From assembly GCA_030657355.1 (NCBI GenBank), contig CP131056.1, forward strand, positions 2,562,501-2,626,500: a stretch of DNA of 64,000 nucleotides. The letters run 5' to 3'. This DNA comes from Radicibacter daui. GTDB lineage: Bacteria > Pseudomonadota > Alphaproteobacteria > Radicibacterales > Radicibacteraceae. The stretch's first letter is position 1. Each line of letters opens with the position of its first letter. This document shows, in pieces, positions 1 through 64,000 of this stretch. The position numbers were made by a program, and so were the translations under genes. The notes beneath the pieces are model-generated. The model worked only from the letters and a program-made list of their open reading frames with translations. It made no database searches and had not been told where the DNA came from.

Positions 1-1
1 C

Positions 2-679
2 GCTGAGGATGTTCGCCTGCGGCTGCCGCAATTCTCCCTGCCGGATGAAGACCGGGTGCGGTATCTCGACCTGCCCTTCGTGCACCGTTTCCACACCCCA
101 GTCGAGCCGGATGGCAACGTGATCATCCTGCTGCATGGCAGCGGCGGCAATGAAGCCGACCTGATGCCCTTTGCCGCCCGGCTGGCGCCTCACGCCACGC
201 TGCTGGGGGTGCGCGGGCGCAGCACGGAGGAAGGCAATCTGCGCTGGTTCCGCCGCCTTGCCGGTGGTGGCTTCGATCAGCAGGATATCCGCTCCGAAGC
301 CGCCGCTTTTGCAGCCTTTATCGAGGAGCTTGTTGCCGGGTACCGGCTGGCGCCGGAAAAGCTGAGTTTTATCGGCTATTCCAACGGCGCCAATTTCCTC
401 GCTGCCGCCATGATGCTGCACCCACCGCTAGCAAGCCGGTGCCTGCTGCTGCGCCCGGTTTCGGTGCTGGAGAACCCACCGCAGGCAGACCTTACCGGCA
501 GCCGGATCGTCATCCTCGACGGACGCGATGATCCCTACCGGCAACAGCACCCTTCTCCGGCAGACGCACTGCGCGCCCGCTGTGCGGACGTCACCAGCCA
601 TATGGTGCACGCCGGCCATGAACTCAGCCCGGACGATAGTGCAGTCGCCCGCAACCTTACGACGGGCTGGTTCGCTTAA
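2..679 (+). CDS. MhqD-like alpha/beta hydrolase, 5' end cut by window edge
   Basis: Serine hydrolase of the phospholipase/carboxylesterase family, close in pattern to Bacillus MhqD, which sits in quinone and aromatic-stress operons. Counting from the GTG at 56, the oxyanion segment LLHGSGGNE is near residue 25, the nucleophile is Ser109 in GYSNG, the acid is in the DGRDDP segment (about residue 158) and the catalytic His is 188 in AGHEL. The reading frame stays open, with normal GC-ending codons, from 56 back to the window edge, and no ribosome-binding site precedes the GTG. The gene therefore probably starts upstream and may be a fusion. Substrate unknown. Confidence 0.75.
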   Translation, partial: AEDVRLRLPQFSLPDEDRVRYLDLPFVHRFHTPVEPDGNVIILLHGSGGNEADLMPFAARLAPHATLLGVRGRSTEEGNLRWFRRLAGGGFDQQDIRSEAAAFAAFIEELVAGYRLAPEKLSFIGYSNGANFLAAAMMLHPPLASRCLLLRPVSVLENPPQADLTGSRIVILDGRDDPYRQQHPSPADALRARCADVTSHMVHAGHELSPDDSAVARNLTTGWFA

Positions 680-697
680 AGCGCGGCGGCGCCGGTC

Positions 698-1207
698 TCA
701 GATCAGCTTTGCCCGATAGATTTCGGTGGCGGGCAGCGGCAGCAGGCGCTCCGCCATTTCGCGCTTCAGCTCTTCATGGCGCGCTGTTTCGGCCGGGCTT
801 TTGTCCTTTTTGGCGCCGAGGGTCACGAACTCCTCGCGCACATGGCCGGGCGTGATGGTGGCTTCCGCCGTCTTGCCGCGATAGCTGAAACGGAAAAGAT
901 AGGGGCCCGGCAGATCCGTGATCACATCCTTGCCGCCAAGGCTGCGGTCAACGATGAGGCGCCCTTCCGTCAGGGCGCGCGTTACCATCTCCAGCGCATC
1001 GCGCCCGCCGGGGCCGGTGAAGGCGGTGACGATGGAGATTTCGCGCCGCTCCGGCGGCGTATCGGAAAGCAGCGGAAACGCCGCCTGCATGGCCTTCAGC
1101 CCATGCACCACGCCGCCGGGGAAACCACCGCCGTGATACTCCATGATCGACGCGAAGGTGAAAGTGAGATGGGTGCCGTTTTCGGCAACGGTGATGGCGT
1201 CAGACAT
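698..1207 (-). CDS. FmdE-like domain protein lacking the family cysteines
   Basis: A 169-residue soluble protein, last gene of the iron-transport operon. Its start overlaps the end of the preceding gene by 8 bases. The pattern resembles the FmdE (formylmethanofuran dehydrogenase subunit E) domain: an HG...PG segment (YHGGGFPGG, about residue 24), a GxxDALEMVTR segment (about 70) and a following beta-rich FRFSYRGK segment. In usual FmdE proteins the first two segments carry cysteines; here they read FPG and GPGGRD, and no zinc ribbon follows. Metal binding is therefore doubtful and the function unknown. The family call is by pattern only. Confidence 0.5.
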   Translation of the reverse strand: MSDAITVAENGTHLTFTFASIMEYHGGGFPGGVVHGLKAMQAAFPLLSDTPPERREISIVTAFTGPGGRDALEMVTRALTEGRLIVDRSLGGKDVITDLPGPYLFRFSYRGKTAEATITPGHVREEFVTLGAKKDKSPAETARHEELKREMAERLLPLPATEIYRAKLI

Positions 1208-2504
1208 TCAGCCAGGCTTTCAGATTGGGGATGAACCGGTCGAGAAACAGCGTCGTCGCCGGCATGAAATGCGAGCCGTGGTGAAACATCGGATCGAGCG
1301 AGGTGACGATCAGCCGGCCGGGGGTGGAGGCCCCATCCACATAGAGCACCGCCTTCCCTTCCCCATCACGCACCAGCACCTCGGCGCCGGCGGGGGGAGC
1401 GAACCAGCCATGCAGATGCCAGGTGACATCCGCCTTGCCCATACCGGCCATCAACGGGTGCCCGGGCGCGGTGATCTCCACGCCAAGATCGGCCCCCGGC
1501 TCCAGCCACCACCACCAGTTGGTCGGTGTGGGGATGAAGCTTATGGACGGCAGCCACAGTTCGCTGTTGCTCTCGCCGGTGGCCACCACTGTGCCGCCAG
1601 CTGCCAGATGCCGCGCGATCACTGCCTTCTGCGCCATGAGGCGCCCGGCGGGCGAGCGGCAGGGTACCCACAGGATATCATCCGGGCGCAGGGTGTCGCC
1701 CAGTTCCTCCGGCCGGCACACAACATCAAACGCCTCGCTATAACGGGCGCCGAGCAAGCTGTGGGTGTGATAATAACTGCCGCAGGAAGGGGCCACCATC
1801 CGGCGGCGCCCGGCCTTCGCCCGGCGTGACGCCGGATAGGGTTCGGCTGGCATCAGGGGCAAGACGGCTTCCGACCGGGTCACCCCCGCAAGATCAGGGG
1901 CGAGGCACGGGCCGCCCGCGGCCCAGCGGATAATGCGGTCCGTCAGTTCGCCCGGCAGGCCCCATTCCACGCCCAGAGCGCCGAGATCATTGCCGGAATG
2001 GGAGAAGAACCGGCCGCCGCCCGGCATCACCCACACCCAGTCAACCGGCACGCCGGCGGGCCCGAGGCCATTGATCGCCACTGCCCCTTCCGGCAGCGGA
2101 TTGCAGCCGCGACCGTAAAAACCGGCGACGCCCTTGTTGGTCTCCAGCTGTTTGAGGTCGATACCGTCAAACAGCGGATGCGGGTTCAGGCTGTGGAGGT
2201 CAAAATCCGCGCGTTTCGGCTGCCGGATCGGCTGGTACGGCGCCATGCCCTCCACCAGCGGGCGCACCAGATGGCCGTTGAAGAACCAGCGCCCGCCACG
2301 GGCCAGAAAATCGGCGAGGCTATCCTTCATCTCCAGCAGGGCATCCTGATCCAGCTGGTTGTCGGTGATGAGGCCGGAGAAAGAGAGAAGGTGCCGCGGT
2401 GTGAATTCCGCCTGCGGCAGGATTGTCACCTCACCGCGCCCGGCCGCAGCGGCGAGCCGTGGAGGCGGCGCGCCCCAGACGGATTGCAGGTAAAGGACGC
2501 TCAT
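1200..2504 (-). CDS. Tandem GATase1/ThuA-like hypothetical protein in iron operon
   Basis: A 434-residue cytoplasmic protein with no signal peptide or membrane span. Its start overlaps the ABC ATPase by 4 bases and its end overlaps the FmdE-like gene by 8, so translation is probably coupled. Two halves (about 40-200 and 230-430) follow the same plan: a helix ending in ARGG or AAGG, a strand, an NPHPLFDG or PGHPLMAG segment, then a GGR- or PGR-containing strand. This is reminiscent of the glutamine-amidotransferase-like/ThuA fold in duplicate. I see no clear catalytic Cys-His pair in either half. Function unknown; position suggests a role with the imported iron complex or its ligand. Confidence 0.55.
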   Translation of the reverse strand: MSVLYLQSVWGAPPPRLAAAAGRGEVTILPQAEFTPRHLLSFSGLITDNQLDQDALLEMKDSLADFLARGGRWFFNGHLVRPLVEGMAPYQPIRQPKRADFDLHSLNPHPLFDGIDLKQLETNKGVAGFYGRGCNPLPEGAVAINGLGPAGVPVDWVWVMPGGGRFFSHSGNDLGALGVEWGLPGELTDRIIRWAAGGPCLAPDLAGVTRSEAVLPLMPAEPYPASRRAKAGRRRMVAPSCGSYYHTHSLLGARYSEAFDVVCRPEELGDTLRPDDILWVPCRSPAGRLMAQKAVIARHLAAGGTVVATGESNSELWLPSISFIPTPTNWWWWLEPGADLGVEITAPGHPLMAGMGKADVTWHLHGWFAPPAGAEVLVRDGEGKAVLYVDGASTPGRLIVTSLDPMFHHGSHFMPATTLFLDRFIPNLKAWLNV

Positions 2505-3259
2505 GCCGCCTCGATACCGGCAAAAGCCGGCAGGATGGCGCGGCGCTCTTCGCCCTCCGGCCCGGCCACGGAAACCCAGCGCATGGGCACGCCGTAAAGA
2601 CGTCCGAGTTTTTCCGGCTCGATCATCTCATGGACGGGGCCATGCACCTCCTCCCCGCCCGGCATCATCAGCAGCACGTCATCGGCTGCCGCCAGGGCGT
2701 GGTTCGGGTCATGGGTGGTAAAGAGAATGGCCTTGTCGCGCCTGAGGCGCAGCCGGTCCAGCAGCTCCAGCGTGCGGGACTGGTTGCCGAGATCCAGCGC
2801 CGAAGTCGGCTCATCGAACAGCAGCGCGGGCGAGCCGGTGGCAAGCGCCCGGGCAATCAGCACCATCTGGCGCTGGCCGCCGGAAAGGCGATCATAACGA
2901 AGGGTGGCCAGGTGCCCGGCCCCCACCTCCTCCAGCGCCTGCAGCGCGGCTGCCTGATCGCCGGAGCCGGGCTGGCCGAAAAGGCCGAGCCGGGCGGCAC
3001 GGCCCATCACCACTACTTCAAGGCCGGTAAGGCGTGCCTGCGAGGCGCCGTGCTGGGGCACATAGCCGCTGACCGGCGGCGCCTGCCGGCTGCCCTGCCG
3101 CAAGGGCTGCAATCCCAGCAAGGCGCGCAGCAAGGTGGTCTTGCCCCGGCCGTTGGGACCGAGGATGGCCATGGAGCGCCCCACCGGCACGGAGAAGCTG
3201 ATGCCGGAGAAGAGCGTGCGCTCGCCAAAGGCAACGGCAGCATCCTGAAGCCCGATCAT
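2501..3259 (-). CDS. Iron-complex ABC transporter ATP-binding protein (FepC/FecE type)
   Basis: Nucleotide-binding subunit of an iron-siderophore/haem/cobalamin-class ABC importer (252 residues, normal for the family). Walker A is GPNGRGKT at residues 34-41, the signature is LSGGQRQ at about 124, Walker B is LLFDEPTSALD, and the switch His is in TTHDPNHAL. The start overlaps the permease stop by 4 bases and the end overlaps the next gene by 4. It energises import through the permease at 3256-4308. The exact ligand cannot be read from this subunit. Confidence 0.9.
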   Translation of the reverse strand: MIGLQDAAVAFGERTLFSGISFSVPVGRSMAILGPNGRGKTTLLRALLGLQPLRQGSRQAPPVSGYVPQHGASQARLTGLEVVVMGRAARLGLFGQPGSGDQAAALQALEEVGAGHLATLRYDRLSGGQRQMVLIARALATGSPALLFDEPTSALDLGNQSRTLELLDRLRLRRDKAILFTTHDPNHALAAADDVLLMMPGGEEVHGPVHEMIEPEKLGRLYGVPMRWVSVAGPEGEERRAILPAFAGIEAA

Positions 3260-4308
3260 GCCCGGTTCGCCTCCCGGAAATGCCGGCGCAGCAGATAGCC
3301 GAAGACCGGCGCGCCTATGAGCGCGGTAAGCACGCCGAGCGGGATTTCGGCTGCCGTCAGCGTGCGGGCGAGCGTATCGACGAAGGTGAGATAGGCCGCG
3401 CCCAGCAAGGCGGAAGCCGGGATCAACTGCCGGTGATCCTCCCCCACCAGGATGCGGGCGGCATGCGGCACCACAAGGCCGATCCAGCCGACGATACCGG
3501 CCACGGCAACGGAAGTGCCGGTCATCAGAGAAATGGCAATGAAGACATACCAGCGCTCCCGGTCGGGGTTGACGCCGAGCGAACGCGCCTCCTGCTCCTC
3601 CAGCGCCAGCAGGTTGAGCCGGTAGCGCAGGAACCAGATCGCCACGAGGCCCAGCCCCATGCCCGGCACCGCGAGCGCCAGCCGCCCCCAGGTGGCGGTG
3701 GAGAAGGACCCCATCAGCCAGTAGACGATGGCCGGCAGCGAGGTGTTGGGGTCAGCCACAAACTGTATGACGGAGACAAGCGCGGCAAACAGCGCGCCGA
3801 TCACCATGCCGGAGAGGATGACGGTGATCACCTCTGTGCGGCCATTGATGCGGGCCAAAAACCCGACCAGCACAAGCGCACTGAGGCCGAAGACAAAAGC
3901 GAGCCCCAGCAGCACCGTGCCACCGAAACCGAAGAGGATGGCAAGCGCCCCGCCAAAGGCCGCCCCCTGGCTGATGCCAAGCACCTGCGGGGAGACCAGC
4001 GGATTGCGGAATACGCCCTGCAGGGCCGCGCCGCCCACGGCAAGTGCGGCCCCGGAAAGCGCGGCCAGCAGCACACGCGGCAGCCGCACCAGCAGCACGA
4101 TGCGCTCATCCATCTGGGTGATGGCGGCGTGCGGATCGAGCGCGGCAGCGGAGAGGATTTCCGCCACGCGCGGCACCGTCACCGAAAACCGGCCGGCGCC
4201 GATGGAAAACAGCATGGCTGCCACCATCAGCGCCGTCAGCACGCCCCATGTGCCGAAGCGAAGCCCCGGCACAGTGAGGCGACGGCCGAGCGCAAGCGCG
4301 GCCCGCAT
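3256..4308 (-). CDS. FecCD-family iron-complex ABC permease
   Basis: Inner-membrane permease of about 350 residues, usual for the BtuC/FecCD family, with roughly ten hydrophobic segments. Family motifs are visible: LPRVLLAALSGAALAVGGAA, then QGVFRNPLVSPQVLGISQGA, and the coupling-helix segment GWIGLVVPHAARILVG. The ATG at 4308 is chosen because it begins the first hydrophobic region and lies next to the binding-protein stop at 4310. The frame extends further upstream, but that part reads as low-complexity antisense of the neighbouring gene. Confidence 0.9.
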   Translation of the reverse strand: MRAALALGRRLTVPGLRFGTWGVLTALMVAAMLFSIGAGRFSVTVPRVAEILSAAALDPHAAITQMDERIVLLVRLPRVLLAALSGAALAVGGAALQGVFRNPLVSPQVLGISQGAAFGGALAILFGFGGTVLLGLAFVFGLSALVLVGFLARINGRTEVITVILSGMVIGALFAALVSVIQFVADPNTSLPAIVYWLMGSFSTATWGRLALAVPGMGLGLVAIWFLRYRLNLLALEEQEARSLGVNPDRERWYVFIAISLMTGTSVAVAGIVGWIGLVVPHAARILVGEDHRQLIPASALLGAAYLTFVDTLARTLTAAEIPLGVLTALIGAPVFGYLLRRHFREANRA

Positions 4309-4309
4309 T

Positions 4310-5410
4310 TCAGTTGACCGTCCCGCTGGCCTTGAACTGGGCGTAGTTGGTCTCGCCGCCCTGCATCTCGATCCACAGGATGCCGTCGATATCGCCGTCG
4401 GTGAGCTCGTAATTATAGAGCGACTTGTACGCCTTGCGCATTTCGGTGCGCAGGTCGTAGTGGAAGACTTCCGGGTGCAGCAGGTCGGCAATCCACATCC
4501 AGGTCAGCGGGCTTTCCTGGTTGGGCGGGTCCCAGCGGTAGCCGCCGAGCGGCATCTTGTAGACCTTGTGATCCTTGGCGGCGTTGGTCAGCGACAGGAT
4601 GGGGTCGTTATAGACCCAGCTGATATCGAGCTTGGCCTCGAAGCTGTTGAGCAGGATGACGTCCGGGTTCCACTCCGCTACCTGCTCCGCACTGATGGCA
4701 ACACCATTGCCCTCAAGATTGGCCGAGGCCGAAATGCCGCCACCCAACTCGATATAGAAGGTGTTGTAATTACCCTTGGCGCCAGAGGCGAGCATGCCGC
4801 CGAGTGCGCGCTGGAGATAGAGCACGCGGGGTTTCTTGTCCGCCGGAATGGATTTTGAGGTCTCGGCGATCTCGGCCGCCACCCTGTCGCGCCAGCCATT
4901 GATCATCGCTGCCCGCTCGGGTTTGCCCATCGCGGTTGCCACCATGGCCTGATACTGCTGGGCCTTCTCCTCCGTGCCGTAGGAGATCAGCATGGCGGTC
5001 AGGCCGGCATTGGTGATCGGGTCGACAAGGTCGGCCCCGCGATCCGCCCATTGCACCACCAGATCGGGATTGGTGGCGGCCAGCTCCTCGACATTGGGAA
5101 TAAAGTTCGGCGCCGTGATGTCGGAGGGGATGTCCTTCGCCCCGGGATAAATCTTGCCAAGGATGCCTTCCATGATCGCCGACTTGGCCGTCGGGTTCAT
5201 GCCCACCAGTTTGCCGGTGCCGCCATCCATGGTGATGATGGTGGACGCCATGGGGATGGGAATGGACGCAATACGCTCCGCCGGTTTTGCCAGCGTCACC
5301 GTGCGGTTTTCATGATCGGTGATGACGATGGGATCGGCGGATGCGGTGCCGGCAGCGGCCATCGCGGCAAAAGTCAGGAGCGCCACCAGCGGGGCATGAG
5401 CGCGGGACAT
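4310..5410 (-). CDS. Periplasmic iron-complex-binding protein (TroA/FepB fold)
   Basis: A 366-residue binding protein, first gene of the operon. A Sec signal peptide is evident (hydrophobic residues 6-20, cleavage near TASA-DP at 25). The mature start VITDHENRTVTLAKPAERI is typical of Fe-siderophore and cobalamin binding proteins, as is the mid-region NVEELAATNPDLVV. It delivers ligand to the permease encoded just downstream. The upstream gap carries two Fur-like palindromes, supporting iron control. The ligand (siderophore, haem, other chelate) is not determinable from sequence; no TonB receptor lies in the window. Confidence 0.85.
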   Translation of the reverse strand: MSRAHAPLVALLTFAAMAAAGTASADPIVITDHENRTVTLAKPAERIASIPIPMASTIITMDGGTGKLVGMNPTAKSAIMEGILGKIYPGAKDIPSDITAPNFIPNVEELAATNPDLVVQWADRGADLVDPITNAGLTAMLISYGTEEKAQQYQAMVATAMGKPERAAMINGWRDRVAAEIAETSKSIPADKKPRVLYLQRALGGMLASGAKGNYNTFYIELGGGISASANLEGNGVAISAEQVAEWNPDVILLNSFEAKLDISWVYNDPILSLTNAAKDHKVYKMPLGGYRWDPPNQESPLTWMWIADLLHPEVFHYDLRTEMRKAYKSLYNYELTDGDIDGILWIEMQGGETNYAQFKASGTVN

Positions 5411-5431
5411 TGCGGAGCCTCTCGAAGCAAA

Positions 5432-5446
5432 TGAGAATAGTTCTCT
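5432..5446 (-). promoter_or_regulatory. Fur/Irr-like inverted repeat near binding-protein start
   Basis: GAGAA-TAG-TTCTC is a perfect 5-3-5 inverted repeat at 5433-5445, centred about 29 bases upstream of the start codon at 5410. Read as 7-1-7 it is TGAGAAT-A-GTTCTCT, near the classical Fur pattern. It is also close to the alphaproteobacterial Irr element (TTAGAA-N3-TTCTAA). Which regulator uses it is open. Confidence 0.5.
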
Positions 5447-5492
5447 TGTGCTGTCGAGGTCTCAAATTTCCTTAAATATGTCAATTCAATAC

Positions 5493-5507
5493 TGCGAGTG
5501 ACTCGCA
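5493..5507 (-). promoter_or_regulatory. Perfect 7-1-7 Fur-box-like palindrome
   Basis: TGCGAGT-G-ACTCGCA is an exact 7-1-7 palindrome in the AT-rich stretch 5460-5530 upstream of the iron operon. Fur boxes commonly follow a 7-1-7 plan, and alphaproteobacterial versions often have TGC...GCA ends. Together with the second repeat 47 bases nearer the gene it supports iron repression. Confidence 0.55.
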
Positions 5508-5576
5508 TTAAAATTAATACAAAGAACTAATCCGCGGCGCTCATTATGCAAGCCGGCCCTGAAGGACCGAGAATAA

Positions 5577-5613
5577 CCCTTTGAAATAACAAAGGGCGGC
5601 CTGATGACCGCCC
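5577..5613 (-). terminator. Two overlapping hairpins after the LigI gene
   Basis: Reading leftward from the lactonase stop (5646), GGGCGG...CCGCCC pairs (5608-5613 with 5594-5599) and is followed by TTTGTTATTT, a terminator-like layout. A second perfect 7-base stem, CCCTTTG...CAAAGGG (5577-5583 with 5590-5596), shares three bases with the first, so the two stems compete. Probably the end of the TetR-TRAP-LigI transcript. Confidence 0.5.
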
Positions 5614-5645
5614 CCTGCCCTGCCCGACAACACCGGCCGGCAGCT

Positions 5646-6512
5646 TCAAGACCAGTAAAGCCGCGTCGGGTTATCCACCAGCAGCGCCTGCAACTGCTCC
5701 GAACGCGGAGCGATGATCCTGAGAAGGTCCACCAGCGCGCCGTCATCCGGCATGTTCTGGTAGATGTTGGGATGCGGCCAGTCGGTGCCCCACAGCACCC
5801 GGTCCGGGAAACGCTCGACAAGGTAATTGCCGTAGCGCGCCGCATCCTCGAAGGGCGGGCCGGTGCGCGACAGGCGCTCGGAGCCGCTGACCTTCACCCA
5901 GAAACGCTCATCCTCCATCAGCTCCAGCAGCAGGCGGAACGCCAGCTGGTCGACGCCGGCGGCCGGGTCGATGCGGCCCATATGGTCGATGACCAGAACC
6001 ATCTCCAGCGAACGCAGGAACGGCGCCAGCTCTTCCAGCCGGAAAGCATCGAAATGCACCACGGCATGCCAGCCGAGCGGCCTGATCTTCTCCACGATCT
6101 CGCGGATGGCGCCGAAATCGGCCGCGGCACCGAGATGGGTGACGAAGTTGAAGCGCACGCCGCGCACGCCGCCCTCATGCAGGGCCTGCAACTCTATGGC
6201 GGAGATATCCCGCTCCACCATCGCGATACCGCGATAATTGCTGCCTCCCGCGGCCAGCGCATCCATCATCGCGCGGTTGTCGGTGCCATGGCAGCTTGCC
6301 TGCACAACAACAGAGCGGGCGAAGCCCAGATGGCGATGAAGCTCGAACAGTTTTTCCTTTGGCGCATCGACCGGCGTGTAGGTGCTGGAAGCGGCAAAGG
6401 GAAAGACCACCGCCGGGCCAAAGACATGACAATGGGCATCGCAGGCCCCGGCAGGCAGGGCGAGATCCGGCTTCTTGGGAGCCGGGTGAAACGGCAGCGC
6501 CAGTCTGGTCAT
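5646..6512 (-). CDS. ligI: 2-pyrone-4,6-dicarboxylate lactonase (LigI type)
   Basis: Amidohydrolase-superfamily hydrolase, probably opening 2-pyrone-4,6-dicarboxylate to 4-oxalomesaconate in protocatechuate/gallate 4,5-cleavage pathways. The 288 residues match the family's roughly 290. Visible motifs agree with Sphingobium LigI: DAHCHVFGP (His27, His29), QASCHGTDN, GVRFNF (Arg120), IDHMGR (Arg180), catalytic Asp244 in WGTDWPHPN, and C-terminal NPTRLYW. It starts 24 bases after the TRAP permease stop, so it is the last gene of the TetR-controlled operon. Related COG3618 lactonases and galactarolactone isomerases are alternatives, but the conserved arginines favour LigI. No LigAB or LigJ lies in the window. 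Confidence 0.8.
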   Translation of the reverse strand: MTRLALPFHPAPKKPDLALPAGACDAHCHVFGPAVVFPFAASSTYTPVDAPKEKLFELHRHLGFARSVVVQASCHGTDNRAMMDALAAGGSNYRGIAMVERDISAIELQALHEGGVRGVRFNFVTHLGAAADFGAIREIVEKIRPLGWHAVVHFDAFRLEELAPFLRSLEMVLVIDHMGRIDPAAGVDQLAFRLLLELMEDERFWVKVSGSERLSRTGPPFEDAARYGNYLVERFPDRVLWGTDWPHPNIYQNMPDDGALVDLLRIIAPRSEQLQALLVDNPTRLYWS

Positions 6513-6536
6513 GAGATCACTCGCTTTTTTCGATGA

Positions 6537-8471
6537 TTACGGGTGCTGCGTTCTGGGAGCGTGGCTGGCCGGGCGCAGGAAGCGCAGGAGCCCCAGCACC
6601 AGGATGGCAAGGCCCGCCGCCCGGGCGATGAGCGTCAATGCGCTCCCGTCATCCACCGGTGCCGGCCAGGCAACGAGGCAGGCCCCGGCACAGAAGACGA
6701 CCCGCTCCACGACCATCAGCGGCCGGGCGAACCAGCCGGCAAAGCCGATGCTGAGCCCGCTGACCGCCACCGTGGCCAGGATGATCGCCAGCGCGATCTG
6801 CAGGGGCGTGCCGATCATCAGCAGCCCCGGCATGGTCATGAACAGGAACGGCACCAGCAGTTTCACGAAACCCAGCCGCACCGCCTCCATCGCCGTGGCA
6901 TTGGCATTGGCACCGGAGATGCTGGCGGCGGCAAAGGCTGCCAGCGCCACCGGCGGCGTGATGGCCGACACGAGGCCATAATAGAAGATGAACATATGGG
7001 CAGAGATGGCCGGCAGGCCGAGTTTGGTCAGTGCCGGTGCTACCAGCACCGCCAGCAGCAGATAGGCTGCCGAGGTCGGCAGGCCCATGCCGAGCACGAA
7101 GGAGGCCAGCGCCGTCAGCAGCAGGATGATGAAGATGTTGTTGCCGCCCAGCTCCAGAATGAGGCTGGAGAGCATGAGCCCGAGGCCGGTGAGGTTCAGC
7201 ACACCGATCACCACACCGGCAGCAGCCACGGCTGCGACGATCGGCAAGGTGGAACGCAGCGTATCGCGGCAGATGCTGATGATATTGACAAGGCCGATGC
7301 GGGTATCCTTCCGCCAGGGCGAGATCAGCAGCGAAAAGGCGATGCAATAGACGGCCGCACGGGTGGGCGTCAGCCCCATCGCCATCAGCGCCACGAGGCC
7401 GACCAGCGGCAGCAGCAGATAACCCCGGCGGCGCAGCGTCGAGAACAGCAGCTGGATGCCGGCATCGCGGTCCGCCGCAAGGTTGAGGCGCCCGGCTTCC
7501 AGCCGCACCGAGATCATCAGCGCCAGTACATAGAGCAGGCCAGGCACCAGCGCGGCGAGCGCGATCTGGCCATAGGGCACACCCAGAATTTCCGCCATCA
7601 GGAAGGCCGCTGCCCCCATGACCGGCGGCAGGATCTGGCCCGCCGAGGCGGCTGCGGCCTCAATGGCGCCGGCAAGGGTTGCCGAATAACCAACCCGCTT
7701 CATGAGCGGAATGGTGAAGGTGCCGGTCGTCACCACATTGGCAACAGCGCTGCCATTGATGGTGCCAAGAAGCGCGCTGGAAAGCGCCGCGGAAAGGCCA
7801 GGCCCACCCTGCACACGGCCGGTGAGGCCGCGGGCGATATCGACGAACACCTCGCCGGTGCCAACCTTCATCAGCAGCGTGCCGAGCAGCGCGAAGAGGA
7901 AGATGTACTCCACCGCCACGCCCATCGGCACGCCATAGAAGCCTTCTGTCGACAGCATGAGCGTTGAGGTGAGCCGGGCGATGTCATAACCGCCATGGCC
8001 GTATTTGCCGGGAATGAGATAACCGAAATAGGCGTAGAGCAGCGCGGCCACGGAGACGAGAAACAGCGCCCAGCCGATGGAAAGCCGCACCAGCACCAGC
8101 ACGGCCACCAGCAGGCCAACGAATATCCAGCGGTCCACCGCCGTGGACATCGCCCCGTTCATGATGATGTCGAGATAGGAATGCCAGAGCCAGGGGCCGG
8201 GAATGGCCGCGGCAATGGCAAGCAGGTAGAGAATAATCCGCGCCGGAAGCAGCCGGTAGCGCAGGGCGATGGCCGAAAGCCCCGCCGCTGCGACAGCCGA
8301 GAAAAAGAGCGAACGCAGGAGCAGCGCCGTGATGCCCCCGAAATAGGCCCCGTAGATCACCAGGGCGGTGATGAAGAGAGCCAGCAGACAATAGAGTGTC
8401 GAGACAACTGCCCCCTCCCGGCTGCCAATAGCGGCATCCGGCAGGCGCAGGGCTTTGAGGGCGCCAGACAT
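6537..8471 (-). CDS. TAXI-type TRAP transporter fused permease (4TM-12TM)
   Basis: A 644-residue inner-membrane protein with about 16-17 hydrophobic segments, the size of fused small-plus-large TRAP permeases found with TAXI receptors. Family patterns include GTINGSAVANVVTTGTFTIP (about 235), EAAAASAGQILPPVMGAAAF (about 268) and GLPTSAAYLLLAVLVAPAL. It should couple solute uptake to an ion gradient using the receptor encoded at 8512-9447. It lies between receptor and lactonase genes, so the solute may be a pyrone or aromatic acid (inference). Confidence 0.9.
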   Translation of the reverse strand: MSGALKALRLPDAAIGSREGAVVSTLYCLLALFITALVIYGAYFGGITALLLRSLFFSAVAAAGLSAIALRYRLLPARIILYLLAIAAAIPGPWLWHSYLDIIMNGAMSTAVDRWIFVGLLVAVLVLVRLSIGWALFLVSVAALLYAYFGYLIPGKYGHGGYDIARLTSTLMLSTEGFYGVPMGVAVEYIFLFALLGTLLMKVGTGEVFVDIARGLTGRVQGGPGLSAALSSALLGTINGSAVANVVTTGTFTIPLMKRVGYSATLAGAIEAAAASAGQILPPVMGAAAFLMAEILGVPYGQIALAALVPGLLYVLALMISVRLEAGRLNLAADRDAGIQLLFSTLRRRGYLLLPLVGLVALMAMGLTPTRAAVYCIAFSLLISPWRKDTRIGLVNIISICRDTLRSTLPIVAAVAAAGVVIGVLNLTGLGLMLSSLILELGGNNIFIILLLTALASFVLGMGLPTSAAYLLLAVLVAPALTKLGLPAISAHMFIFYYGLVSAITPPVALAAFAAASISGANANATAMEAVRLGFVKLLVPFLFMTMPGLLMIGTPLQIALAIILATVAVSGLSIGFAGWFARPLMVVERVVFCAGACLVAWPAPVDDGSALTLIARAAGLAILVLGLLRFLRPASHAPRTQHP

Positions 8472-8511
8472 ACTTTCCTCCGTTCGCGCTTTTTAGTCCT
8501 TGAAGCGGGCG

Positions 8512-9447
8512 TTACTTGACGCCGGCTTCATCAAAGAAGCGCTTGGCACCGGGATGCAGGGCAATGGGGGTATGGGTTGCCGTCTCCAGCGTGATGGCCT
8601 TGGCCTGCGGGTGGATACCGTGCAGCTCATCGAGGTTCTGGAAGATAGCCCTGGTAATGCCGTAGACGGTGTCGGCAGGGACACTCCCGATGGTGAAGAG
8701 CGTGGCCGGATCGTTGATGGCCACCACGGTTTCGCCCTGGCCCTTGTAGGTGTTCGCCGGGATGTCGAAGAGCTGATAGAAGGGATACTTCTTGATCATG
8801 CCCTCGACCTTGTCCTTGTCGACGGAGAGGAGGTGCATGTTCTGCTGCGTGCTGAGATCGATGAAGGCCGCGGTCGGCGCACCGGCCAGGATAACGGCGG
8901 CGTCCACCCGGCCATTGATCAGCGCGTCAGTCCCCTCGTTATAGGAGAGGAACTGCGCCTTGCCGGCGTCAAACACGCCTTCGGCTTCCAGCAGGCGCTG
9001 GCCGAGCACGGCGGAGTTGGAGCCGGGCGGGCCGAGATTGATACGCTTGCCGGCAAGATCGGCCATCGTCTTGATTCCGCTGCCATCGAGCGCGGCGATC
9101 TGCAGCACGGCCGGATAGAGATAGGCCATGGCGGAGACCGGCAGCTTTTCCTTGAACACCCCCTCGCCCACGCTGGCTTCATAAAGCGTGGAGGAGGATG
9201 AAAGGCCGATGGTCATCTGGCCGGCAGCCACGCGGCGGATATTCTCCACCGACGCACCGGTAACCTCGGCGCGTGCGGTCGCCCCGTCCATGTGCTTGTT
9301 GATGATGTCGGCCATGCCGGCGCCGATGATGTAGAACAGGCCGCCGGTGCCGCCGGTGCCGATCGAGATACGCTCCTCGGCATGCGCAGGCGCACTGAGG
9401 AGGGCCGCCGTCAGTCCGGCAGCCATCAGCAATTTTGTTATTTTCAT
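8512..9447 (-). CDS. TAXI-family TRAP solute receptor
   Basis: Periplasmic binding protein (311 residues). The signal peptide (hydrophobic 6-18, cleavage near AHA-EE) is followed by the family opening ISIGTGGTGGLFYIIG. Further family segments are AAGQMTIGLSSSS and INLGPPGSNSAVLGQRLL. The ATG at 9447 is preceded by GGGAGGAAAT, a good ribosome-binding site; in-frame sequence further upstream belongs to the regulator's shadow. It follows the TetR gene by 23 bases. TAXI receptors generally bind carboxylates such as glutamate or 2-oxoglutarate; this ligand is unknown. Confidence 0.9.
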   Translation of the reverse strand: MKITKLLMAAGLTAALLSAPAHAEERISIGTGGTGGLFYIIGAGMADIINKHMDGATARAEVTGASVENIRRVAAGQMTIGLSSSSTLYEASVGEGVFKEKLPVSAMAYLYPAVLQIAALDGSGIKTMADLAGKRINLGPPGSNSAVLGQRLLEAEGVFDAGKAQFLSYNEGTDALINGRVDAAVILAGAPTAAFIDLSTQQNMHLLSVDKDKVEGMIKKYPFYQLFDIPANTYKGQGETVVAINDPATLFTIGSVPADTVYGITRAIFQNLDELHGIHPQAKAITLETATHTPIALHPGAKRFFDEAGVK

Positions 9448-9470
9448 TATTTCCTCCCAGGGGTTTTGAT

Positions 9471-10121
9471 TTATCCGGTCAGACGAAGCCCCTCCGCCAC
9501 AAGACCGCGAAAACTGGCGTAACTCGCTTCCACCAGATGCTCGACGGCAGCCTCCTTGTTGCTGCCATCCACCGCCCCGCCTGACAGACGCGTCACACGG
9601 TCGGGATTGATGAGGGCGTAATAGAGCGCGCCGAGCAGGAACTGGCTGCGCCACACCAGCCCTTCCAGCGGCGCCCCCGGCAGGCAGCCGGCAATGGCGT
9701 CGATGAAGATGTGGCTGGTTTCGTCGAACGCCTCGGCGATGATGCGCCGCGCCTCGTCATTGCCTTCGGCCGACAGGATGGCGCGCATGCGTGTGAACTC
9801 GGCGCCGCCGCCATCACCCTCGGTCGAGGAGAGATAGGCCGGCACCACATAGGCCCGCAGGATGGCCATCAGCCGCTCGTCGGCATCGCTGATGCGCCTT
9901 GCCTCGCCCAGCAGTTCAAGACGCCGGGCATTCATCGGCCTTGTGTGCCGCTCGTAAATCTCGCGCAGCAGATTGGCCTTGGAGCCGAAATGGTAGGTGA
10001 CGCTGCCGACATTCGCGCCCGCCGCCTTGGCGATATCGCGCATGGAAACGGCATTGAAACCATTCTGGGAAAACAGCTTCACCGCGGCTTCGAACAGGGC
10101 ATCTCTGAGGCTGGCGCGCAT
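9471..10121 (-). CDS. TetR-family regulator of the TRAP/LigI operon
   Basis: A 216-residue one-component repressor. The N-terminal helix-turn-helix is clear (AAVKLFSQNGFNAVSMRDIA, then GANVGSVTYHFGSKANLL). The rest is a helical ligand-binding domain. The ATG at 10121 begins just before the HTH; an extension to 10181 would run through the operator and is unlikely. It is first in the operon with the TAXI receptor, permease and lactonase. A perfect 8-4-8 palindrome 26-45 bases upstream suggests that it represses itself and the operon until a substrate or intermediate binds. Confidence 0.85.
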   Translation of the reverse strand: MRASLRDALFEAAVKLFSQNGFNAVSMRDIAKAAGANVGSVTYHFGSKANLLREIYERHTRPMNARRLELLGEARRISDADERLMAILRAYVVPAYLSSTEGDGGGAEFTRMRAILSAEGNDEARRIIAEAFDETSHIFIDAIAGCLPGAPLEGLVWRSQFLLGALYYALINPDRVTRLSGGAVDGSNKEAAVEHLVEASYASFRGLVAEGLRLTG

Positions 10122-10146
10122 GGTCTCTTTATCATCTGAACAACTT

Positions 10147-10166
10147 ATTTGTACGTTTGTACAAAT
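10147..10166 (-). promoter_or_regulatory. Palindromic TetR operator
   Basis: ATTTGTAC-GTTT-GTACAAAT is an exact 8-base inverted repeat with a 4-base spacer, 26-45 bases upstream of the TetR start codon. Size and symmetry are typical of TetR operators. The gap to puuA (10182-10422) holds no second copy that I can find, so puuA is probably not under the same regulator. Confidence 0.75.
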
Positions 10167-10422
10167 TGAAAAATGAGTCAAGCGCGGCTGAAGCGAAGGG
10201 ACCGGGGCAAACCGCTTTCATGTCCGACCAGGGGGCAGTGCCTACGTGGAGGTGAGACGCCGGTCAAACTTCCATCAAACCGGCGGCGGCACAGACAAAA
10301 CTAAAGGCGGCCGCAGCCGGAAAACCGGGAAATATTCGCAAAGCGTTTGGCACACCAAAAAATTCGTTACTGGAGTATGATGGCCACAACCCGCTTTCCG
10401 TCCACTACGATGAGGCGCCAAG

Positions 10423-11772
10423 GTGTCAGCAGATAATCTGGATAACTGGCTGCAGGAACGGCCGGACATTGAATCCGTGTTCGCCTGTGTTTGTGATCTC
10501 AACGGCACCATGCGCGGCAAGCGCCTGCCGGTGGAGCAAGCGGCCAAAGTTCTGGGTGAAGGTCTGCGAATGCCCCTGTCGATCCTCAATCTCGATGTCT
10601 GGGGCGAGGACATCGAGGGCAACGAGCTGGTGTTTGAAACCGGCGATGCCGACGGTATCTGCGAATTCACCGGCCGCCCTATCGTGCTCATCAACTGGAC
10701 CAGCCGGCCTTCGGCGCTGGCGATGCTGTGGATGCGCGAGGAAGACGGCAAGTCTTTCGGCGGCGACCCTCGCCGGGCGCTGGCAAGCATCGTGGAGCGT
10801 TACAGGGAGCGTGGCCTCACGCCCGTAGTCGCCACCGAACTGGAATTTTATCTCTATGACCCCAGCGGAACCCAGCCGCAGCCACCCAGCTCTCCGGTTA
10901 CCGGCAAGCGGCTGAGTTCGGACGGCGCGCTGTCGCTGGATGAGCTGCAGCATTTCGATGAATTCCTCGACGAGGTTTATGACGCCTGCGCCGAACAGGG
11001 CATTCCGGCCGATGCTGCGATCTCCGAAAACGGTGCCGGCCAGTTTGAAATCAACATGACCCATGTCGCCGATGCGCTGCAGGCGGCGGACGATGCGGTG
11101 CTGTTCAAGCGGCTGGTGCGGGGCATCGCCCGCAAACACGGCTTTGCCGCCACCTTCATGGCCAAACCCTATGGCGGGCGCTCCGGCAGCGGCTTTCACG
11201 TCCATTTCTCGCTGAATGACGAGAACGGGAAAAACCTGTTCGATAATGGCGGCCCGGAAGGGACGCCGCTGATGCTGAATGCGGTGGCAGGCCTCCTGGA
11301 GACGATGCAGGAGAACACCCTTACCTTCGCCCCGCATGAGAACTCCTATCGCCGCCTGCTGCCGGGCGCTCACGCCCCCACCTCCGTCGGCTGGGGCTAT
11401 GAAAACCGCACGGCGGCCATCCGCATCCCCGGCGGAAGTCCCAAGGCCCGGCGCATCGAACACCGCGTGGCGGGTGCCGATGCCAACCCCTATCTGGTGC
11501 TGGCCAGCATTCTGGGCGGCGCGCTTGTCGGCATCGACGAGCAGATGGAGCCGGTTCCTCCCATCGGCGGGGATGCCTACAGCATGAAGCTGGACCATCT
11601 GCCGCTCGACTGGGCAACCGCCATCGAAGCATTCCGCCGCGGCAAACTGGTGCAGAAGATCTACTCAAAGCGCCTGCAAACCATGCTGGTCCAGTGCAAG
11701 ATCCAGGAGCTGCAGCGTTTTGCCCGCCAGGTCACCGACTTCGAATACGACACCTATCTGGAGGTGGTGTGA
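10423..11772 (+). CDS. puuA: Gamma-glutamylputrescine synthetase-like (GS family)
   Basis: Glutamine-synthetase-fold ligase (449 residues), likely joining glutamate to putrescine or another amine with ATP, the first step of the Puu pathway. GS catalytic segments are visible: ATELEFYLYD (about 141), ENGAGQFEIN (about 203), GSGFHVHFSL (about 263), and RTAAIRIPGG with RRIEHRVAGADANPYL towards the end. The start is GTG at 10423; a nearby ATG at 10410 is out of frame. The stop TGA shares one base with the next gene's ATG (TGATG), so the two are coupled. Other glutamylamide synthetases of the family are possible. Confidence 0.8.
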   Translation: MSADNLDNWLQERPDIESVFACVCDLNGTMRGKRLPVEQAAKVLGEGLRMPLSILNLDVWGEDIEGNELVFETGDADGICEFTGRPIVLINWTSRPSALAMLWMREEDGKSFGGDPRRALASIVERYRERGLTPVVATELEFYLYDPSGTQPQPPSSPVTGKRLSSDGALSLDELQHFDEFLDEVYDACAEQGIPADAAISENGAGQFEINMTHVADALQAADDAVLFKRLVRGIARKHGFAATFMAKPYGGRSGSGFHVHFSLNDENGKNLFDNGGPEGTPLMLNAVAGLLETMQENTLTFAPHENSYRRLLPGAHAPTSVGWGYENRTAAIRIPGGSPKARRIEHRVAGADANPYLVLASILGGALVGIDEQMEPVPPIGGDAYSMKLDHLPLDWATAIEAFRRGKLVQKIYSKRLQTMLVQCKIQELQRFARQVTDFEYDTYLEVV

Positions 11773-13082
11773 TGACCAGTCGCCCCTTCGCGGCAACAGG
11801 CCCGACCCCGCATACCACCAGCTATTATGCTGCCAGCGCCAACCCGTCGCCGGAGCGCCCGCCGCTCAAGGGCAGCCATAGTGTCGATATCTGCATTGTC
11901 GGCGCCGGTTACAGCGGCCTGTCGACCGGCCTGCATCTGGCCGAGAAGGGCTACAAGGTCGCGATCATCGAAGGCGCCCGCGTGGGCTGGGGTGCTTCCG
12001 GCCGCAATGGCGGGCAGGTCGTCAACGGCCTCAATGCCAGCCTGCAGACCATCCGCAAACGCTATGGCGCCGATACTGCCAGTTTCGTCGCCGGGCTGGT
12101 ACAGGAGGGCGGCGAGATCATCCGCGAGCGGGTCAAGACCTACGACATAAGCTGCGACCTGAAACCCGGAAACATCTTCACTGCCTATACCGACGCCCAC
12201 ATGCGCGAGCTGGAAGAGCGGCTGCAGCTCTGGGCGAGTTACGGCATCCGCAATCAGGAAATGCTGGACCGGCAGCAGCTGCGCGCGCACGTGAATTCAG
12301 ATGTTTATGCCGGCGGCGTCATCGACCATTCCGGCGGCCATATGCATCCGCTCAATCTGGCGCTTGGCGAAGCGGCGGCATTCGAGAATCTGGGCGGCAC
12401 CATCTACGAAAATTCGCCCGTCATCCATGTGGACACCCAGCTTGCCGCGCCGCTTGTCGAGACCCGCGACGGCACCATGACCTGCAAAACGCTGGTTCTG
12501 TGCGGAAATGCCTATCTGGGCGGTGTCGTCCCCCAGCTCGCCACCCGGGTGATGCCGGTCTCAACCCAGATCATGGCCACCGAGCCGCTGGGGGAAGAGC
12601 GTGCCCAGAGCCTGATGCCCAGCGATGCCTGCGTGGAAGATGTGCGCTACATCCTCGACTATTATCGCCTCTCTGCCGACAAACGCCTGCTTTTCGGCGG
12701 CGGCGTGGTCTATTCCGGCACCGACCCCAGTGATATCGAAGGCCGGTTGCGGCCGAACATGGTGAAGGTATTTCCGCAGCTGAAGGGTGTGCGCATCGAC
12801 TATGCCTGGAGCGGCAACTTTGCCCTCTCCTTCAGCCGCGTGCCGCAGATGGGCCGTATCGGCAACAACACCTATTTTGCCCATGGTTACAGCGGCCATG
12901 GCGTCACCGGCTCGCACACCTTCGGCCGCATCCTTTCGGAAGCCATCGACGGCGACCGCACACGCTTTGACGTGTTCGAGAAAGTGCCGTGGTTCCCCTT
13001 CCCCGGCGGCCGGATGCTGCGTGTGCCCTACTCCATGGCTGGCGCCTGGTGGTATGCGCTGCGCGACCGCCTCGGCATCTGA
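11772..13082 (+). CDS. puuB: Gamma-glutamylputrescine oxidase-like FAD oxidoreductase
   Basis: DAO-family flavoprotein (436 residues) expected to oxidise gamma-glutamylputrescine to the aldehyde, the step after PuuA. The FAD dinucleotide motif is DICIVGAGYSGLSTGLHLAE (about 36-55), followed by GWGASGRNGGQV, typical of PuuB and related oxidases. The C-terminal HGYSGHGVTGSHTFG segment closes the FAD site. The ATG overlaps the puuA stop by one base. No PuuC or PuuD follows; the next genes are unrelated membrane proteins. Confidence 0.8.
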   Translation: MTSRPFAATGPTPHTTSYYAASANPSPERPPLKGSHSVDICIVGAGYSGLSTGLHLAEKGYKVAIIEGARVGWGASGRNGGQVVNGLNASLQTIRKRYGADTASFVAGLVQEGGEIIRERVKTYDISCDLKPGNIFTAYTDAHMRELEERLQLWASYGIRNQEMLDRQQLRAHVNSDVYAGGVIDHSGGHMHPLNLALGEAAAFENLGGTIYENSPVIHVDTQLAAPLVETRDGTMTCKTLVLCGNAYLGGVVPQLATRVMPVSTQIMATEPLGEERAQSLMPSDACVEDVRYILDYYRLSADKRLLFGGGVVYSGTDPSDIEGRLRPNMVKVFPQLKGVRIDYAWSGNFALSFSRVPQMGRIGNNTYFAHGYSGHGVTGSHTFGRILSEAIDGDRTRFDVFEKVPWFPFPGGRMLRVPYSMAGAWWYALRDRLGI

Positions 13083-13175
13083 GCGACCTTAATCAGGAAC
13101 AGCTCAGCGCGGCCCCAGGCCCGTCATCGGGCCGATGCGCCGGAGATCTGCCAACACCAGAGCACACGTCCGGCG

Positions 13176-13200
13176 GGAACTTTTGAGACGGCCAACAGTT
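13176..13200 (+). promoter_or_regulatory. Candidate EcfG-type (general stress) promoter
   Basis: GGAAC at 13176-13180, 16 bases, then AGTT at 13197-13200. The alphaproteobacterial EcfG/RpoE2 consensus is GGAAC, 16-17 bases, CGTT, so one base differs. It lies in the 308-base gap 13083-13390 after puuB, 190 bases before the next start codon, which would mean a long leader. Weak on its own. Confidence 0.35.
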
Positions 13201-13293
13201 CCTGTTCTGTCCGCTGCGCGCGCCTCACCGGAAGGCAAGCGCAGCCTCCAGCCGTGCCTTGTAGCGCCTGACGGGTCTTGCAATCCGCTCCTT

Positions 13294-13315
13294 CTGCGAA
13301 CGGCTGCGTTCGCAG
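13294..13315 (+). other. Perfect 9-base stem-loop in leader
   Basis: CTGCGAACG-GCTG-CGTTCGCAG is a perfect 9-base stem with a 4-base loop, between puuB and the 25-residue gene. No T tract follows, so it is a poor terminator. It could be a leader structure. Apart from this and the candidate promoter, I see nothing else in 13083-13390. Confidence 0.4.
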
Positions 13316-13390
13316 GCCGGTGAGCTATTGCCTGCCATCCCGACATCAACGTCGCTTGAGGCCGCAGCCTTAAAACCGAGGGAGGTTTCC

Positions 13391-13468
13391 ATGGGTCGCG
13401 CCATCCTGCTCTGGCTTCTGGGGGTTCCAATCCCTGTCATCATCCTGCTCGCCCTGTTCATGCATTAG
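13391..13468 (+). CDS. 25-residue single-span membrane peptide
   Basis: A short gene encoding a 25-residue peptide that is almost wholly one hydrophobic helix: MGRAILLWLL, then GVPIPVIILLALFMH. An excellent ribosome-binding site (GGGAGG, 13380-13385) precedes the ATG. The stop at 13466-13468 is 9 bases before the next gene, which has its own GGAGG, so the two are probably co-transcribed. Small, positively started, single-span peptides of this kind are common beside stress membrane proteins. Function unknown. Confidence 0.6.
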   Translation: MGRAILLWLLGVPIPVIILLALFMH

Positions 13469-13477
13469 GAGGCCGGG

Positions 13478-14407
13478 ATGTCAGTCACACTGCCTCCAAC
13501 GGAAACGGAAATCATGTTCCCCGCCGAGCCGGCGCTACCTGCCGTCAGCTGGGGAGCCATTATTGCCGGCGCTCTCGCCGCCTCTACGCTCACCTTCATC
13601 CTCATGCTGCTCGGCTCCGGCCTTGGCCTCACCATGGTGTCGCCCTGGGCCAATGAAAGCGCGAGCGTCACCACCTTTGCGGTTTCGACCGCTATCTGGC
13701 TGGTTATCGTGCAGTGGCTCTCTGCCGCTGTCGGCGGTTATCTGGCCGGGCGCCTGCGCACCCGCTGGTCGGACATCCACAGCGACGAAAGCTATTTTCG
13801 CTATACCGCCCACGGCTTCCTTTCCTGGGCGCTGGCAACGCTGATCGTCGTCTATGTACTGGGCTCCGTGCTGACTTCCGCCGCCGGTACCGGCATCAAG
13901 GCGGCATCAACGGTGGCTGCGGGTGCACCTGCCAGCATCAGCGTTGATGGTACCGCCGATATCGGCGGCCGGACCGGGCCCATGTCCTACTACGTCGACA
14001 CCCTCTTCCGTCCGGCCAATCCCGGCCAGCTTGCCGCCCTGCACACCAGTGCCGGAGTGGCCGCCGACGCAGCGGCAAGCCGGGAAGCCTCGCGCATCCT
14101 TGTTGCAAGTGCGGCGGCTGGCGGAATGACACCGGAGGACAAGACCTATCTCAGCCAGCTCGTCGCCGCCCGCACCGGCCTTTCCGATGCCGACGCCACG
14201 GCACGGATCGATGCTGTATCGGGCCGCATCAACATCGCCATAACCCAGGCGAAGGAAGCAGCCGATAGCGCCCGCAAGGCCGGCGCAACCTTCGCGCTGC
14301 TGGGTGCCCTGTCGCTGATCATCGGCGCCTTCATCGCCAGCATTGCCGCGGTTATCGCCGGCCGGCAGCGCGATGACGAGGAGGATGCCTACTGGGCGAG
14401 CACCTGA
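13478..14407 (+). CDS. Uncharacterised four-span membrane protein
   Basis: A 309-residue protein with hydrophobic segments at about 24-50, 66-90, 113-137 and 272-298. A soluble, alanine-rich, probably periplasmic or cytoplasmic loop of some 130 residues separates spans three and four, and a charged tail (RQRDDEEDAYW) ends it. The first half (WGAIIAGALAASTLTFIL) is typical of widespread alphaproteobacterial membrane proteins without assigned function. It is the second gene after the 25-residue peptide. I do not recognise a catalytic motif. Confidence 0.7.
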   Translation: MSVTLPPTETEIMFPAEPALPAVSWGAIIAGALAASTLTFILMLLGSGLGLTMVSPWANESASVTTFAVSTAIWLVIVQWLSAAVGGYLAGRLRTRWSDIHSDESYFRYTAHGFLSWALATLIVVYVLGSVLTSAAGTGIKAASTVAAGAPASISVDGTADIGGRTGPMSYYVDTLFRPANPGQLAALHTSAGVAADAAASREASRILVASAAAGGMTPEDKTYLSQLVAARTGLSDADATARIDAVSGRINIAITQAKEAADSARKAGATFALLGALSLIIGAFIASIAAVIAGRQRDDEEDAYWAST

Positions 14408-14419
14408 CCGGCCGGAATT

Positions 14420-14836
14420 TCAAAATCCCGGCATGGTGTCGAACCGCGGCAACTGCGGATCGATGATGTCCCATCCCTGCCCGCTTCGTGTCCAGACCAC
14501 CATCTGCGGCCTGAAGCGGGCAGGCTCGTCAAGGCTCGCGGCCCGGATGAAGATCAGATCGGGTTTGGCGGGATTGGTTGAATAAACCGGCGATCCGCAA
14601 GTAGGGCAGAAGGCCCGGGCGATGATGTTGCCGCTGTCGGCCGCCTTGTGCCAGAAGGACGCTTCACCGGAAATCTTCGCGGCCGCCAGCGGAAAGGCCA
14701 TCTGTGACGCATGGCCGGTGCCGCTGTCGCGCTGGCAATCCCGGCACTGGCAATGGCCGGACATCAGGGGTTCTGCTGCAATCTCGTAGCGCAGCGCTCC
14801 GCAGGCGCAGCCACCTCTATAGGCTTCACTCTCCAT
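14420..14836 (-). CDS. GFA/CENP-V family zinc protein
   Basis: A 138-residue protein of the glutathione-dependent formaldehyde-activating (GFA)/CENP-V fold. The zinc-ligand cysteines are all present: Cys10 and Cys12 (GGCACGALRY), Cys29, Cys31 and Cys34 (HCQCRDCQ), Cys77 and Cys80 (FCPTCGSPVY). The family is abundant in alphaproteobacteria; true formaldehyde activity has been questioned and most members are uncharacterised. It converges with the membrane-protein gene ending at 14407, 13 bases away, and stands alone. Confidence 0.85.
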   Translation of the reverse strand: MESEAYRGGCACGALRYEIAAEPLMSGHCQCRDCQRDSGTGHASQMAFPLAAAKISGEASFWHKAADSGNIIARAFCPTCGSPVYSTNPAKPDLIFIRAASLDEPARFRPQMVVWTRSGQGWDIIDPQLPRFDTMPGF

Positions 14837-14942
14837 GACCGCTCTCCCTCATCGGGCACCGCAGGCGGCTTTTCCTTCACTGCCCGCAGGCCATCAAAAG
14901 CATCCCGGACAATCATACCCAGGAAAAGCCGCTGCCGGTGCT

Positions 14943-17489
14943 TTAAGGCGGGCCCTGCTCCGGCTCTTCGGCCGGCAGAAGGATGCCGAGTTCAACCGCA
15001 TTCAGGCGGGCCTCATCCAGCGCGCCCTCCGCATTTATCAAGGCCGCCCTCAGGACATCCAGCTCCTGTACGGCCTCGGAAGGCCCAGTGTCCTCACCTG
15101 CCTCTTCCCCTTCAGTTTCGTCGTCCTTTGGGCGTGCCGCTTTCTGCTCGAAGCTATCCTGCGCTTTCCTGAGTGCACGCTCGGCCGCTGCATAGGCACG
15201 TACCGCATCATCCAAAGCGTCAAGCGCGGCCGCGCGAGAGCTATCCTCGCCCTGGTCCGGATCAGCCGACAGATCGACCTCTTCCCCCGCCATCGTCATG
15301 ATGCAGGTTGGCAGCCGCGGCAGAATCCGGGCGATGTCATTGCCAAACCAGTCGACAAACTGCTGCCGGCGGAAGCCCAGCGGGAGAAAGACGATGGAAG
15401 CTTCGGTCGATCTCTGGACGATGGCCTCAGCCTGACTATCCGATGGTGAAATGACCAACACTTCCGCGGCAATCCGCACATGGCGCAAAACGGCCTCGGC
15501 CCGCGCTTGCAGGGCCTCTTCCTCACCCTCCCGTGCTGCCACGATTAACCTGATCTTCGCGTGCCGCCACGGGTCGTTACGGGTGAGCAGATAGGCCAGC
15601 ACCAGCATTAATCGGGCGGTGCGGTTGTCGCTCCACCAGATATCGATCAGCCTTGCGGCGGGGGGCGTATTTTCAAGCGCCTGCCATACGGCTTCGTCGG
15701 AATCAAAAATCAGCAGGTTGCAGTCCAGCGACGACGCAACCGTCAAATTCCGGAAGAAGCGCTGGTACTCGGGCGCCGATGTGTCCGTCACCTGCTGGCG
15801 TGGCCAGTTGACCAGCACGGTATTTATTCTGGTAGGGCCGACGCCGGCCGACTGGATGGCGATTGGCACCACCGTATCGATATTGGGGCCCATTACGACA
15901 AGCGGAAAGGCCGTGAGCTTCATCGCCGCAAGATCGCGGGCGAGGTCAAGCTCGGCCTGATCGCGTGCCCGCCGGGCATACCTGCCCTTGCCCTCGATGA
16001 TGCGGATAACGGTACTGAGCCCGCAGTGGCCTTCGATCCAGCTTGCGAAGGTAAGGAGACGCCCGCGGCGCACGCCGTCATCGGAAAAGGCAAGAATCTG
16101 CGGCCGCCAGTCTCGCGGATGTTCCGCCCGGGAGCTCGCCTCATGCAGATGCTCACGGACCAGCTGAAGATTGTAGGACCGGCGGCCATCCGACCATCTG
16201 GCCGCAACTGCGCCGCGCCTAAGATACTGGTAGATGGCAAAGACGACGGCCAGCGCAACAAGGCCGGATGTAAAGTCGATCGCCAGCATGACGCCCAGCG
16301 AAAAGAGGCCGCCGAGCAGGCTGATCCACGGCCGATAGAGGCGCAGGCTCGGCCTGAAGGAAGGGCTTTTGCCCCGCGCCTCGAAATAGGTGGCGTAATT
16401 CAGCAGGCCATAGGTCACGACAAAGAACATCGAGACGACGGCGGCGATCAGATTGAGGTTCCCCAGCGCGACAATGGCAAGGGCAGTGCCGGCCGTCAGG
16501 ATCAGCCCCCGTCGCGGATTGTTATCCGGCCCCGCTTCCGCAAAGGGCAACAGCCAGGAAAACACACGATCCTTTGCCAGTGACTGCAGAATACGCGGCG
16601 CCCCGAGCAGGGAGGCCAGCGCCGAAGAAAGAGTAGCCGCCACAATCCCGGCATCGATGAGCGGTGCGAACGCGGCCACGCGCTTCATCGCGCCATAGTC
16701 CGCAACAAGGTCAGACCGGCGCAGCGTGGCAGCCAGCAGAATGGCAACGGAGAGATAGACGACGATCGACAGCCCGACTGCCATGGCTGTGCCCCGGGGG
16801 ATACTGCGGGCCGGATCGGCCAGATCGCCCGACATGTTGACGCCCTGGGTAAAGCCGGTCACCGCCGGAAAAAAGATCGCAAAGGCGATCCACAAATCTC
16901 CCCAGTCGCGCACCGGCCCCATGTTTTCATAAAGCGTGGCAGGGTTCCAGTGGTTGAGCGCACCGATCCCGAACGAGATTAGCGCCGCCGCCAACAGCGA
17001 CATGACCACATATTGCACGCGGGTTGCCCACTCCGCCCCGAACCACGCGATTGCCAGCATCACGAAGACCGCGGTGGCAGCGATCAGCTGCTGGAAATAA
17101 CCGCCTTCCAGTCCGGCAAGACTGGCGATCCCCTCGGCAAAACCGACACAATAGAAGCCGACCGAAATGGCCTGCGCCACATAAAGCACCAGACCGATAG
17201 CCCCGCCAAAGGGCAGGCCGAGCGTCCGGGAGATGATGTAATAGACGCCGCCGCTCCTCACCTCGAGATTGGTCGCAATCGCCGCCATGGAGATGCTGGT
17301 GAGGACGGAGATGGTGCTGGCGAGCAGGATAATCAGCAGCGCCTCGCCGAGGCCGACGGCGCCCACCACGTACCCGAGCCGCAGAAAAAGGATGAGCCCG
17401 AGGATGGTCAGGATGCTCGGCGTGAACACGCCGCCAAAAGTGCCCAGACGGCCTGTTCTCATCCCGGCTGCTGCCACGAGCTTCTCCAT
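14943..17489 (-). CDS. APC/SLC12-like transporter with long cytoplasmic tail
   Basis: About 848 residues. The first 450 or so form roughly 12 hydrophobic segments of the amino acid-polyamine-cation superfamily, and GTFGGVFTPSILTILGLILF with the unwound VRSGGVYYIISRTLGLPFGG resembles cation-chloride cotransporters (SLC12) more than amino-acid permeases. The C-terminal 370 residues are soluble with a nucleotide-binding-like alpha/beta pattern, an acidic stretch near 800 and no membrane span. Start unclear: the ATG at 17489 lacks a strong ribosome-binding site, ATG 17462 is possible, and GTG 17588 would add 33 unlikely residues. Transported ion or solute unknown. Confidence 0.7.
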   Translation of the reverse strand: MEKLVAAAGMRTGRLGTFGGVFTPSILTILGLILFLRLGYVVGAVGLGEALLIILLASTISVLTSISMAAIATNLEVRSGGVYYIISRTLGLPFGGAIGLVLYVAQAISVGFYCVGFAEGIASLAGLEGGYFQQLIAATAVFVMLAIAWFGAEWATRVQYVVMSLLAAALISFGIGALNHWNPATLYENMGPVRDWGDLWIAFAIFFPAVTGFTQGVNMSGDLADPARSIPRGTAMAVGLSIVVYLSVAILLAATLRRSDLVADYGAMKRVAAFAPLIDAGIVAATLSSALASLLGAPRILQSLAKDRVFSWLLPFAEAGPDNNPRRGLILTAGTALAIVALGNLNLIAAVVSMFFVVTYGLLNYATYFEARGKSPSFRPSLRLYRPWISLLGGLFSLGVMLAIDFTSGLVALAVVFAIYQYLRRGAVAARWSDGRRSYNLQLVREHLHEASSRAEHPRDWRPQILAFSDDGVRRGRLLTFASWIEGHCGLSTVIRIIEGKGRYARRARDQAELDLARDLAAMKLTAFPLVVMGPNIDTVVPIAIQSAGVGPTRINTVLVNWPRQQVTDTSAPEYQRFFRNLTVASSLDCNLLIFDSDEAVWQALENTPPAARLIDIWWSDNRTARLMLVLAYLLTRNDPWRHAKIRLIVAAREGEEEALQARAEAVLRHVRIAAEVLVISPSDSQAEAIVQRSTEASIVFLPLGFRRQQFVDWFGNDIARILPRLPTCIMTMAGEEVDLSADPDQGEDSSRAAALDALDDAVRAYAAAERALRKAQDSFEQKAARPKDDETEGEEAGEDTGPSEAVQELDVLRAALINAEGALDEARLNAVELGILLPAEEPEQGPP

Positions 17490-17665
17490 CGCGGGGTTGC
17501 GACGATCATCCCTTGCTGCGTACCGGGGATGATGGGCGCGCCAACCATGACCACGCCCATCTTTTTCCCGAAGAACGGGAAAATCCACTACAAAGCTGAT
17601 GTCATTACAAAACTTGGCGGCTCTTTCTTCGGTCGGCGGCCGGAAAATTCATGGCAGCCCGGCCG

Positions 17666-19171
17666 TCACCACAGCCCGAGAATCTTCCACCAGACGCCGC
17701 CAAGGATGGCGTAAATGGCCAGCTCTCCCACGCACATGATGAAGCCGACCCGCCACCAGGTGCCGAGGCTGACATAACCGCTGCCGAAAATGATCGGCGA
17801 TGTGCCGGTGGCATAATGCGTGAGGGCCATCATGATGGTGGAGCCGGCAACCATCATCAGCAGGAACGGCACCTGATATTCCGCCGGGACGAGTTGCACG
17901 CCGACGGTGAGGAAGGCCAGCATCATGGCGCTGACATGGGCGGTCGTGCTGGCGAACAGATAATGGCTGAAGACAAACAGCAGCACGAGAATAGCCGCTG
18001 CCGCCTGCCAGCTGAGCCCGGCGGCCACGATGCCGTCCTTGAGCCCGCCGGAAAACCAGGCGATGACGCCGAGCTTGTTCAGTTGCTCGGCCATCATAAC
18101 CAGCGCGCCGAACCAGACCAGCGTATCCCACGCACTTTTTTCCGCCAGCACATCATCCCAGCTGATGGTTCCGGTGATGATGAGGGCAAACAGCCCGATA
18201 AAGGCGACCACCGTCGCATCCAGCCTGAAGGCCGGCCCGAAGATCATTTCCGGCACATTGGCCCAGAGCAGCAGCAGCACGGCGAAGGTTACGATCATCA
18301 CCCATTCGCCGCCACTGACCGGGCCCAGCTTGCGCAGTTCGCCAAGCGCATATCCGACGGCATCGGGCGTCTTGCGCACTTCGGGTGGTGCCAGAAAAGA
18401 AATGGCGAGCGGCATCAGCAGCAGGCAGGTGAGTGCCGGCAGCAGCATATAGAGCGCCCAGCTGGTCCAGCTGAGATGCAGGTTCATGTTGGTTACGCGG
18501 GCCACATAATCGACGACCAGCGGGTTGGGTGCCGTCGCAGTAACAAACATGCCTGAGGTGATGGTGTTGGCATGCATGTTCACCAGCGACAGATAGGTGC
18601 CCATCCGGCGCTCCGTACCGTCGGCAGGGTCTGAGCCGAAAGCCTGGGCGATAGACTTCATGATCGGATGCACGATGCCGCCGCCGCGCGCGGTATTGCT
18701 GGGCATGAAGGGCGCCAGCACCAGCTCGCAGACGGCAAGACCATACCCGATCCCAACCGTCCGGCGACCCAGCAGCGAGATGAACAACAGGCCGATGCGT
18801 TTGCCGAGGCCTGTCTTCTTGAGGCCGCGCGAGATGAAGATGGCGACAACGATGAGCCAGATCAGCGGACTGGAAAAACTGCCGAGCGCATCGGCCATCG
18901 CTTTGGAGGAGGTTGCCGCCGTCACCTGCGACAGTGAGACGATGACGATGGCCATCATGGCCATCACACCGATCGGCATGACCTTGAGGATGATGGCGAC
19001 GATGGTGGTGAGAAAGATCGCCACCAACCCCCAGGATTTTGCCGTAAGCCCGTCCGGCACCGGCACCAGCAGCAGACCAACCAGTACCAGCGTGGTAATG
19101 GCGGCCGGCATCGGGCGGAACGGCACCGTGCGCCGGAAATAGAGAATGACGTCCTCAACCAATCTGCTCAC
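17666..19171 (-). CDS. DASS/SLC13-family anion transporter
   Basis: A 501-residue inner-membrane protein with about 12 hydrophobic segments, of the divalent-anion:sodium symporter (CitT/SLC13) family. Visible substrate-loop motifs are FMPSNTARGGG and TATAPNP in the first repeat and LTHYATGTSPI in the second. The GTG start at 19171 has CAGGAG 6 bases upstream. It lies 179 bases downstream of the HD oxygenase on the same strand, so it may import the oxygenases' substrate or export product. Relatives carry malate, citrate, 2-oxoglutarate or sulfate-like anions; this ligand is unknown. Confidence 0.85.
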   Translation of the reverse strand: MSRLVEDVILYFRRTVPFRPMPAAITTLVLVGLLLVPVPDGLTAKSWGLVAIFLTTIVAIILKVMPIGVMAMMAIVIVSLSQVTAATSSKAMADALGSFSSPLIWLIVVAIFISRGLKKTGLGKRIGLLFISLLGRRTVGIGYGLAVCELVLAPFMPSNTARGGGIVHPIMKSIAQAFGSDPADGTERRMGTYLSLVNMHANTITSGMFVTATAPNPLVVDYVARVTNMNLHLSWTSWALYMLLPALTCLLLMPLAISFLAPPEVRKTPDAVGYALGELRKLGPVSGGEWVMIVTFAVLLLLWANVPEMIFGPAFRLDATVVAFIGLFALIITGTISWDDVLAEKSAWDTLVWFGALVMMAEQLNKLGVIAWFSGGLKDGIVAAGLSWQAAAAILVLLFVFSHYLFASTTAHVSAMMLAFLTVGVQLVPAEYQVPFLLMMVAGSTIMMALTHYATGTSPIIFGSGYVSLGTWWRVGFIMCVGELAIYAILGGVWWKILGLW

Positions 19172-19350
19172 AACCGGCTCCTGCAGTTTCCCGGCACACC
19201 CCCAATCCGGTGCCGGAGGCCTTTGCCGCTACAGGTGCTGGCTACTCCCCCCTCCCCGCTAACGCATTGATCTCAATCATGCCCGGCAAAGCCGGCACGG
19301 CCCAACCGAAAGGTTGGCCGCCCTTGTTCCGGCATCTGGCCGGGGATCGG

Positions 19351-21161
<1,811 letters not shown>

Positions 21162-21216
21162 TCACAAAGTTCGGATATCGGTATGATGACACCGGGAGGG
21201 AAATCTGCCGCAGCCC

Positions 21217-21903
21217 TCACGCCGCGAAGGAAACCCCGCGAAAGCGCATGCCGGTCTGCACGCCGCGCAGAATGATGCGGGAGAGCAGCTCCATGTCGAG
21301 CGGCATGCGCGGACGCCACACATCCAGCAGCAGCGCAACACGCGGCTTGTCGGCATTGTTGGTCACGGCATGCGGGTAGGTATCGTCCCACAGCATGCCT
21401 TCGCCGTCGCCGATCCGCCGCTCCTCATTATTGATGAGCATGAGCGTTGCCGGCTGGCCATCTTCCTGCCGCGGAATATCGAGCCCGAGATGGAAGCGCA
21501 TGATGCCGCGAAACGGGCCGCGATGGACCGGGATATGTTTGCCGGGCGCCAGGAAAGAGATGGCGGCGGACTTTACCTCCGGGCATTCGGCGAGCAACCG
21601 GCCGAGCACCGGCATGCGCTCCAGATTTTCCGGGATGCCGACATCGTAGGCCTTGAGCACAAACATACGCCAGTCGCGCCCGTCATTGGCGGAGATGTCC
21701 GCCTGCTCCGGCATGATGTCGTGGAAACGCGGAATACGGTTCGGGTTCACAGCAAAGGCCTCGTCGCGGATATCCCGCCACGCCGCCGTGAATTTGTTTC
21801 CGTTGGGAAAATAGGTCGGCATGTCCAGGATGGCCGGCGCCGTGATGCGCTTTTCAAAAACGCGGCGGACAGCGCGGGAACCAAGATCGTAGACGAGTGT
21901 CAT
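21217..21903 (-). CDS. Aspartyl/asparaginyl beta-hydroxylase-like (LpxO-type) protein
   Basis: A 228-residue double-stranded beta-helix protein of the aspartyl/asparaginyl hydroxylase family. It has the two-His iron site of that family (His127 in IPVHRGPFRG, His178 in TYPHAV) and Arg188 for 2-oxoglutarate (KPRVALLLDVWRP). Family members hydroxylate peptides, or lipid A acyl chains (LpxO). It has no membrane anchor. It lies upstream of the TmpA-like gene on the same strand, separated by a strong hairpin. It may belong to the phosphonate module as a further hydroxylase, or be unrelated. Confidence 0.75.
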   Translation of the reverse strand: MTLVYDLGSRAVRRVFEKRITAPAILDMPTYFPNGNKFTAAWRDIRDEAFAVNPNRIPRFHDIMPEQADISANDGRDWRMFVLKAYDVGIPENLERMPVLGRLLAECPEVKSAAISFLAPGKHIPVHRGPFRGIMRFHLGLDIPRQEDGQPATLMLINNEERRIGDGEGMLWDDTYPHAVTNNADKPRVALLLDVWRPRMPLDMELLSRIILRGVQTGMRFRGVSFAA

Positions 21904-22224
21904 CTCATCGCCTCGATGAAAAGGGGTGCTGGATAATCAGAGCCTTGCGCCATTCTACAGCAGCCAGTGGCCGCCGATAAATGCGGCCAAAGAGACTGGC
22001 GCACCCACATGACAAAATTGTGGAAGGCGACACCAAAATGCCACGCCAGGCAGCAGAGGCGTTGCGGATCACAAATGTCGCGGGGGAAGGCAGGCACTCT
22101 GGAGGGAAAACTCGAAAGAAAGCCGCTGCAGCGTTATCGGCAGCGCGCTTAGGATCAACGCCCGCCCTTGCAATGAAGTTCCGGGCAACGAAGTTCCAGC
22201 CCGGATCGCGGGTAGAGATACAAA
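21904..22224. other. Intergenic stretch, no supported gene
   Basis: About 320 bases between the hydroxylase start and the terminator of the small membrane-protein gene. Short open frames here have no ribosome-binding sites and no recognisable product. It presumably holds the promoter of the leftward hydroxylase gene, whose GAGG site lies at 21910-21913. A near-direct repeat around GAAGTTCC (22177-22203) is the only local structure I noticed. Confidence 0.5.
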
Positions 22225-22261
22225 AACGCCGGCAATTCCGCTTCGGGAAATCGCCGGCGTT
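22225..22261 (-). terminator. Rho-independent terminator of DUF899 operon
   Basis: Reading leftward, AACGCCGGC pairs with GCCGGCGTT (22253-22261 with 22225-22233) and the transcript continues into TTTTTG. It starts 8 bases after the stop codon of the gene at 22269. The classical layout makes this one of the clearest terminators in the window. Confidence 0.8.
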
Positions 22262-22268
22262 GCAGGCA

Positions 22269-22523
22269 TCAGGTGCCGGGGCGCCGAAGCAGCCTCAGCC
22301 ATGGCGTCAGATGAAAGAAGCTCATCAGCGCATACATCGTCACCATACTGCCCGGTGAAAAGATCCCCTGCCCGCCGGAACAGATCATCTCCATCGCGCC
22401 GCCATAATGCCAGGTGATGAGCGCCATGAGCGCAAAGGCAGGGGTTGCGGCAAGGCAGAGACCGTTTGCGAGACCGGACGCCGCAAAAAAGCGGCGTCCG
22501 GTTGCCGGGGCGGCGGCTGTCAT
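22269..22523 (-). CDS. Small two-span membrane protein coupled to DUF899
   Basis: An 84-residue protein with hydrophobic segments at about 13-38 and 55-75. Its ATG at 22523 overlaps the DUF899 stop codon (ATGA), which sets the start and implies translational coupling; an extension to 22604 would lie inside DUF899. A Cys-containing loop (MEMICSGGQG) separates the spans. I do not recognise the family, but small membrane genes directly after DUF899 are plausible partners. Terminator follows at once. Confidence 0.65.
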   Translation of the reverse strand: MTAAAPATGRRFFAASGLANGLCLAATPAFALMALITWHYGGAMEMICSGGQGIFSPGSMVTMYALMSFFHLTPWLRLLRRPGT

Positions 22524-23296
22524 TCCGCGGCCTGCGGATAACTGTCGTGATGGCGCCACCACACGCCCTCCTCGTTCCGGCCCTTCGGGGCGCGATCCAG
22601 CCACTGATACATGCCCCAGAGCCCGTCCAGCCCGCGGGCATAGGCGGAATAGGTGTGGTAGACGACACCATCTTCTTTCACGAAGGCGCTGATGCCCGGG
22701 CGCTCGCGCACATAGGCCGCCAGCTCGGCCCCCGCCTGCGCTGCGTTTTCCACCACCACCGGCGGAAAACTCGCGCCCGTCATGGCATGACTGCCGCGGC
22801 GGTAATTGTACTCCGTGCCGCCGATGCGCTGCTGCTCCACGGTGATGGAGACGTTGAAGTCGTAATTGAAATCACCGCTGTGGGCAGACGCCCACGGGAA
22901 GCTCCAGCCCATCCGCTCCCGGAAGCCCAGAAGCTTGGGCAGCGGCGCAAGCGAGGAGGCCCACAGCATGACGTCGTGATTGGCCAGATGCACGGCAACG
23001 CCATTGAAGCTGTCAGCGATGGACGAGCAGGAAATGCAGCCCGCCTTGTAATCCGGCCCGAACATGAAGTGATAGACGAGCAGCTGTGAGCGCCCCTGGA
23101 ACAGATCGGCCAGCGAAGCCTCGCCGGCCTCGGTGTCGAAGCGGTAATCCTTCTCCACCTTGACCCAGGGCAGCTGGCGACGCTCTTCGGCAATCGCATC
23201 GCTCTGCCGGGTCAGCGCCTTTTCCGCATCCAGCAGTCGCAGCCGGGCGGCCAGCCATTCCTCACGGGACGCAGTCTTGTGTGTGGTCATCGTCAC
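22520..23296 (-). CDS. DUF899 (thioredoxin-like) family protein
   Basis: A 258-residue member of the DUF899 family. The N-terminal region has REEWLAARLRLLDAEKALTR and RRQLPWVKVEKDY. The central part resembles a peroxiredoxin/thioredoxin fold with LVYHFMFG and the cysteines CISCSS around residue 87-90, where a redox active site would sit. The aromatic tail (WGMYQWLDRAPKGR) is family-typical. Role unknown, possibly redox or carotenoid-like stress detoxification. Divergent from the regulator at 23405 across a 108-base gap. Confidence 0.85.
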   Translation of the reverse strand: MTMTTHKTASREEWLAARLRLLDAEKALTRQSDAIAEERRQLPWVKVEKDYRFDTEAGEASLADLFQGRSQLLVYHFMFGPDYKAGCISCSSIADSFNGVAVHLANHDVMLWASSLAPLPKLLGFRERMGWSFPWASAHSGDFNYDFNVSITVEQQRIGGTEYNYRRGSHAMTGASFPPVVVENAAQAGAELAAYVRERPGISAFVKEDGVVYHTYSAYARGLDGLWGMYQWLDRAPKGRNEEGVWWRHHDSYPQAAE

Positions 23297-23404
23297 TCTC
23301 CTTGAGTTTCAGTATTTGACTTCCTGAGTGCCGCCGCGGCGACATGGGTTAGACTAGGGTCGAGCGCCCCTCTGGCCGGGAGTGACAAGTGTGACGGGAT
23401 TCCG

Positions 23405-24625
23405 GTGGACCAGCTGATCACGACCGCAGCGCGCGCGCTGGCACTGGGCGACCCGCTGGCCGCGCTCAACCGGGTGGCGCTGCGTGAAGACGCGCCAGCC
23501 CTCGCCCTGCGCGGTATCGCCATGGCTCAGCTCGGTGAGTTAGAACGGGCAAGGCAGCTATTGCGGCAGGCCGGGCGCAGCTTCGGCCAGAAGGAAGTGC
23601 TCGCCCGGGCGCGCTGCGCCGTTGCCGAGGCTGAAGTTGCTTTTGCGGCCCGCGATCTCTCCTGGCCTACCCGGGCCCTCGCCGCAGCGGCCGAGGTGCT
23701 GGAGACGACGGGCGACCGCGCCAACGCCGCCCATGCGCGCCTGCTGGAGGCGCGCCGGCTGCTGCTGATCGGCCGCCTCGACGATGCAGACGCGAAACTC
23801 TCTGGAATTGAGCTCGCCGCCCTGCCCCCGGCACAGCGCGCCTTGCTGGAGCTGACCATTGCCGGAATTGCCATGCGGCGCATCGAGGCGCGCAAGGCCC
23901 GGGCAGCGCTCGGCCGGGCGGAAGAAGCGGCGCGCTGGGCGCGCATCCCGGCGCTTGAAGCAGAGGTGGGGCTGGCGCGGGACGCCCTAGATGTGCCGGC
24001 AGCACGAATTGTTGCTCGCGGTGAAGAAAGGCCACTGGTGCTGGAAGAGGTCGAAGACCTGCTCCCGGCCCCTCACCTGGTGATCGACGCCTGCCGCAAC
24101 ATGCTGCGCAGAGGCTCAACACAAATCCCGCTGGCCAGCCGCCCGGTGCTGTTTGCGCTCGCCCGCACGCTGGGCGAAGCCTGGCCGGGTGATGTGCCAC
24201 GCGACATCCTGCTTGCGCGCGCTTTCGGCGCCCGTTTTGTCGATGAGTCCCACCGGGCGCGCCTGCGCGTCGAGATCGGCCGCCTGCGCCGACTGCTGTC
24301 GGGCGTGGCCAATATAGAGGCAACCGGCAAGGGCTTTATCCTCTCCCCCGTTGGCGACATCGGCATCATCGTGCTGGCCCGGCCGGTGGAGGAAGAACAT
24401 GCCACCTTGCTGGCGCTGCTGACCGATGGCGAAGCCTGGTCAAGCTCGGCGCTGGCCCTTGCCATGGGCGCCAGCCAGCGCACCATCCAGCGCGCTCTTG
24501 AGGAGCTGGCCGCCGAGGGCAAGGTAACCGGCATCGGCCGTGGCCGCTCGCAGCGCTGGACGACGCCACCGCTGCCCGGTTTCGCGACGGCGTTGTTACT
24601 CCCGGCACCTTTTTCCGGCGGTTAG
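23405..24625 (+). CDS. TPR-like/HTH transcriptional regulator
   Basis: A 406-residue protein from a GTG start. Residues 1-200 are alanine/leucine-rich helical repeats (TPR-like). About 225-300 looks like a winged-helix/response-regulator-type DNA-binding segment (PRDILLARAFGARFVDESHR, RLRVEIGRLRRLL). The C-terminus is an HTH (ALAMGASQRTIQRALEELAA) with a GRSQRW wing. It lacks a receiver domain. Its position between the divergent DUF899 gene and the beta-propeller gene suggests that it controls both. Confidence 0.7.
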   Translation: MDQLITTAARALALGDPLAALNRVALREDAPALALRGIAMAQLGELERARQLLRQAGRSFGQKEVLARARCAVAEAEVAFAARDLSWPTRALAAAAEVLETTGDRANAAHARLLEARRLLLIGRLDDADAKLSGIELAALPPAQRALLELTIAGIAMRRIEARKARAALGRAEEAARWARIPALEAEVGLARDALDVPAARIVARGEERPLVLEEVEDLLPAPHLVIDACRNMLRRGSTQIPLASRPVLFALARTLGEAWPGDVPRDILLARAFGARFVDESHRARLRVEIGRLRRLLSGVANIEATGKGFILSPVGDIGIIVLARPVEEEHATLLALLTDGEAWSSSALALAMGASQRTIQRALEELAAEGKVTGIGRGRSQRWTTPPLPGFATALLLPAPFSGG

Positions 24626-24635
24626 GATCGAGCCC

Positions 24636-25274
24636 ATGAAAAACTCAAAAGCCGATATCATCCGCGAATACGGCCCCTTCCCCGATGCTTCGAGCGTCCA
24701 CGGAGTGGGTTTTGACGGGCAGAACGTGTGGTTTGCCTCCGGCGAACAGATCAACGCCGTCGATCCGCAATCCGGGGAGGTCCAGCGCGCCATCAAGGCG
24801 CCGGCCTATGCCGGCACCGCCAGCGATGGCAAACATCTCTTCCAGATCGGCGAAGGGATGATCCGCAAGATCGACCCGCACACGGGAGAGGTCCTTTCAG
24901 CCATCCCGTCCCCCGGCGGTGCCGGAGATTCCGGCCTTGCCTGGGCGGAAGGCACGCTCTGGGTCGGCCAGTACCATGAGCGCAAGATCAGGCAGGTTGA
25001 CCCGGAAACGGGCGCCGTGCTGCGCACGCTGGAATCCAGCCGGTTCGTGACCGGCGTCACCTGGCTGGGTGACGAGCTGTGGCACGGCACCTGGGAAGAT
25101 GACCAAAGCGATCTGAGGCATATAGATCCGCAAACCGGCGAGTTGCTGGAACAGGTCGACATGCCGCCCGGCGCGACGGTCTCCGGCCTCGATAACAATG
25201 GCCGCGACCAGTTCTTTTGCGGTGGCGGCACCAGCGGAAAGATCAGGGCTGTGCGACGGCCTGCCCGAAGCTGA
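24636..25274 (+). CDS. Vgb/YncE-like beta-propeller protein
   Basis: A 212-residue repeat protein starting 10 bases after the regulator. The repeating unit is xxIDPxTGEVLxxI (NAVDPQSGEVQ, RKIDPHTGEVLSAI, RQVDPETGAVLRTL, RHIDPQTGELLEQV), about 45 residues apart, giving at least four blades; this resembles glutamine-cyclotransferase/YncE/Vgb propellers. No signal peptide, so cytoplasmic. The ATG at 24636 follows AGGATCGAG. Probably a ligand-binding or sensing partner of the upstream regulator and DUF899 (inference). Confidence 0.75.
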   Translation: MKNSKADIIREYGPFPDASSVHGVGFDGQNVWFASGEQINAVDPQSGEVQRAIKAPAYAGTASDGKHLFQIGEGMIRKIDPHTGEVLSAIPSPGGAGDSGLAWAEGTLWVGQYHERKIRQVDPETGAVLRTLESSRFVTGVTWLGDELWHGTWEDDQSDLRHIDPQTGELLEQVDMPPGATVSGLDNNGRDQFFCGGGTSGKIRAVRRPARS

Positions 25275-25292
25275 CAGTCAGGCCGACTTTTG

Positions 25293-26042
25293 TCAGTCGT
25301 TTGCCGGGGAGCGGAAACGGCCATCCCGCAGCAGCTTGCGGTGGCGCACCTGACTGCCCTTCAGATGATCGCGCATGGCATTACGGGCGGCTTCTTCATC
25401 GCCGTTTGAAATGGCGAGCACGATCACCTCATGCTCCTTGTGGATCAGGCGGCGATAGGCGGTCTCTGCCTCGTCGCTGCTGTCGCTGAGAATGCGCGAC
25501 TGCGGGATCACTGCCGTGCCCTGGGCCTGCAGGAACTGACCGAAGAGCGGGTTGTTCGTCGCCTCGGCAATCGCCTGATGCAGGGCAAAATCCGCTTCAC
25601 GAATGGGGCGGTTCGCCTCGATGCAGGCGAGCACGCCGGCATGGCAATCAAAGATCGCCTCTTCCTGCGCCGGGGAGCGACGCAGCGCAGCAAGGCCAGC
25701 CGCTTCCACCTCGACGGGGGTGCGGATTTCCAGGATCTCGAGGTCGGAAGAAAGCCGGGCCCTATCGGTATGGCGCGGCGAGAAAGACGGGCGCGAGGAC
25801 GGGTCGAGCACAAAGACACCGGCGCCCTGCCGTGCCTCCACCAGCCCATCATAACGAAGGGCGGCAACAGCCTCCCGAACCACGGTGCGACTGACACCAT
25901 GTGCCTCGGTAAGCTGGGCCTCGCTCGGCAGCTTTTCACCGGGAACGTATTCGCCGTTCAAAATCGACTGCCGCAACGCTTCGCTGACACGCGAAACAAG
26001 GGTTCCGGCACTTCTTACTCGATCTTTGGCCTGCGTGCCCAC
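25293..26042 (-). CDS. FadR-type GntR regulator of the polysaccharide locus
   Basis: A 249-residue FCD-domain regulator. The winged HTH spans about 15-75 (LPSEAQLTEAHGVSRTVVRE, then ARQGAGVFVLDP); the helical effector domain (FCD) follows, with EIRTPVEVEAAGLAA and a metal-ligand-like H in RDHLKGSQVRHRKLL. GTG 26042 is preferred: it has GGGG upstream and directly precedes the domain. A TTG at 26129 is in frame but sits in AT-rich promoter-like DNA. It follows the lyase genes on the same strand and shares a motif with their divergent promoter. Confidence 0.75.
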   Translation of the reverse strand: MGTQAKDRVRSAGTLVSRVSEALRQSILNGEYVPGEKLPSEAQLTEAHGVSRTVVREAVAALRYDGLVEARQGAGVFVLDPSSRPSFSPRHTDRARLSSDLEILEIRTPVEVEAAGLAALRRSPAQEEAIFDCHAGVLACIEANRPIREADFALHQAIAEATNNPLFGQFLQAQGTAVIPQSRILSDSSDEAETAYRRLIHKEHEVIVLAISNGDEEAARNAMRDHLKGSQVRHRKLLRDGRFRSPAND

Positions 26043-26097
26043 CTGGTCATCCCCTGATTTACCCGCCTGCCGTTCGACAATACCGGGCCACAATAGA

Positions 26098-26127
26098 CAT
26101 GTATGATAAATTATAACTTGTATCAAC
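26098..26127 (-). promoter_or_regulatory. AT-rich GntR-type site upstream of the regulator
   Basis: CATGTATGATAA (26098-26109) and ACTTGTATCAAC (26116-26127) are two similar direct half-sites. ACTTGTAT recurs in the large inverted repeat at 28802-28842. Candidate autoregulatory operator and promoter region. Confidence 0.4.
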
Positions 26128-26147
26128 AATCAACATATCAGCAACCA

Positions 26148-26936
26148 TCAGACCTCATGGCCCCAGAGCTGGATCTGGGTCAGTGCCGGGAATGGCGACG
26201 GATCATCCGCCTTGATCAGCCTTTCCAGCCGAACCCATTCAATGACCCGTGGCTCAAGCGCAAAACGCTGCCCCGCCGAAGCCTTCTCCAACCTGAAATC
26301 GCTGGTCCCGCCATCCGAGAATGTCAGGCTCACCTGCTGCCACCAGGCATCGTGCGGAAAGTCCGCGCGCAGATAAAAAACCACCTCATCGACACGAACC
26401 GGTCGGCCAAACTCGACCGTCAGCGCCGCGTCCGGGTCGCCATTGATACCCCAGCTGGTATAGGGCCAGGAGCCGTGGCCACGGCTTGCCGTCTCGCCAT
26501 CGATGGCATTGCGGGCGGCAAAGGCTGCTTCCTGCCGGGTTTCCACCGTCGCGAGGCTGTGCGGGTAAAGTGCGCTATTGCCGTGCCCATCAAAGGGATT
26601 GAGGGCGAGGTTGCGCCGGGCAGAAACTTCCTCGGCACGCGGAATGCGCACCTTCAGCCGGTGCAGTTTCCCGGAAAAAGCCTTGGGACTGAAGGCGGAG
26701 CGCCGGTCACCGAAGGGCACGGAAAAACTGGCTTGCCCCTGCGCGAGATAAAGCAGGCTTTCCGGCAGTGCCTCATCGAACGACAGCGAGAGGAAGGAGC
26801 CCGCCTCGCCCGCCTCGATAACAATCTGGTCCCCGTCCCGGTATTCGGCCTCATGCACCAGAACGACTTCGTCTTCGCCGGCAGATTGCGCGACCGGATT
26901 GCCCGAGGCATCGAGGATTTTCAACGTCAGCAGCAT
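26148..26936 (-). CDS. Discoidin-like (F5/8 type C) carbohydrate-associated protein
   Basis: A 262-residue protein directly after the heparinase-type lyase (11-base gap, ribosome-binding site AGGAAGAAGG). The N-terminal 90 residues are beta-rich; about 110-262 look like a galactose-binding/F5/8C-like jelly roll (RNAIDGETASRGHGSWPYTS, DAALTVEFGRPVRVDEVVFY, VSLTFSDGG, PRVIEWVRLERL). No signal peptide is seen, so it may bind oligosaccharides in the cytoplasm. It may assist the lyase. Family call by pattern. Confidence 0.6.
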   Translation of the reverse strand: MLLTLKILDASGNPVAQSAGEDEVVLVHEAEYRDGDQIVIEAGEAGSFLSLSFDEALPESLLYLAQGQASFSVPFGDRRSAFSPKAFSGKLHRLKVRIPRAEEVSARRNLALNPFDGHGNSALYPHSLATVETRQEAAFAARNAIDGETASRGHGSWPYTSWGINGDPDAALTVEFGRPVRVDEVVFYLRADFPHDAWWQQVSLTFSDGGTSDFRLEKASAGQRFALEPRVIEWVRLERLIKADDPSPFPALTQIQLWGHEV

Positions 26937-26947
26937 AAACCTTCTTC

Positions 26948-28741
26948 CTACTCGATCCTGAGGGTAAGGCGGGTTCCGACGGCCGGGATCAGCACCCGGA
27001 AGATCCGCTCCGGCCATGCTTTTTTCAGTCTTGGGTCGGTGATCCCGACTTCCTCCAACTCAAGCACTCCGCCGCCGGAAACATCGATCCGCGCCAGATC
27101 ACCGATCACGATGGAAGGACCGGAAAAGGCCGGCTTTTGCGCAAAGATGAGCGAGAGGGTGACCGGCAGATCGCTGTCGAACTCATCCTCGATTTGGGCG
27201 CCCTGCCCCTTGAGAAGCCGCGCCGTGCGCCGGTAGTGGCGCAGCTTCGCCTCGGGCGGATAGGCGCCCGCGATATCCATGGCGATACTGGCTTCAGCTG
27301 CGGTGAGCGTTACATCGACATCCCGCGCGGCAAAGGCACTGCCCGCCTGCTGCATGACCCCGCCAACCGTCGGCAAATTGTGCCAGGCGGATTGCATGGT
27401 CCAGATTTCGTAGCGGCGGGAAGAAAAGGTTTTGGCCGTATAACTCTCGACGCCGATATCGATCAGTACCGGCTCGCCCTTCTTGTAGAGCGTGATACTG
27501 CCGACATCATTGTGGTTATGGCTGTCGCCATTGTCGCCGGCCTTGGCGGCCAGAACGAAGCTCCGGTCGCGGGCGATCATCAGGCCGATACTGGGATAGA
27601 AGATATCCGGCGGGGGCGTGTCCCTGCCCTTGTGCGTCTGCAAGGTTTCCGCCGTGAAAGCGGCCTGCAGGCGGTAGAAAAGATTGATCTCTTCCGGCAG
27701 GTCGGGCGCTTCCTCGTCCGCCCAGTCCCGCGCCGCAAAATCCATCAGCAGGGTGGAGCCGACGGCCTTGCCGAACAGGAATTCCCGCGCGCCGCAGCGC
27801 TCCGTCACCGCCGAACAATCGGAAAAATTGATGTAACGCGGCCCTTCGACATGCACATGGGCGATGTACTCGGCCATGCCCCGCAGTTTGGGTTCCCGCC
27901 AGAGCGGAGCAAAAGCTTGCGGCGCTGCGGCAGAAAGCAGAGCGAGGGCATTGAAGAGGCAAAGGCCGGCGTGGCGGTAATAAAGCGCCCCTTCCTCGCA
28001 GGCCCCATCCTCCCCGTAATCCTTGAGAAAGGCATCCAGGCTTCCCGCCGCCTTGCGCACGATGGCCGTAAGGTTTGGCGTCTCGCACCCGAGAGCAAAG
28101 GCCGCCAGCAGGACATTTTGCGTGCACCAGGCCGTCCAGTTATTCATCGGCTCGTCGCCGCGCCCCATCCACCAGAAATGGGTCGCCAGATAAGGCTCCA
28201 GAATGCGGTGGCGAACCTCGCGGTCGATGCGCTCGCCGATTTGCGGGCTGACCGCGTCAAGCGCCGTTCCCAGCACCAGCTTCAGCACAGCCAGCAACGC
28301 CCCGGTTTCAGCGGCAAAAAGATCGATAAGGTGCCGCGTGGCATCCGGCAGCGGCAGGCACGGCGTATCGCGCTCATAGGTGTTGTGCGCCGGCAGCTGC
28401 CAGCCGCTCTCCTCCACAATCAGAAAAATGCCTTCGATGATGAGATCGAGAAAGCGGCCCCTTGCCTCGACACATTCCGCCATCACCAGTGCGTTGAGGC
28501 GCCGGCGGCGCGCGAAATAACGCTCCTCAAACCGCGTGCGGTTGCCGTTGCGGGTAAAATCCAGCCACAGGGTCACCGGCAGCAGCGGCCATTTACCGCC
28601 CAGCGCCGCCTCGCCCGCGGCCAGCAGGCGGCAGCGAACATCCGCCGGCAGCCCCGCCCACGCCTGCCGGTCATCGGCAGGTGGAACAAGGGCAAAATCG
28701 GCAAATTCTTGAGGCAGGAGATCAAGCCGCTCGGCGAACAT
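26948..28741 (-). CDS. Heparinase II/III-family polysaccharide or oligosaccharide lyase
   Basis: A 597-residue protein without a signal peptide: an alpha/alpha toroid (about 40-370) followed by a beta-sandwich (about 380-590). Diagnostic segments are MNNWTAWCTQNVLLAA (about 199) and AKAGDNGDSHNHNDVGSITL with the His-Asn-His cluster, then GEPVLIDIG. Such lyases break the uronic acid linkage by beta-elimination, leaving an unsaturated uronate, which the GH88 enzyme of the divergent operon would remove. Cytoplasmic location suggests action on imported oligosaccharides. The polymer (heparin-like, hyaluronan-like or alginate-like) is not defined; no sulfatase is present. Confidence 0.8.
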   Translation of the reverse strand: MFAERLDLLPQEFADFALVPPADDRQAWAGLPADVRCRLLAAGEAALGGKWPLLPVTLWLDFTRNGNRTRFEERYFARRRRLNALVMAECVEARGRFLDLIIEGIFLIVEESGWQLPAHNTYERDTPCLPLPDATRHLIDLFAAETGALLAVLKLVLGTALDAVSPQIGERIDREVRHRILEPYLATHFWWMGRGDEPMNNWTAWCTQNVLLAAFALGCETPNLTAIVRKAAGSLDAFLKDYGEDGACEEGALYYRHAGLCLFNALALLSAAAPQAFAPLWREPKLRGMAEYIAHVHVEGPRYINFSDCSAVTERCGAREFLFGKAVGSTLLMDFAARDWADEEAPDLPEEINLFYRLQAAFTAETLQTHKGRDTPPPDIFYPSIGLMIARDRSFVLAAKAGDNGDSHNHNDVGSITLYKKGEPVLIDIGVESYTAKTFSSRRYEIWTMQSAWHNLPTVGGVMQQAGSAFAARDVDVTLTAAEASIAMDIAGAYPPEAKLRHYRRTARLLKGQGAQIEDEFDSDLPVTLSLIFAQKPAFSGPSIVIGDLARIDVSGGGVLELEEVGITDPRLKKAWPERIFRVLIPAVGTRLTLRIE

Positions 28742-28801
28742 GTCGCACCGTTTCTTCCCGGTTTTCTGGCCCGCCGTTGCCCGGCAGGTCTCAAGTCATT
28801 T

Positions 28802-28842
28802 CCCACTTGTGTTACCTGTAAATGAAATGTAATACAAGTGGG
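28802..28842. promoter_or_regulatory. Large inverted repeat between divergent promoters
   Basis: CCCACTTGTGTTAC (28802-28815) and GTAATACAAGTGGG (28829-28842) pair over 14 bases with one mismatch around a 13-base AT-rich spacer. It sits midway between the lyase and importer genes. Each arm contains ACTTGTRTTAC, a FadR/GntR-type half-site also found by the GntR gene, so it is the likely operator of the locus. Nearer the permease, CATTCCGG (28889-28896) and CCGGAATG (28921-28928) form a leader hairpin just before the ribosome-binding site. Confidence 0.65.
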
Positions 28843-28940
28843 CGAAAAGAACGCCAGACCGGGCATACCGGCGGCAAACAAGGGCAAACATTCCGGCGGG
28901 CGCCGACAGGCCGGCCCGAACCGGAATGAACGGGAGGAAA

Positions 28941-29876
28941 ATGGTGGCAAGCACCCCCAGCAACGGCGGGCAGAAGCCGGCACGGCGCAGGGCGCTGTCA
29001 CGACGCCAGCGCAAGCTGCGTTCGTATCTGGTTGCTTATTCCTTCATTGCCCCGAACTTCGCCGGCTTTGCCATCTTCACGCTCGGGCCGATCCTGTTCG
29101 CCTTCGCCCTCGCCTTCATGCACTGGGACGGCTCGAACCATATCGGCTTTGCCGGGCTCGATAATTTCTGGAAGCTCTTCCACGATGCCGGCTTCATTGC
29201 CGCCTTCTGGAACACCATCATCTACACGGCGTTTTCGGTGCCGCTTACCATGGTCTGCGCGCTGGGGCTGGCCATCCTGCTCAACCAGAAACTCGCCGGG
29301 CGCAATTTCTTCCGCACCGCCGCGTTCTTTCCCTACGTCGCCTCGCTGGTGGCCGTCGCCGTGGTCTGGAACATGCTGTTTAACCCGGAAATGGGCCCGG
29401 TGAACATGATCCTCTATACCTTCGGCGTCGACCCGAAGGACCTGCCTGGCTGGGCTGCCGACAAGGACTGGGCGATGGTGACCATCATCCTGTTCGGCAT
29501 CTGGAAGAACATGGGCTACTTCATGGTCATCTATCTGGCCGGGCTGCAGGGCATCAATGCCGAGCTCTATGAGGCCGCCGATCTGGATGGCGCCACCGCC
29601 TGGCAGAAATTCTGGAACGTCACGCTGCCGCAGCTTACCCCGACGACCTTCTTCGTCTCGGTCATGCTGACCATCCAGTCCTTCAAGGTCTTCGACCAGG
29701 TTTTCATGATCACCCAGGGCGGGCCCGGCACCTCGACGCTGGTGCTGGTCTATCACATCTACAACGAGGCCTTCATTTCCTGGGATCTGGGTTATTCCAG
29801 CATGGTGGCGCTCGTTCTCTTCCTGCTCGTGCTGGTGGTGACTGTCGTGCAGTTCCGCCTGACGCGTGAAGAGTGA
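28941..29876 (+). CDS. Sugar ABC importer permease (MalF/UgpA type)
   Basis: A 311-residue inner-membrane subunit with six hydrophobic segments. The EAA coupling loop is EAADLDGATAWQKFWNVTLP (about 200-220), characteristic of CUT1 sugar importers. The N-terminus is basic. ATG 28941 is preceded by GGGAGG; ATG 28926 would be 15 bases earlier without one. First gene of the rightward operon with its partner permease, GH88 hydrolase, ATPase, YesL protein and binding protein. Likely imports uronate-containing oligosaccharides. Confidence 0.9.
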   Translation: MVASTPSNGGQKPARRRALSRRQRKLRSYLVAYSFIAPNFAGFAIFTLGPILFAFALAFMHWDGSNHIGFAGLDNFWKLFHDAGFIAAFWNTIIYTAFSVPLTMVCALGLAILLNQKLAGRNFFRTAAFFPYVASLVAVAVVWNMLFNPEMGPVNMILYTFGVDPKDLPGWAADKDWAMVTIILFGIWKNMGYFMVIYLAGLQGINAELYEAADLDGATAWQKFWNVTLPQLTPTTFFVSVMLTIQSFKVFDQVFMITQGGPGTSTLVLVYHIYNEAFISWDLGYSSMVALVLFLLVLVVTVVQFRLTREE

Positions 29877-29893
29877 GCGGGAGGCCAAGACCC

Positions 29894-30730
29894 ATGAAAA
29901 TCGCCGGCATCAAGATCAATACCAGCCGTCTTGCCCTCTACCTTCTGGCGATCGCCATCACCATCGTGATGCTGATGCCTTTTGCCTGGATGTTGTCCGC
30001 CTCGCTGAAGCTGAACCGCGAGGTTTTCCAGTTCCCCATTCACTGGATACCGCCGCATCCGCGCTGGCAGAACTACATCGACATCTGGACCAAGATCCCG
30101 CTCACGACCTTTATCTACAACACCGCCAAGATCACCATCATCGTCACGCTCTTGCAGTTGCTGACATCAAGCTTCGCCGCCTATGCCTTCGCCAAACTGC
30201 GCTTTCCCCATCGGGACCTGCTGTTCCTGGGGTATGTCGCCACCATCGCCATGCCCTGGCAGGTCTATATGGTGCCGCAGTTCCTCATGATGCGGGAAAT
30301 GGGGCTCTACAACACCCACCTCGCCATCATCTGCCTGCAGGCCTTCACTGCCTTCGGCGTGTTCCTGATGCGCCAGTTCTATATGTCGATCCCCGATGAG
30401 CTGTGCGAGGCCGCCCGGGTCGATGGCATGAGTGAGTACCGCATCTGGTGGAACATCATGCTGCCGCTCTCCCGACCGGCGCTCTCCACCCTCACGATCT
30501 TTACCTTCGTCTTCGCCTGGAACGACTTTCTCGGGCCGATGATCTACCTGACCAAGACAGAACTGAAGACGATCCAGATCGGGCTTCGCATGTTCATCTC
30601 CCAATATTCGGCCGAATACGGGCTGATCATGGCGGCTTCCGTGGTCGCTCTGGTTCCGGTGCTGGCCGTCTTCCTCGTGCTGCAACGTTTCTTCGTTGAA
30701 GGCATCGCCTCTTCCGGTCTCAAGGGCTGA
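29894..30730 (+). CDS. Sugar ABC importer permease (MalG/UgpE type)
   Basis: A 278-residue partner permease with six hydrophobic segments. The CUT1 coupling loop is EAARVDGMSEYRIWWNIMLP (about 180-200), and AWNDFLGPMIYL near the end is typical of MalG-type subunits. Start ATG 29894, 18 bases after the first permease's stop, with GGGAGG upstream. The GH88 gene begins 4 bases after its stop. Confidence 0.9.
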   Translation: MKIAGIKINTSRLALYLLAIAITIVMLMPFAWMLSASLKLNREVFQFPIHWIPPHPRWQNYIDIWTKIPLTTFIYNTAKITIIVTLLQLLTSSFAAYAFAKLRFPHRDLLFLGYVATIAMPWQVYMVPQFLMMREMGLYNTHLAIICLQAFTAFGVFLMRQFYMSIPDELCEAARVDGMSEYRIWWNIMLPLSRPALSTLTIFTFVFAWNDFLGPMIYLTKTELKTIQIGLRMFISQYSAEYGLIMAASVVALVPVLAVFLVLQRFFVEGIASSGLKG

Positions 30731-30733
30731 GCC

Positions 30734-31906
30734 ATGACCATCCTCACCAATCCCCTTTCCATCCGGCCGATCAGCGATGAAGAAGTGCGCGCGGCGCTGG
30801 ACGCCGCCGTGGCGCAGGTACGGCGCAACCTGCCGGCCTTCACTTACGCGGCGCAGAACCATTCCAGCGTCGATAACTTCTATCCGGCGGTGGCGAATGA
30901 CCAGTGGACGGCGGGGTTCTGGCCCGGGGAAATCTGGCTTGCCTACGAGCATACCGGTGACAAGACCTTCCGCCATGCCGCGCAAATCCAGGTGCAGAGC
31001 TTCCTTCACCGGATCGAGAACCGCATCGCGACCGACCATCACGATATGGGCTTTCTCTACAACCCCACCTGCGTGGCGGCGTGGAAGCTGGTGGGCGATG
31101 AAGATGGCCGCAAGGCGGCCCTTCTGGCCGCCGACCAGCTGATCGAGCGTTTCCATCCGGTAGGCGGCTTCATCCAGGCCTGGGGCGAGATGGGGGCGGC
31201 GGATAATTACCGCTACATCATCGACTGCCTTCTGAACCTGCCGCTGCTCTACTGGGCAAGCCGGGAGACCGGCGACAGCAAATACCGCGACATCGCCCTT
31301 ATCCATGCCCGCACCACACTCGCCAACTCCGTGCGGCCGGATGATTCCACCTGGCACACCTTCTACATGGACCCGGTGACCGGCGGGCCGGTGCGCGGCG
31401 TTACCTGCCAGGGCTACCGTGACGATTCAAGCTGGGCGCGCGGCCAGGCCTGGGCGATCTACGGCATGGCGCTTTCCTGGCGCTATGAGGCGCTGCCGGA
31501 ATATCGGGAAAGTTTCGACCGGCTGCTCGCCTATTACCTGAAGCGCCTGCCCGCCGACCTTGTCCCCTACTGGGATCTCATCTTCACCGAAGGAGACGAG
31601 CCGCGGGACAGTTCTTCTGCCGCCATCGTGGCCTGCGGCCTTCTGGAAATGGCAGACCTTGTCGGCGGCGAAGAAGCTGACGGCTGGCGCCAGTTGGCGC
31701 GCCGGATGGTGAAGAGCCTTGTCGACAATTATGCCGTAAGAGACCCGGCGATTTCCAACGGCCAGGTGCTGCACGGCACTTATTCCAAGAAAACCCCGTT
31801 CAACACCTGCACCGGCGAAGGCGTCGATGAGTGCGTGGCCTGGGGTGACTACTACTACATGGAGGCGCTGACCCGCCTTTCCCGCAACTGGTCCTCCTAC
31901 TGGTGA
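30734..31906 (+). CDS. Unsaturated glucuronyl hydrolase (GH88)
   Basis: A 390-residue alpha/alpha-barrel enzyme that hydrates the double bond of the terminal unsaturated uronate left by lyases, releasing a keto-uronate. Both catalytic aspartates of Bacillus UGL have counterparts: Asp104 in HHDMGFLYNP and Asp164 in YIIDCLLNLPLL. Further typical motifs are DQWTAGFWPGEIWLAYE, DDSSWARGQAWAIYG and RDSSSAAIVACGLLE. No signal peptide, consistent with cytoplasmic action after import. Lies between permease and ATPase genes. GH105 is the related alternative (rhamnogalacturonan), but the HDMGF and DCLLNLP patterns fit GH88. Confidence 0.88.
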   Translation: MTILTNPLSIRPISDEEVRAALDAAVAQVRRNLPAFTYAAQNHSSVDNFYPAVANDQWTAGFWPGEIWLAYEHTGDKTFRHAAQIQVQSFLHRIENRIATDHHDMGFLYNPTCVAAWKLVGDEDGRKAALLAADQLIERFHPVGGFIQAWGEMGAADNYRYIIDCLLNLPLLYWASRETGDSKYRDIALIHARTTLANSVRPDDSTWHTFYMDPVTGGPVRGVTCQGYRDDSSWARGQAWAIYGMALSWRYEALPEYRESFDRLLAYYLKRLPADLVPYWDLIFTEGDEPRDSSSAAIVACGLLEMADLVGGEEADGWRQLARRMVKSLVDNYAVRDPAISNGQVLHGTYSKKTPFNTCTGEGVDECVAWGDYYYMEALTRLSRNWSSYW

Positions 31907-31944
31907 GATGGACGTTCTGACTTCAAGGAATTGCGGAAGAAGCA

Positions 31945-33054
31945 ATGGCTGCCATCTCGCTCAAGAAACTGAACAAGTCCTTTGGCCCGCTTACGGTCGT
32001 GCACGATATCGACCTTGAGATCGGCGACAAGGAGTTCCTGATCCTCGTCGGCCCGTCCGGCTGCGGAAAATCCACCACGCTGCGCATGATCGCGGGGCTT
32101 GAGGAGATCACCAGCGGTGAACTCTGGATCGGCGACGAGATGGTGAATGACGTTCCCTCCAAGGACCGCGATATCGCCATGGTGTTCCAGAATTATGCGC
32201 TTTACCCGCATATGACGGTTTACAAGAACATGGCTTTCGGCCTGCATCTGCGCCGCGCCCCGAAGGAAGAAACCGACGCCAAGGTGCGCGAGACGGCGAA
32301 GATCCTCGATATCGAGCATCTGCTGAACCGCAAGCCCAAGGCGCTTTCCGGCGGCCAGCGCCAACGTGTGGCACTGGGGCGCGCCATGGTGCGCGACCCT
32401 GCCGTGTTCCTGCTGGACGAACCGCTCTCCAACCTCGATGCCAAGCTGCGCGGCACCATGCGTGCCGAGATCAGCAAGCTGCACAAAAGGCTGGATGCCA
32501 CCTTCATCTATGTGACCCACGATCAGGTGGAAGCCATGACCATGGCCGACCGCATCGTGGTGATGCGCGGCGGGCACATCCTGCAGGTGGATACCCCGCA
32601 GAACCTTTATGACCGGCCGATCAACATGTTCGTCGCCGGTTTCATCGGCGCCCCGCAGATGAACATGCTGGAGGTGACGGTAAAGCGCAGCGGCGACGGC
32701 TGGGTGGGCCTGTTCGATGGCCTGGAGCTACCATTGCCACTGGGGGAAAAGGCGGATCGCCTGATACCTTACGAAGGCCGCACCGTGGTGCTGGGCCTGC
32801 GCCCGGAAAACCTGCACGAGGCCATGCCCGTTGGCGTGGCGCCGGAAGCAACCGCAACCCTTGAGGCCCAGGTGGAACTTGCCGAGCCGATGGGCGCGGA
32901 AGTGCATCTCAACATTCTGGCCGGCGGCCACAGCATGATTGCTCGCGTCTCCCCGCGCTGCAAGGCACGGGATGGCGACCGGGTGAGCCTGATTGCCGAC
33001 CTCGGCAGCCCGCATCTGTTCGACAAGGAAACCGAGCAGTCGATCCTCTACTAA
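31945..33054 (+). CDS. Sugar ABC importer ATPase (MalK/UgpC type)
   Basis: A 369-residue nucleotide-binding subunit. Walker [10 protein letters not shown] is at about 37-45, the signature [15 protein letters not shown] at about 134, Walker [17 protein letters not shown], and switch [17 protein letters not shown]-terminal TOBE/OB regulatory domain (about 240-369) is complete. It should drive the two permeases encoded upstream; related MalK proteins sometimes serve several importers. Confidence 0.92.
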
Positions 33055-33098
33055 AAACCCCGCGCCTTATTGGCGCAGCGAAAGGTGTGTAACGGGCC

Positions 33099-33794
33099 AT
33101 GAAATGGCTGACAGAAAGCTTCACCAGGGAAGGGCCGGGCATCCCCAAGGATGAACCGAAGAAAACCGGGTTGGCGCTTTTTGCCCAGATTCTGCGGCGC
33201 GAATGGTGGGAGCTCTTCAAGCTCAACCTCGCCATCATCGTCTTCTCGCTGCCCCTTATCACCATCCCCGCCACCCTCGCCGGCGCCATGCGGATATGCC
33301 AGCTGATGGTGGAGGATGAGAACATCTACCTGATGCGGGAATTTACCGGCGCGTTCCGGCGCCTGTTCTGGCGCGCGAGCCTGTGCGGCCTTGCCTTTGG
33401 CGCGGTGCTGGCCATCGCGGGCTACGGTGTTTTTGTCTATGCCCAGCTGGTGCCGCAGGCGCTGCCCTATGCGCTCGCACTGGCGCTGGCGGTCGTCACC
33501 AGCCTTTTCCTGTGGATGGTGGCCGCGCATTTTTTCCTGCTGATGGTGCGGGCGCCGGCGCTTTCCACGGCAACGTTGCTGCGCCTTTCCGCGCTCGCCG
33601 CGCTTTATCGCCCGTTGCCCGCGCTTGGCGCCCTCGCCTTCATCGCCGCGCTGTGGCTTGCGCACATCCTGTTCTACCCGGCCTCCGTCTTCATGCCGGT
33701 GGCCTTCAATTTCTCGCTCGGGACGCTGGCGCTGGTTTTTGCCACCTGGCGCGCGAGCGAGTTCGCCCTGTCCCGGGAGCAGCAGAGCGCCTGA
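33099..33794 (+). CDS. YesL-family (DUF624) membrane protein
   Basis: A 231-residue protein with about five hydrophobic segments and the DUF624 pattern (TLAGAMRICQLMVEDENIYL, then REFTGAFRRLFW). B. subtilis YesL lies in the rhamnogalacturonan utilisation cluster next to a similar importer. Members regularly accompany CUT1 oligosaccharide transporters, but their role is unknown. It lies between the ATPase and binding-protein genes. Confidence 0.85.
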   Translation: MKWLTESFTREGPGIPKDEPKKTGLALFAQILRREWWELFKLNLAIIVFSLPLITIPATLAGAMRICQLMVEDENIYLMREFTGAFRRLFWRASLCGLAFGAVLAIAGYGVFVYAQLVPQALPYALALALAVVTSLFLWMVAAHFFLLMVRAPALSTATLLRLSALAALYRPLPALGALAFIAALWLAHILFYPASVFMPVAFNFSLGTLALVFATWRASEFALSREQQSA

Positions 33795-33865
33795 GACAGG
33801 GAAAAAACTTCAACAAGAACGCACCGGCAAAAAACAAGGCCGATGCCCATAACGGAGGAGACGAC

Positions 33866-35125
33866 ATGAGAAAGATCATCGCGGCAGCCTTGCTGTCGAG
33901 CGCCGGGCTGCTACCCCTTTCCGCCCATGCCGAAGACCAGGTGACCATCAACTGGGCGCTGTGGGACTGGGCCGCCACGGCCTATTACCAGCCGCTTATC
34001 GATGCCTTCCAGGCCAAGCACCCGAATATCAAGGTCGCCTATACCGACCTTGGATCGGCCGATTATTCAACCATGGCGATGACGCAGCTTGCCGGCGGCG
34101 CCAGCGATCTTGACGTCGTCACCATCAAGGACGTGCCGGGTTACGCCAACATGATCAAGGCGAACGCCCTGCTGCCGCTCAATGACGACATGAAGGCGGC
34201 CAAGATCGATGCTGCTGCCTATGGCGGCCTTGTCGAGGCGCTGACGGTCAAGGGCAATACCTACTCCCTGCCGTTCCGCTCCGATATCTGGATCACCTAC
34301 TACAACAAGGACCTGTTTGACGCAGCAGGCGTGCCCTACCCGACCAACGACATGACGCTGGCCCAGTTCGACGAGAAGGCCCGCAAGCTGGCAAGCGGTT
34401 TCGGTGCCAACAAGGTGTATGGCGCCCTGTTCCACACCTGGCGTTCTGCCGTGGAGATGCCCTGCATCATCGACGGCAAGCACACGCTGATCGACGGCAA
34501 GTATGACTTCCTGAAACCCTGTTACGACCGGGTGCTGAAGCTGCAGGAAGAAGGGGTGGTACCCACCTACGCTTCGCTCAACTCCACCAAGACCCACTAT
34601 TCCGGCCCCTTCTTCAACGGCACCATCGCCATGATGCCGATGGGCAGCTGGTTCGTGGGCACCCAGATCAAGAAGGTGAAGTCCGGAGAGTCTCTCTCCA
34701 AGAACTGGGGCATCGCGGCCTTTGCCCATCCCGACGGGGTTGAAGCCGGCTCGACCGCAGCGGTGGTGACGGCGCTTGCCGTGAATGCCAACTCCAAGCA
34801 CCAGCAGGCCGCGCTCGACTTCGTCAACTTCGTCACCGGCCCGGAAGGCGCCGCCGTTGTCGCCAAGACCGGCACGCTGCCCGCACTCAAGACCGACGAG
34901 GTACTGGCTACCATCACTTCCACCCCGGGTTTCCCGCAGGATGAAACCAGCCTCAACGCCCTGCGCTCCAAGAAGGCCTACCTGGAGCTGCCGGTGGATT
35001 TGAAGGCTGCGGACATCGAGGTGGTGCTGAACCGCGCCCATGACGCCATCATGACCAACAACATTTCGGTCGAAGATGGCCTCAAGCAGATGGATGACGG
35101 CGTGCAGGCCATCCTCAAGAAATAA
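33866..35125 (+). CDS. Periplasmic sugar-binding protein (CUT1 family 1)
   Basis: A 419-residue solute-binding protein. Signal peptide: MRKIIAAALLSSAG with cleavage near AHA-ED (residue 23). The mature start has VTINWALWDWA and HPNIKVAYTD, and family segments include FRSDIWITYYNKDLFDAAG and FFNGTIAMMPMGSW. The ATG at 33866 follows GGAGGAG. Placed last in the operon and followed by a strong terminator. Presumably binds unsaturated or intact uronate oligosaccharides for the permeases. Confidence 0.9.
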   Translation: MRKIIAAALLSSAGLLPLSAHAEDQVTINWALWDWAATAYYQPLIDAFQAKHPNIKVAYTDLGSADYSTMAMTQLAGGASDLDVVTIKDVPGYANMIKANALLPLNDDMKAAKIDAAAYGGLVEALTVKGNTYSLPFRSDIWITYYNKDLFDAAGVPYPTNDMTLAQFDEKARKLASGFGANKVYGALFHTWRSAVEMPCIIDGKHTLIDGKYDFLKPCYDRVLKLQEEGVVPTYASLNSTKTHYSGPFFNGTIAMMPMGSWFVGTQIKKVKSGESLSKNWGIAAFAHPDGVEAGSTAAVVTALAVNANSKHQQAALDFVNFVTGPEGAAVVAKTGTLPALKTDEVLATITSTPGFPQDETSLNALRSKKAYLELPVDLKAADIEVVLNRAHDAIMTNNISVEDGLKQMDDGVQAILKK

Positions 35126-35150
35126 CCGGCGCCGCCGGTAACGGCAAAAG

Positions 35151-35188
35151 GGCCCGGAAGGTGACTGCCTTCCGGGCCTGTTCTTTTT
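35151..35188 (+). terminator. Strong terminator of the importer operon
   Basis: GGCCCGGAAGG-TGACTG-CCTTCCGGGCC forms a perfect 11-base stem followed by TGTTCTTTTT. It begins 25 bases after the binding-protein stop. On the other strand the tail CTTTTG gives weaker termination for the convergent LacI gene. Confidence 0.85.
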
Positions 35189-35200
35189 CAGCCGACCACT

Positions 35201-36229
35201 TCAGGATCTCGCCGGCCCCGTCGATGCCCGCACGACAAGCGGCCCGGCAAACTCGGTAAGGGTCACGCTGGCCTCCGGCGCCTTCATCCGCTCCAGAAGA
35301 CGCCTGAGGCCAAAGGCCCCTATTTCCCGCCTTAGCACCCGCACGGTGGTGAGCGCCGGTGAGGACAATCCCGCCATCGGGATATCGTCAAAGCCGATGA
35401 CGGAGACATCCTCGGGCACACGAAGTCCCGCCTCCGCCAGCGCGGCCATAGCGCCGAAAGCGCTGGCATCGTTGCAGCACTGAATGGCGGTGAAATCCGT
35501 CTTGCCCAACCGGGCAAGACGTTCTCGCACCGCTTCATAGGCAAGATCGCTGCGCATATCGGCCAGTTCGACCACAAGGTCCGGATCGAAGGGCAGACCG
35601 GCCATCTGTATCGCCTCCCCGGCGCCGTGAAGGCGGTCGCGCACCGGCAGGCGCCGGCCATGGGTCAGATGCAGAATGCGGCGATGGCCGAACCCCAACA
35701 GGTGACCCGCCGCCGCATAACCGCCCGACCGGTTGCCGGCAGAGATCGCATCGAGCCGCATCAGCGGGTCCGATCCGTTGACGATCACCGCAGGGATGCC
35801 TTGCTGGGCGAGACGTCCGATCAACGTCTCGTCATGGAAAGACAGCAGCACATAACCCTGCCGGGCGCCGTCCCCTTCTGCGTCCGTCAGAGGCACCGGC
35901 TGCCCCTCGCCCATCAGGCTGTAGGAGAGCGTGATACCCAGCTCGTCACAGGCCTGCTGGATGCCGGAAAAAAGCTCCATCTGGAACTCGGGCGCCCCGG
36001 CCGCGGCCACCGCCATGGTGGCAAGCACCGTAACGGTCAGGGAATTCCCGGCAGCGCCCACATAATTCAACCGGTCGGCCGCCGCCTGCACCTTCGCCCG
36101 CACAGGATCGGACAGCCCCGCTGCCCCGCTGAGCGCCCGCGAGGCGGTGCTGATGGAAACACCGGCAAGCTCCGCGATTTCGCGGAGCGTTACCTTGCTT
36201 CTGGTGGTTTCTTCACCCACGCCCGTCAC
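35201..36229 (-). CDS. LacI-family regulator of polysaccharide genes
   Basis: A 342-residue LacI/GalR repressor. The HTH is VTLREIAELAGVSISTASRA, followed by the hinge helix region near VQAAADRLNYVG and a periplasmic-binding-protein-like core (VSVIGFDDIPMAGLSSPALT). The GTG at 36229 is 3 bases after the DUF2264 stop; GTG 36220 has better spacing from GAGGGG and may be the true start. Co-transcribed with DUF2264. A palindrome in front of DUF2264 is the likely operator, giving autoregulation. Confidence 0.85.
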   Translation of the reverse strand: MTGVGEETTRSKVTLREIAELAGVSISTASRALSGAAGLSDPVRAKVQAAADRLNYVGAAGNSLTVTVLATMAVAAAGAPEFQMELFSGIQQACDELGITLSYSLMGEGQPVPLTDAEGDGARQGYVLLSFHDETLIGRLAQQGIPAVIVNGSDPLMRLDAISAGNRSGGYAAAGHLLGFGHRRILHLTHGRRLPVRDRLHGAGEAIQMAGLPFDPDLVVELADMRSDLAYEAVRERLARLGKTDFTAIQCCNDASAFGAMAALAEAGLRVPEDVSVIGFDDIPMAGLSSPALTTVRVLRREIGAFGLRRLLERMKAPEASVTLTEFAGPLVVRASTGPARS

Positions 36230-36232
36230 CCC

Positions 36233-38122
36233 TCAAACATCGCTGCGGGTCAAGCTAACCTGCTCGCGCCGGCAAAGCGTCAGCAGCGTTTCGGGCAGGC
36301 CGACGGGCGGCACTTCGGCGGCCGGATCGGGCACCGCGAAGGCTGCGGTAGCAAGCCAGTTCGTGCCGGCGGCAAGCGTCACCGACAGGCGTGGAAAGAA
36401 GGTGCGCGGGAACCGCAGATTGGTATTTGGCGCTGCCCGCACGATCATCGCCTTGCGGGTGCCGGTCAGATCCACAATGCCGGTGACGGCCGAGAGCGTG
36501 CGCACGAAACCGCGCCCGGCACCGATCTGCATCCAGTCTTCCGGCGTCTGATGGCCATCGCCGGTACGGTCGATGGAAAAACCGCCTTCGGCCACATGCA
36601 GCGGCGTGGTGCTGGTGATGCGGTGCAGGCGCACATGCCAGCCCGGCCCGGCGAAATCGAGCCAGCTGTCGATGGTCAGCATATCGTCCGGCTGCCAGCG
36701 TCCCCAGGCCATGCCGGCATCGATGCCGGCTTCCGTCAGCCGGCTGCGCGACATCCAGGCAAACCCGTCGCGCGAGATGGTAAGGCCGCTGTCAATCGCG
36801 CTCCAGTCCGCGCGGTCCGGCGCGGTGGCATCGCTGGCGACGGAGAAGGCAAAGGCGGAGGAATAAGCAAAGCGGCTGTATTTGGCATCGCAGCCACGAT
36901 GCTCCCAGCCATTCTGCCCGCCTGTCAGCATCACCGCATCCTCGCCGGTGCGCCGGGTGATGAAGCCGCCGGCTTCGGCCAATACCCGCCCACCCGGCAA
37001 GGCTTCCGGTGCTTCTTCCTCCGCATGCCAGAACGGGTGCTCCTGCGGCAATGCCAGCACCAGAAAGCTCTTGAGCGCCCAATAGGGTGAGCCCGGGGCG
37101 TTATAGGCTTCCGACATGATGAGGTTGGGATAGCTGTAGCCGATGGAGAGCACACCATCCCGCTCGGCAATCGGCTGCGTGCCCCACCAGCGCAGGTGCC
37201 GCAGCAACAGGCCCTTGATGCGGCCCCAGGGCAGCACCTCTTCATCCGCAAAGGCGCAGCCGGCCCAGAAGGCGGCCTGCACGAAACGATAGGTCATGGA
37301 GCGGCCGTAGGGAATGGCGGCACCATCATCGGCAAACCAGTGCTGGAAATCGGCCGCAAACAGCCGGGCCCGCTGGCGGTAACGTGCAGCATGGTCGGGG
37401 AACAGGTCGCCCGCGCATTTTGCGACCATCAGCCCGTAAAAATGCATGCCCATGGGGGTGTAATAATCGAGCTGGTACTTGTCGCCGTCGCGGTAATAAC
37501 CGTCCGCGATATAGAAGCTGTCGATGCGCGCCAGCGCCGCCGTCACCGCCTCCAGCGACCAGTCCCGGCCGACATGGCGCAAGGCAAGGTTGGTCAGCAC
37601 CCGGAAGAAGAGCCAGTTGTTATCCGGCATCGGATGGTCATTGATGGTGAGCATCCAGCGCGCGAGGCGTCCCTGCGCCTCGTCCGTCAGCGGCGCCCAG
37701 AGCTGCTCCGGCGCCACCAGCAAGGCCAGCGACAGCCCCGCCATCTCCACCATGCGCTGGTCGAAGGGGCCAACCTCGCCCCAATATTCCGGATGTTCCG
37801 GATCGGTGCCGTTGGCGAGGCCCTCGACAAAGCGGGCCGCATCCTCAAAGGCAAAACCGCCCGCCAGCAGCGGCACGAGGCCCCAGAGCGGGCGCACGAA
37901 ACTCTCCATCTCCGCGGCAGCGCTGCCGTAATGCACCCCGCCCGCCCCCAGCCGGAGTCGGGCATTTCCCTCCGAATACCAGGGCTTCAGCGGCTCATAA
38001 AAAGCCAGCACCGCCCGCGCAAGATCAGCGCGGCTTGCAAGCGGGTTACCGTGGAGCGGATTGCATTCAGCCAGCCGGCGCACCACCGGATCGCGTTCCC
38101 AGGCGGTAAGTTTCGTGGACAT
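36233..38122 (-). CDS. DUF2264 protein, likely glycan-processing enzyme
   Basis: A 629-residue protein of the DUF2264 family, with an N-terminal helical toroid (about 20-400: MPDNNWLFFRVLTNLALRHV, DGYYRDGDKYQLDYYTPMGM) and a C-terminal beta-rich domain (about 410-620). The layout resembles heparinase-like lyases. No signal peptide. ATG 38122 has GGGAGG upstream; earlier in-frame codons have none. DUF2264 genes are frequent in polysaccharide utilisation loci, but the activity is not assigned here. Confidence 0.8.
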   Translation of the reverse strand: MSTKLTAWERDPVVRRLAECNPLHGNPLASRADLARAVLAFYEPLKPWYSEGNARLRLGAGGVHYGSAAAEMESFVRPLWGLVPLLAGGFAFEDAARFVEGLANGTDPEHPEYWGEVGPFDQRMVEMAGLSLALLVAPEQLWAPLTDEAQGRLARWMLTINDHPMPDNNWLFFRVLTNLALRHVGRDWSLEAVTAALARIDSFYIADGYYRDGDKYQLDYYTPMGMHFYGLMVAKCAGDLFPDHAARYRQRARLFAADFQHWFADDGAAIPYGRSMTYRFVQAAFWAGCAFADEEVLPWGRIKGLLLRHLRWWGTQPIAERDGVLSIGYSYPNLIMSEAYNAPGSPYWALKSFLVLALPQEHPFWHAEEEAPEALPGGRVLAEAGGFITRRTGEDAVMLTGGQNGWEHRGCDAKYSRFAYSSAFAFSVASDATAPDRADWSAIDSGLTISRDGFAWMSRSRLTEAGIDAGMAWGRWQPDDMLTIDSWLDFAGPGWHVRLHRITSTTPLHVAEGGFSIDRTGDGHQTPEDWMQIGAGRGFVRTLSAVTGIVDLTGTRKAMIVRAAPNTNLRFPRTFFPRLSVTLAAGTNWLATAAFAVPDPAAEVPPVGLPETLLTLCRREQVSLTRSDV

Positions 38123-38156
38123 TTTTTGCCTCCCAATTTTGCGTGATTTTCTCATC

Positions 38157-38171
38157 GTGCAAAATTTGCAC
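38157..38171 (-). promoter_or_regulatory. Candidate LacI operator palindrome
   Basis: GTGCAAA-A-TTTGCAC is an exact odd palindrome 35-49 bases before the DUF2264 start. Additional TTTGCA-like half-sites lie at 38134-38144 and 38182-38188. LacI-family sites commonly contain TTTGCA-like arms, though they are more often even-length with a central CG. Confidence 0.6.
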
Positions 38172-38252
38172 AACAAGAAAATTTGCAAAAAGAGGCCACA
38201 AGCGAAGAGCCGCCCTATCGATCAGGACGGCCCCAAAACTGTCGAAGGTTTC

Positions 38253-40358
38253 TTAGTCCTCGACCAGCCGCCTGATCCGGTTGGACAGCACGGTCATGTC
38301 GAAGGGCTTGGTGATGACCTGCATGCCGGGATCGAGATGGCCATGGCTCAGCACGGCGTTTTCGGCGTAGCCGGTGGCAAACATCACCTTGATATCGGCC
38401 CGCAGTTCCCGCGCCGCATCGGCGACCTGCCGGCCATTCATGCCCTTGGGCAGGCCGACATCGGTGATCAGCAGATCGATGACCGCATCCGAGCGCAGGA
38501 TCCTGAGCGCTTCCGGCCCGTCGCCGGCTTCCAGCGCCACGAAACCCAGATCCTCCACCGCCTCGACCACCAGCATGCGAACAAGCGGCTCGTCATCGAC
38601 CACGAGCACCGTCTTGCGGCTGGTTACCGGTTCCATGATCTGCGGTTCAGCTTCCGTTTCCATGACCTCAGTAACGTGGTGGCGGGGCAAATAGATGCAG
38701 ACCATCGTACCGCTGCCGACCTCGGAGTAAATCCGCACCTGCCCGCCCGACTGGCGCGCAAAACCATAGATCATCGACAGGCCGAGCCCGGTGCCGAGCC
38801 CGATGGGTTTGGTGGTGAAAAACGGGTCGAAGGCCTTTTCGATCACCTCCGGCGTCATGCCGGAACCGGTATCCGACACGCACATGGAAACATACTGGCC
38901 TGCCGGCAGGTCTCGCGCGGCGGCGCTGCGATCGTCCAGCCAGCGATTGCCGGTCTCGATGGTGATCTTGCCGCCTTCCGGCATTGCGTCGCGGGCATTG
39001 AGGCAGAGATTGAGCAGCGCGTTTTCAAGCTGGTTCTGGTCCACCAGCGTCGACCACAGGCCGCCCTTGGCAACCGTTTCCACCGAAATCTGGGGGCCAA
39101 CCGTGCGCTGGATCAGCTCTTCCATGCTCACCACCAGCCGGTTGACGTCGGTCGGCTTCGGGTCGAGCGTCTGGCGGCGCGAGAAAGCCAGCAGGCGGTG
39201 GGTGAGTGCAGCCGCCCGTTTGGCGGCGCCCTGCGCGCCGATGATGTAGCGCTCCAGCTCGCCCACCCGCCCCTGGCGCATTCGGGTCAGCATCAAATCC
39301 AGCGAGCCGGAAATGCCCGCCAGCAGATTGTTGAAATCATGCGCAAGCCCGCCGGTAAGCTGGCCGACAGCCTCCATCTTCTGCGACTGGCGCAGGGCTT
39401 CTTCCTTGCTCATCAGCTCGGCCGTCTGTTCGGCCACCCGCTGTTCCAGCGTTTCATTGAGTTCGCGCAGCATTTCCGTCACGCGGTCGCGTTCGGCCAG
39501 CACGGCGCGCCGTTCCTCGATATCGATCAGCACGCCGGGAAAACTGGTGGCCGTGCCGTCCGCGCCGGTTTCGACACGGCCGCTGGCCTCCAGCCAGTAA
39601 TATTTGCCATCGGCCCGCCGCGCCCGGTGCTGAAGGGCATAGGCGCCGCCATGGCGGATCGCCTGCTCGACCGCCGATGTCAGCCGCTCGCGATCATCCG
39701 GGTGAACGGCCTCGACGATGCGGTCGAAAGTGAGCCCGGCATTGGCCGTGGCGGGATCGAAGCCAAAAGCGCGCGCAAACCCCTCATCGATACTGAAGCG
39801 GTCATGCGGCAGATCCCAGAACCAGGTGCCGACGATGGCTCCGGCCCCCAGTGCCAGCTGGACACGCTGCATGTTCTCCCAGGCCACCGCCTGGCTCTCC
39901 CGCAGCTCGGCTTCCGCCCGCTTGCGTTCGGTAATGTCGCGAAACAGCACCGAGACCTGGTTCAGGCTGGCGGGCTCTACCCGCGCAGCGGAGACCTCGA
40001 TAAACCGCCCGGCATCGGCAAATTCACGCTCGAAGCGGATGGGGCGGCCGGTATCCAGCACTTCGCGGTAGAGCTTTACCCAGGCATCGCCTTCACTCGG
40101 CGCCACGTCATAGACGGTCTTGCCGACGATATCGGGGATGCCGGTGTGACGCTCATAACCGCTGTTGGCCTCGACATGCACATAGTCGCTGAGCGGTCCG
40201 TGCGGGCCGTCGATGAATTGAATGATGCAAAAGCCGTCGTCAATCGCTTCAAAGAGCGCCCGGTAGCGGGCTTCCTTGTCGGCCGCCCAATCGGCAGTCA
40301 GCGGCTGGCGGCCGGGCGGCGTGGCATCGCCCCCGGTCGAAGAGACCTCGTCCTGCAC
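38253..40358 (-). CDS. PAS-PAS hybrid histidine kinase with receiver domain
   Basis: A 701-residue soluble sensor kinase without membrane spans. Order: PAS/PAC about 30-145, second PAS/PAC about 165-285 (typical RRADGKYYWLEASGRVE), coiled-coil linker 285-330, HisKA with phosphoacceptor His340 (GGLAHDFNNLLAG), HATPase with N box LLNLCLNARDAMPEGG and G boxes VSDTGSGM and LGTGLGLSM, then a receiver domain with phosphoacceptor Asp633 (LLITDVGLP). No response regulator with an output domain is adjacent. Probably a cytoplasmic sensor of redox, light or ligand; signal unknown. It reads leftward and is separated from Nit1C by 227 bases. Confidence 0.88.
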   Translation of the reverse strand: MQDEVSSTGGDATPPGRQPLTADWAADKEARYRALFEAIDDGFCIIQFIDGPHGPLSDYVHVEANSGYERHTGIPDIVGKTVYDVAPSEGDAWVKLYREVLDTGRPIRFEREFADAGRFIEVSAARVEPASLNQVSVLFRDITERKRAEAELRESQAVAWENMQRVQLALGAGAIVGTWFWDLPHDRFSIDEGFARAFGFDPATANAGLTFDRIVEAVHPDDRERLTSAVEQAIRHGGAYALQHRARRADGKYYWLEASGRVETGADGTATSFPGVLIDIEERRAVLAERDRVTEMLRELNETLEQRVAEQTAELMSKEEALRQSQKMEAVGQLTGGLAHDFNNLLAGISGSLDLMLTRMRQGRVGELERYIIGAQGAAKRAAALTHRLLAFSRRQTLDPKPTDVNRLVVSMEELIQRTVGPQISVETVAKGGLWSTLVDQNQLENALLNLCLNARDAMPEGGKITIETGNRWLDDRSAAARDLPAGQYVSMCVSDTGSGMTPEVIEKAFDPFFTTKPIGLGTGLGLSMIYGFARQSGGQVRIYSEVGSGTMVCIYLPRHHVTEVMETEAEPQIMEPVTSRKTVLVVDDEPLVRMLVVEAVEDLGFVALEAGDGPEALRILRSDAVIDLLITDVGLPKGMNGRQVADAARELRADIKVMFATGYAENAVLSHGHLDPGMQVITKPFDMTVLSNRIRRLVED

Positions 40359-40585
40359 GCTATTTCACCTTGCTGCACCGGGGTCACGCGAAGGCCGGAC
40401 AGGCCTGGGGCTTCGTGCTGCCGGGACTATTTCGGGGACGTATTACGGACGCGGATGATGCCCCATCCAGGTCGCCCCGCCAATGGCCGATTGCCCGGGC
40501 ATGCCTCATTGCAGAACGTGGCTCTCGGTTATCAAGCCGGGGGCCGGCAAGTTCATGTACGAAGCGCCAAGGCACATCCGGGCGT

Positions 40586-41854
40586 TCATTCCGCGGCCTT
40601 TGTTGAACCAGCATCGAGGCGCTGCGCGATGATATCGGCCAGATACAGGCTGTCTTCCGCAATACCGAGAAAACGCCCCGAGCCCCAGGTATTCAGCCAG
40701 CCAAGGCCGATAAAATAGATACCCGGCACATCGCAGATCCCGCGTTTGTAAAGCGGTCGGCCCCGGTTATCGAAGACATCGGCCTTGATCCAGGAATAGT
40801 CCGGGCGAAAGCCGATTGACCAGATAACCGACGTGATCCCCAGGGAGGTCGCGTCAATCTGCGTCACCTCTTTTTCCGGTCGCCACAGTTTTACGAAAGG
40901 CGCCTCTTTGGGGGCATCAATGCCCATGCGCTCGATATAGCCGTCGATCTGGCGGCAGATCCCGAGATAGCTCCTGTCCGCATCATCAAGGTTCTGCTCA
41001 AGGTCCGGCAGAAAGGAAATCTGCCCGCCATCCATATCGGACAGCGAGCCATAGAGCCTGACCCCGTCTTCCACTACAAAGCGGCGCAGATCGATCTCTT
41101 TGCCGCCATCCCGGCCAGACATGTAATGGTTGGTCTGGGTGAGCGCCTTGTGCGGGTCGGTATGCTCGGCGATGGTAATCGCATAATGGCCCATGTCGTA
41201 TAGCCAGTCGGTGGCATCACGCCCGCGGTATTTGCGCGGGCTGCGCGGCGCCGGCCCCACCGCCAGATGAACCTCACGCCCCGCCAGAACCAGATCGTCC
41301 ATAATCTGCACTCCGGACTGACCGGTCCCGACCACCAGCGTTGCGCCTTCGGGCAACTGCGAAGGACGCCGGTAGTCGCGCGAATGCATCTGCTCGATAT
41401 CCGGATCAAGCTTTTCGGCATAAGAGGGAACAATCGGGGTGTCGTAACCGCCGGTCGCGATCACCACATGGTCGCAGCGGTAGGCGCCGATGGACGTTTC
41501 CACTTCAAACCCGCCCTGTTCACGCGGGGTTACACTGGTGACATCGACATTCTCCAGCAAGGGCGCCGGGAAGCTGGCGGCAAAACCATCCAGATAGTCT
41601 GTGATCTCATCCTTGAGCATGTATCCGTCAGGGTCGTTCCCCTGATAGGGATAGCCCGGCAGCCGGCACTGCCAGTTGGGGGTGACAAGGCAGAAACTGT
41701 CCCAGCGATTGACACGCCAGGAATGGAATTTGCCATGTCGCTCAAACACAAGATGCTCAATGTTCTTCTGAACGAGATTCCGGCTGACCGACAGGCCAGC
41801 CTGTCCGCCGCCGACAATGATGACCGGCACGTATGACACCCGGGCCTCAGCCAT
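40586..41854 (-). CDS. Nit1C flavoprotein, MSMEG_0569 family
   Basis: A 422-residue FAD/NAD(P)H-dependent oxidoreductase of the MSMEG_0569 family, last gene of the Nit1C operon. The FAD site is GGGQAG at 15-20, the NAD(P) site is GTGQSG at 176-181, and a flavin-monooxygenase-like stretch FHSWRVNRWDSFCLVTPNW spans about 43-61. The C-terminal FAD-binding YFIGLGWLNTWGSGRF is present. It resembles class B monooxygenases and may oxidise an N-containing intermediate. Its start lies 11 bases after the preceding stop. Substrate and product unknown. Confidence 0.85.
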   Translation of the reverse strand: MAEARVSYVPVIIVGGGQAGLSVSRNLVQKNIEHLVFERHGKFHSWRVNRWDSFCLVTPNWQCRLPGYPYQGNDPDGYMLKDEITDYLDGFAASFPAPLLENVDVTSVTPREQGGFEVETSIGAYRCDHVVIATGGYDTPIVPSYAEKLDPDIEQMHSRDYRRPSQLPEGATLVVGTGQSGVQIMDDLVLAGREVHLAVGPAPRSPRKYRGRDATDWLYDMGHYAITIAEHTDPHKALTQTNHYMSGRDGGKEIDLRRFVVEDGVRLYGSLSDMDGGQISFLPDLEQNLDDADRSYLGICRQIDGYIERMGIDAPKEAPFVKLWRPEKEVTQIDATSLGITSVIWSIGFRPDYSWIKADVFDNRGRPLYKRGICDVPGIYFIGLGWLNTWGSGRFLGIAEDSLYLADIIAQRLDAGSTKAAE

Positions 41855-41865
41855 GGGGCTCTCCC

Positions 41866-42153
41866 TTAAATTTTCATCGTGAGACAGGTTACCCGGGGAT
41901 CGTCGTCCCCCTCGTACCGGGAGGCCCGCTGCTCCAGCAGTGCCAGCTGCCCGCGTGCACGGCTGCAGGGATACCCGTATTTCTGCTCGACACGGTCGGA
42001 GGCAGCCTGCAGGGCACTGCGCGCCCGGGCGCGAAACTCCGTGAGCCCGTAGGTCTGCCCCGGATGCAGATGATCGCAGATCACGCTGGAGGGGGAATAA
42101 CAGCGCTCTTCATCGCCATCGGGCCAACGGATGGTGAACCAGACTTCAGGCAT
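41866..42153 (-). CDS. Nit1C small protein, MSMEG_0570 family
   Basis: A 95-residue protein of the MSMEG_0570 'nitrogen starvation response' family. The beta-strand-rich N-terminus PEVWFTIRWPDGDEERCYSP and VICDHLHPGQTYGLTEF are diagnostic, with a helical middle (RARARSALQAASDRVEQKYG). Cys residues at about 18, 26 and 62 may bind metal. Overlaps the AIR-synthase-like gene by 8 bases. Found only in Nit1C clusters; biochemical role unknown. Confidence 0.85.
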   Translation of the reverse strand: MPEVWFTIRWPDGDEERCYSPSSVICDHLHPGQTYGLTEFRARARSALQAASDRVEQKYGYPCSRARGQLALLEQRASRYEGDDDPRVTCLTMKI

Positions 42154-43126
42154 GCATCACCTCCCGGCTTCCCAGGCCAAGATAGGGAGCGGCCCCATGG
42201 TCCCAGAAAAGCGCCGACTGTCCCTGGCTGCGCAACGTCACCTGACTGCCATGAGCGACCGAGCCGATAACAGTGGCGGCAATATCCCGCCCGGCAAAAA
42301 CCTGGCACACGCGGCTCGCAGCAGCCGGCGCCGCGGCGAGCAAAAACCCGAAGCTGGGAAAACTGTGCAGCCAGCGTTGCAGGGGCACTCCGGCAGGCGG
42401 GCAGATATCATCGAGCACCAGCTCGATGCCGACGCCGGAACATTCGGCCAGCATCAGCGCCGTTCCGGCGATGCCGCCCTGGCTGATATCCTTGCCGGCG
42501 CGAACGAGCCCGGCTTCCGCCAATGCCGGCAGGCTGGCCAGATCACCGCGCAGCCTCTGCGCCGGCGCATGGCCGGCGGCAAAAAAATTGTCGAAGTTCC
42601 GGTAGTCCCCGCGATGATCAGCTACAGCGACAAGGCTGTCACCGGGCTGCGCATCGAAGCTTGTGATCAGCGCCTGCGCCCGCCCGAAAATGGAAACAGC
42701 AAGATTAAGCTCCGGCGCTGCAAAATTCGTGTGGCCGCCAACGATGGCAACGCCATAGGCCTCAGCCGCATCACGCAGGCCGGCAAGCAGAGGCCTTGCC
42801 GCCTCCGGATCCGGTGACCAGACCTGATCGACCACCCCCACCGCCCTGCCCCCCATGGCGGCGATATCGGAGAGGTTGACCATGATCCCGCACCACCCGG
42901 CAAACCACGGGTCATCCCTGACAAAGGCCGGAATAAACCCTTCCCCTGCCAGCAGGTCGAAGCCGCCTTCCGGCCGCTCCAGAATGGCCGCATCATCGCC
43001 CGGCCGCCCCATCCGCGCAGGGCCAATTTCCAGCCCGCCAACGGCATCGCCTATGGCTAGCTTGGAGCGGATGGCCGGATGGGCGCGCAAGAAAGACGCC
43101 AGCTGTTCCAGACCGGCCGTGCTCAT
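42146..43126 (-). CDS. Nit1C AIR-synthase-like protein, sll0787 family
   Basis: A 326-residue PurM/ThiL-fold protein. The ATP-binding opening RPGDDAAIL (about 40-48), the glycine-rich MVNLSDIAAMGGRAVGV (about 81) and GGHTNFAAPELNLAVSIFG support a kinase- or cyclo-ligase-like activity. In this family (sll0787) the enzyme is thought to activate a carbonyl or phosphorylate an intermediate; no reaction is proven to my knowledge. Overlaps its neighbours at both ends, by 4 bases and 8 bases, as expected in a tightly coupled operon. Confidence 0.85.
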   Translation of the reverse strand: MSTAGLEQLASFLRAHPAIRSKLAIGDAVGGLEIGPARMGRPGDDAAILERPEGGFDLLAGEGFIPAFVRDDPWFAGWCGIMVNLSDIAAMGGRAVGVVDQVWSPDPEAARPLLAGLRDAAEAYGVAIVGGHTNFAAPELNLAVSIFGRAQALITSFDAQPGDSLVAVADHRGDYRNFDNFFAAGHAPAQRLRGDLASLPALAEAGLVRAGKDISQGGIAGTALMLAECSGVGIELVLDDICPPAGVPLQRWLHSFPSFGFLLAAAPAAASRVCQVFAGRDIAATVIGSVAHGSQVTLRSQGQSALFWDHGAAPYLGLGSREVMHA

Positions 43127-43668
43127 GCCGCGCCCCGCAGGACCTTGTGATACCAGCCGGCGGCCGGGTCCGGCGCCGGTTCATAATAGTCCAGCCGGGC
43201 GGCCATGCGCATGTGGGGCACCCCATGCACGTCCACCTCGCCCAGCACATCCCACCGCATGCGGCGAAAGAGGATGACGTTCTGCGGCTGAACATTGGCC
43301 AGAAAGCGGTGGCAGCCCCGGGCATTGGCGGTACCGACAGCAAGGCGGATCAATTCCGGCCCCAGCCGCCCGACATTGCGGTAGGCCAGATCGACGGCAA
43401 GACGCGAGCCCCACCACACGCCTTTTTCGGCTTCATGAATGCGCACAGTGCCAACGACACCGTCCGCTTCATGCGCACAGGTGCTGAGCGCCACCAGATG
43501 CGTGGCGATCATGTCGATATCGTCGCGGTCGTGGTTCTTGAAGATGCCCTGTTCTTCAACAAATACCCGCCGGCGCAGATCAGAGGCGCCGGCAGCTTCC
43601 CACGGCATGGTTGCCGCGCGGATGAAATAGCCCGGAGAGCGGAAAGGCTGCACGGTACCGCTCATCAT
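43123..43668 (-). CDS. Nit1C GNAT acetyltransferase, MSMEG_0567 family
   Basis: A 181-residue N-acetyltransferase-fold protein of the MSMEG_0567 family. The acyl-CoA-binding region RNVGRLGPELIRLAVGTANA carries the expected glycine turn, preceded by SRLAVDLAYR. RRRVFVEEQGIF is a family-typical start. In some organisms this protein is fused to the sll0787 protein; here the two are separate genes overlapping by 4 bases, as is the radical SAM gene on the other side. Confidence 0.85.
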   Translation of the reverse strand: MMSGTVQPFRSPGYFIRAATMPWEAAGASDLRRRVFVEEQGIFKNHDRDDIDMIATHLVALSTCAHEADGVVGTVRIHEAEKGVWWGSRLAVDLAYRNVGRLGPELIRLAVGTANARGCHRFLANVQPQNVILFRRMRWDVLGEVDVHGVPHMRMAARLDYYEPAPDPAAGWYHKVLRGAA

Positions 43669-44757
43669 GCCACCTTGAATTTTTCGTAGGTGGAGAGTGC
43701 AGAGCAGGCGCCGCAGCGCCCGCAGCCAGCCTTGATTTCCTCCGAACGCATGCCCGCAGCGACGATCATCTCGCCCAGCGGGCGCAGGATGGAGGCCATG
43801 AAAGCGGCGCTGGGGGCAGGATGGCTCTCCAGCGGAGTGCCGGAAATCGGCACAAACGGCACAACGAATGGATAGACCCCGATAGCGCAGAGTTTCTGAG
43901 ATATCTCGAGGATGGCCTCGGCGCTGTCGCCGAGCCCGGCGAGGATATAGGTAGAAACCTGCCCACGCCCGAAGACCTTCACCGCCGCCTCGAACGAGCT
44001 GAAATACTTGCTGAGCGGCACCGATGCCTTGCCGGGCATGATCCGGGCACGGACTTCGGGCGTCACCGCCTCGATATGCATTCCGAGCGTATCGATACCG
44101 GCATCGGCCATACGCTGGTGCCAGGCATCATCGTCCGGCGGCTCGCATTGCCCCTGTATCGGCAGATTGACGGCGGCCTTGATGGCGCGGGCACTTTCAG
44201 CCAGCACGGCGGCACCGCGATCGGAGCCGGGGGGCGTGCCGGTCGTGAGCACCATATGCTCGATGCCATCCAGCTCGACCGCCGCTTTGGCAACTTCTGC
44301 AAGTTGCTCCGGTGTTTTGTGCGCAATTGTCCGCCCGGCCGACAGGCTCTGCCCGATCGCACAGAACTGGCAGGTTTTCTTGCGGCTTTCATAGCGGATA
44401 CAGGTCTGCAGCACCGTCGTTGCCAGCACATTGCGGGAATGCAGGGTGGCAATGTGGCTATAGGGAATACCGTCTGCCGTCTTCAGATCGTAAAAGCGCG
44501 GCCGGCCGGGGAAACGCACCTCAGCCACCTCGGCGCCGTCGCGCAAGACGCGGGAGACACCGGCTGCATCGGGCTCGCCAACCACGAAGGGGCTTTCAAA
44601 GGCCGGGGCGGTATGTACCGGGATCATCACGGTCTTGTCGCCGACGATCACGGCCTTGTGGTCGGAAGGCCCGGCCCCGCCGCGGCGGCTCTCATGCCCC
44701 GCGCGGGGATTGATGAGCCTGACCCCGCGGGTCTGCATTTCGTTAATCAGATCGGAA

Positions 44758-44765
<8 letters not shown>
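43665..44765 (-). CDS. Nit1C radical SAM protein, MSMEG_0568 family
   Basis: A 366-residue radical SAM enzyme. The cluster cysteines are Cys122, Cys132 and Cys135 ([15 protein letters not shown]), a C-x9-C-x2-C pattern instead of the usual C-x3-C-x2-C, as in Elp3. A second cysteine group, GCGRCGAC, lies near the C-terminus and could hold another cluster. SAM-binding TTGTPPG follows at about 198. GTG 44765 has AAAAGGAG upstream and overlaps the nitrilase gene by 8 bases; the longer frame to 44903 lies inside the nitrilase. Reaction unknown. Confidence 0.88.
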
Positions 44766-45765
<1,000 letters not shown>

Positions 45766-45815
45766 CAGGTGAAGTTCCTTCCTATCCGATCAATCCGACA
45801 CAATACCGGCCGCAT

Positions 45816-45846
45816 TGACGGGGGCCGCTTCCGGCGACCCCCGTCA
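45816..45846 (-). other. Intercistronic hairpin within Nit1C operon
   Basis: TGACGGGGG and CCCCCGTCA pair perfectly over 9 bases with a 13-base loop (itself containing CCG...CGG), starting 9 bases downstream of the first gene's stop. No T tract follows. It may stabilise the 5' message or reduce read-through, giving more of the first protein than of the enzymes. Confidence 0.55.
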
Positions 45847-45854
45847 GCCGAGGG

Positions 45855-46337
45855 TCAAACGGTCCAGGTATCGAGGATGACTGCATTGGCCTTCTTGTGG
45901 ATGAGGATGCAATCCAGCACATCCTGCGGTGCAATCGGCGTGATGCCGGGCAGCAGGGACGGCTCACCATGACCGTACAGGGCCTGCAGGGCGAACCGGC
46001 AGGCATAGACCTTGCCCCCCTCGCCCATGAACTTCTTGAGGTTGACCGCGAAGTTCTGATGCCCCGGAAACGCCTCGTCTCCCAGCGTGGGAAATCCGCG
46101 CTGGATACCCAGCGTGACACCGGGGCCATAAAGCAGGATCGACGTTTCATAGCCTTTCCGGTTCAGCCGGATGGCATTGAGAATATTCACGAGACCAATG
46201 GATCCCTCAAAGGCCACCGTATGGAAGGTAACGAGCGCCTTCTCCCCGGCCTCGGCCTTCACGTCCTCAAAAACCTTTTCCTCATAGTTCACAAAAAAGT
46301 CGCCATCCTTATGGGCGGGCTGCGTCACTGCGGGCAT
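45855..46337 (-). CDS. Nit1C first protein, MSMEG_0572/Sll0783 family
   Basis: A 160-residue protein of the Sll0783/MSMEG_0572 nitrogen-starvation-response family, first in the operon. ATG 46337 has AAGGAGAG upstream; the frame opens earlier but without a ribosome-binding site. The fold has a DsrE-like appearance ([20 protein letters not shown], then [16 protein letters not shown]), with one central cysteine. Cyanobacterial homologues are induced by nitrogen starvation. Possible carrier or binding role; not established. Confidence 0.85.
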
Positions 46338-46390
46338 GTCACTCTCCTTGCTGTCCACAGTGAATCGGATATGTCGCACCATTTAGCCCG

Positions 46391-46434
46391 TCAAATTACA
46401 GTTCAATATACATACAATAATTCCATCAAATTAC
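46391..46434. promoter_or_regulatory. TCAAATTAC direct repeats in Nit1C promoter region
   Basis: TCAAATTAC occurs at 46391-46399 and again at 46426-46434, 35 bases start to start, in the AT-rich gap between Nit1C and the MocR gene. MocR/GabR-type regulators often bind direct repeats, so this is a candidate site. Confidence 0.45.
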
Positions 46435-46519
46435 CGCCTCATGCCTACGATTTCGGCGAAAAGCGTGCAAAACAGGCATCTAAAGATACAAAAACAGCCA
46501 CTCATCCTGAGATTTATCA

Positions 46520-46564
46520 TGGAATCGGCATCAAAATTGATCCATACATTGCGCTACGATTCCA
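46520..46564. promoter_or_regulatory. Spaced inverted repeat before MocR gene
   Basis: TGGAATCG (46520-46527) and CGATTCCA (46557-46564) are exact inverted copies 29 bases apart, ending 30 bases before the MocR start. ATCAA-AA-TTGAT lies between. Possible autoregulatory site. Confidence 0.35.
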
Positions 46565-46594
46565 CCTCACGTGACACAGGGCATCGGGACTTGC

Positions 46595-47965
46595 ATGGCG
46601 AACTGGACCCCGGAAATACGAAATGACGGCACCCCGCATTACCTCTCGATTGCCAATGCCATTGCCGATGACATCCGCAGCGGCCTGCTGAAGCCCGGAC
46701 AGCGCCTGCCTCCCCAGCGCCAGCTGGCTGCGCATCTCGGCATCGATTTCACCACCGTCTCCCGCGCCTATTCCGAGGCGCAGGCCCGCCGGCTCGTGAA
46801 CAGCCACGTCGGACGGGGCACCTTTGTATCGGAGACAGCCGCCCCGGCTGCGCAGCCCGACCCGGCACGCACTTCGGGCGAAGATTTGTCGATGAACATG
46901 CCGCCGGAGCCGACTGATCCGGCGCTGCTGGAGCGGATGCGCGAAGGACTAGGTTATGTCTCGGCCAACCTGGTACCATTGCTGCGCTACCAATCCGCCC
47001 TTGGCGGCGAAAAGGACCGGACCGTCGCCTCAAGCTGGCTTTCCCTGCGCGGACTGGTGCCGAGGCTGGAGCGGATCGCGGTCACCCCCGGGGCGCATGC
47101 CACGATGGCGGCCATCCTGTCCCTGGTGGCCGAGCCGGGCGATGTGGTCCTTTGCGAAAGGATCACCTATTCCGGTATCCGCGCCATCACCCAGCGGCTG
47201 GGTATCCGGCTCGTCGGCATTGAGATGGACGGGGACGGCATCCTGCCGGAGGCGCTGGAAGCGGCGATAAAGGAGCACGCCCCCCGCATGCTCTATCTCA
47301 ATCCCACGCTGCAGAACCCCACAACCGTCACGATGCCGACGAAGCGCCGGCTGGAGATTTCCCAGCTCATCGCGGAATATCGCCTGCCGCTGATCGAGGA
47401 TGATGCCTACGGCTTCATCCCGGAACGCGCACCGGCACCGATTGCGGCCTCTGCGCCGGATCTCACCTGGTATATTGGCGGCCTCGCCAAATGTATCGGC
47501 GCCGGACTGCGCCTTGCCTATACGGTGACGCCATCGGCCAAGCATACGCTGGCGCTGGAACAATCGATAAAGGCCCTCTCCGTCATGCCGTCGCCGCTTT
47601 CCATGGCGCTGGCAACACGCTGGATCGAGGACGGCACCGCGGACCTTATCCGCCGTTTTGTGCGCAAGGAAACCGCGCTGCGCCAGCAGATCGCCCGCGA
47701 GGCGCTGGAGGGGCTGGATTTCCTTGGCGCGGAGAATGCCTTCAACATCTGGCTGAGGCTGCCCCCCGGGGCAAGCCGGGCCGATGTGATTGCCAACATG
47801 GCAGGACGCCATATCGGCATCATCCCGTCAGATGCCTTCACGGTGGGCGGGCCGCCGGACGAGCATGTCCGCCTGTGTCTTGGCGGCTCTGCGGAACGGG
47901 CGCAGCTGGAGACGAGCCTCAATTATCTGGCCCATATGCTGATGCCGGATGCCTATCTGAAGTAG
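46595..47965 (+). CDS. MocR/PdxR-type GntR-aminotransferase regulator
   Basis: A 456-residue fusion: GntR winged HTH (about 15-80: QRLPPQRQLAAHLGIDFTTV, RRLVNSHVGRGTFV) and a fold-type I aminotransferase domain (about 115-450). PLP residues are retained: Lys299 in GGLAKCIGAGLRLAY, Asp270 in EDDAYGF, NPTLQNPT at 236-243. These regulators sense PLP aldimines of amino acids or amines. Divergent from Nit1C across 257 bases, so it probably controls that operon. ATG 46595 preferred over GTG 46571. Converges with the SDR at 48017. Confidence 0.88.
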   Translation: MANWTPEIRNDGTPHYLSIANAIADDIRSGLLKPGQRLPPQRQLAAHLGIDFTTVSRAYSEAQARRLVNSHVGRGTFVSETAAPAAQPDPARTSGEDLSMNMPPEPTDPALLERMREGLGYVSANLVPLLRYQSALGGEKDRTVASSWLSLRGLVPRLERIAVTPGAHATMAAILSLVAEPGDVVLCERITYSGIRAITQRLGIRLVGIEMDGDGILPEALEAAIKEHAPRMLYLNPTLQNPTTVTMPTKRRLEISQLIAEYRLPLIEDDAYGFIPERAPAPIAASAPDLTWYIGGLAKCIGAGLRLAYTVTPSAKHTLALEQSIKALSVMPSPLSMALATRWIEDGTADLIRRFVRKETALRQQIAREALEGLDFLGAENAFNIWLRLPPGASRADVIANMAGRHIGIIPSDAFTVGGPPDEHVRLCLGGSAERAQLETSLNYLAHMLMPDAYLK

Positions 47966-47982
47966 CTTTTTCAAACGGGCGA

Positions 47983-48003
47983 CAGGCGGCCGGGAACCGC
48001 CTG
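47983..48003. terminator. Hairpin between convergent MocR and SDR genes
   Basis: CAGGCGG-CCGGGAA-CCGCCTG forms a 7-base stem with flanking GGGC/GCCC complementarity. No good T tract on either side. Plausible bidirectional terminator. Confidence 0.4.
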
Positions 48004-48016
48004 CCCTGAACCCGCT

Positions 48017-48778
48017 CTAAACTATGGTCTCCCCGCCATCCACCACGAGGATCTGGCCGGTCATGTAGGAAGAGCGGTCGGAGACCAGGAACAGGATGGG
48101 CTCAGCAATCTCCTCCACCGCCGCCCAGCGGCCGAGCGGCACCTTGTCGGCCACATAGGCCTCGATGGCATGGCGACCGCCCATCTGGGCGATGAAGGGC
48201 TGATTGAAAGGCGTATCCACCCAGCCGGGGCAAAGCGCGTTTACCCGCACGCCGAACTTCGCATAATCGCCCGCCATCTGCCGCGTCATGGCGATGACGG
48301 CATGTTTGGAGGTGGTGTAGGCGATCATCTCGCGGTCATAGAGCACGCCGGAGGACGAGGAGGTGTTGAGAATAACGCCCTTGCCCGCCGCTTTCATGGC
48401 CGGCATCACCAGCCGCGCCGCCATGAAATGCGCGCGCACATTAAGCGCCCAGGATTTGTCGAAACCTTCAACGGCCACCTGCTCCAGATCGCCCGCGACC
48501 TGCGCGCCGGCATGGTTGTGCAGAATGTCGATACGGCCATAACGGGCAAGCACGGAGGCGATGCCAGCTTCCAGGGCGGCATCATCCGTCACATCCAGCG
48601 CCAGCGCCTCGGCCGAGCCGCCTTCGCCGGTTATGAGCGCTACCGTCTCGCCCGCGCGGGCGGGGTTCATATCCACCACCACGACATGGGCCCCTTCCCT
48701 TGCCATGATGCGGGCACCGCCCTGGCCAATGCCCGAGCCTGCGCCGGTGACGATGGCGACACGATCTTTGAGGATCAT
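48017..48778 (-). CDS. Short-chain dehydrogenase/reductase
   Basis: A 253-residue classical SDR. NAD(P)-binding TGAGSGIG (about 11-18), NHAGAQ in place of the usual NNAG motif, catalytic Ser in NTSSSSG and Tyr-x3-Lys in YTTSK. Asp36 after the second strand (VVVVDMN) suggests NAD. Ends with TGQILVVDGGETIV. Begins 13 bases after the last permease, so it is probably co-transcribed with the polyamine importer and may oxidise an alcohol or aldehyde derived from its substrate. Confidence 0.85.
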   Translation of the reverse strand: MILKDRVAIVTGAGSGIGQGGARIMAREGAHVVVVDMNPARAGETVALITGEGGSAEALALDVTDDAALEAGIASVLARYGRIDILHNHAGAQVAGDLEQVAVEGFDKSWALNVRAHFMAARLVMPAMKAAGKGVILNTSSSSGVLYDREMIAYTTSKHAVIAMTRQMAGDYAKFGVRVNALCPGWVDTPFNQPFIAQMGGRHAIEAYVADKVPLGRWAAVEEIAEPILFLVSDRSSYMTGQILVVDGGETIV

Positions 48779-48791
48779 TTGTTCTTCCCGC

Positions 48792-49601
48792 TTACCTTGT
48801 TGTTTTTTCGCGCATCAGGAAACGGGCGATCAGGATCATCAGCAGCGATGCCCCGAGCACCATGGTGGCGACGGCGTTGATTTCAGGTGTCACGCCCCGG
48901 CGGATCGAGGCGAAGATGTAGATGGGCAGCGTCGTCTTCGATCCGGCGACGAAGAAGGCGATGATGAAATCGTCGAAAGAGAAGGTGAAGGCGAGCAGGA
49001 AGCCCGCCAGCACCGCCGGCAGGATCTGCGGCAGCACGATCTCGCGGAAGGTGGTGAGCGGCGAGGCGTAAAGATCGCTTGAGGCTTCGACGATATCGCG
49101 GCCAAGGCTGGCGATGCGCGCCTTAACGATCATGGTGACGAGCGCCATGGTGAAAAGCCCGTGCGCGGCGATGATGGAGCCATAACCCAGCTGCAGCTTC
49201 GGCGCCTCCTGCCCCGGCCAGAGGCCCGCCAGCAGCGGGTTGAGGACATCGAACAGCTGCACCAGCGCCACCAGCGTGGCGATGCCGATGACAACGCCCG
49301 GCACCACAATGGCGGCAGCCAGCAGTCCGTCAAAAAGGGCTCGCATGCGCGCGCCCAGCCGCTCCAGCCCCATCGCTGCCATGGTGCCGAAAACAACGGC
49401 GAGAATGGCGGAGGTGGCCGCGATGAGAAGGCTGTTCTTCAGCGCATCCATCAGCAGCACATTGGAAAGTGCCTTGCCGTACCAGTCAGCGGAAAAGCCG
49501 GTGAACTGGACCGCGCTGCGCCCGGCATTGAAGGAGAACAGCACCACAAGCGCAATGGGCGCGTAGAGGAAGAGGTAAACGGCTGTAACAAGCGCGCGCA
49601 T
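48792..49601 (-). CDS. potC: Polyamine-type ABC permease (PotC/PotI)
   Basis: A 269-residue inner-membrane subunit with six hydrophobic segments and the coupling loop EASSDLYASPLTTFREIVLP, typical of PotC. The late segment FTFSFDDFIIAFFVAGS is the hallmark of spermidine/putrescine importers. ATG 49601 shares one base with the PotB stop (TGATG); the frame open further upstream is inside PotB. Operates with PotA, PotB and PotD encoded upstream. Confidence 0.88.
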   Translation of the reverse strand: MRALVTAVYLFLYAPIALVVLFSFNAGRSAVQFTGFSADWYGKALSNVLLMDALKNSLLIAATSAILAVVFGTMAAMGLERLGARMRALFDGLLAAAIVVPGVVIGIATLVALVQLFDVLNPLLAGLWPGQEAPKLQLGYGSIIAAHGLFTMALVTMIVKARIASLGRDIVEASSDLYASPLTTFREIVLPQILPAVLAGFLLAFTFSFDDFIIAFFVAGSKTTLPIYIFASIRRGVTPEINAVATMVLGASLLMILIARFLMREKTTR

Positions 49602-50467
49602 CAGACGAGATCCACCTTGCGGGTGCCGGCGATACGCCAGGTAAGGCGCATGGCGATGGTGAGGATGACCACCACGACCGCCACCAGCGTGACCGCGATG
49701 GCCGAGCCGAACGGCCAATTGCGCGATTGCAGGAACAGATCGACCAGCGCATTGCCGATGAAGAACACCTTGCCGCCGCCCAGGAGCTGCGGGATCAGGT
49801 ATTCACCCAGCAGGAGGATGGTGACGAGGGCAAAACCCGTCATCACGCCCGGCAGAGACAGCGGCAGCGTGACCCGGAAGAAGGTGCCGATCGGCTTGGC
49901 ACCAAGGTCGTAGGAAGCTTCCAGCAGCTTGCGGTCGAGTTTTTCGAGGCTGACATAGATCGGCATGATCATCAGCGGCAGATAGCCATAGACGATGCCC
50001 AGCAGCACCGCGCCGGGCGTATTGATGAGCCGCACATTCTCGATGCCGACAAGCTCCAGCAGATGCGGAATGCCGCGCCCGCCCAGCAGGTACATCCAGG
50101 CGTAGGTGCGCATCAAAAGGCTGGTCCAGAACGGCGCCACCACCAGCGACAGCAGCAGCAGCCGGCGCTGCGGGTTCACCTTCACCGCGAGGTAATAGGC
50201 AACCGGATAGGCCACCAGCAGGCAGGAAAAAGCCCCGACCGGTGCCAGCTCCAGCGTATTGACAAAGGCGGCGGCGCGGGTGCCGAGATTGGCGAACTGC
50301 TCGAAGGTAAAGGCCGGCGCATAACCGCCCACCGGCCCGCGTTTGCCCACGGAGAACACCAGAATGGCGATGAAGGGCAGCACGAGGAAAAAGAACAGCC
50401 ACAGCCCCGCCGGCCCCAGCAGCAGGGCGGTTACAAGCTTGTGCCTCGTCTGCGGCTTGAGCGGCAT
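49601..50467 (-). CDS. potB: Polyamine-type ABC permease (PotB/PotH)
   Basis: A 288-residue permease with six hydrophobic segments. Motifs: LVVAPFWTSLLMRTYAWMYL, LGIVYGYLPLMIMPIYVSLE and the coupling loop EASYDLGAKPIGTFFRVTLP, all characteristic of PotB. Preceded by a 115-base gap with a long hairpin after the binding-protein gene. Confidence 0.88.
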   Translation of the reverse strand: MPLKPQTRHKLVTALLLGPAGLWLFFFLVLPFIAILVFSVGKRGPVGGYAPAFTFEQFANLGTRAAAFVNTLELAPVGAFSCLLVAYPVAYYLAVKVNPQRRLLLLSLVVAPFWTSLLMRTYAWMYLLGGRGIPHLLELVGIENVRLINTPGAVLLGIVYGYLPLMIMPIYVSLEKLDRKLLEASYDLGAKPIGTFFRVTLPLSLPGVMTGFALVTILLLGEYLIPQLLGGGKVFFIGNALVDLFLQSRNWPFGSAIAVTLVAVVVVILTIAMRLTWRIAGTRKVDLV

Positions 50468-50520
50468 CGGTCTTCCAGCAAAAGAGAAATCGTCAGGGAG
50501 CGTTTTCTGGTAGGCCAGGG

Positions 50521-50562
50521 CCCGGCGCCCTGCCCCTTCAAACGTCGGGACAAGGCGCCGGG
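50521..50562 (-). other. Long intercistronic hairpin after binding-protein gene
   Basis: The arms 50521-50536 and 50547-50562 are complementary over 16 bases with two mismatches, which become G-U pairs on one strand, around a 10-base loop. It lies between binding-protein and permease genes, where such structures commonly protect the upstream message and limit permease expression. Confidence 0.6.
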
Positions 50563-50582
50563 TAACCCGTGGCTTTTTGGGA

Positions 50583-51743
50583 TCAGGCCGACTTGAAGCG
50601 GGCCATCAGCTCGGCGCGGCCCGGATCGGTCAGCGTGACGGCGGCGCCGAATTCCAGCGGCGTCAGCGCGGCTTCGTCCGGATAGACGATCTTGTCGGCG
50701 GTGACTTCCGGCGGCAGCAGCGACATCACGCGGCTGTCGGTGGTCGGCGCACCGTTGGCGATGTGTTCCTTCACCGCCACCTTCGGATCCATCAGGAAGT
50801 TGAGCAGCGCGTAGCCGGCGGCCTTGTTCGGCGCATCCTTGGGGATGGCGTAATAATCGGTCCAGATTTCACCGCCATCCTTGCCGAGCACATAGGCGAT
50901 CTCCGGCATGTCGCGGTTCATCTGGTCGCCGTCATTGGTCCAGCACATGGTGATCCAGGCGTCGGTGGAGCGCATGGAGGGCTGGTAGTCGGAATTGATG
51001 GCAAAGAGGTGCGGCTTGACCTTGATCAGCAGTTCCTCGGCCTTGGCGAGATCCTCCGGCTTGATGGAATTGAAATCGAGCCCGAGGGAGACCAGCGCGC
51101 TGCCGATGGTGGTCAGCTGATAGTCATGCACCATGCCGCGGCCATCGGCCTCCGTCTGGATGATCTCGAAGAAATCCTTCCAGCTGGTGAGCTTCGTCTT
51201 GATCTTGGAGGTGTTGACGGAAAAGCCGGTAGTGCCCCAGTTCTTCGGCACCGCATAGGTTTTGCCGCCGATCTGGCCTTCCTTGGTAAAGCGCGGATTT
51301 TCCGTGGCGCTGGAGAAGTTCGGCAGCTTGGAAAGGTCGAGTTCCTCGATCAGATCCAGCTTGTGATAGGTGGAGATGGTGTAATTGGTCGGCACGAAGA
51401 GCGACCAGCCCGAGGCGCCGGCCTGAAGCTTGGCCAGCATCTCCTCATTGGAGCCGAAGACATTGACGTCGACGGCAACGCCGGTGGCGGCGGTGAAATT
51501 TTCGAACGTCGCCGGATCATGATAGTTGGGCCAGGTGGCAATCGACATGCGCGTGCCGAGATCGGCGGCATAAGCCGACTTGGAGAAGGTGCCGGGGAAA
51601 CCCGACATCACCCCGGTTGCCACACCAAGGCCGGTAACACCCAGAAAATGCCGGCGGGTCACGGAGCCGCGCTTGAGGCGCATGAACTCTTCCATAAAGG
51701 CGCGCGGCGTGATCGGCAGATTATCCTTGTAGTCCTTGCTCAT
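50583..51743 (-). CDS. potD: Tat-exported polyamine-type binding protein (PotD/PotF)
   Basis: A 386-residue extracytoplasmic solute-binding protein. The leader is a Tat signal: SVTRRHFLG with Arg30-Arg31, then a hydrophobic stretch and cleavage near the YAA-DL region (about 60). The mature opening MSIATWPNYHDPATFENFTA is typical of the PotD/PotF family, as are WGTTGFSVN and DYYAIPKDAPNKAAGYALLN. Tat export suggests folding before export. Starts 21 bases after PotA. Ligand could be putrescine, spermidine or a related cation. Confidence 0.85.
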   Translation of the reverse strand: MSKDYKDNLPITPRAFMEEFMRLKRGSVTRRHFLGVTGLGVATGVMSGFPGTFSKSAYAADLGTRMSIATWPNYHDPATFENFTAATGVAVDVNVFGSNEEMLAKLQAGASGWSLFVPTNYTISTYHKLDLIEELDLSKLPNFSSATENPRFTKEGQIGGKTYAVPKNWGTTGFSVNTSKIKTKLTSWKDFFEIIQTEADGRGMVHDYQLTTIGSALVSLGLDFNSIKPEDLAKAEELLIKVKPHLFAINSDYQPSMRSTDAWITMCWTNDGDQMNRDMPEIAYVLGKDGGEIWTDYYAIPKDAPNKAAGYALLNFLMDPKVAVKEHIANGAPTTDSRVMSLLPPEVTADKIVYPDEAALTPLEFGAAVTLTDPGRAELMARFKSA

Positions 51744-51764
51744 GATGCTTGCCCCTGTTCTGGT

Positions 51765-52874
51765 TTATGGTTGTTGAACTGGAAAGACGTGAGCTGCTTC
51801 TGGCGGAAAACCGAGGAAGACTTCCTCCCCGGGGGAAACCATGTTGTCGGTGGCAAGGCCGTTGCGATCCTCGGTCACGAGGAAATCGCCAAGGCCCGGC
51901 ACGGCGACGGCATATTCGGTAACGGAGCCGAGGAAGATGCGGTGAGTGACGCGGCCCTTGAAGGCCGGGCCCGGCGCGGCCGCGCGGCTCATGCGCATCT
52001 TCTCCGGCCGGATGGCGATGGTGACCTTGCCGTTCGGCACGCCGGCCCCGCCCCCGGTGGAATGGGCGCTTGATGACATGGCGGAACCGTCAGCAAGGCG
52101 CAGCACCGTGCCGCCCGCTTCCGCCACCGCCTCAATCCGGTTGGTCTTGCCGACAAAATCCGCCACGAAAAGATCGGCCGGCCGGTCATAGATTTCCTGC
52201 GGAGCGCCCAGCTGACGGATACGCCCGGCGCTCATCACGCAGACGGTATCCGCCATCGAGAGCGCCTCTTCCTGGTCATGCGTTACCAGAACGAAGGTAA
52301 TGCCGAGCTCGCGTTGCAGCGTCTGCAGCTCGATCTGCATGGCGGTGCGCAGCTTCTTGTCGAGCGCGGCCAGCGGCTCATCCAGCAGCAGCACCGAGGG
52401 CCGGTTGACGATGGCGCGGGCAAGCGCCACGCGCTGCTGCTGCCCACCCGACATTTCATGGATGCGGCGGCCGGCAAACCCGTCAAGCCGCACCATCGCC
52501 AGCGCTTCCCCGACCCGGCGCGAGATTTCTGCACGGGACAGGCGCGGACGCATCTGGCGCAGGCCGTAGGCGACGTTCTGCTCGACATTGAAATGCGGGA
52601 AGAGCGCGTAGTGCTGGAAAACCATGTTGACCGGCCGGTGATAGGCCGCAACACCGTTCATCTCCCGCCCGGCGATATGGATGGTGCCCTCGCTCGGCTG
52701 CTCGAAGCCGCCGATCATACGCAGGCACGTGGTCTTGCCGCAGCCGGAAGGACCCAGCAGCGCCAGGAAGGCGCCTTTGGAAATGCTGAGATTGATATCG
52801 CTGACCGCCGTCAGGGCACCATATTTTTTGGTGACCGAGCGGAACTCGATATCGTTCGAGGACGTGAGCGCCAT
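51765..52874 (-). CDS. potA: Polyamine-type ABC importer ATPase
   Basis: A 369-residue PotA-type ATPase, first gene of the leftward operon. Walker A GPSGCGKTT at about 41-49, signature MSGGQQQRVALARAI at about 141, Walker B LLLDEPLAALDKKLR, switch VTHDQEEALSMADTV. A TOBE domain follows (about 250-369), with IRPEKMRMSR. Divergent from the LuxR-type regulator across 187 bases. Confidence 0.9.
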   Translation of the reverse strand: MALTSSNDIEFRSVTKKYGALTAVSDINLSISKGAFLALLGPSGCGKTTCLRMIGGFEQPSEGTIHIAGREMNGVAAYHRPVNMVFQHYALFPHFNVEQNVAYGLRQMRPRLSRAEISRRVGEALAMVRLDGFAGRRIHEMSGGQQQRVALARAIVNRPSVLLLDEPLAALDKKLRTAMQIELQTLQRELGITFVLVTHDQEEALSMADTVCVMSAGRIRQLGAPQEIYDRPADLFVADFVGKTNRIEAVAEAGGTVLRLADGSAMSSSAHSTGGGAGVPNGKVTIAIRPEKMRMSRAAAPGPAFKGRVTHRIFLGSVTEYAVAVPGLGDFLVTEDRNGLATDNMVSPGEEVFLGFPPEAAHVFPVQQP

Positions 52875-53061
52875 GTCTGTTCCCTGCGGCTGGTCTGTAG
52901 CGGCAGTCTGTTGCTGCCTGTGCCACCGTAGTGAAACAGAGGGTAAGTTTTAGCTTTTATGACTGTATATACCTCACAAGGGGTACTTCTGCGAAAAAAC
53001 CGCCTTGCAGGGAGTAGAACCTTATGGCCGGATGCTGCGCCTGCGAAGTGGATGAAAAACA

Positions 53062-53925
53062 ATGAAACTCGACCTGCCCGCCCTGTTTCAGGCCTTTGCC
53101 GGCACGCTGGGACGGGCGCAAATGAGCGACCGCGAAACGGGTGAGACCTTTCAGCGCATGATGGCGGCGCTGGCGCGGTTCGACCATGTGGTGGTATTTG
53201 CCTATCGCGGCAAGGAACGGCCCATCGACCTCTACAAGACGTTCGATGAGCAGGAGAACATCATCTATGTGACGCTCTATCAGGCCGGCCCCTATCTGCT
53301 CGACCCGTTTTACCACACCGCCCGCGCCCGCCGCGAAGGCCTGTTTCGCATGAAGGAGCTGGCGCCCGACCGCTTCTTTTCCAGCGAATATTACCGCAGT
53401 TATTACGACCAGACCGGCCTTGCCGAGGAGATCGGTTTCTTCGTCCCGCTGCAGGACGGCGACGGCGACATCACTCTGGTGCTGTCGCTGATGCGCAAAC
53501 GCCAGACCGGCCCCTTCCCGCCTGCCGAATTTTCCCTGCTCAGGCAGGTGGAGCCTCTGGTCACTAGTTTTGTAAGGCAGTTCTGGTCCGGCCTCGGCCC
53601 CCGCTTCGATGCCCAACTGGCCGCAACCTCCGCCGGCAGCGGTGGCAATGGCACAGCTCTCAAGGGTAAACGCCGCAAATCAGCGGAATCCAAACCGGCC
53701 CTTGAGCCCGCCGATGCGGTGTGGCGCGAGCTGAACCTCACCCCGCGCGAGACAGCCATCGTGGACCTTGTTTTGCAAGGCCACTCCTCGGAATCCATCA
53801 GCCTCAAGCTCGACATCTCGACCGGCACGGTGAAGGTGCACCGGCGTAATGTGTACCGGAAACTCGGCATCTCCTCGCAGATGCAGCTGCTGTCGATCTA
53901 TCTGGGGCGCATGGCGCGGTATTGA
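53062..53925 (+). CDS. LuxR-type regulator of the polyamine importer
   Basis: A 287-residue regulator with a C-terminal LuxR/GerE HTH (about 227-285: LTPRETAIVDLVLQGHSSES, then STGTVKVHRRNVYRKLGI). The N-terminal 200 residues are a GAF- or autoinducer-like sensor without a receiver. Divergent from the importer operon and therefore its probable regulator. The ligand is unlikely to be an acyl-homoserine lactone, because no synthase is present and the domain lacks the typical Trp/Asp pattern (inference). Confidence 0.8.
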   Translation: MKLDLPALFQAFAGTLGRAQMSDRETGETFQRMMAALARFDHVVVFAYRGKERPIDLYKTFDEQENIIYVTLYQAGPYLLDPFYHTARARREGLFRMKELAPDRFFSSEYYRSYYDQTGLAEEIGFFVPLQDGDGDITLVLSLMRKRQTGPFPPAEFSLLRQVEPLVTSFVRQFWSGLGPRFDAQLAATSAGSGGNGTALKGKRRKSAESKPALEPADAVWRELNLTPRETAIVDLVLQGHSSESISLKLDISTGTVKVHRRNVYRKLGISSQMQLLSIYLGRMARY

Positions 53926-53944
53926 GGCTGGAAATGCGCCGCGT

Positions 53945-54328
53945 TCAGCCGCCCGCACCCGGCATCAAATCTTCCATCTCGTAAAGCGGCCGGATTTCGA
54001 TCTCGCTCGGCCCCGGCATCGGGTTGGGGCAGCGTTTGACCCAGGCCACCGCCTCCGCCATGTCCTTCACTTCCCACAGCCAGAAACCGGCAACCAGTTC
54101 GCGCGGTTGGGCAAACGGCCCGTCGATGACGGTGCGGCCGGCGCCATCAAAGGCGATGCGCTTGCCTTCTGAAGAAGGCTTGAGACCGTCCGCATCCTTG
54201 AGAATGCCGGCCTTGATCAGCTCCTCATTATATTTACCCATCGCTTCCATCATCGCCTGCGTTTCGGCGCTGTGCTCAAAACCCTTCTCGCTGTCTTCCG
54301 TCGCCTTGACCAGAACCATGACCCGCAT
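53945..54328 (-). CDS. YCII-family protein
   Basis: A 127-residue YciI-like dimeric alpha/beta-barrel-type protein. The core reads MVLVKATEDSE, ending with AFDGAGRTVIDGPFAQPREL and AGFWLWEVKDMAEAVAWVKR, with the family DGPF motif and conserved histidine-free pocket. ATG 54328 has GGGAGAA upstream. The frame to 54640 runs through the LysR gene in shadow. Function of the family is mostly unknown. Confidence 0.85.
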   Translation of the reverse strand: MRVMVLVKATEDSEKGFEHSAETQAMMEAMGKYNEELIKAGILKDADGLKPSSEGKRIAFDGAGRTVIDGPFAQPRELVAGFWLWEVKDMAEAVAWVKRCPNPMPGPSEIEIRPLYEMEDLMPGAGG

Positions 54329-54431
54329 GATGCGTTCTCCCGGATAAAAGTGGCCTTGGTGGCCTGATACCGGAACGACGAACCAGCCGGGGGTTATCCG
54401 ACACCCGGTGAACCGATTTTTCTGCCTGGCC

Positions 54432-55328
54432 TCACCAGCGATACTGCCGCGTAAAGTCGATGAAGGCACGCAGCGGCGCAGGGGTGTGTTCGCGGCCCGG
54501 ATAATAGAGGAACGGCCCCGGAAAAGCCGGCCACCATGGCTCCAGCACCGGCACCAGTTCCCCGCCTGCAAAAGCCGGCTGCAGCCATTCTTCAAAAAGC
54601 TGAACAATGCCGCTGCCGGCAACCGCTGCTGCCAAAGCAAGGTCTACCGCGCCCGACTGCACGATGAGTGGCCCTCCGGGCTCGATGCGCACCACCTCGC
54701 CCTCCCGCTCGAACTCCCAGGTAGAAAGCGCGCCACTGTCAAACCGGCCGGCAAGGCAGGCATGGGCCAGAAGTTCCGAGGGATGCTGCGGCATCCCGTG
54801 CTTTTCAAGATAGGCTGGCGCGGCAGCGTTAGCAAAACGCTGGCGGCGCGGGCCGATGGGCACGGCGATCATGTCCTTTTCCAGCCGCTCGCCATACCGG
54901 ATGCCGGCGTCACAGCCGGCGGCAAGGATATCGACAAAACTGGTGGTGACGACCACCTCCACCTGAATGTCGGGATAAGCGGCGAAGAAGGGCGGCAGAA
55001 TGCGCGGCAGCATCAGCCGGGCAGCGTTGACCGGCACATTGAGTTTCAGCCGGCCGTTCGGCAGCGCGCGGTAATCATTGGCAACATCCAGCGCCGCATC
55101 GAACTCGGCCATCGCCGCCGTGAGCCGGGCGAGAATACGCGCGCCGGCTTCAGTGACCGTCACCGTGCGTGTAGTCCGGTTCAGGAGGCGCACCCCCATC
55201 TGCGCCTCCAGCCGCTTTACCGCATCGCTGAGGCTGGAGGCGCTTTGTCCTGTCGCACGGGCCGCCAGACGAAACCCGCCTGCCCGTGCCACTGCGATGA
55301 AAGCCTCTACACCAGCAAAATCCGCCAT
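54432..55328 (-). CDS. LysR-family regulator, CrgA-like
   Basis: A 298-residue LysR regulator. HTH at about 5-60 (FIAVARAGGFRLAARATGQS, ASSLSDAVKRLEAQMGVRLL) and a LysR substrate-binding domain after about 90. Divergent from the SDR gene at 55423 across a 94-base gap, the usual layout of a LysR regulator and its target. Effector unknown. Confidence 0.85.
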   Translation of the reverse strand: MADFAGVEAFIAVARAGGFRLAARATGQSASSLSDAVKRLEAQMGVRLLNRTTRTVTVTEAGARILARLTAAMAEFDAALDVANDYRALPNGRLKLNVPVNAARLMLPRILPPFFAAYPDIQVEVVVTTSFVDILAAGCDAGIRYGERLEKDMIAVPIGPRRQRFANAAAPAYLEKHGMPQHPSELLAHACLAGRFDSGALSTWEFEREGEVVRIEPGGPLIVQSGAVDLALAAAVAGSGIVQLFEEWLQPAFAGGELVPVLEPWWPAFPGPFLYYPGREHTPAPLRAFIDFTRQYRW

Positions 55329-55422
55329 TCCGTTCGCCCTGTCGTACGACCTGTTCCCTTATAACCATCTTATCCAGAACAGTTATCGGGTCCATCTGGT
55401 AATCCGGAAAAGGAGAACCCTG

Positions 55423-56190
55423 ATGACTGAAACCAACCAGAACCGCATCGCCATTGTCACCGGCGGCAGCCGCGGTATCGGGCGCGATACCGTCCTGCGC
55501 CTCGCCGCCCGCGGCGTACAGGTGATCTTCACCTACAACAGCAACCGTGCTGAAGCAGACAAGGTGGTTGACCTTGCCGCCAAAGCCGGAGGCCGGACGC
55601 AGGCCCTGCAGCTTGATGCCGGCAAGATTGAGAGCTTCGGTGTCTTTGCCGATACCGTGCGCAACACCCTCGCGGCTTGGGGCGCCGGGCAGTTCGACTA
55701 TCTTGTCAACAATGCCGGCATTTCTTCAGCCGCCACGCTGGAGGCGATCACGGAAGCGGAGATGGATGCGCTCTATGCCGTCCACTTCAAGGCCCCGCTC
55801 TTCCTGACCCAGAAGCTGCTGCCGCTGATGAAGGATGGCGGGCGGATCGTGAACATCTCCTCCGGCCTTGCCCGCTTTGCCATGCCGGGCCGTATCGGGT
55901 ACGGACCGATCAAGGCGGCCGTCGAGGGGCTGACGCGCAACATGGCGGTGGAGCTCGCCCCGCGCCGCATCGCCGTCAATGTCGTCGCCCCCGGCGCCAT
56001 CGCCACGGATTTCAGCGGCGGCATCGTGCGCGACAATCCGGAGGTCAACAAACTCGTCGCCTCCCACACCGCCCTCGGCCGCGTTGGCGGCCCGGAAGAT
56101 GTCGGCCCGGTCATCGCCGGCCTGCTCTCCGACGATTTCGGCTGGGTGAATGCGCAGCGTATCGAAGTGGCGGGCGGGGTGCATATCTGA
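55423..56190 (+). CDS. Short-chain dehydrogenase/reductase
   Basis: A 255-residue classical SDR. Cofactor motif TGGSRGIGRD (about 13-22), NNAG at about 91, catalytic Ser in VNISSGLA, Tyr-x3-Lys in YGPIK. The second-strand region TYNSNRAEAD points to NADP. ATG 55423 follows AGGAG. Product unknown; probably regulated by the divergent LysR protein. Confidence 0.85.
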   Translation: MTETNQNRIAIVTGGSRGIGRDTVLRLAARGVQVIFTYNSNRAEADKVVDLAAKAGGRTQALQLDAGKIESFGVFADTVRNTLAAWGAGQFDYLVNNAGISSAATLEAITEAEMDALYAVHFKAPLFLTQKLLPLMKDGGRIVNISSGLARFAMPGRIGYGPIKAAVEGLTRNMAVELAPRRIAVNVVAPGAIATDFSGGIVRDNPEVNKLVASHTALGRVGGPEDVGPVIAGLLSDDFGWVNAQRIEVAGGVHI

Positions 56191-56387
56191 AGCCCGCGGA
56201 CGGCGTTTACGGCGATCTCGAGAGCCCTGGGGTGGGAGAGCATCTCTTCGCGCCCCGGGGTTAGCGCTTAGGGCGTTTTCCAGCCACGCAGCAACAGCAA
56301 TCAGGAGAAAAATGTATAGCTTCCACACGGAAAAATAGTGAGTATTATCTTGCTAATTGTTTTTCTTTGCAGAGGCAAGTCATTAAA

Positions 56388-56966
56388 ATGTTTTGGAAAA
56401 AAATCGGACTGCAAGCCACAACCGCAAAGCGGGCCGGTAGCCTCTCGGCATTTTTGCTGCTCACAGCCTGCGCAACCAATATCCAGCCAATGGATGCTAC
56501 CCAAACGCCGCCCTCAGCCGCCTTCGGGCAGTTCACACCGGTCCTGCTCAAACCTCTGACGAACCAAACACCGCAGGATTTCCCTCCGGAGGCTGCGGCT
56601 CAAGTGCAGCGTGGTCTGGAAAAATGCCTTTCAGAAACGCTCGGCGCGGTCGGTGCCTATAGCGAAGAGGCCGCAAAGTCCAACCCAACGGCGCTGGTGC
56701 TGGAACCGACGATCCTCAATGGAAAGAAAGTGTCGGTGGGAGCCAGAATTTGGCTCGGTGCGCTGGCTGGTAGCTCGGCCGTTCAGATGCAGGTTACTTA
56801 CAAGAGCGCAAAAGACGACACTGTACTGGCTCAACCCGTCTTTTACGCCAAGGCCGCAGCAATGAGCGGCGCCTGGACCTTTGGTGCTCAGGACAATGCC
56901 ATGCTGGATCGCCTTTCCGAAAATGCCTGCCAGTACACAGCTACCTACAAGACAGCCGCGAACTGA
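56388..56966 (+). CDS. Outer-membrane-type lipoprotein, unknown family
   Basis: A 192-residue lipoprotein: basic N-terminus MFWKKIG, hydrophobic stretch and lipobox LLTAC with Cys28. The mature part has PPEAAAQVQRGLEKCLSETL and a beta-rich end (VSVGARIWLGALAGSSAVQM), which reminds me of DUF4410-type lipoproteins without certainty. Base composition of the upstream 100 bases is AT-rich and codon use is less GC-biased than neighbours, possibly a more recent acquisition. A hairpin lies about 50 bases after the stop. Confidence 0.7.
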   Translation: MFWKKIGLQATTAKRAGSLSAFLLLTACATNIQPMDATQTPPSAAFGQFTPVLLKPLTNQTPQDFPPEAAAQVQRGLEKCLSETLGAVGAYSEEAAKSNPTALVLEPTILNGKKVSVGARIWLGALAGSSAVQMQVTYKSAKDDTVLAQPVFYAKAAAMSGAWTFGAQDNAMLDRLSENACQYTATYKTAAN

Positions 56967-57018
56967 AGAGACTCGTTAAAAATCATAAAACCTCGTGCAC
57001 CGCACGTTAGAGACCAGT

Positions 57019-57057
57019 GCCTTGGGGAGCGTTTGTGCTCACACAGCTTCCCAAGGC
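57019..57057 (+). terminator. Hairpin after the lipoprotein gene
   Basis: GCCTTGGGGAGC and GCTTCCCAAGGC pair over 12 bases with one G-U, around a 15-base loop, 53 bases after the lipoprotein stop. The tail is GGAACTTTG, with few Ts. Weak terminator candidate. Confidence 0.4.
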
Positions 57058-57195
57058 GGAACTTTGCCCTTCTACCTATGCACTCGGGCGGCCTCGATTG
57101 TATTCGGCACGACTACCCTCGTCCGAAGACGATTGAACTAGGCCAGTCCCCCGGCTAGACCGCTGGGGAGATTGATTGAAAACAGGGTAAGCCCC

Positions 57196-57777
57196 ATGAG
57201 CTCCCCGATCCGCCCGGTTCCGCTGGAAAAGGCCTATCGCCTTATCAATCACGGGCCGACGGCGCTCATTTCGGCACGCTACGGCGGCGAAACCGATGTG
57301 ATGGCCGCCGCTTGGGTCTGTGCGCTCGATTTTGATCCGCCCAAGCTGATGGTGGTGCTCGACAAGAGCGTCTACACGCGGGCGCTGGTGGAAGACGCCG
57401 GCACTTTTGTGGTTCAGGTGCCGGTCGCCAGCCAGGCAGAACTCGTTCATGCCGTCGGCTCGATCAGCCTGGGGGACGACCCGCAAAAGCTGGCGAGGAC
57501 CGGTGTCGAACTGGTGGCGCTCGACGGCGACCTGCCGTTCGTGGCCGGCTGCTCGGCATGGCTTGCCTGCCGCCTGGTCCCGGAACCTCACAACCAGAGC
57601 CGCTACGATCTGTTCATCGCGGAAGTGACCGGTGCCTGGGCGGATGAGCGGGTATTCCGTGACGGCCACTGGCAGTTTGAAACCGCCGACCCGGCCCTGC
57701 GCAGCCTGCATTATGTGGCCGGCGGGCATTTTTATGCGATTGGCGAGGCGATAGAGGTGCCCGAAATTCCGGGCTGA
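57196..57777 (+). CDS. Flavin reductase-like domain protein
   Basis: A 193-residue FMN-binding split-barrel protein of the flavin-reductase-like (DIM6/NTAB) family: VMAAAWVCALDFDPPKLMVV and VEDAGTFVVQVPV form the flavin pocket; LPFVAGCSAWLACRLVPEPH and GHFYAIGEA close the barrel. These reduce or bind flavin, sometimes partnering a monooxygenase, none of which is adjacent here. ATG 57196 chosen over 57172; ribosome-binding site weak (AGGGTAAG). Confidence 0.75.
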   Translation: MSSPIRPVPLEKAYRLINHGPTALISARYGGETDVMAAAWVCALDFDPPKLMVVLDKSVYTRALVEDAGTFVVQVPVASQAELVHAVGSISLGDDPQKLARTGVELVALDGDLPFVAGCSAWLACRLVPEPHNQSRYDLFIAEVTGAWADERVFRDGHWQFETADPALRSLHYVAGGHFYAIGEAIEVPEIPG

Positions 57778-57816
57778 TCCCTTCTGCCAGAAACACCTTG
57801 ATCAGCCATCCGGGGA

Positions 57817-59445
57817 TCACCCACCCGGATGCAGCCCCGGGGCTTCCTGGCCGGTGCTGGCCACATACTCGCTATAACCGCCGTCGTACTTGTGAATGCC
57901 CTCGGGCGTCAGTTCCAGCACGCGGTTGGAGAGGGCGCCAAGGAAATGGCGGTCATGCGAGACGAAGAGCATGGTGCCTTCAAAATCCGCCAGTGCCGCC
58001 ACCAGCATTTCCTTGGTCGCCATGTCGAGATGGTTGGTCGGTTCGTCCAGCACCAAGAGGTTGGGCGGATCGAACAGCATGATCGCCATGACGAGGCGCG
58101 CCTTTTCGCCGCCCGAAAGCACGCGGCAGGGTTTTTCCACATCATCGCCGGAAAAACCGAAGCAGCCCGCCAGCGTGCGCAGCGCGCCCTGCCCGGCCTG
58201 CGGAAAAGCATTCATCAGGGTTTCGAAAATCGTCTCGTCGCCCTCCAGCAAATCCATGGAATGCTGGGCGAAATAACCCATCTTCACGCTGGCGCCGATG
58301 GTGACGGTGCCCTCGTCGGGCTCCACCGCGCCCGCCACAAGCTTCAGCAGCGTTGATTTACCGGCGCCGTTGGCACCCAGAACGCACCAGCGCTCCTTGC
58401 GGCGCACGAGGAAATCCAGATCGGCATAGATCGGCTGGGCGCCATAACCCTTGTGCACGCCCTTGAGCGTCAGCACATCATCGCCCGAGCGCGGCGGGCT
58501 GCGGAACTCGAACTGCACCGTCTGGCGTTGGCGCGGCGGCTCGATACGCTCGATCTTGTCGAGTTTCTTCACCCGGCTCTGCACCTGCGCGGCGTGCGAG
58601 GCACGCGCCTTGAAGCGCTCGATGAACTTGATTTCCTTGGCGAGCATGGCCTGCTGGCGCTCGAACTGCGCCTGGCGCTGCTTTTCGCCGAGCGCGCGCT
58701 GCTGCTCGTAAAAATCAAGATCGCCGGAATAGGTGGTGAGCGTGCCTCCGTCGATCTCCACCACCTTGCCGATGATGCGGTTCATGAAGGCACGGTCATG
58801 CGAGGTCATCAGCAGCGCGCCGTCATAGGCCTTGAGGAAGGCCTCCAGCCAGATCAGGCTTTCAAGATCAAGGTGGTTGCTGGGCTCGTCAAGCAGCATG
58901 GCGTCGGGGCGCATCAGCAGGATGCGGGCAAGCGCAACACGCATCTTCCATCCGCCCGAGAGCAGGCCGACATCGCCGTCCATGCGTTCCTGGCTGAAAC
59001 TCAGGCCGGCCAGCACCTCGCGCGCCCTTGCTTCCAGCGCATACCCGTCCAGCTCCTCAAAACGCTCCTGTGCCTCGCCGTAGCGGGTAATGAGCGCGTC
59101 CATATCGTCCGCCTGATCCGGATCGACCATGGCGGCCTCAAGCGCCGCCATCTCGGCCATCAACGCACTGACGGGACCAACGCCATCCATCACCGCGGAA
59201 ACCGCGCTCTGGCCCGACATCTCGCCGACATCCTGGCTGAAATAGCCGATGGTCCGCCCCGGCTCGATCACCACGATGCCGTCATCCGGCGGTTCCTGGC
59301 CGGTGATCATGCGAAAGAGCGTGGTCTTGCCCGCCCCGTTCGGCCCGACTAGCCCGACCTTCTCCCCCTTCTGCACGCCCATGGAGGCGTCAATGAACAG
59401 GAGCTGGTGGCCGTTCTGCTTGCTGATGTTGTCGAGACGAAACAT
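57817..59445 (-). CDS. ABC-F family ATPase
   Basis: A 542-residue soluble protein with two ABC domains and no membrane span: first Walker A GPNGAGKT (34-41), signature LLSGGWKMRVALARIL, linker of about 60 charged residues (KQRQAQFERQQAML), second Walker A GANGAGKS (about 357), signature LSGGEKARLVMAIML. Belongs to the ribosome-associated ABC-F proteins, YbiT/YheS-like. Probably a translation factor, and not a transporter. ATG 59445 is preceded by AGGA; the longer frame to 59514 has no support. Confidence 0.9.
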   Translation of the reverse strand: MFRLDNISKQNGHQLLFIDASMGVQKGEKVGLVGPNGAGKTTLFRMITGQEPPDDGIVVIEPGRTIGYFSQDVGEMSGQSAVSAVMDGVGPVSALMAEMAALEAAMVDPDQADDMDALITRYGEAQERFEELDGYALEARAREVLAGLSFSQERMDGDVGLLSGGWKMRVALARILLMRPDAMLLDEPSNHLDLESLIWLEAFLKAYDGALLMTSHDRAFMNRIIGKVVEIDGGTLTTYSGDLDFYEQQRALGEKQRQAQFERQQAMLAKEIKFIERFKARASHAAQVQSRVKKLDKIERIEPPRQRQTVQFEFRSPPRSGDDVLTLKGVHKGYGAQPIYADLDFLVRRKERWCVLGANGAGKSTLLKLVAGAVEPDEGTVTIGASVKMGYFAQHSMDLLEGDETIFETLMNAFPQAGQGALRTLAGCFGFSGDDVEKPCRVLSGGEKARLVMAIMLFDPPNLLVLDEPTNHLDMATKEMLVAALADFEGTMLFVSHDRHFLGALSNRVLELTPEGIHKYDGGYSEYVASTGQEAPGLHPGG

Positions 59446-59592
59446 GGGGTCCTGGCGGATGATAAATGCAGGTGCTTGCACCGGGGCCGGGCAAGCGAGG
59501 TCTATCTGCGGCATCGGGCCGGAAACTGCAACATGGGAAAGCCCGGGACTGCCCGCTCACTGCCGGCGAATAGTGCAACAGGCGCGGGGGCG

Positions 59593-60489
59593 TCACTCTT
59601 GCGGCGAAGAAAGCCCCGAGACAAGCGGGGCGTGAACAGCCAGCCTGCCGGACAGGAACTCTGTAAAAAGCCGTACGCGCTTTGTCTTGCGGGTTTCCCC
59701 TTGCGTCAACATCCAGAGCGTTCCGTACAGATGCAGGCTACTGCCCGGCACCCGCACCAGCAAAGGATCGGCATCGCCGACAAAACAGGGCAGTGTCGTT
59801 ATCCCGATCCCCTGCCGAACCGCAGCGATTTGCGAGCCCGCATCCGTAACCCTGAACGGCACCCCCGGCGCACCAACCTCGCCCGCATCGGCCCACTCCG
59901 GGATTCCGTGAATGCTGATGACGATCCAGCGAAGGGGCTCCGTAGCATTGGCTCGCCACGCGGCCAGAAGATCACGGGATATATAGACCCCGCCAAAAAC
60001 ATCCGGCCCCTTCAGTCCATGAAGATTGAGCGGCAGTGACTTGCGGTCATAAACGACACGAACCGCAATATCGGCCTCCCGGTTGGTGAGGTTCGCCAGA
60101 TCGCCTGACGACTGGATCTCCATCTCGATATCCGGGTGCCGGCGCGCAAAATCGGCAAAGTCCGGCATCAGCAGGTGCGTTACCAGCGGCGGCGCCAGTG
60201 TCACCCTGAGAAGGCCCCCGACACTCTGGTCGCGCCCGAAAACCCGCGTCTCCAGCTGGTGAGAAGATGCCTCCATCTGGATGGCAAGGTCGAGCACCTC
60301 TTCCCCCGCAACAGTCAGGCGGTAGCCCGATGGCAACTTCTCGAACATCTGCGCACCGAGATGTTCTTCCAGCTGGGCAATACGCCGCAGCACGGTCGAG
60401 TGGTTTACTCCCAGGCGCCCGGCAGCCGCACGGACGGAATGCCCGCGGGCAACGGCCAGAAAATAGCGGACATCATCCCAGTCAATCAT
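59593..60489 (-). CDS. LysR-family regulator
   Basis: A 298-residue LysR protein. HTH at about 2-60 (DWDDVRYFLAVARGHSVRAA, VNHSTVLRRIAQLEEHLGA). ATG 60489 matches the usual LysR opening WDDVRYF. Divergent from the SDR at 60782 and the reductase-like gene at 61605, and therefore their likely regulator. A short inverted repeat TGAAGC...GCTTCA lies in the gap. Confidence 0.85.
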   Translation of the reverse strand: MIDWDDVRYFLAVARGHSVRAAAGRLGVNHSTVLRRIAQLEEHLGAQMFEKLPSGYRLTVAGEEVLDLAIQMEASSHQLETRVFGRDQSVGGLLRVTLAPPLVTHLLMPDFADFARRHPDIEMEIQSSGDLANLTNREADIAVRVVYDRKSLPLNLHGLKGPDVFGGVYISRDLLAAWRANATEPLRWIVISIHGIPEWADAGEVGAPGVPFRVTDAGSQIAAVRQGIGITTLPCFVGDADPLLVRVPGSSLHLYGTLWMLTQGETRKTKRVRLFTEFLSGRLAVHAPLVSGLSSPQE

Positions 60490-60781
60490 GGTGCAATTCG
60501 GCACCGCAAAGGTGCCCTTTCAAAAGCTGTTTCCTGACGCAGCACATCAGGTTTTCTGAACATATTATGAAGCTTTACCATCATGGCTTCAGATCAATAC
60601 CGCCGTCCAGTGTCGAAAACTATAGGCTGCCCCTCACGGTTCTCGCGCTCCCGAATGGATGACTTCTGCACCACCGATATGCGTCCTTCCGTACTCAATC
60701 CCCCGATCCGGCAGCCCCATCTTGAGCTTCTCGGGGAAACAATCCCCGCGTGGTCAGAGACTAAATCTGAAAGGAAAAGCC

Positions 60782-61519
60782 ATGGGAAAGCTTGATGGCA
60801 AGGTTGCCGTCATTACCGGCGGATCGAGCGGCATGGCCCTTGAGACGGCAAAACTTTTTGTCGAAGAAGGAGCCCATGTGTTCATCACCGGCCGCCGGCA
60901 GGAGGCCCTCGACGCGGCGGTAAAGACCATTGGCCGCAACGTAACGGGCGTTCGTGCGGATTCCGCCAATCTCGCCGATCTCGACCGGCTCTACGAAACG
61001 GTCAAATCCGAAAAGGGCCAGATCGACATCCTCTTTGCGAGCGCAGGCGGCGGCGAAGTCGACAAACCGATCGGAATGATCTCGGAGCAACTGGTCGACG
61101 ACACGCTTGGCCTCAATGTTCGCGGCACGCTCTTTACCGTACAAAAGGCGCTGCCCCTGCTGCGGGATGGCGGATCGATCATCCTCAATGCCTCCAACGC
61201 GCACCTCAAAGGCTATGGCGGTGCCAGCCTCTACGCGGCCGCCAAGGCGGCAGTCAGGTCATTCGCGAGAAGCTGGGCGAACGACCTGAAGGAACGGAAA
61301 ATCCGGGTCAACAGCATCAGCCCGGGCGCTATCGGCGACACGGCTGCCTTTGCCGGAATTGCAAAGGAACTGACGGATTTTTTTGTCTCGCTGGTTCCGC
61401 TGGGCCGTTTCGGCATTTCACGGGAGATCGCCGCAGCGGTGCTCTACCTCGCCTCGGATGACAGCCGTTTCACCACAGGGATCGACCTCGTCGTCGATGG
61501 CGGCATGTCGCAGGTCTGA
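60782..61519 (+). CDS. Short-chain dehydrogenase/reductase
   Basis: A 245-residue SDR. Cofactor motif TGGSSGMALE (about 11-20) with FITGRR after the second strand (NADP type), ASAGG replacing NNAG, catalytic Ser/Asn in NASNAHLKGYGG, and Tyr-x3-Lys as YAAAK. AGGAAAAGCC precedes the ATG. Probably in an operon with the NADPH-reductase-like gene at 61605. Confidence 0.85.
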   Translation: MGKLDGKVAVITGGSSGMALETAKLFVEEGAHVFITGRRQEALDAAVKTIGRNVTGVRADSANLADLDRLYETVKSEKGQIDILFASAGGGEVDKPIGMISEQLVDDTLGLNVRGTLFTVQKALPLLRDGGSIILNASNAHLKGYGGASLYAAAKAAVRSFARSWANDLKERKIRVNSISPGAIGDTAAFAGIAKELTDFFVSLVPLGRFGISREIAAAVLYLASDDSRFTTGIDLVVDGGMSQV

Positions 61520-61604
61520 GCGTCGCCGGGCCTCCTCCGGGCTCCGGTCGGCTCATCGTCCCCGCACCCCGATTTCAATCCCAATACAACATCGGAAAAA
61601 CCTC

Positions 61605-62204
61605 ATGAGCTACGCAATCATTGGCTTCGGCAAGATCGGCCAGGCCATCGCCCACGCTTTTGCCCGCAAGAATATCGAAGTGACTGTTGCCAGCCGCCGG
61701 CCTCCCGAAGCGTTGGCGCCGCAGGCCCGGGCCATCGGCCCTAAAGTCATCGCCAGATCGCTGGCGGAGGCACTCACCGCCCACACGATCATCCTCGCGG
61801 TGCCCTTCGGGGAACATCAGGAGGTTGCGAAGGCCTTGCCGGACTGGCAGGGCAAGACGGTCATCGACGCGATGAACGCGCTGCTTCCGGCAGAAGAGCT
61901 GGAAAACCTGCCTTCCTCCGCGTTCGCCGCAAGATCATTCCCCGGCGCAAAGTTCGTGAAAGGCTTCAACCATCTGGCTGCGGCCAGGCTGGCAAGCGAC
62001 CCGGCCGTTGAAGGCGGTTATCGCGTCGTCTTTCTGGCGAGCGATCAGGAAGAGGCGATTGCGCCCGTAGCCGATCTCGCCAGACAGCTCGGTTTCGCAC
62101 CGGTCAATCTCGGCAGGCTCGGCGAAGGCGGCTGGCTGGTCCATGCACGGGACCGCGTCTGGGGGCCGCTGATCTTCCAGGACCTGTTCAGGAAGGACCA
62201 GTAA
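61605..62204 (+). CDS. NADPH-dependent F420 reductase-like protein
   Basis: A 199-residue NAD(P)-binding protein of the F420H2:NADP oxidoreductase-like family: the glycine motif GFGKIGQAIAHAF at the N-terminus (about 7-19), TVASRRPPE after the second strand (NADP), and VKGFNHLAAARLASDP typical of the family. Without F420 in most proteobacteria, such proteins are often reductases of unknown substrate. Follows the SDR by 85 bases. Confidence 0.8.
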   Translation: MSYAIIGFGKIGQAIAHAFARKNIEVTVASRRPPEALAPQARAIGPKVIARSLAEALTAHTIILAVPFGEHQEVAKALPDWQGKTVIDAMNALLPAEELENLPSSAFAARSFPGAKFVKGFNHLAAARLASDPAVEGGYRVVFLASDQEEAIAPVADLARQLGFAPVNLGRLGEGGWLVHARDRVWGPLIFQDLFRKDQ

Positions 62205-62353
62205 GCAGCCCCCGGTTTCTGGCGGCGGCCGCGGTTAACCCGGACCTCCGCCCGAACGCCCTCGTCGCCCACGGCAACGGTCAGAACCAGTCCCGGATTA
62301 TACGATGGAGGCCCCGCGCCGTGCTGACGATGCGGGGTCTGCCACTTCCGTCC

Positions 62354-64000
62354 TCAGCCCTCGTGGATGATCCGCCCGCCGCAGATCGTCAGGGCCACGC
62401 CCAGAGCGGGAATTTCGCCCGGCTCCGTGGCCTCGATATCCCCGCCCAGCATCACGAGGTCAGCGGCAAGGCCGGGGCGCAGGGTGCCTGTCACATGGTC
62501 CCGGTGCGCCGCCCAGGCGCCGCCTGCGGTGTAGGCGCGCAGCACCTCCATCAGCGCCAGGCGCTCGTCGCTGGCCCCCTCATAGGGTGTGCGCGTTAGC
62601 GCCGCCGATATGCCGCGCAGCACCGAGACATCCGCCACCGGCCAGTCGCTGGCAAAAGCAACCGGGGCGCCCGCCTCGGTCAGGCTGCGACAGCGATAGG
62701 CATCCGCCCACCGCGCCTTGCCGATGCGCGAGAGCGTCGGCTGCGGCGGGAAATCCATCGCCCCCGGCACATGGGGCGGCTGCAGGCTGGCGGTGATGCC
62801 GAGTGCGCCCAGCCGGGGCACATCGGCGGGGTCAATCAGCTCGATATGTTCGATACGGTGGCGGCTGTCGCGCCGGCCATTGGCGGTGCGGGCCGCCTCG
62901 TACCCGTCAATCACCGTGCGCACCGCACCGTCGCCGATGGCATGAACCGCGATCTGCAGGCCGCGCCGGTCAATCTCCGTGGCAATCTGGTTGAAGCGCT
63001 GCGGCGGGAACAGCGGCTCGGAGCGGTGGCCGGGCTGGTCGGCATAATCCCGCAGCATATAGGCCGTGCGGCTGTCGATCACCCCGTCCATGAACATCTT
63101 GACGAAGCCGGAGCTGATCCAGTCGCCGTCAAACTCCGCCGCCATGGCAGAAGCACGCTCCAGCGCCTCCATCCCCATATGCGGCTTGAAATGGAACGGC
63201 ACCTTTACCCGCAGCGGCAAGCTGCCCTCGGCCTGCATTTGTGCCAGCAGCACCAGCGTGTAGCGGTTGCCATCCATGTTGACGAGGCTGGTGACGCCGT
63301 GGGCGGCGCAATGCTGCATGCCCTTCAAAAGCAGCGCCTTGTCGGCGGCGCGCTCGGCGTCCGTCGGCCAGGGGTCAGGCTCCTCCCCCGTGGCGATGCC
63401 CAGATTGATGCGCCCTTCCCCGGCAAAAGCGATCAGCGGACCAAAGGCCTCGAACTCGCGCAGCTCGCCGGTGGCAAGCCCGTCCGCCCCCATCACCACC
63501 TCATGGCCGGGCGGCGTCTTCGCGCCCCGCAGCAACCCCGCTGCTTCCAGCGCGGCCGTGTTGGCCCAGACCGTGTGCAGATCGGGCGACATCATCGCGA
63601 TGGGGCGGTCCGCAATCATCGCATCAAGGTCATGGCGCGTGGCGGCTTTATCGAGGATGCCGTAATGCGCTTCCTGCGCCATCAACAGCTTCATATCAGG
63701 GTTGGCGGCGCCGAAGTCGCGGAAGGCTTTGGCAACAGCTTCGGCCCCATGCAGATGGCCGATATGCAGGTGGGTCAGGTCCGCCCCGCCCAGCCCCACA
63801 TGCACATGGCCTTCAAAAAAGCCGGGCAGCACCGTGCGCCCGGCCGCATCGATAATCCGGGTTTCCGACCCGGCCAGCGCCCCGATCTCGCCGGTGCTGC
63901 CCACCGCAAGGATGCACTCGCCGGCAAGGGCCACGGCCTCAGCGCGCGGGCTTTCCGGGTCCATGGTCAGGACACGGGCATTGATCACGATCAGGTCGGG
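62354..64000 (-). CDS. YtcJ-like amidohydrolase, 5' end cut by window edge
   Basis: At least 548 residues of the amidohydrolase family 3 (YtcJ-like). N-terminal metal motif GFFEGHVHVG, mid-region HAIGDGAVRTVIDGYE and RHRIEHIELI, and the conserved ASDWPVAD. C-terminal GTLRPGLAADLVMLGGDIE is the family end. The frame stays open to the right-hand edge (PDLIVINARVLTMD), where the true start lies just outside. Hydrolyses C-N or C-O bonds of an unknown small molecule, usually a formamide-like or N-acyl compound. Confidence 0.85.
   Translation of the reverse strand, partial: PDLIVINARVLTMDPESPRAEAVALAGECILAVGSTGEIGALAGSETRIIDAAGRTVLPGFFEGHVHVGLGGADLTHLHIGHLHGAEAVAKAFRDFGAANPDMKLLMAQEAHYGILDKAATRHDLDAMIADRPIAMMSPDLHTVWANTAALEAAGLLRGAKTPPGHEVVMGADGLATGELREFEAFGPLIAFAGEGRINLGIATGEEPDPWPTDAERAADKALLLKGMQHCAAHGVTSLVNMDGNRYTLVLLAQMQAEGSLPLRVKVPFHFKPHMGMEALERASAMAAEFDGDWISSGFVKMFMDGVIDSRTAYMLRDYADQPGHRSEPLFPPQRFNQIATEIDRRGLQIAVHAIGDGAVRTVIDGYEAARTANGRRDSRHRIEHIELIDPADVPRLGALGITASLQPPHVPGAMDFPPQPTLSRIGKARWADAYRCRSLTEAGAPVAFASDWPVADVSVLRGISAALTRTPYEGASDERLALMEVLRAYTAGGAWAAHRDHVTGTLRPGLAADLVMLGGDIEATEPGEIPALGVALTICGGRIIHEG

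Follow-up and report, generated by a model that had tools for sequence, protein, structure and literature searches.

The analysed window, a stretch of 64,000 nucleotides from Radicibacter daui, carries five minus-strand genes at positions 5410 to 698. They were read from the sequence as encoding a periplasmic binding protein (SBP), a FecCD permease, an ATPase, a tandem GATase-like protein (GAT) and an FmdE-like protein, in this order:

4310..5410, minus strand: SBP (Peripla_BP_2), the importer's periplasmic binding protein, 366 aa, with a signal-peptide-like start
3256..4308, minus strand: FecCD-type permease (Pfam FecCD), 350 aa, ATG at 4308
2501..3259, minus strand: ABC ATPase (Pfam ABC_tran), 252 aa, with a 4-base overlap with the permease gene
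1200..2504, minus strand: GAT, a tandem class-I GATase-like protein by predicted fold with two homologous halves, 434 aa, with a 4-base overlap with the ATPase gene
698..1207, minus strand: FmdE-like protein, 169 aa, with a sub-threshold FmdE match and a fold match to 2glz, and an 8-base overlap with GAT

The SBP and permease genes are separated by a single base, the permease/ATPase and ATPase/GAT junctions are 4-base overlaps (ATGA), and the genes for GAT and the FmdE-like protein share eight bases (ATGTCTGA). The earlier note had described the five-gene operon with overlaps of 4 and 8 bases accurately, and one further 4-base overlap is present. Gene order and overlaps recur across Rhizobiales. 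Among the relatives compared, the 4-base ATPase/GAT overlap was found in 31 loci, and the overlap between GAT and FmdE-like genes measured 8 bases in 24 loci, 4 bases in eight and 14 bases in seven. Such recurrence of the overlaps across relatives exceeds chance.

Importer genes and family assignments

The importer itself is of a known kind. The SBP reached 48.7 bits with Peripla_BP_2 (Pfam cut-off 27.5), the permease 295 bits with FecCD (cut-off 26.5) and the ATPase 80.1 bits with ABC_tran (cut-off 25); the closest solved relative of the SBP is 4ovk. An NCBIfam search of the operon proteins yielded no substrate-specific equivalog for the importer. The top match of the SBP scored 48.6 of the 325 bits needed, and that of the permease, BtuC, 234 of 461. 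Import of vitamin B12 was rejected, as BtuC is the top match of the permease but lies far under its cut-off and a search for a riboswitch found none.

GAT had no Pfam or NCBIfam match up to an E value of 1 and no PDB match by sequence search. Its AlphaFold2 model is confident (pLDDT 87.8) and supports a GATase-like fold. The C-terminal half of the model aligned with the class-I GATase-like folds 2gk3, 3soz and 3rht at Z scores of about 14 (13-14; rmsd 2.9-3.0, 184-185 aligned residues), and ThuA-like proteins and the GIFT domain of IFT52 were also among the fold matches, the latter (5fmr) aligning to the N-terminal half as well. The two halves of GAT are homologues (hhalign probability 94.8, E 5e-8); they form one protein in the closer relatives and are encoded by two adjacent genes in many other species. 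At the strand-turn expected to hold the GATase nucleophile Cys, as judged from the secondary structure of the model, the N half reads NGH with an invariant His and the C half TGE with a conserved Glu. A function as glutaminase is not supported, and no sequence match to a GATase family was found. Neither a recognisable catalytic triad nor a known enzyme relative was found for GAT. The C half carries the motifs PTNxWWW, TWHLHG and LDPxxHHGSxFMPATT, of which WH and LDPxxH are kept in the majority of distant members. These motifs may form a metal or ligand site.

The small protein is FmdE-like by its predicted fold and is not a canonical FmdE member. Its model (pLDDT 95.9) shows the alpha+beta core fold of FmdE and aligned with 2glz at a Z score of 12.6 (rmsd 3.6, 135 aligned residues), with 2gvi at 11.2 and with 3d00 at 11.1, the best unrelated match reaching only 3.7. 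A PDB sequence search with its profile returned only a repeat-protein artefact (Hax3). In 2glz the bound Zn/Ni is coordinated by His15, His17, Cys19 and Cys55 (PMC2954224). Read by motif and not by atomic superposition, one of these four ligands is evident in the window protein, namely the first His (H25 in HGGGFPGG), and HGHxC is absent from all 23 aligned relatives. An assignment to PF02663 (FmdE) was rejected on these metal ligands and on a score of 17.1 bits, below the Pfam gathering cut-off of 22.9. The name FmdE derives from a minority of members located in methanogen operons.

Candidate iron-responsive operators

Two candidate operators lie upstream of the SBP gene:

5493..5507, no strand assigned: TGCGAGTGACTCGCA, a perfect palindrome of 15 bp and a candidate for an iron-responsive operator, with near copies at the heme-uptake locus and bacterioferritin
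5431..5445, no strand assigned: Fur-box-like ATGAGAATAGTTCTC, second candidate operator, 20 bases before the SBP start, with a near copy before bacterioferritin

Within the 5.06 Mb genome the palindrome TGCGAGTGACTCGCA, with at most one mismatch, occurs only here, before bacterioferritin and at two sites of a heme-uptake locus in which the gene of a hemoglobin/heme TonB receptor is divergent from those of HemS and a FecCD permease. A backwards control pattern was equally frequent, so the argument rests on the location of the sites and not on their number. For ATGAGAATAGTTCTC two other near copies exist in the genome, one of them preceding bacterioferritin. Scored alone it is weak (10 of 14 for the window, with about 6% of shuffles equally good), and recurrence at other iron genes was therefore given more weight.

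Among the relatives, which were mostly rhizobial, 37 of 61 dereplicated upstream regions contain TGA-N9-TCA, the iron-responsive operator (IRO) of RirA (shuffles: mean 3.4, maximum 9); spacings other than N9 were found in 0-10 regions. The haloarchaeal version is preceded by paired TTTTAGGYYGRCCTAAAA, two palindromes that resemble a DtxR box. RirA is an iron repressor (PMC6748827, PMC8822346). The TGA-N9-TCA box is absent from the upstream region of the window operon and from some relatives (R. leguminosarum/Neorhizobium group). Two betaproteobacterial-type versions begin with a TonB receptor gene, which is preceded by a Fur-box-like CGCAAATGATAATCATTTGCA, and the FecCD versions linked to C-P lyase are likewise preceded by iron operators. 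Judged by these sequence motifs the window operon would be iron-regulated, and for the FecCD form iron has the best support as cargo.

Association with ABC importers across genomes

A search of 84,980 species genomes yielded 68 loci with relatives. As the order-level sample comprised the window's own genome only, the class and the phylum were sampled instead, with 385 and 398 genomes, respectively, picked irrespective of the operon. In these unbiased samples all nine GAT loci, from nine genomes including that of the window, adjoin a same-strand ABC importer. In the class sample GAT was present in six genomes, the FmdE-like protein in seven and both in four (hypergeometric P 5.8e-7, genome kinship ignored); these four genomes belong to four families. 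Among the relatives, an importer lies within 5.5 kb of 59 of 67 dereplicated GAT C-domains, some of the other eight being located at contig edges. The genes flanking the five vary freely, and most versions are without catabolic genes.

The link of GAT and the FmdE-like protein to import is not a matter of chance, and a functional tie of both to the importer is supported. The case considered in the earlier note, in which orthologues would mostly occur without the transporter, is contradicted by these counts (9/9 and 59/67). Its proposal that the two proteins act on the imported ligand, for example by iron release or chelator breakdown, is supported in part: the tie to the importer stands and iron is the best cargo for this form, whereas action on the ligand is a proposal, strengthened by the pairing of GAT with four importer architectures that are mixed on its tree. 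Its statement that no such role was known for either family needs a correction for FmdE: a 2010 paper had described FmdE homologues next to metal-ion transporters, most PF02663 genes being so placed (PMC2954224). No other relevant report was found on FmdE in connection with siderophores, nickel or the uptake of iron, or on iron importers together with GATase-like or ThuA proteins, and none on the GAT family or on its ties to several importer types was found in the open-access papers searched.

Importer types paired with GAT

GAT accompanies at least four ABC-importer architectures, in bacteria and archaea. The FecCD type is the partner in most GAT loci. A Dpp/Nik type with SBP_bac_5 was found in Sulfurovum, Devosia, Chelatococcus, a Rhodospirillales MAG, a Paracoccaceae plasmid and Paenibacillus; an SsuABC type accompanies GAT on a Chelatococcus plasmid and in two of the sampled genomes, whereas in E. 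coli pECOED and Azospirillum it is paired with FmdE-like proteins only. The fourth type, an FbpB-like permease as judged from annotation and size, occurs in the haloarchaeon Natribaculum. SsuABC-type versions are not classical metal importers. Hosts of GAT include Chelativorans and Chelatococcus, and some versions run into C-P lyase genes phnGHIJKL. In Methylosinus and Methylocystis the neighbours are TonB siderophore receptors, PepSY-TM proteins and IucA/IucC synthetases.

In the GAT tree the FecCD, Dpp, SsuABC and FbpB types are mixed, with Dpp and SsuABC partners nested among FecCD partners, which indicates repeated exchange of the transporter with retention of GAT. As the transporter was swapped while GAT was kept, the tree argues for a role of GAT that is linked to the cargo and not to transporter mechanics. 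GAT, often together with the FmdE-like protein, was kept with four importer architectures, so that the two most probably act on a cargo common to these importers and not on one transporter fold.

Genes for HupE/UreJ and NicO adjoin Dpp-type versions, which suggests that some of these handle nickel or cobalt/other metals. Extended to the whole module, such that the FecCD forms would import Ni/Co chelates, this explanation could further draw on the NikA annotation of a binding protein (locus L076) and on the Zn/Ni bound in 2glz (PMC2954224). We regard it as very doubtful, because the FecCD forms have RirA/Fur-type operators and lie in siderophore neighbourhoods; moreover, no nickel/cobalt metalloenzyme gene adjoins the window operon, and locus L068 is far under the NikA model cut-offs. 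Nickel import as the general role was rejected, its support being limited to Dpp-type versions.

Alternatively, the cargo could consist of small anionic metal-binding organic compounds, e.g. phosphonates, sulfonates or polycarboxylates, taken up as nutrients and not for iron, with GAT and the FmdE-like protein participating in their breakdown. The versions that run into phnGHIJKL, the SsuABC-type importers and hosts such as Chelativorans and Chelatococcus are in line with this alternative, which nevertheless appears quite improbable, because most FecCD versions, those linked to C-P lyase included, are located behind iron operators, the palindrome of the window is common to heme uptake and bacterioferritin, and catabolic genes are absent from most versions.

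Proposed role of GAT and the FmdE-like protein

The window operon may encode an iron-regulated importer of ferric (or related metal) chelates with two cytosolic partners, GAT and the FmdE-like protein, that process the incoming chelate, a reading for and against which we see about equal odds. Judging from the protein families, the SBP would capture the chelate in the periplasm for import by the FecCD permease and ATPase. Transcription would be controlled by an iron-responsive repressor, probably Fur-like in the window and RirA in Rhizobiales, as the operator motifs suggest. In the cytosol GAT and the FmdE-like protein would receive the chelate and remove the metal or alter the chelator, a last step that could be either enzymatic or a metallochaperone transfer. 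Several observations speak against this reading, namely the lack of a matching substrate model, the retention of only one of the four 2glz ligands in the FmdE-like protein, the lack of a recognisable catalytic triad or known enzyme relative for GAT, the HupE/UreJ and NicO genes beside Dpp types, the existence of SsuABC types, the relatives without an IRO and the control pattern that equalled the palindrome in frequency.

GAT and the FmdE-like protein might instead regulate the importer or help to assemble it, binding the ATPase and gating transport in response to the metal or ligand status of the cell, with no chemistry on the ligand. Their translational coupling directly behind the ATPase would fit such a function, as would the lack of recognisable catalytic residues in GAT and the fact that some solved GATase-like and GIFT folds, IFT52 among the matches, are structural modules. 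A protein-protein contact of this kind, however, would have to survive four architectures of ATPase and permease within the same GAT clades, and the transporter and the GAT or FmdE-like genes can be transcribed separately (loci L043, L060 and L082), which makes a regulatory or assembly function rather unlikely.

Going beyond the window, we tentatively propose, at somewhat less than even confidence, that GAT and the FmdE-like protein constitute a widespread and undescribed cytosolic module for chelate processing, adopted repeatedly by several ABC importer families in bacteria and archaea, which releases the metal or alters the chelator after import of ferric or other metal chelates. To our knowledge, metal release from imported chelates is understood for a few siderophores only. 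Examples of release enzymes are esterases such as Fes and reductases such as FhuF and SIP. The pair has no passing family assignment, lies behind iron operators and includes GAT with its four importer architectures, which makes it a concrete candidate for metal release after import that can be tested. Such a role would place an unassigned GATase-like family and the FmdE-like proteins in a functional context, and the version linked to C-P lyase suggests a connection between the uptake of iron chelates and phosphonate breakdown. There is a real chance of a new functional module; FmdE proteins beside metal transporters were already known.

Comparison with known systems

The window operon shares with FecCD/TroA-type importers of ferric siderophores or heme (FhuBCD, FecBCDE, HmuTUV) the Peripla_BP_2 SBP, the FecCD permease, the ATPase and the iron-type operators. 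It differs from them in that no TonB receptor gene adjoins it and no substrate-specific model matches, and it adds two coupled cytosolic proteins. The FmdE-like protein resembles the PF02663 proteins 2glz, 2gvi and 3d00 in fold (Z 11-12.6) and in the proximity to metal transporters (PMC2954224). In contrast to these, it scores under the Pfam cut-off, shows only the first His of the 2glz metal ligands, has no zinc-finger domain and is not encoded in an fmd operon. Lastly, the likeness of GAT to class-I GATase-like proteins (ThuA-like 1t0b, STM3548 2gk3, GATase1-like 3rht and the IFT52 GIFT domain 5fmr) is one of fold, at 12-18% identity and with His or Glu at the presumed position of the nucleophile Cys; GAT instead carries the conserved H-x-H and D-P-x-x-H-H motifs, is built of tandem domains and is tied to ABC importers.

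C-P lyase-linked versions and their promoters

On contigs of sufficient length, a substrate-binding protein (SBP), a FecCD permease, an ATPase and an FmdE-like protein are followed by phnGHIJKL of C-P lyase. This arrangement is found in rhizobia and their relatives (loci L004, L005, L020, L021, L027, L029, L035, L074, L084 and L089) and on plasmids of Proteus and Klebsiella (L094 and L095); no phnM is listed next to the annotated copies. In almost every rhizobial copy the iron-responsive operator of RirA (IRO box, TGA-N9-TCA) lies closely upstream of the SBP gene. This suggests that the phnGHIJKL-linked versions constitute an iron-responsive operon for the uptake and breakdown of a phosphonate or iron-phosphonate.

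The Rhizobium leguminosarum/Neorhizobium group lacks an IRO box upstream of the SBP gene and shares there a conserved AAAGTGGAGATTTGTAGACAA element (L044, L046, L049, L051, L053, L054, L056, L058, L062, L063 and L069).

Versions with other importers

Genes for tandem class-I GATase-like (GAT) or FmdE-like proteins also accompany other importer types:
L079, 6200-11472: haloarchaeal version with an SBP, two genes for GAT, an FbpB-like permease and an ATPase
L068, 6720-11608: Dpp-type importer, HupE/UreJ, GAT pair, NicO, further distant tandem GAT protein
L065, 6706-9211: Dpp-type importer, HupE/UreJ, GAT pair
L093, 13995-17430: SsuABC/NrtA-type importer flanked or followed by FmdE-like genes, E. 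coli pECOED
L097, 6494-9513: the same, Azospirillum

Two TTTTAGGYYGRCCTAAAA palindromes precede the haloarchaeal version. The FmdE-like search returned two places per record in the E. coli plasmids. Both Dpp-type loci possibly represent a nickel/cobalt version.

Neighbours of the operon in the window

The operon is flanked by:
5646-9654, operon's strand, upstream: amidohydrolase (PF04909), DctM TRAP permease, TAXI-type binding protein (NMT1_3)
56-679, convergent: alpha/beta hydrolase resembling MhqD/carboxylesterase, under the NCBIfam cut-off

The upstream genes apparently form a separate transport and catabolism unit.

What the first reader, a model, noticed from the sequence alone, without database searches (positions are those of the whole stretch)
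40586..47965. Complete Nit1C gene cluster with a MocR regulator
Seven genes in canonical order (Sll0783-like, nitrilase, radical SAM, GNAT, AIR-synthase-like, MSMEG_0570-like, MSMEG_0569 flavoprotein), mostly overlapping by 4-8 bases, next to a divergent PLP-dependent MocR regulator. Established: the cluster is conserved across bacteria and was linked to cyanide assimilation in Pseudomonas. To my knowledge the reaction sequence, the reason for a nitrilase with radical SAM and AIR-synthase partners, and the native substrate are unresolved. Inference: the cluster builds or breaks a nitrile-containing metabolite, and the PLP regulator senses an amino acid or amine.
Basis: partly seen in the sequence, partly recalled or inferred. 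Interest (0 to 1): 0.9.

Follow-up and report, generated by a model that had tools for sequence, protein, structure and literature searches.

The report
Nit1C operon with dedicated MocR regulator
This is a complete copy of a known but unexplained seven-gene bacterial operon tied to nitrogen starvation and cyanide use; it sits beside its own vitamin-B6-type regulator, and comparison across bacteria gives testable clues to what the operon senses and makes.

Summary
All seven Nit1C genes lie at 40586-46337 on the minus strand in the standard order, each over its NCBIfam cut-off, next to a divergent MocR (about 46595-47965). The cluster is known; its product and native substrate are not.

New here:
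(1) MocR is a regular partner of Nit1C in the Proteobacteria sampled: 96 of 103 loci, 19 of 20 from random draws. 49 of 50 linked MocR tested form one clade.
(2) The mocR-nitB gap carries tandem ATTG boxes 11-12 bp apart in 63 of 95 loci (2-12 in shuffles), this window included; a sigma-54 promoter in 55 of 95, not here.
(3) In 45 of 106 loci an LnmK-type gene follows, in nine also methylmalonyl-CoA mutase; two others carry a propionate-CoA-ligase-like gene. Together they suggest propionyl-CoA as acyl donor in those lineages. The window genome gave no LnmK or mutase hit.
(4) NitB has a predicted DsrE/YchN fold; NitG gave no PDB match.

Best reading: a biosynthetic pathway with a nitrilase step, switched by a MocR that reads a cyanide- or nitrile-derived amino compound. 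The chemistry remains inference.

The parts
45855..46337 (-). nitB, Sll0783/MSMEG_0572 family; predicted DsrE/YchN fold with a conserved Cys
   Evidence: TIGR04044 283.6 bits over cut-off; start ATG 46337 with ribosome site; model pLDDT 73.6, Z 14.7 to 3mc3
44758..45765 (-). nitC, Nit6803-family nitrilase
   Evidence: TIGR04048 553.7 bits; closest solved chain 3wuy, 485 bits; ACWEH active-cysteine motif in 102 of 102 loci
43665..44765 (-). nitD, radical SAM enzyme with spacing CX9CX2C and a C-terminal CX2CX2C
   Evidence: TIGR04043 598.4 bits; both motifs in 103 of 103 loci; start GTG 44765 chosen by ribosome site
43123..43668 (-). nitE, GNAT N-acyltransferase
   Evidence: TIGR04045 206.5 bits; Pfam FeeM and GNAT domains
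42146..43126 (-). nitF, AIR-synthase/ThiL/SelD-like enzyme
   Evidence: TIGR04049 401.3 bits; best PDB relatives are thiamine-monophosphate kinases
41866..42153 (-). nitG, MSMEG_0570 family, 95 aa
   Evidence: TIGR04042 123.4 bits; model pLDDT 97.3, no significant PDB match
40586..41854 (-). nitH, MSMEG_0569-family flavoprotein oxidoreductase/monooxygenase-like
   Evidence: TIGR04046 594.8 bits; Pfam Pyr_redox_3 and Lys_Orn_oxgnase
46595..47965 (+). MocR-type (GntR + PLP aminotransferase fold) regulator, divergent to nitB
   Evidence: Pfam GntR and Aminotran_1_2; best NCBIfam EhuR 414.6 bits, below cut-off 480; PLP-lysine position K307 (ORF numbering from 46571) invariant in 25 of 25
46391..46418 (-). 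Predicted MocR operator at the nitB promoter: ATTG-type boxes (two exact ATTG 11 bp apart, then ATTTG)
   Evidence: found once in the window; tandem boxes in 63 of 95 loci against 2-12 in 20 shuffles and 88 of 6592 control windows; binding not tested
46530..46550 (-). Predicted second MocR box beside the mocR start
   Evidence: found once in the window; ATTG motifs are also frequent near the mocR side in other loci

Best explanation
A complete, intact Nit1C operon under its own MocR regulator. SHOWN: all seven genes, order, families, single nitD; the MocR belongs to a Nit1C-linked clade; the shared promoter region carries a conserved tandem-box pattern. STRONGLY INFERRED: MocR binds those boxes and controls nitB-H and itself. 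INFERRED: the operon is a biosynthetic pathway with a nitrilase step, not just a nitrile-degrading kit. NitD (radical SAM) and NitF (ATP-dependent activation of a carbonyl or amide, as recalled for PurM/ThiL-type enzymes) assemble the core. NitB may relay sulfur. NitE N-acylates with a short-chain acyl-CoA (propionyl-CoA in lineages with LnmK/mutase/PrpE-like genes). NitH oxidises. NitC turns a nitrile intermediate, or the adduct of cyanide with a pathway aldehyde/ketone, into acid plus ammonia. MocR's PLP-lysine reads a cyanide- or nitrile-derived amino compound, so the operon rises when cyanide or its adducts are present; other lineages add nitrogen control through a sigma-54 promoter.
For: Families over cut-off. 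All seven genes in 99 of 103 loci. mocR beside Nit1C in 96 of 103 loci and in 19 of 20 random-draw loci. Tree of 50 linked MocR (chosen from the linked loci) and 28 unlinked: 49 linked in one clade, SH-aLRT 97. MocR-NitD distance correlation 0.77, largest of 999 permutations 0.10. Tandem boxes 63 of 95 against 2-12 in shuffles; 38 of 59 after thinning relatives against 0-8, and 88 of 6592 control windows. Accessory genes: LnmK-type in 45 of 106 loci, methylmalonyl-CoA mutase in 9 (all with LnmK), propionate-CoA-ligase-like in 2 (neither with LnmK). Random draws: the four TIGR04099 hits of 283 bits or more all lie within 7 kb of nitD; the other three (131-162 bits) are in genomes without a nitD over cut-off. 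MocR-cyanide precedents: MpaR (PMC10790758) and the cio-cluster MocR (PMC8567248). In CECT5344 nit1C proteins rise with cyanide (PMC10138600).
Against: The genetics in print that I saw (Pseudomonas) ties NitC to growth on cyanide, which the simpler assimilation view explains. The window operon has no LnmK, mutase or ligase gene beside it, and its genome gave no hit for LnmK or methylmalonyl-CoA mutase, so the propionyl-CoA idea does not apply directly here. Among 21 nitD genomes from the random draws only 4 carry LnmK. LnmK activity is inferred from family membership; no PDB relative was found. The ligase-like genes score below the propionate-CoA-ligase cut-off (502-525 against 955) and nearly as well on acetate-CoA ligase (422-449). 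No ligand, DNA-binding or product data for this MocR were found. An invariant Arg (R434), at the place recalled to bind a ligand carboxylate in GabR, points to an amino acid rather than bare cyanide. Nit1C without MocR exists (L069, L071, L074, L142).
Confidence: 0.45

Rival explanations
1. Nit1C is a cyanide/nitrile assimilation cluster: cyanide forms a cyanohydrin with a keto acid without enzyme, NitC hydrolyses it to acid and ammonia, and the other six proteins protect, supply or repair. Nothing is biosynthesised.
For: Papers on P. pseudoalcaligenes CECT5344 describe NitC as essential for cyanide assimilation through a 2-hydroxynitrile (PMC11049912; PMC8567248; PMC10138600). The window NitC is close to Nit6803. 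MocR-type regulators exist in other cyanide-responsive systems.
Against: It gives no role for a radical SAM enzyme, a PurM-type enzyme, a GNAT, a glycosyltransferase (57 of 103 loci) or LnmK/mutase/ligase genes, although all seven core genes are kept in 99 of 103 loci.
Confidence: 0.3
2. The accessory genes are catabolic: the nitrilase yields a short acid that the PrpE-like ligase activates and methylmalonyl-CoA mutase feeds to succinyl-CoA, so Nit1C degrades a natural aliphatic nitrile.
For: Propionate-CoA-ligase-like gene after nitH in L046 and L147; mutase in 9 loci; Nit1C nitrilases act on hydroxyglutaronitrile (PMC1199592).
Against: All nine mutase loci also carry LnmK-type genes, whose family is recalled to decarboxylate methylmalonyl-CoA, the opposite of what a catabolic route needs. 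Whether propionyl-CoA carboxylase or epimerase genes are nearby was not tested. Radical SAM, NitF, GNAT and glycosyltransferase stay unexplained.
Confidence: 0.15
3. MocR is a neighbour that regulates something else, and the ATTG boxes belong to another protein.
For: Nit1C exists without MocR in some Rhizobium and gammaproteobacteria. A different MocR sits beside Nit1C in Acetobacter.
Against: 96 of 103 loci across alpha, beta and gamma lineages; one clade; distance correlation 0.77 with NitD and 0.91 with the glycosyltransferase. The box resembles the printed EnuR operator ATTGTnnnnnnACAAT (PMC8739950), and EhuR is the nearest NCBIfam family.
Confidence: 0.05

Closest known systems
nit1C of Pseudomonas pseudoalcaligenes (oleovorans) CECT 5344 and P. 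fluorescens NCIMB 11764
   Same: Same seven structural genes in the same order nitBCDEFGH (PMC11049912, passages).
   Different: There the regulator is NitA, a Fis-family sigma-54-dependent regulator; here it is a MocR with tandem ATTG boxes and no sigma-54 promoter motif.
sll0783-sll0787 of Synechocystis and the MSMEG_0565-0572 region of Mycobacterium smegmatis
   Same: The family names of the products derive from these loci; Sll0783 is called nitrogen-starvation-induced in a reference title (seen).
   Different: Neither lineage could be reached with the tools, so gene order and regulators were not compared here.
EhuR/EnuR (EutR), MocR regulators of ectoine use
   Same: Closest NCBIfam family (414.6 bits in the window; 346-442 in six other Nit1C-adjacent MocR); printed operator ATTGTnnnnnnACAAT shares the ATTGT box.
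   Different: Below the EhuR cut-off of 480 bits in all seven tested; sits by Nit1C; boxes are mainly direct repeats 11-12 bp apart.
MpaR of Pseudomonas aeruginosa and MocR of the cio-nit4 cluster of CECT5344
   Same: MocR-type regulators in cyanide-responsive systems (PMC10790758; PMC8567248).
   Different: MpaR acts as an activator, cio MocR as a putative repressor.

Membership tests
Nit1C gene cluster | Seven genes: hypothetical (Sll0783), subfamily-1 nitrilase, radical SAM, GNAT, AIRS-like, about 100-aa hypothetical, flavoprotein; six in fixed order | tested here: met
   All seven over NCBIfam cut-offs in order nitB-H; definition from PMC1199592 (passages)
Nit1C gene cluster | Function in cyanide or nitrile assimilation | not testable with these tools
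   Seen only for Pseudomonas experiments in print
MocR/GabR family of transcription factors | N-terminal GntR helix-turn-helix plus aminotransferase fold-type I domain | tested here: met
   PF00392 at 24-86 and PF00155 at 167-443
MocR/GabR family of transcription factors | Lysine for PLP and the surrounding cofactor residues | tested here: met
   K307, D277, Y280, N249, R434 invariant in 25 of 25 Nit1C-linked MocR; the roles of these positions are recalled, PLP binding not measured
EhuR/EnuR ectoine regulator | Score over the NCBIfam NF052286 cut-off of 480 bits | tested here: not met
   414.6 bits in the window; 346-442 in six others
NitA-type sigma-54 regulated nit1C (Pseudomonas) | Divergent sigma-54 activator beside nitB and a sigma-54 promoter | tested here: not met
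   Divergent gene is MocR; no TGGYAY-N5-TTGC site in the window gap; gammaproteobacterial L142, L148 and L044 do have such an activator
LnmK-type accessory module | TIGR04099/TIGR04098 gene after nitH | tested here: not met
   Absent beside the window operon; no hit in its genome; present in 45 of 106 loci
DsrE/YchN fold (NitB) | Fold match well above background | tested here: met
   Z 14.7, rmsd 2.5, 118 aligned to 3mc3; the next nine chains, among them YchN, TusBCD and DsrEFH, at Z 11.1-13.4, then a drop to 6.4; model pLDDT 73.6; sulfur transfer not tested

The most novel reading that the evidence does not exclude
Nit1C is a cyanide-triggered biosynthetic pathway. Its dedicated MocR is a direct cyanide sensor (cyanide adding to the PLP-lysine aldimine), and the operon makes an N-acylated, in many lineages propionylated and glycosylated, carbonyl compound that traps cyanide as a nitrile; NitC then drains that nitrile to acid and ammonia. 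Radical SAM, AIRS-like, GNAT, glycosyltransferase and nitrilase genes would thus be one cyanide-scavenging cycle.
Probability: 0.12. Interest if true: 0.85.

Novelty: new variant of a known kind. Interest (0 to 1): 0.55.

Why it matters
Nit1C is spread across phyla and widespread in ocean Synechococcus, yet in the papers I could search no product or native substrate is given, two decades after its description. A Nit1C-linked MocR clade with a defined candidate operator turns 'what does the pathway respond to' into a simple ligand-titration experiment. The LnmK, mutase and ligase genes point to a specific acyl-CoA to feed in labelled form. If MocR reads cyanide itself, it would add to the few bacterial cyanide sensors; the MpaR paper calls such sensing poorly understood.

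Tried and rejected
Phage or viral copies: one scan of viral contigs with NitD found no relative.

Reaching actinobacteria or cyanobacteria: L088 is titled Solirubrobacterales, but a phylum draw around its genome returned matches with coordinates and scores already seen in the window's phylum (compare). Its genome is therefore most likely proteobacterial or misnamed, and the two lineages were not reached.

Polyamine-type ABC transporter next to mocR (window 48.8-52.9 kb) as part of the system: rejected, because three of its four genes have no relative near the other loci and the ATP-binding one falls in a cluster of ABC proteins scattered on both sides of 25 loci.

MocR next-best hits (L179-L191) as further members: rejected, no Nit1C or accessory gene nearby by tblastn above 60 bits.

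Alignment A1 contained two rows read on the wrong strand (L007, L037); it was discarded and replaced by A2.

NitG fold: nothing significant (best Foldseek E 0.6, best VIA Z 4.7); this is an absence of a match, not proof of a new fold.

Glycosyltransferase of the MSMEG_0565 family in the window genome: 11 weak hits, none over cut-off.

Suvorova and Rodionov 2016 (PMC5320631; passages and term counts only): nitrilase, cyanide, AIR synthase, radical SAM and COG0388 do not occur in the main text; its supplements could not be read, so they may list this regulon.
Full report
WHAT IS THERE. The seven proteins read from 40586-46337 on the minus strand each exceed the curated NCBIfam cut-off of one of the seven Nit1C families, in the standard order nitB-C-D-E-F-G-H. 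The genome (5.06 Mb, 2 contigs) holds one nitD. Overlaps are 8 bases (C/D, using the GTG start at 44765), 4 (D/E), 4 (E/F) and 8 (F/G); nitB-nitC has an 89-base gap and nitG-nitH an 11-base gap. A MocR-type gene (GntR plus aminotransferase fold) runs the other way from about 46595 to 47965. The best named NitD match is Nitratireductor sp. ZSWI3 (87% in the best segment), and the MocR's nearest relative is from the same strain (74%), so the host is most likely a related alphaproteobacterium.

WHAT IS ALREADY KNOWN. Nit1C was defined in 2005 (PMC1199592, passages read), which states that no experiment ties the genes to a known reaction. In Pseudomonas it was later linked to cyanide assimilation through NitC acting on a 2-hydroxynitrile, with a Fis-family sigma-54 regulator NitA (PMC11049912, passages). 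In CECT5344 the text says cyanide up-regulates NitC, and the table rows for nit1C proteins show large ratios (NitC 769.53; the column heading was not in the passage; PMC10138600, passages). Nit1C proteins there also rise with 3-cyanoalanine (PMC8567248, passages). It is inferred for most Synechococcus cells of warm, iron-replete waters (PMC10119275, passages).

MOCR AS A REGULAR PARTNER. I mapped the eight genes by tblastn on 104 stretches: the window, 80 named loci (the best 80 of 547 confirmed by the search, so biased to close relatives), 20 loci from random draws of the class and phylum, and three plasmid stretches. One stretch without an intact nitD (L044) was dropped, leaving 103. mocR was found in 96 of 103, and in 19 of the 20 random-draw loci. 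The usual arrangement is divergent beside nitB; exceptions include L046 (same strand as nitB) and L094 (beside a moved nitE). Of the seven without mocR, L048, L105 and L122 are cut by contig ends; L069, L071 and L074 (Rhizobium) and L142 (a gammaproteobacterium) lack it. L142 and the Acinetobacter plasmids L148 and L044 have a PAS plus sigma-54 activator instead, and L071 has a LysR-type gene upstream. L148 also has a PLP-dependent aminotransferase-family gene about 7 kb upstream, cut by the edge of the stretch.

A tree of 50 linked MocR (chosen from the linked loci) and 28 unlinked ones puts 49 linked ones in one clade (SH-aLRT 97; its two main halves 63 and 75); the Acetobacter one (L046) branches elsewhere, an apparent second recruitment. 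It is a quick tree without bootstrap. In a MocR profile search of 278 class genomes the seven best places (651 bits or more) are in seven of the eight nitD genomes; the next place is 569 bits. The eighth (G282) does not appear in that listing, and the profile was built from linked MocR, which favours such a gap. Distances of MocR and NitD correlate at 0.77 (94 loci; largest of 999 permutations 0.10), and MocR with the glycosyltransferase at 0.91; core enzymes among themselves give 0.49-0.75. Species kinship was not removed, so this shows travelling together, not interaction.

THE PROMOTER REGION. In 95 mocR-nitB gaps, ATTG boxes repeat 11-12 bp apart in 63 (sigma-54 sites set aside), against 2-12 in 20 dinucleotide shuffles and 88 of 6592 equal-length stretches outside the cluster, both strands counted (these controls are mostly coding, so the shuffles are the fairer test). 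After thinning to 59 loci under 85% NitD identity, 38 have boxes against 0-8 in shuffles. In the window the site is 46391-46418 with a second box at 46530-46550 near mocR. The other 32 gaps gave no tandem boxes by this strict pattern. A sigma-54 motif (TGGYAY-N5-TTGC) lies 51-131 bp (median 77) before the projected nitB start in 55 of 95 loci, against 0-1 in shuffles and 1 on the opposite strand, and 12 of 6592 control stretches. The window lacks it. It is commoner with the glycosyltransferase form (43 of 51) than without (12 of 44). A sigma-54 promoter needs an AAA+ activator; NtrC, hence nitrogen limitation, is my inference. The printed EnuR operator, ATTGTnnnnnnACAAT (PMC8739950, passages), shares the ATTGT box.

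WHAT MOCR MAY SENSE. Its nearest NCBIfam family is EhuR, below that family's cut-off in all seven tested. EnuR binds acetylated diaminobutyrates through PLP. All 25 aligned Nit1C MocR keep K307, D277, Y280 and R434; that R434 corresponds to a carboxylate-binding arginine is recalled. Two pseudomonad regulators of the same type act in cyanide-responsive systems. MpaR controls ccoN4 in response to endogenous cyanide, and changing its PLP lysine abolished expression (mutant protein levels also fell); that paper notes that PLP reacts spontaneously with cyanide (PMC10790758, abstract and passages). A mocR mutant of CECT5344 expresses the cio-nit4 cluster constitutively, by unpublished proteomics cited there (PMC8567248, passages). 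Cyanide, an amino-nitrile or 3-cyanoalanine are therefore reasonable ligands. None was tested.

A PROPIONYL-COA HINT. After nitH, within 160 bases in 41 of the 45 cases, 45 of 106 loci carry a gene; its L047 copy scores over cut-off for TIGR04099 and for TIGR04098, the LnmK acyltransferase/decarboxylase family. Nine of these, all Burkholderiaceae by title, add methylmalonyl-CoA mutase; the L107 copy is over the NCBIfam cut-off and matches solved mutases. Acetobacter L046 and Pantoea L147 carry a propionate-CoA-ligase-like gene instead (502-525 bits, cut-off 955; acetate-CoA ligase models score 422-449) and no LnmK. Read together, succinyl-CoA to methylmalonyl-CoA to propionyl-CoA, or propionate to propionyl-CoA, would feed the GNAT NitE; that LnmK acts on methylmalonyl-CoA is recalled. 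In random draws 4 of 21 nitD genomes have a high-scoring TIGR04099 hit (283-308 bits), all within 7 kb of nitD; three more hits (131-162 bits) lie in genomes without a nitD over cut-off. A 2016 paper lists a conserved hypothetical protein and a putative methylmalonyl-CoA mutase after a Nit1C operon, without comment in the passages I saw (PMC4751646), so the mutase neighbour is in print. Against generality: the window genome has no hit for LnmK or for any methylmalonyl-CoA mutase (8 of 14 control genomes positive), so its acyl donor may differ.

THE PROTEINS. NitD keeps CX9CX2C and a C-terminal CX2CX2C in 103 of 103 loci; this is not the usual CX3CX2C spacing (recalled), and the protein also exceeds the cut-off of NCBIfam 'variant_rSAM'. 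NitB is very conserved (86% mean column identity in 33 sequences); its model (pLDDT 73.6) matches DsrE/YchN-type proteins at Z 11.1-14.7, the next unrelated row being 6.4. Its Cys113 is invariant in those 33, and the motif around it was found in 98 of 101 loci, which fits a sulfur relay; that is untested. The YchN-like fold was already suggested in 2005. NitG gives a confident model (pLDDT 97.3) with no significant PDB match. NitC keeps its ACWEH motif in 102 of 102 loci.

VERDICT. The cluster itself is known. What is new, within the papers I could search, is the MocR-box system as the regular form in the alpha- and betaproteobacteria sampled and the joint reading of the LnmK, mutase and ligase genes. 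I found no paper in those listings that couples MocR with Nit1C itself; the MocR passages I read in the CECT5344 papers concern the cio cluster, and one listed paper with both topics (PMC5333837) was not opened. The supplements of PMC5320631 were unreadable and subscription papers are missing, so prior mention cannot be excluded.

Noticed in passing
plasmids collection, hit list: 514 plasmid records encode a NitD relative, 373 of them from Klebsiella and 30 from Escherichia, with Nit6803 nitrilase annotated alongside in most of the 60 rows shown; Nit1C is widely carried on enterobacterial plasmids.
   Followed up: no
L044 (Acinetobacter sp. NCu2D-2 plasmid): A decayed Nit1C: only a 129-residue part of nitD matched, nitB and nitC were not found by tblastn, an IS30-family transposase lies nearby, while nitE, nitF, nitG and nitH remain.
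   Followed up: partly
L108 (Hansschlegelia plantiphila): Split Nit1C: nitB, C, D, H and LnmK together, nitF on another contig of the same genome.
   Followed up: partly
L094 and L129: Rearranged Nit1C orders (E-H-B-C-D-F-GT-G and B-C-D-H-E-F-GT-G) beside a divergent mocR.
   Followed up: no
L088: Record titled Solirubrobacterales, but the phylum draw around its genome matches the window's own phylum: probably a misnamed or mixed assembly.
   Followed up: partly
window 30734-38188: Genes that look like plant-polysaccharide use: GH88-family enzyme, sugar ABC transporter parts, DUF2264 protein and a LacI regulator, hinting at a plant-associated host.
   Followed up: no
window 38253-40358: Hybrid PAS histidine kinase with receiver domain about 230 bases after nitH on the same strand; no relative among the neighbours of the other Nit1C loci.
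   Followed up: partly
NitF, window 42146-43126: After its own family, its best NCBIfam match is methanogenesis marker 2 (183.8 bits), and NitD matches HmdB and LipS2 weakly: a possible shared module with archaeal cofactor pathways.
   Followed up: no
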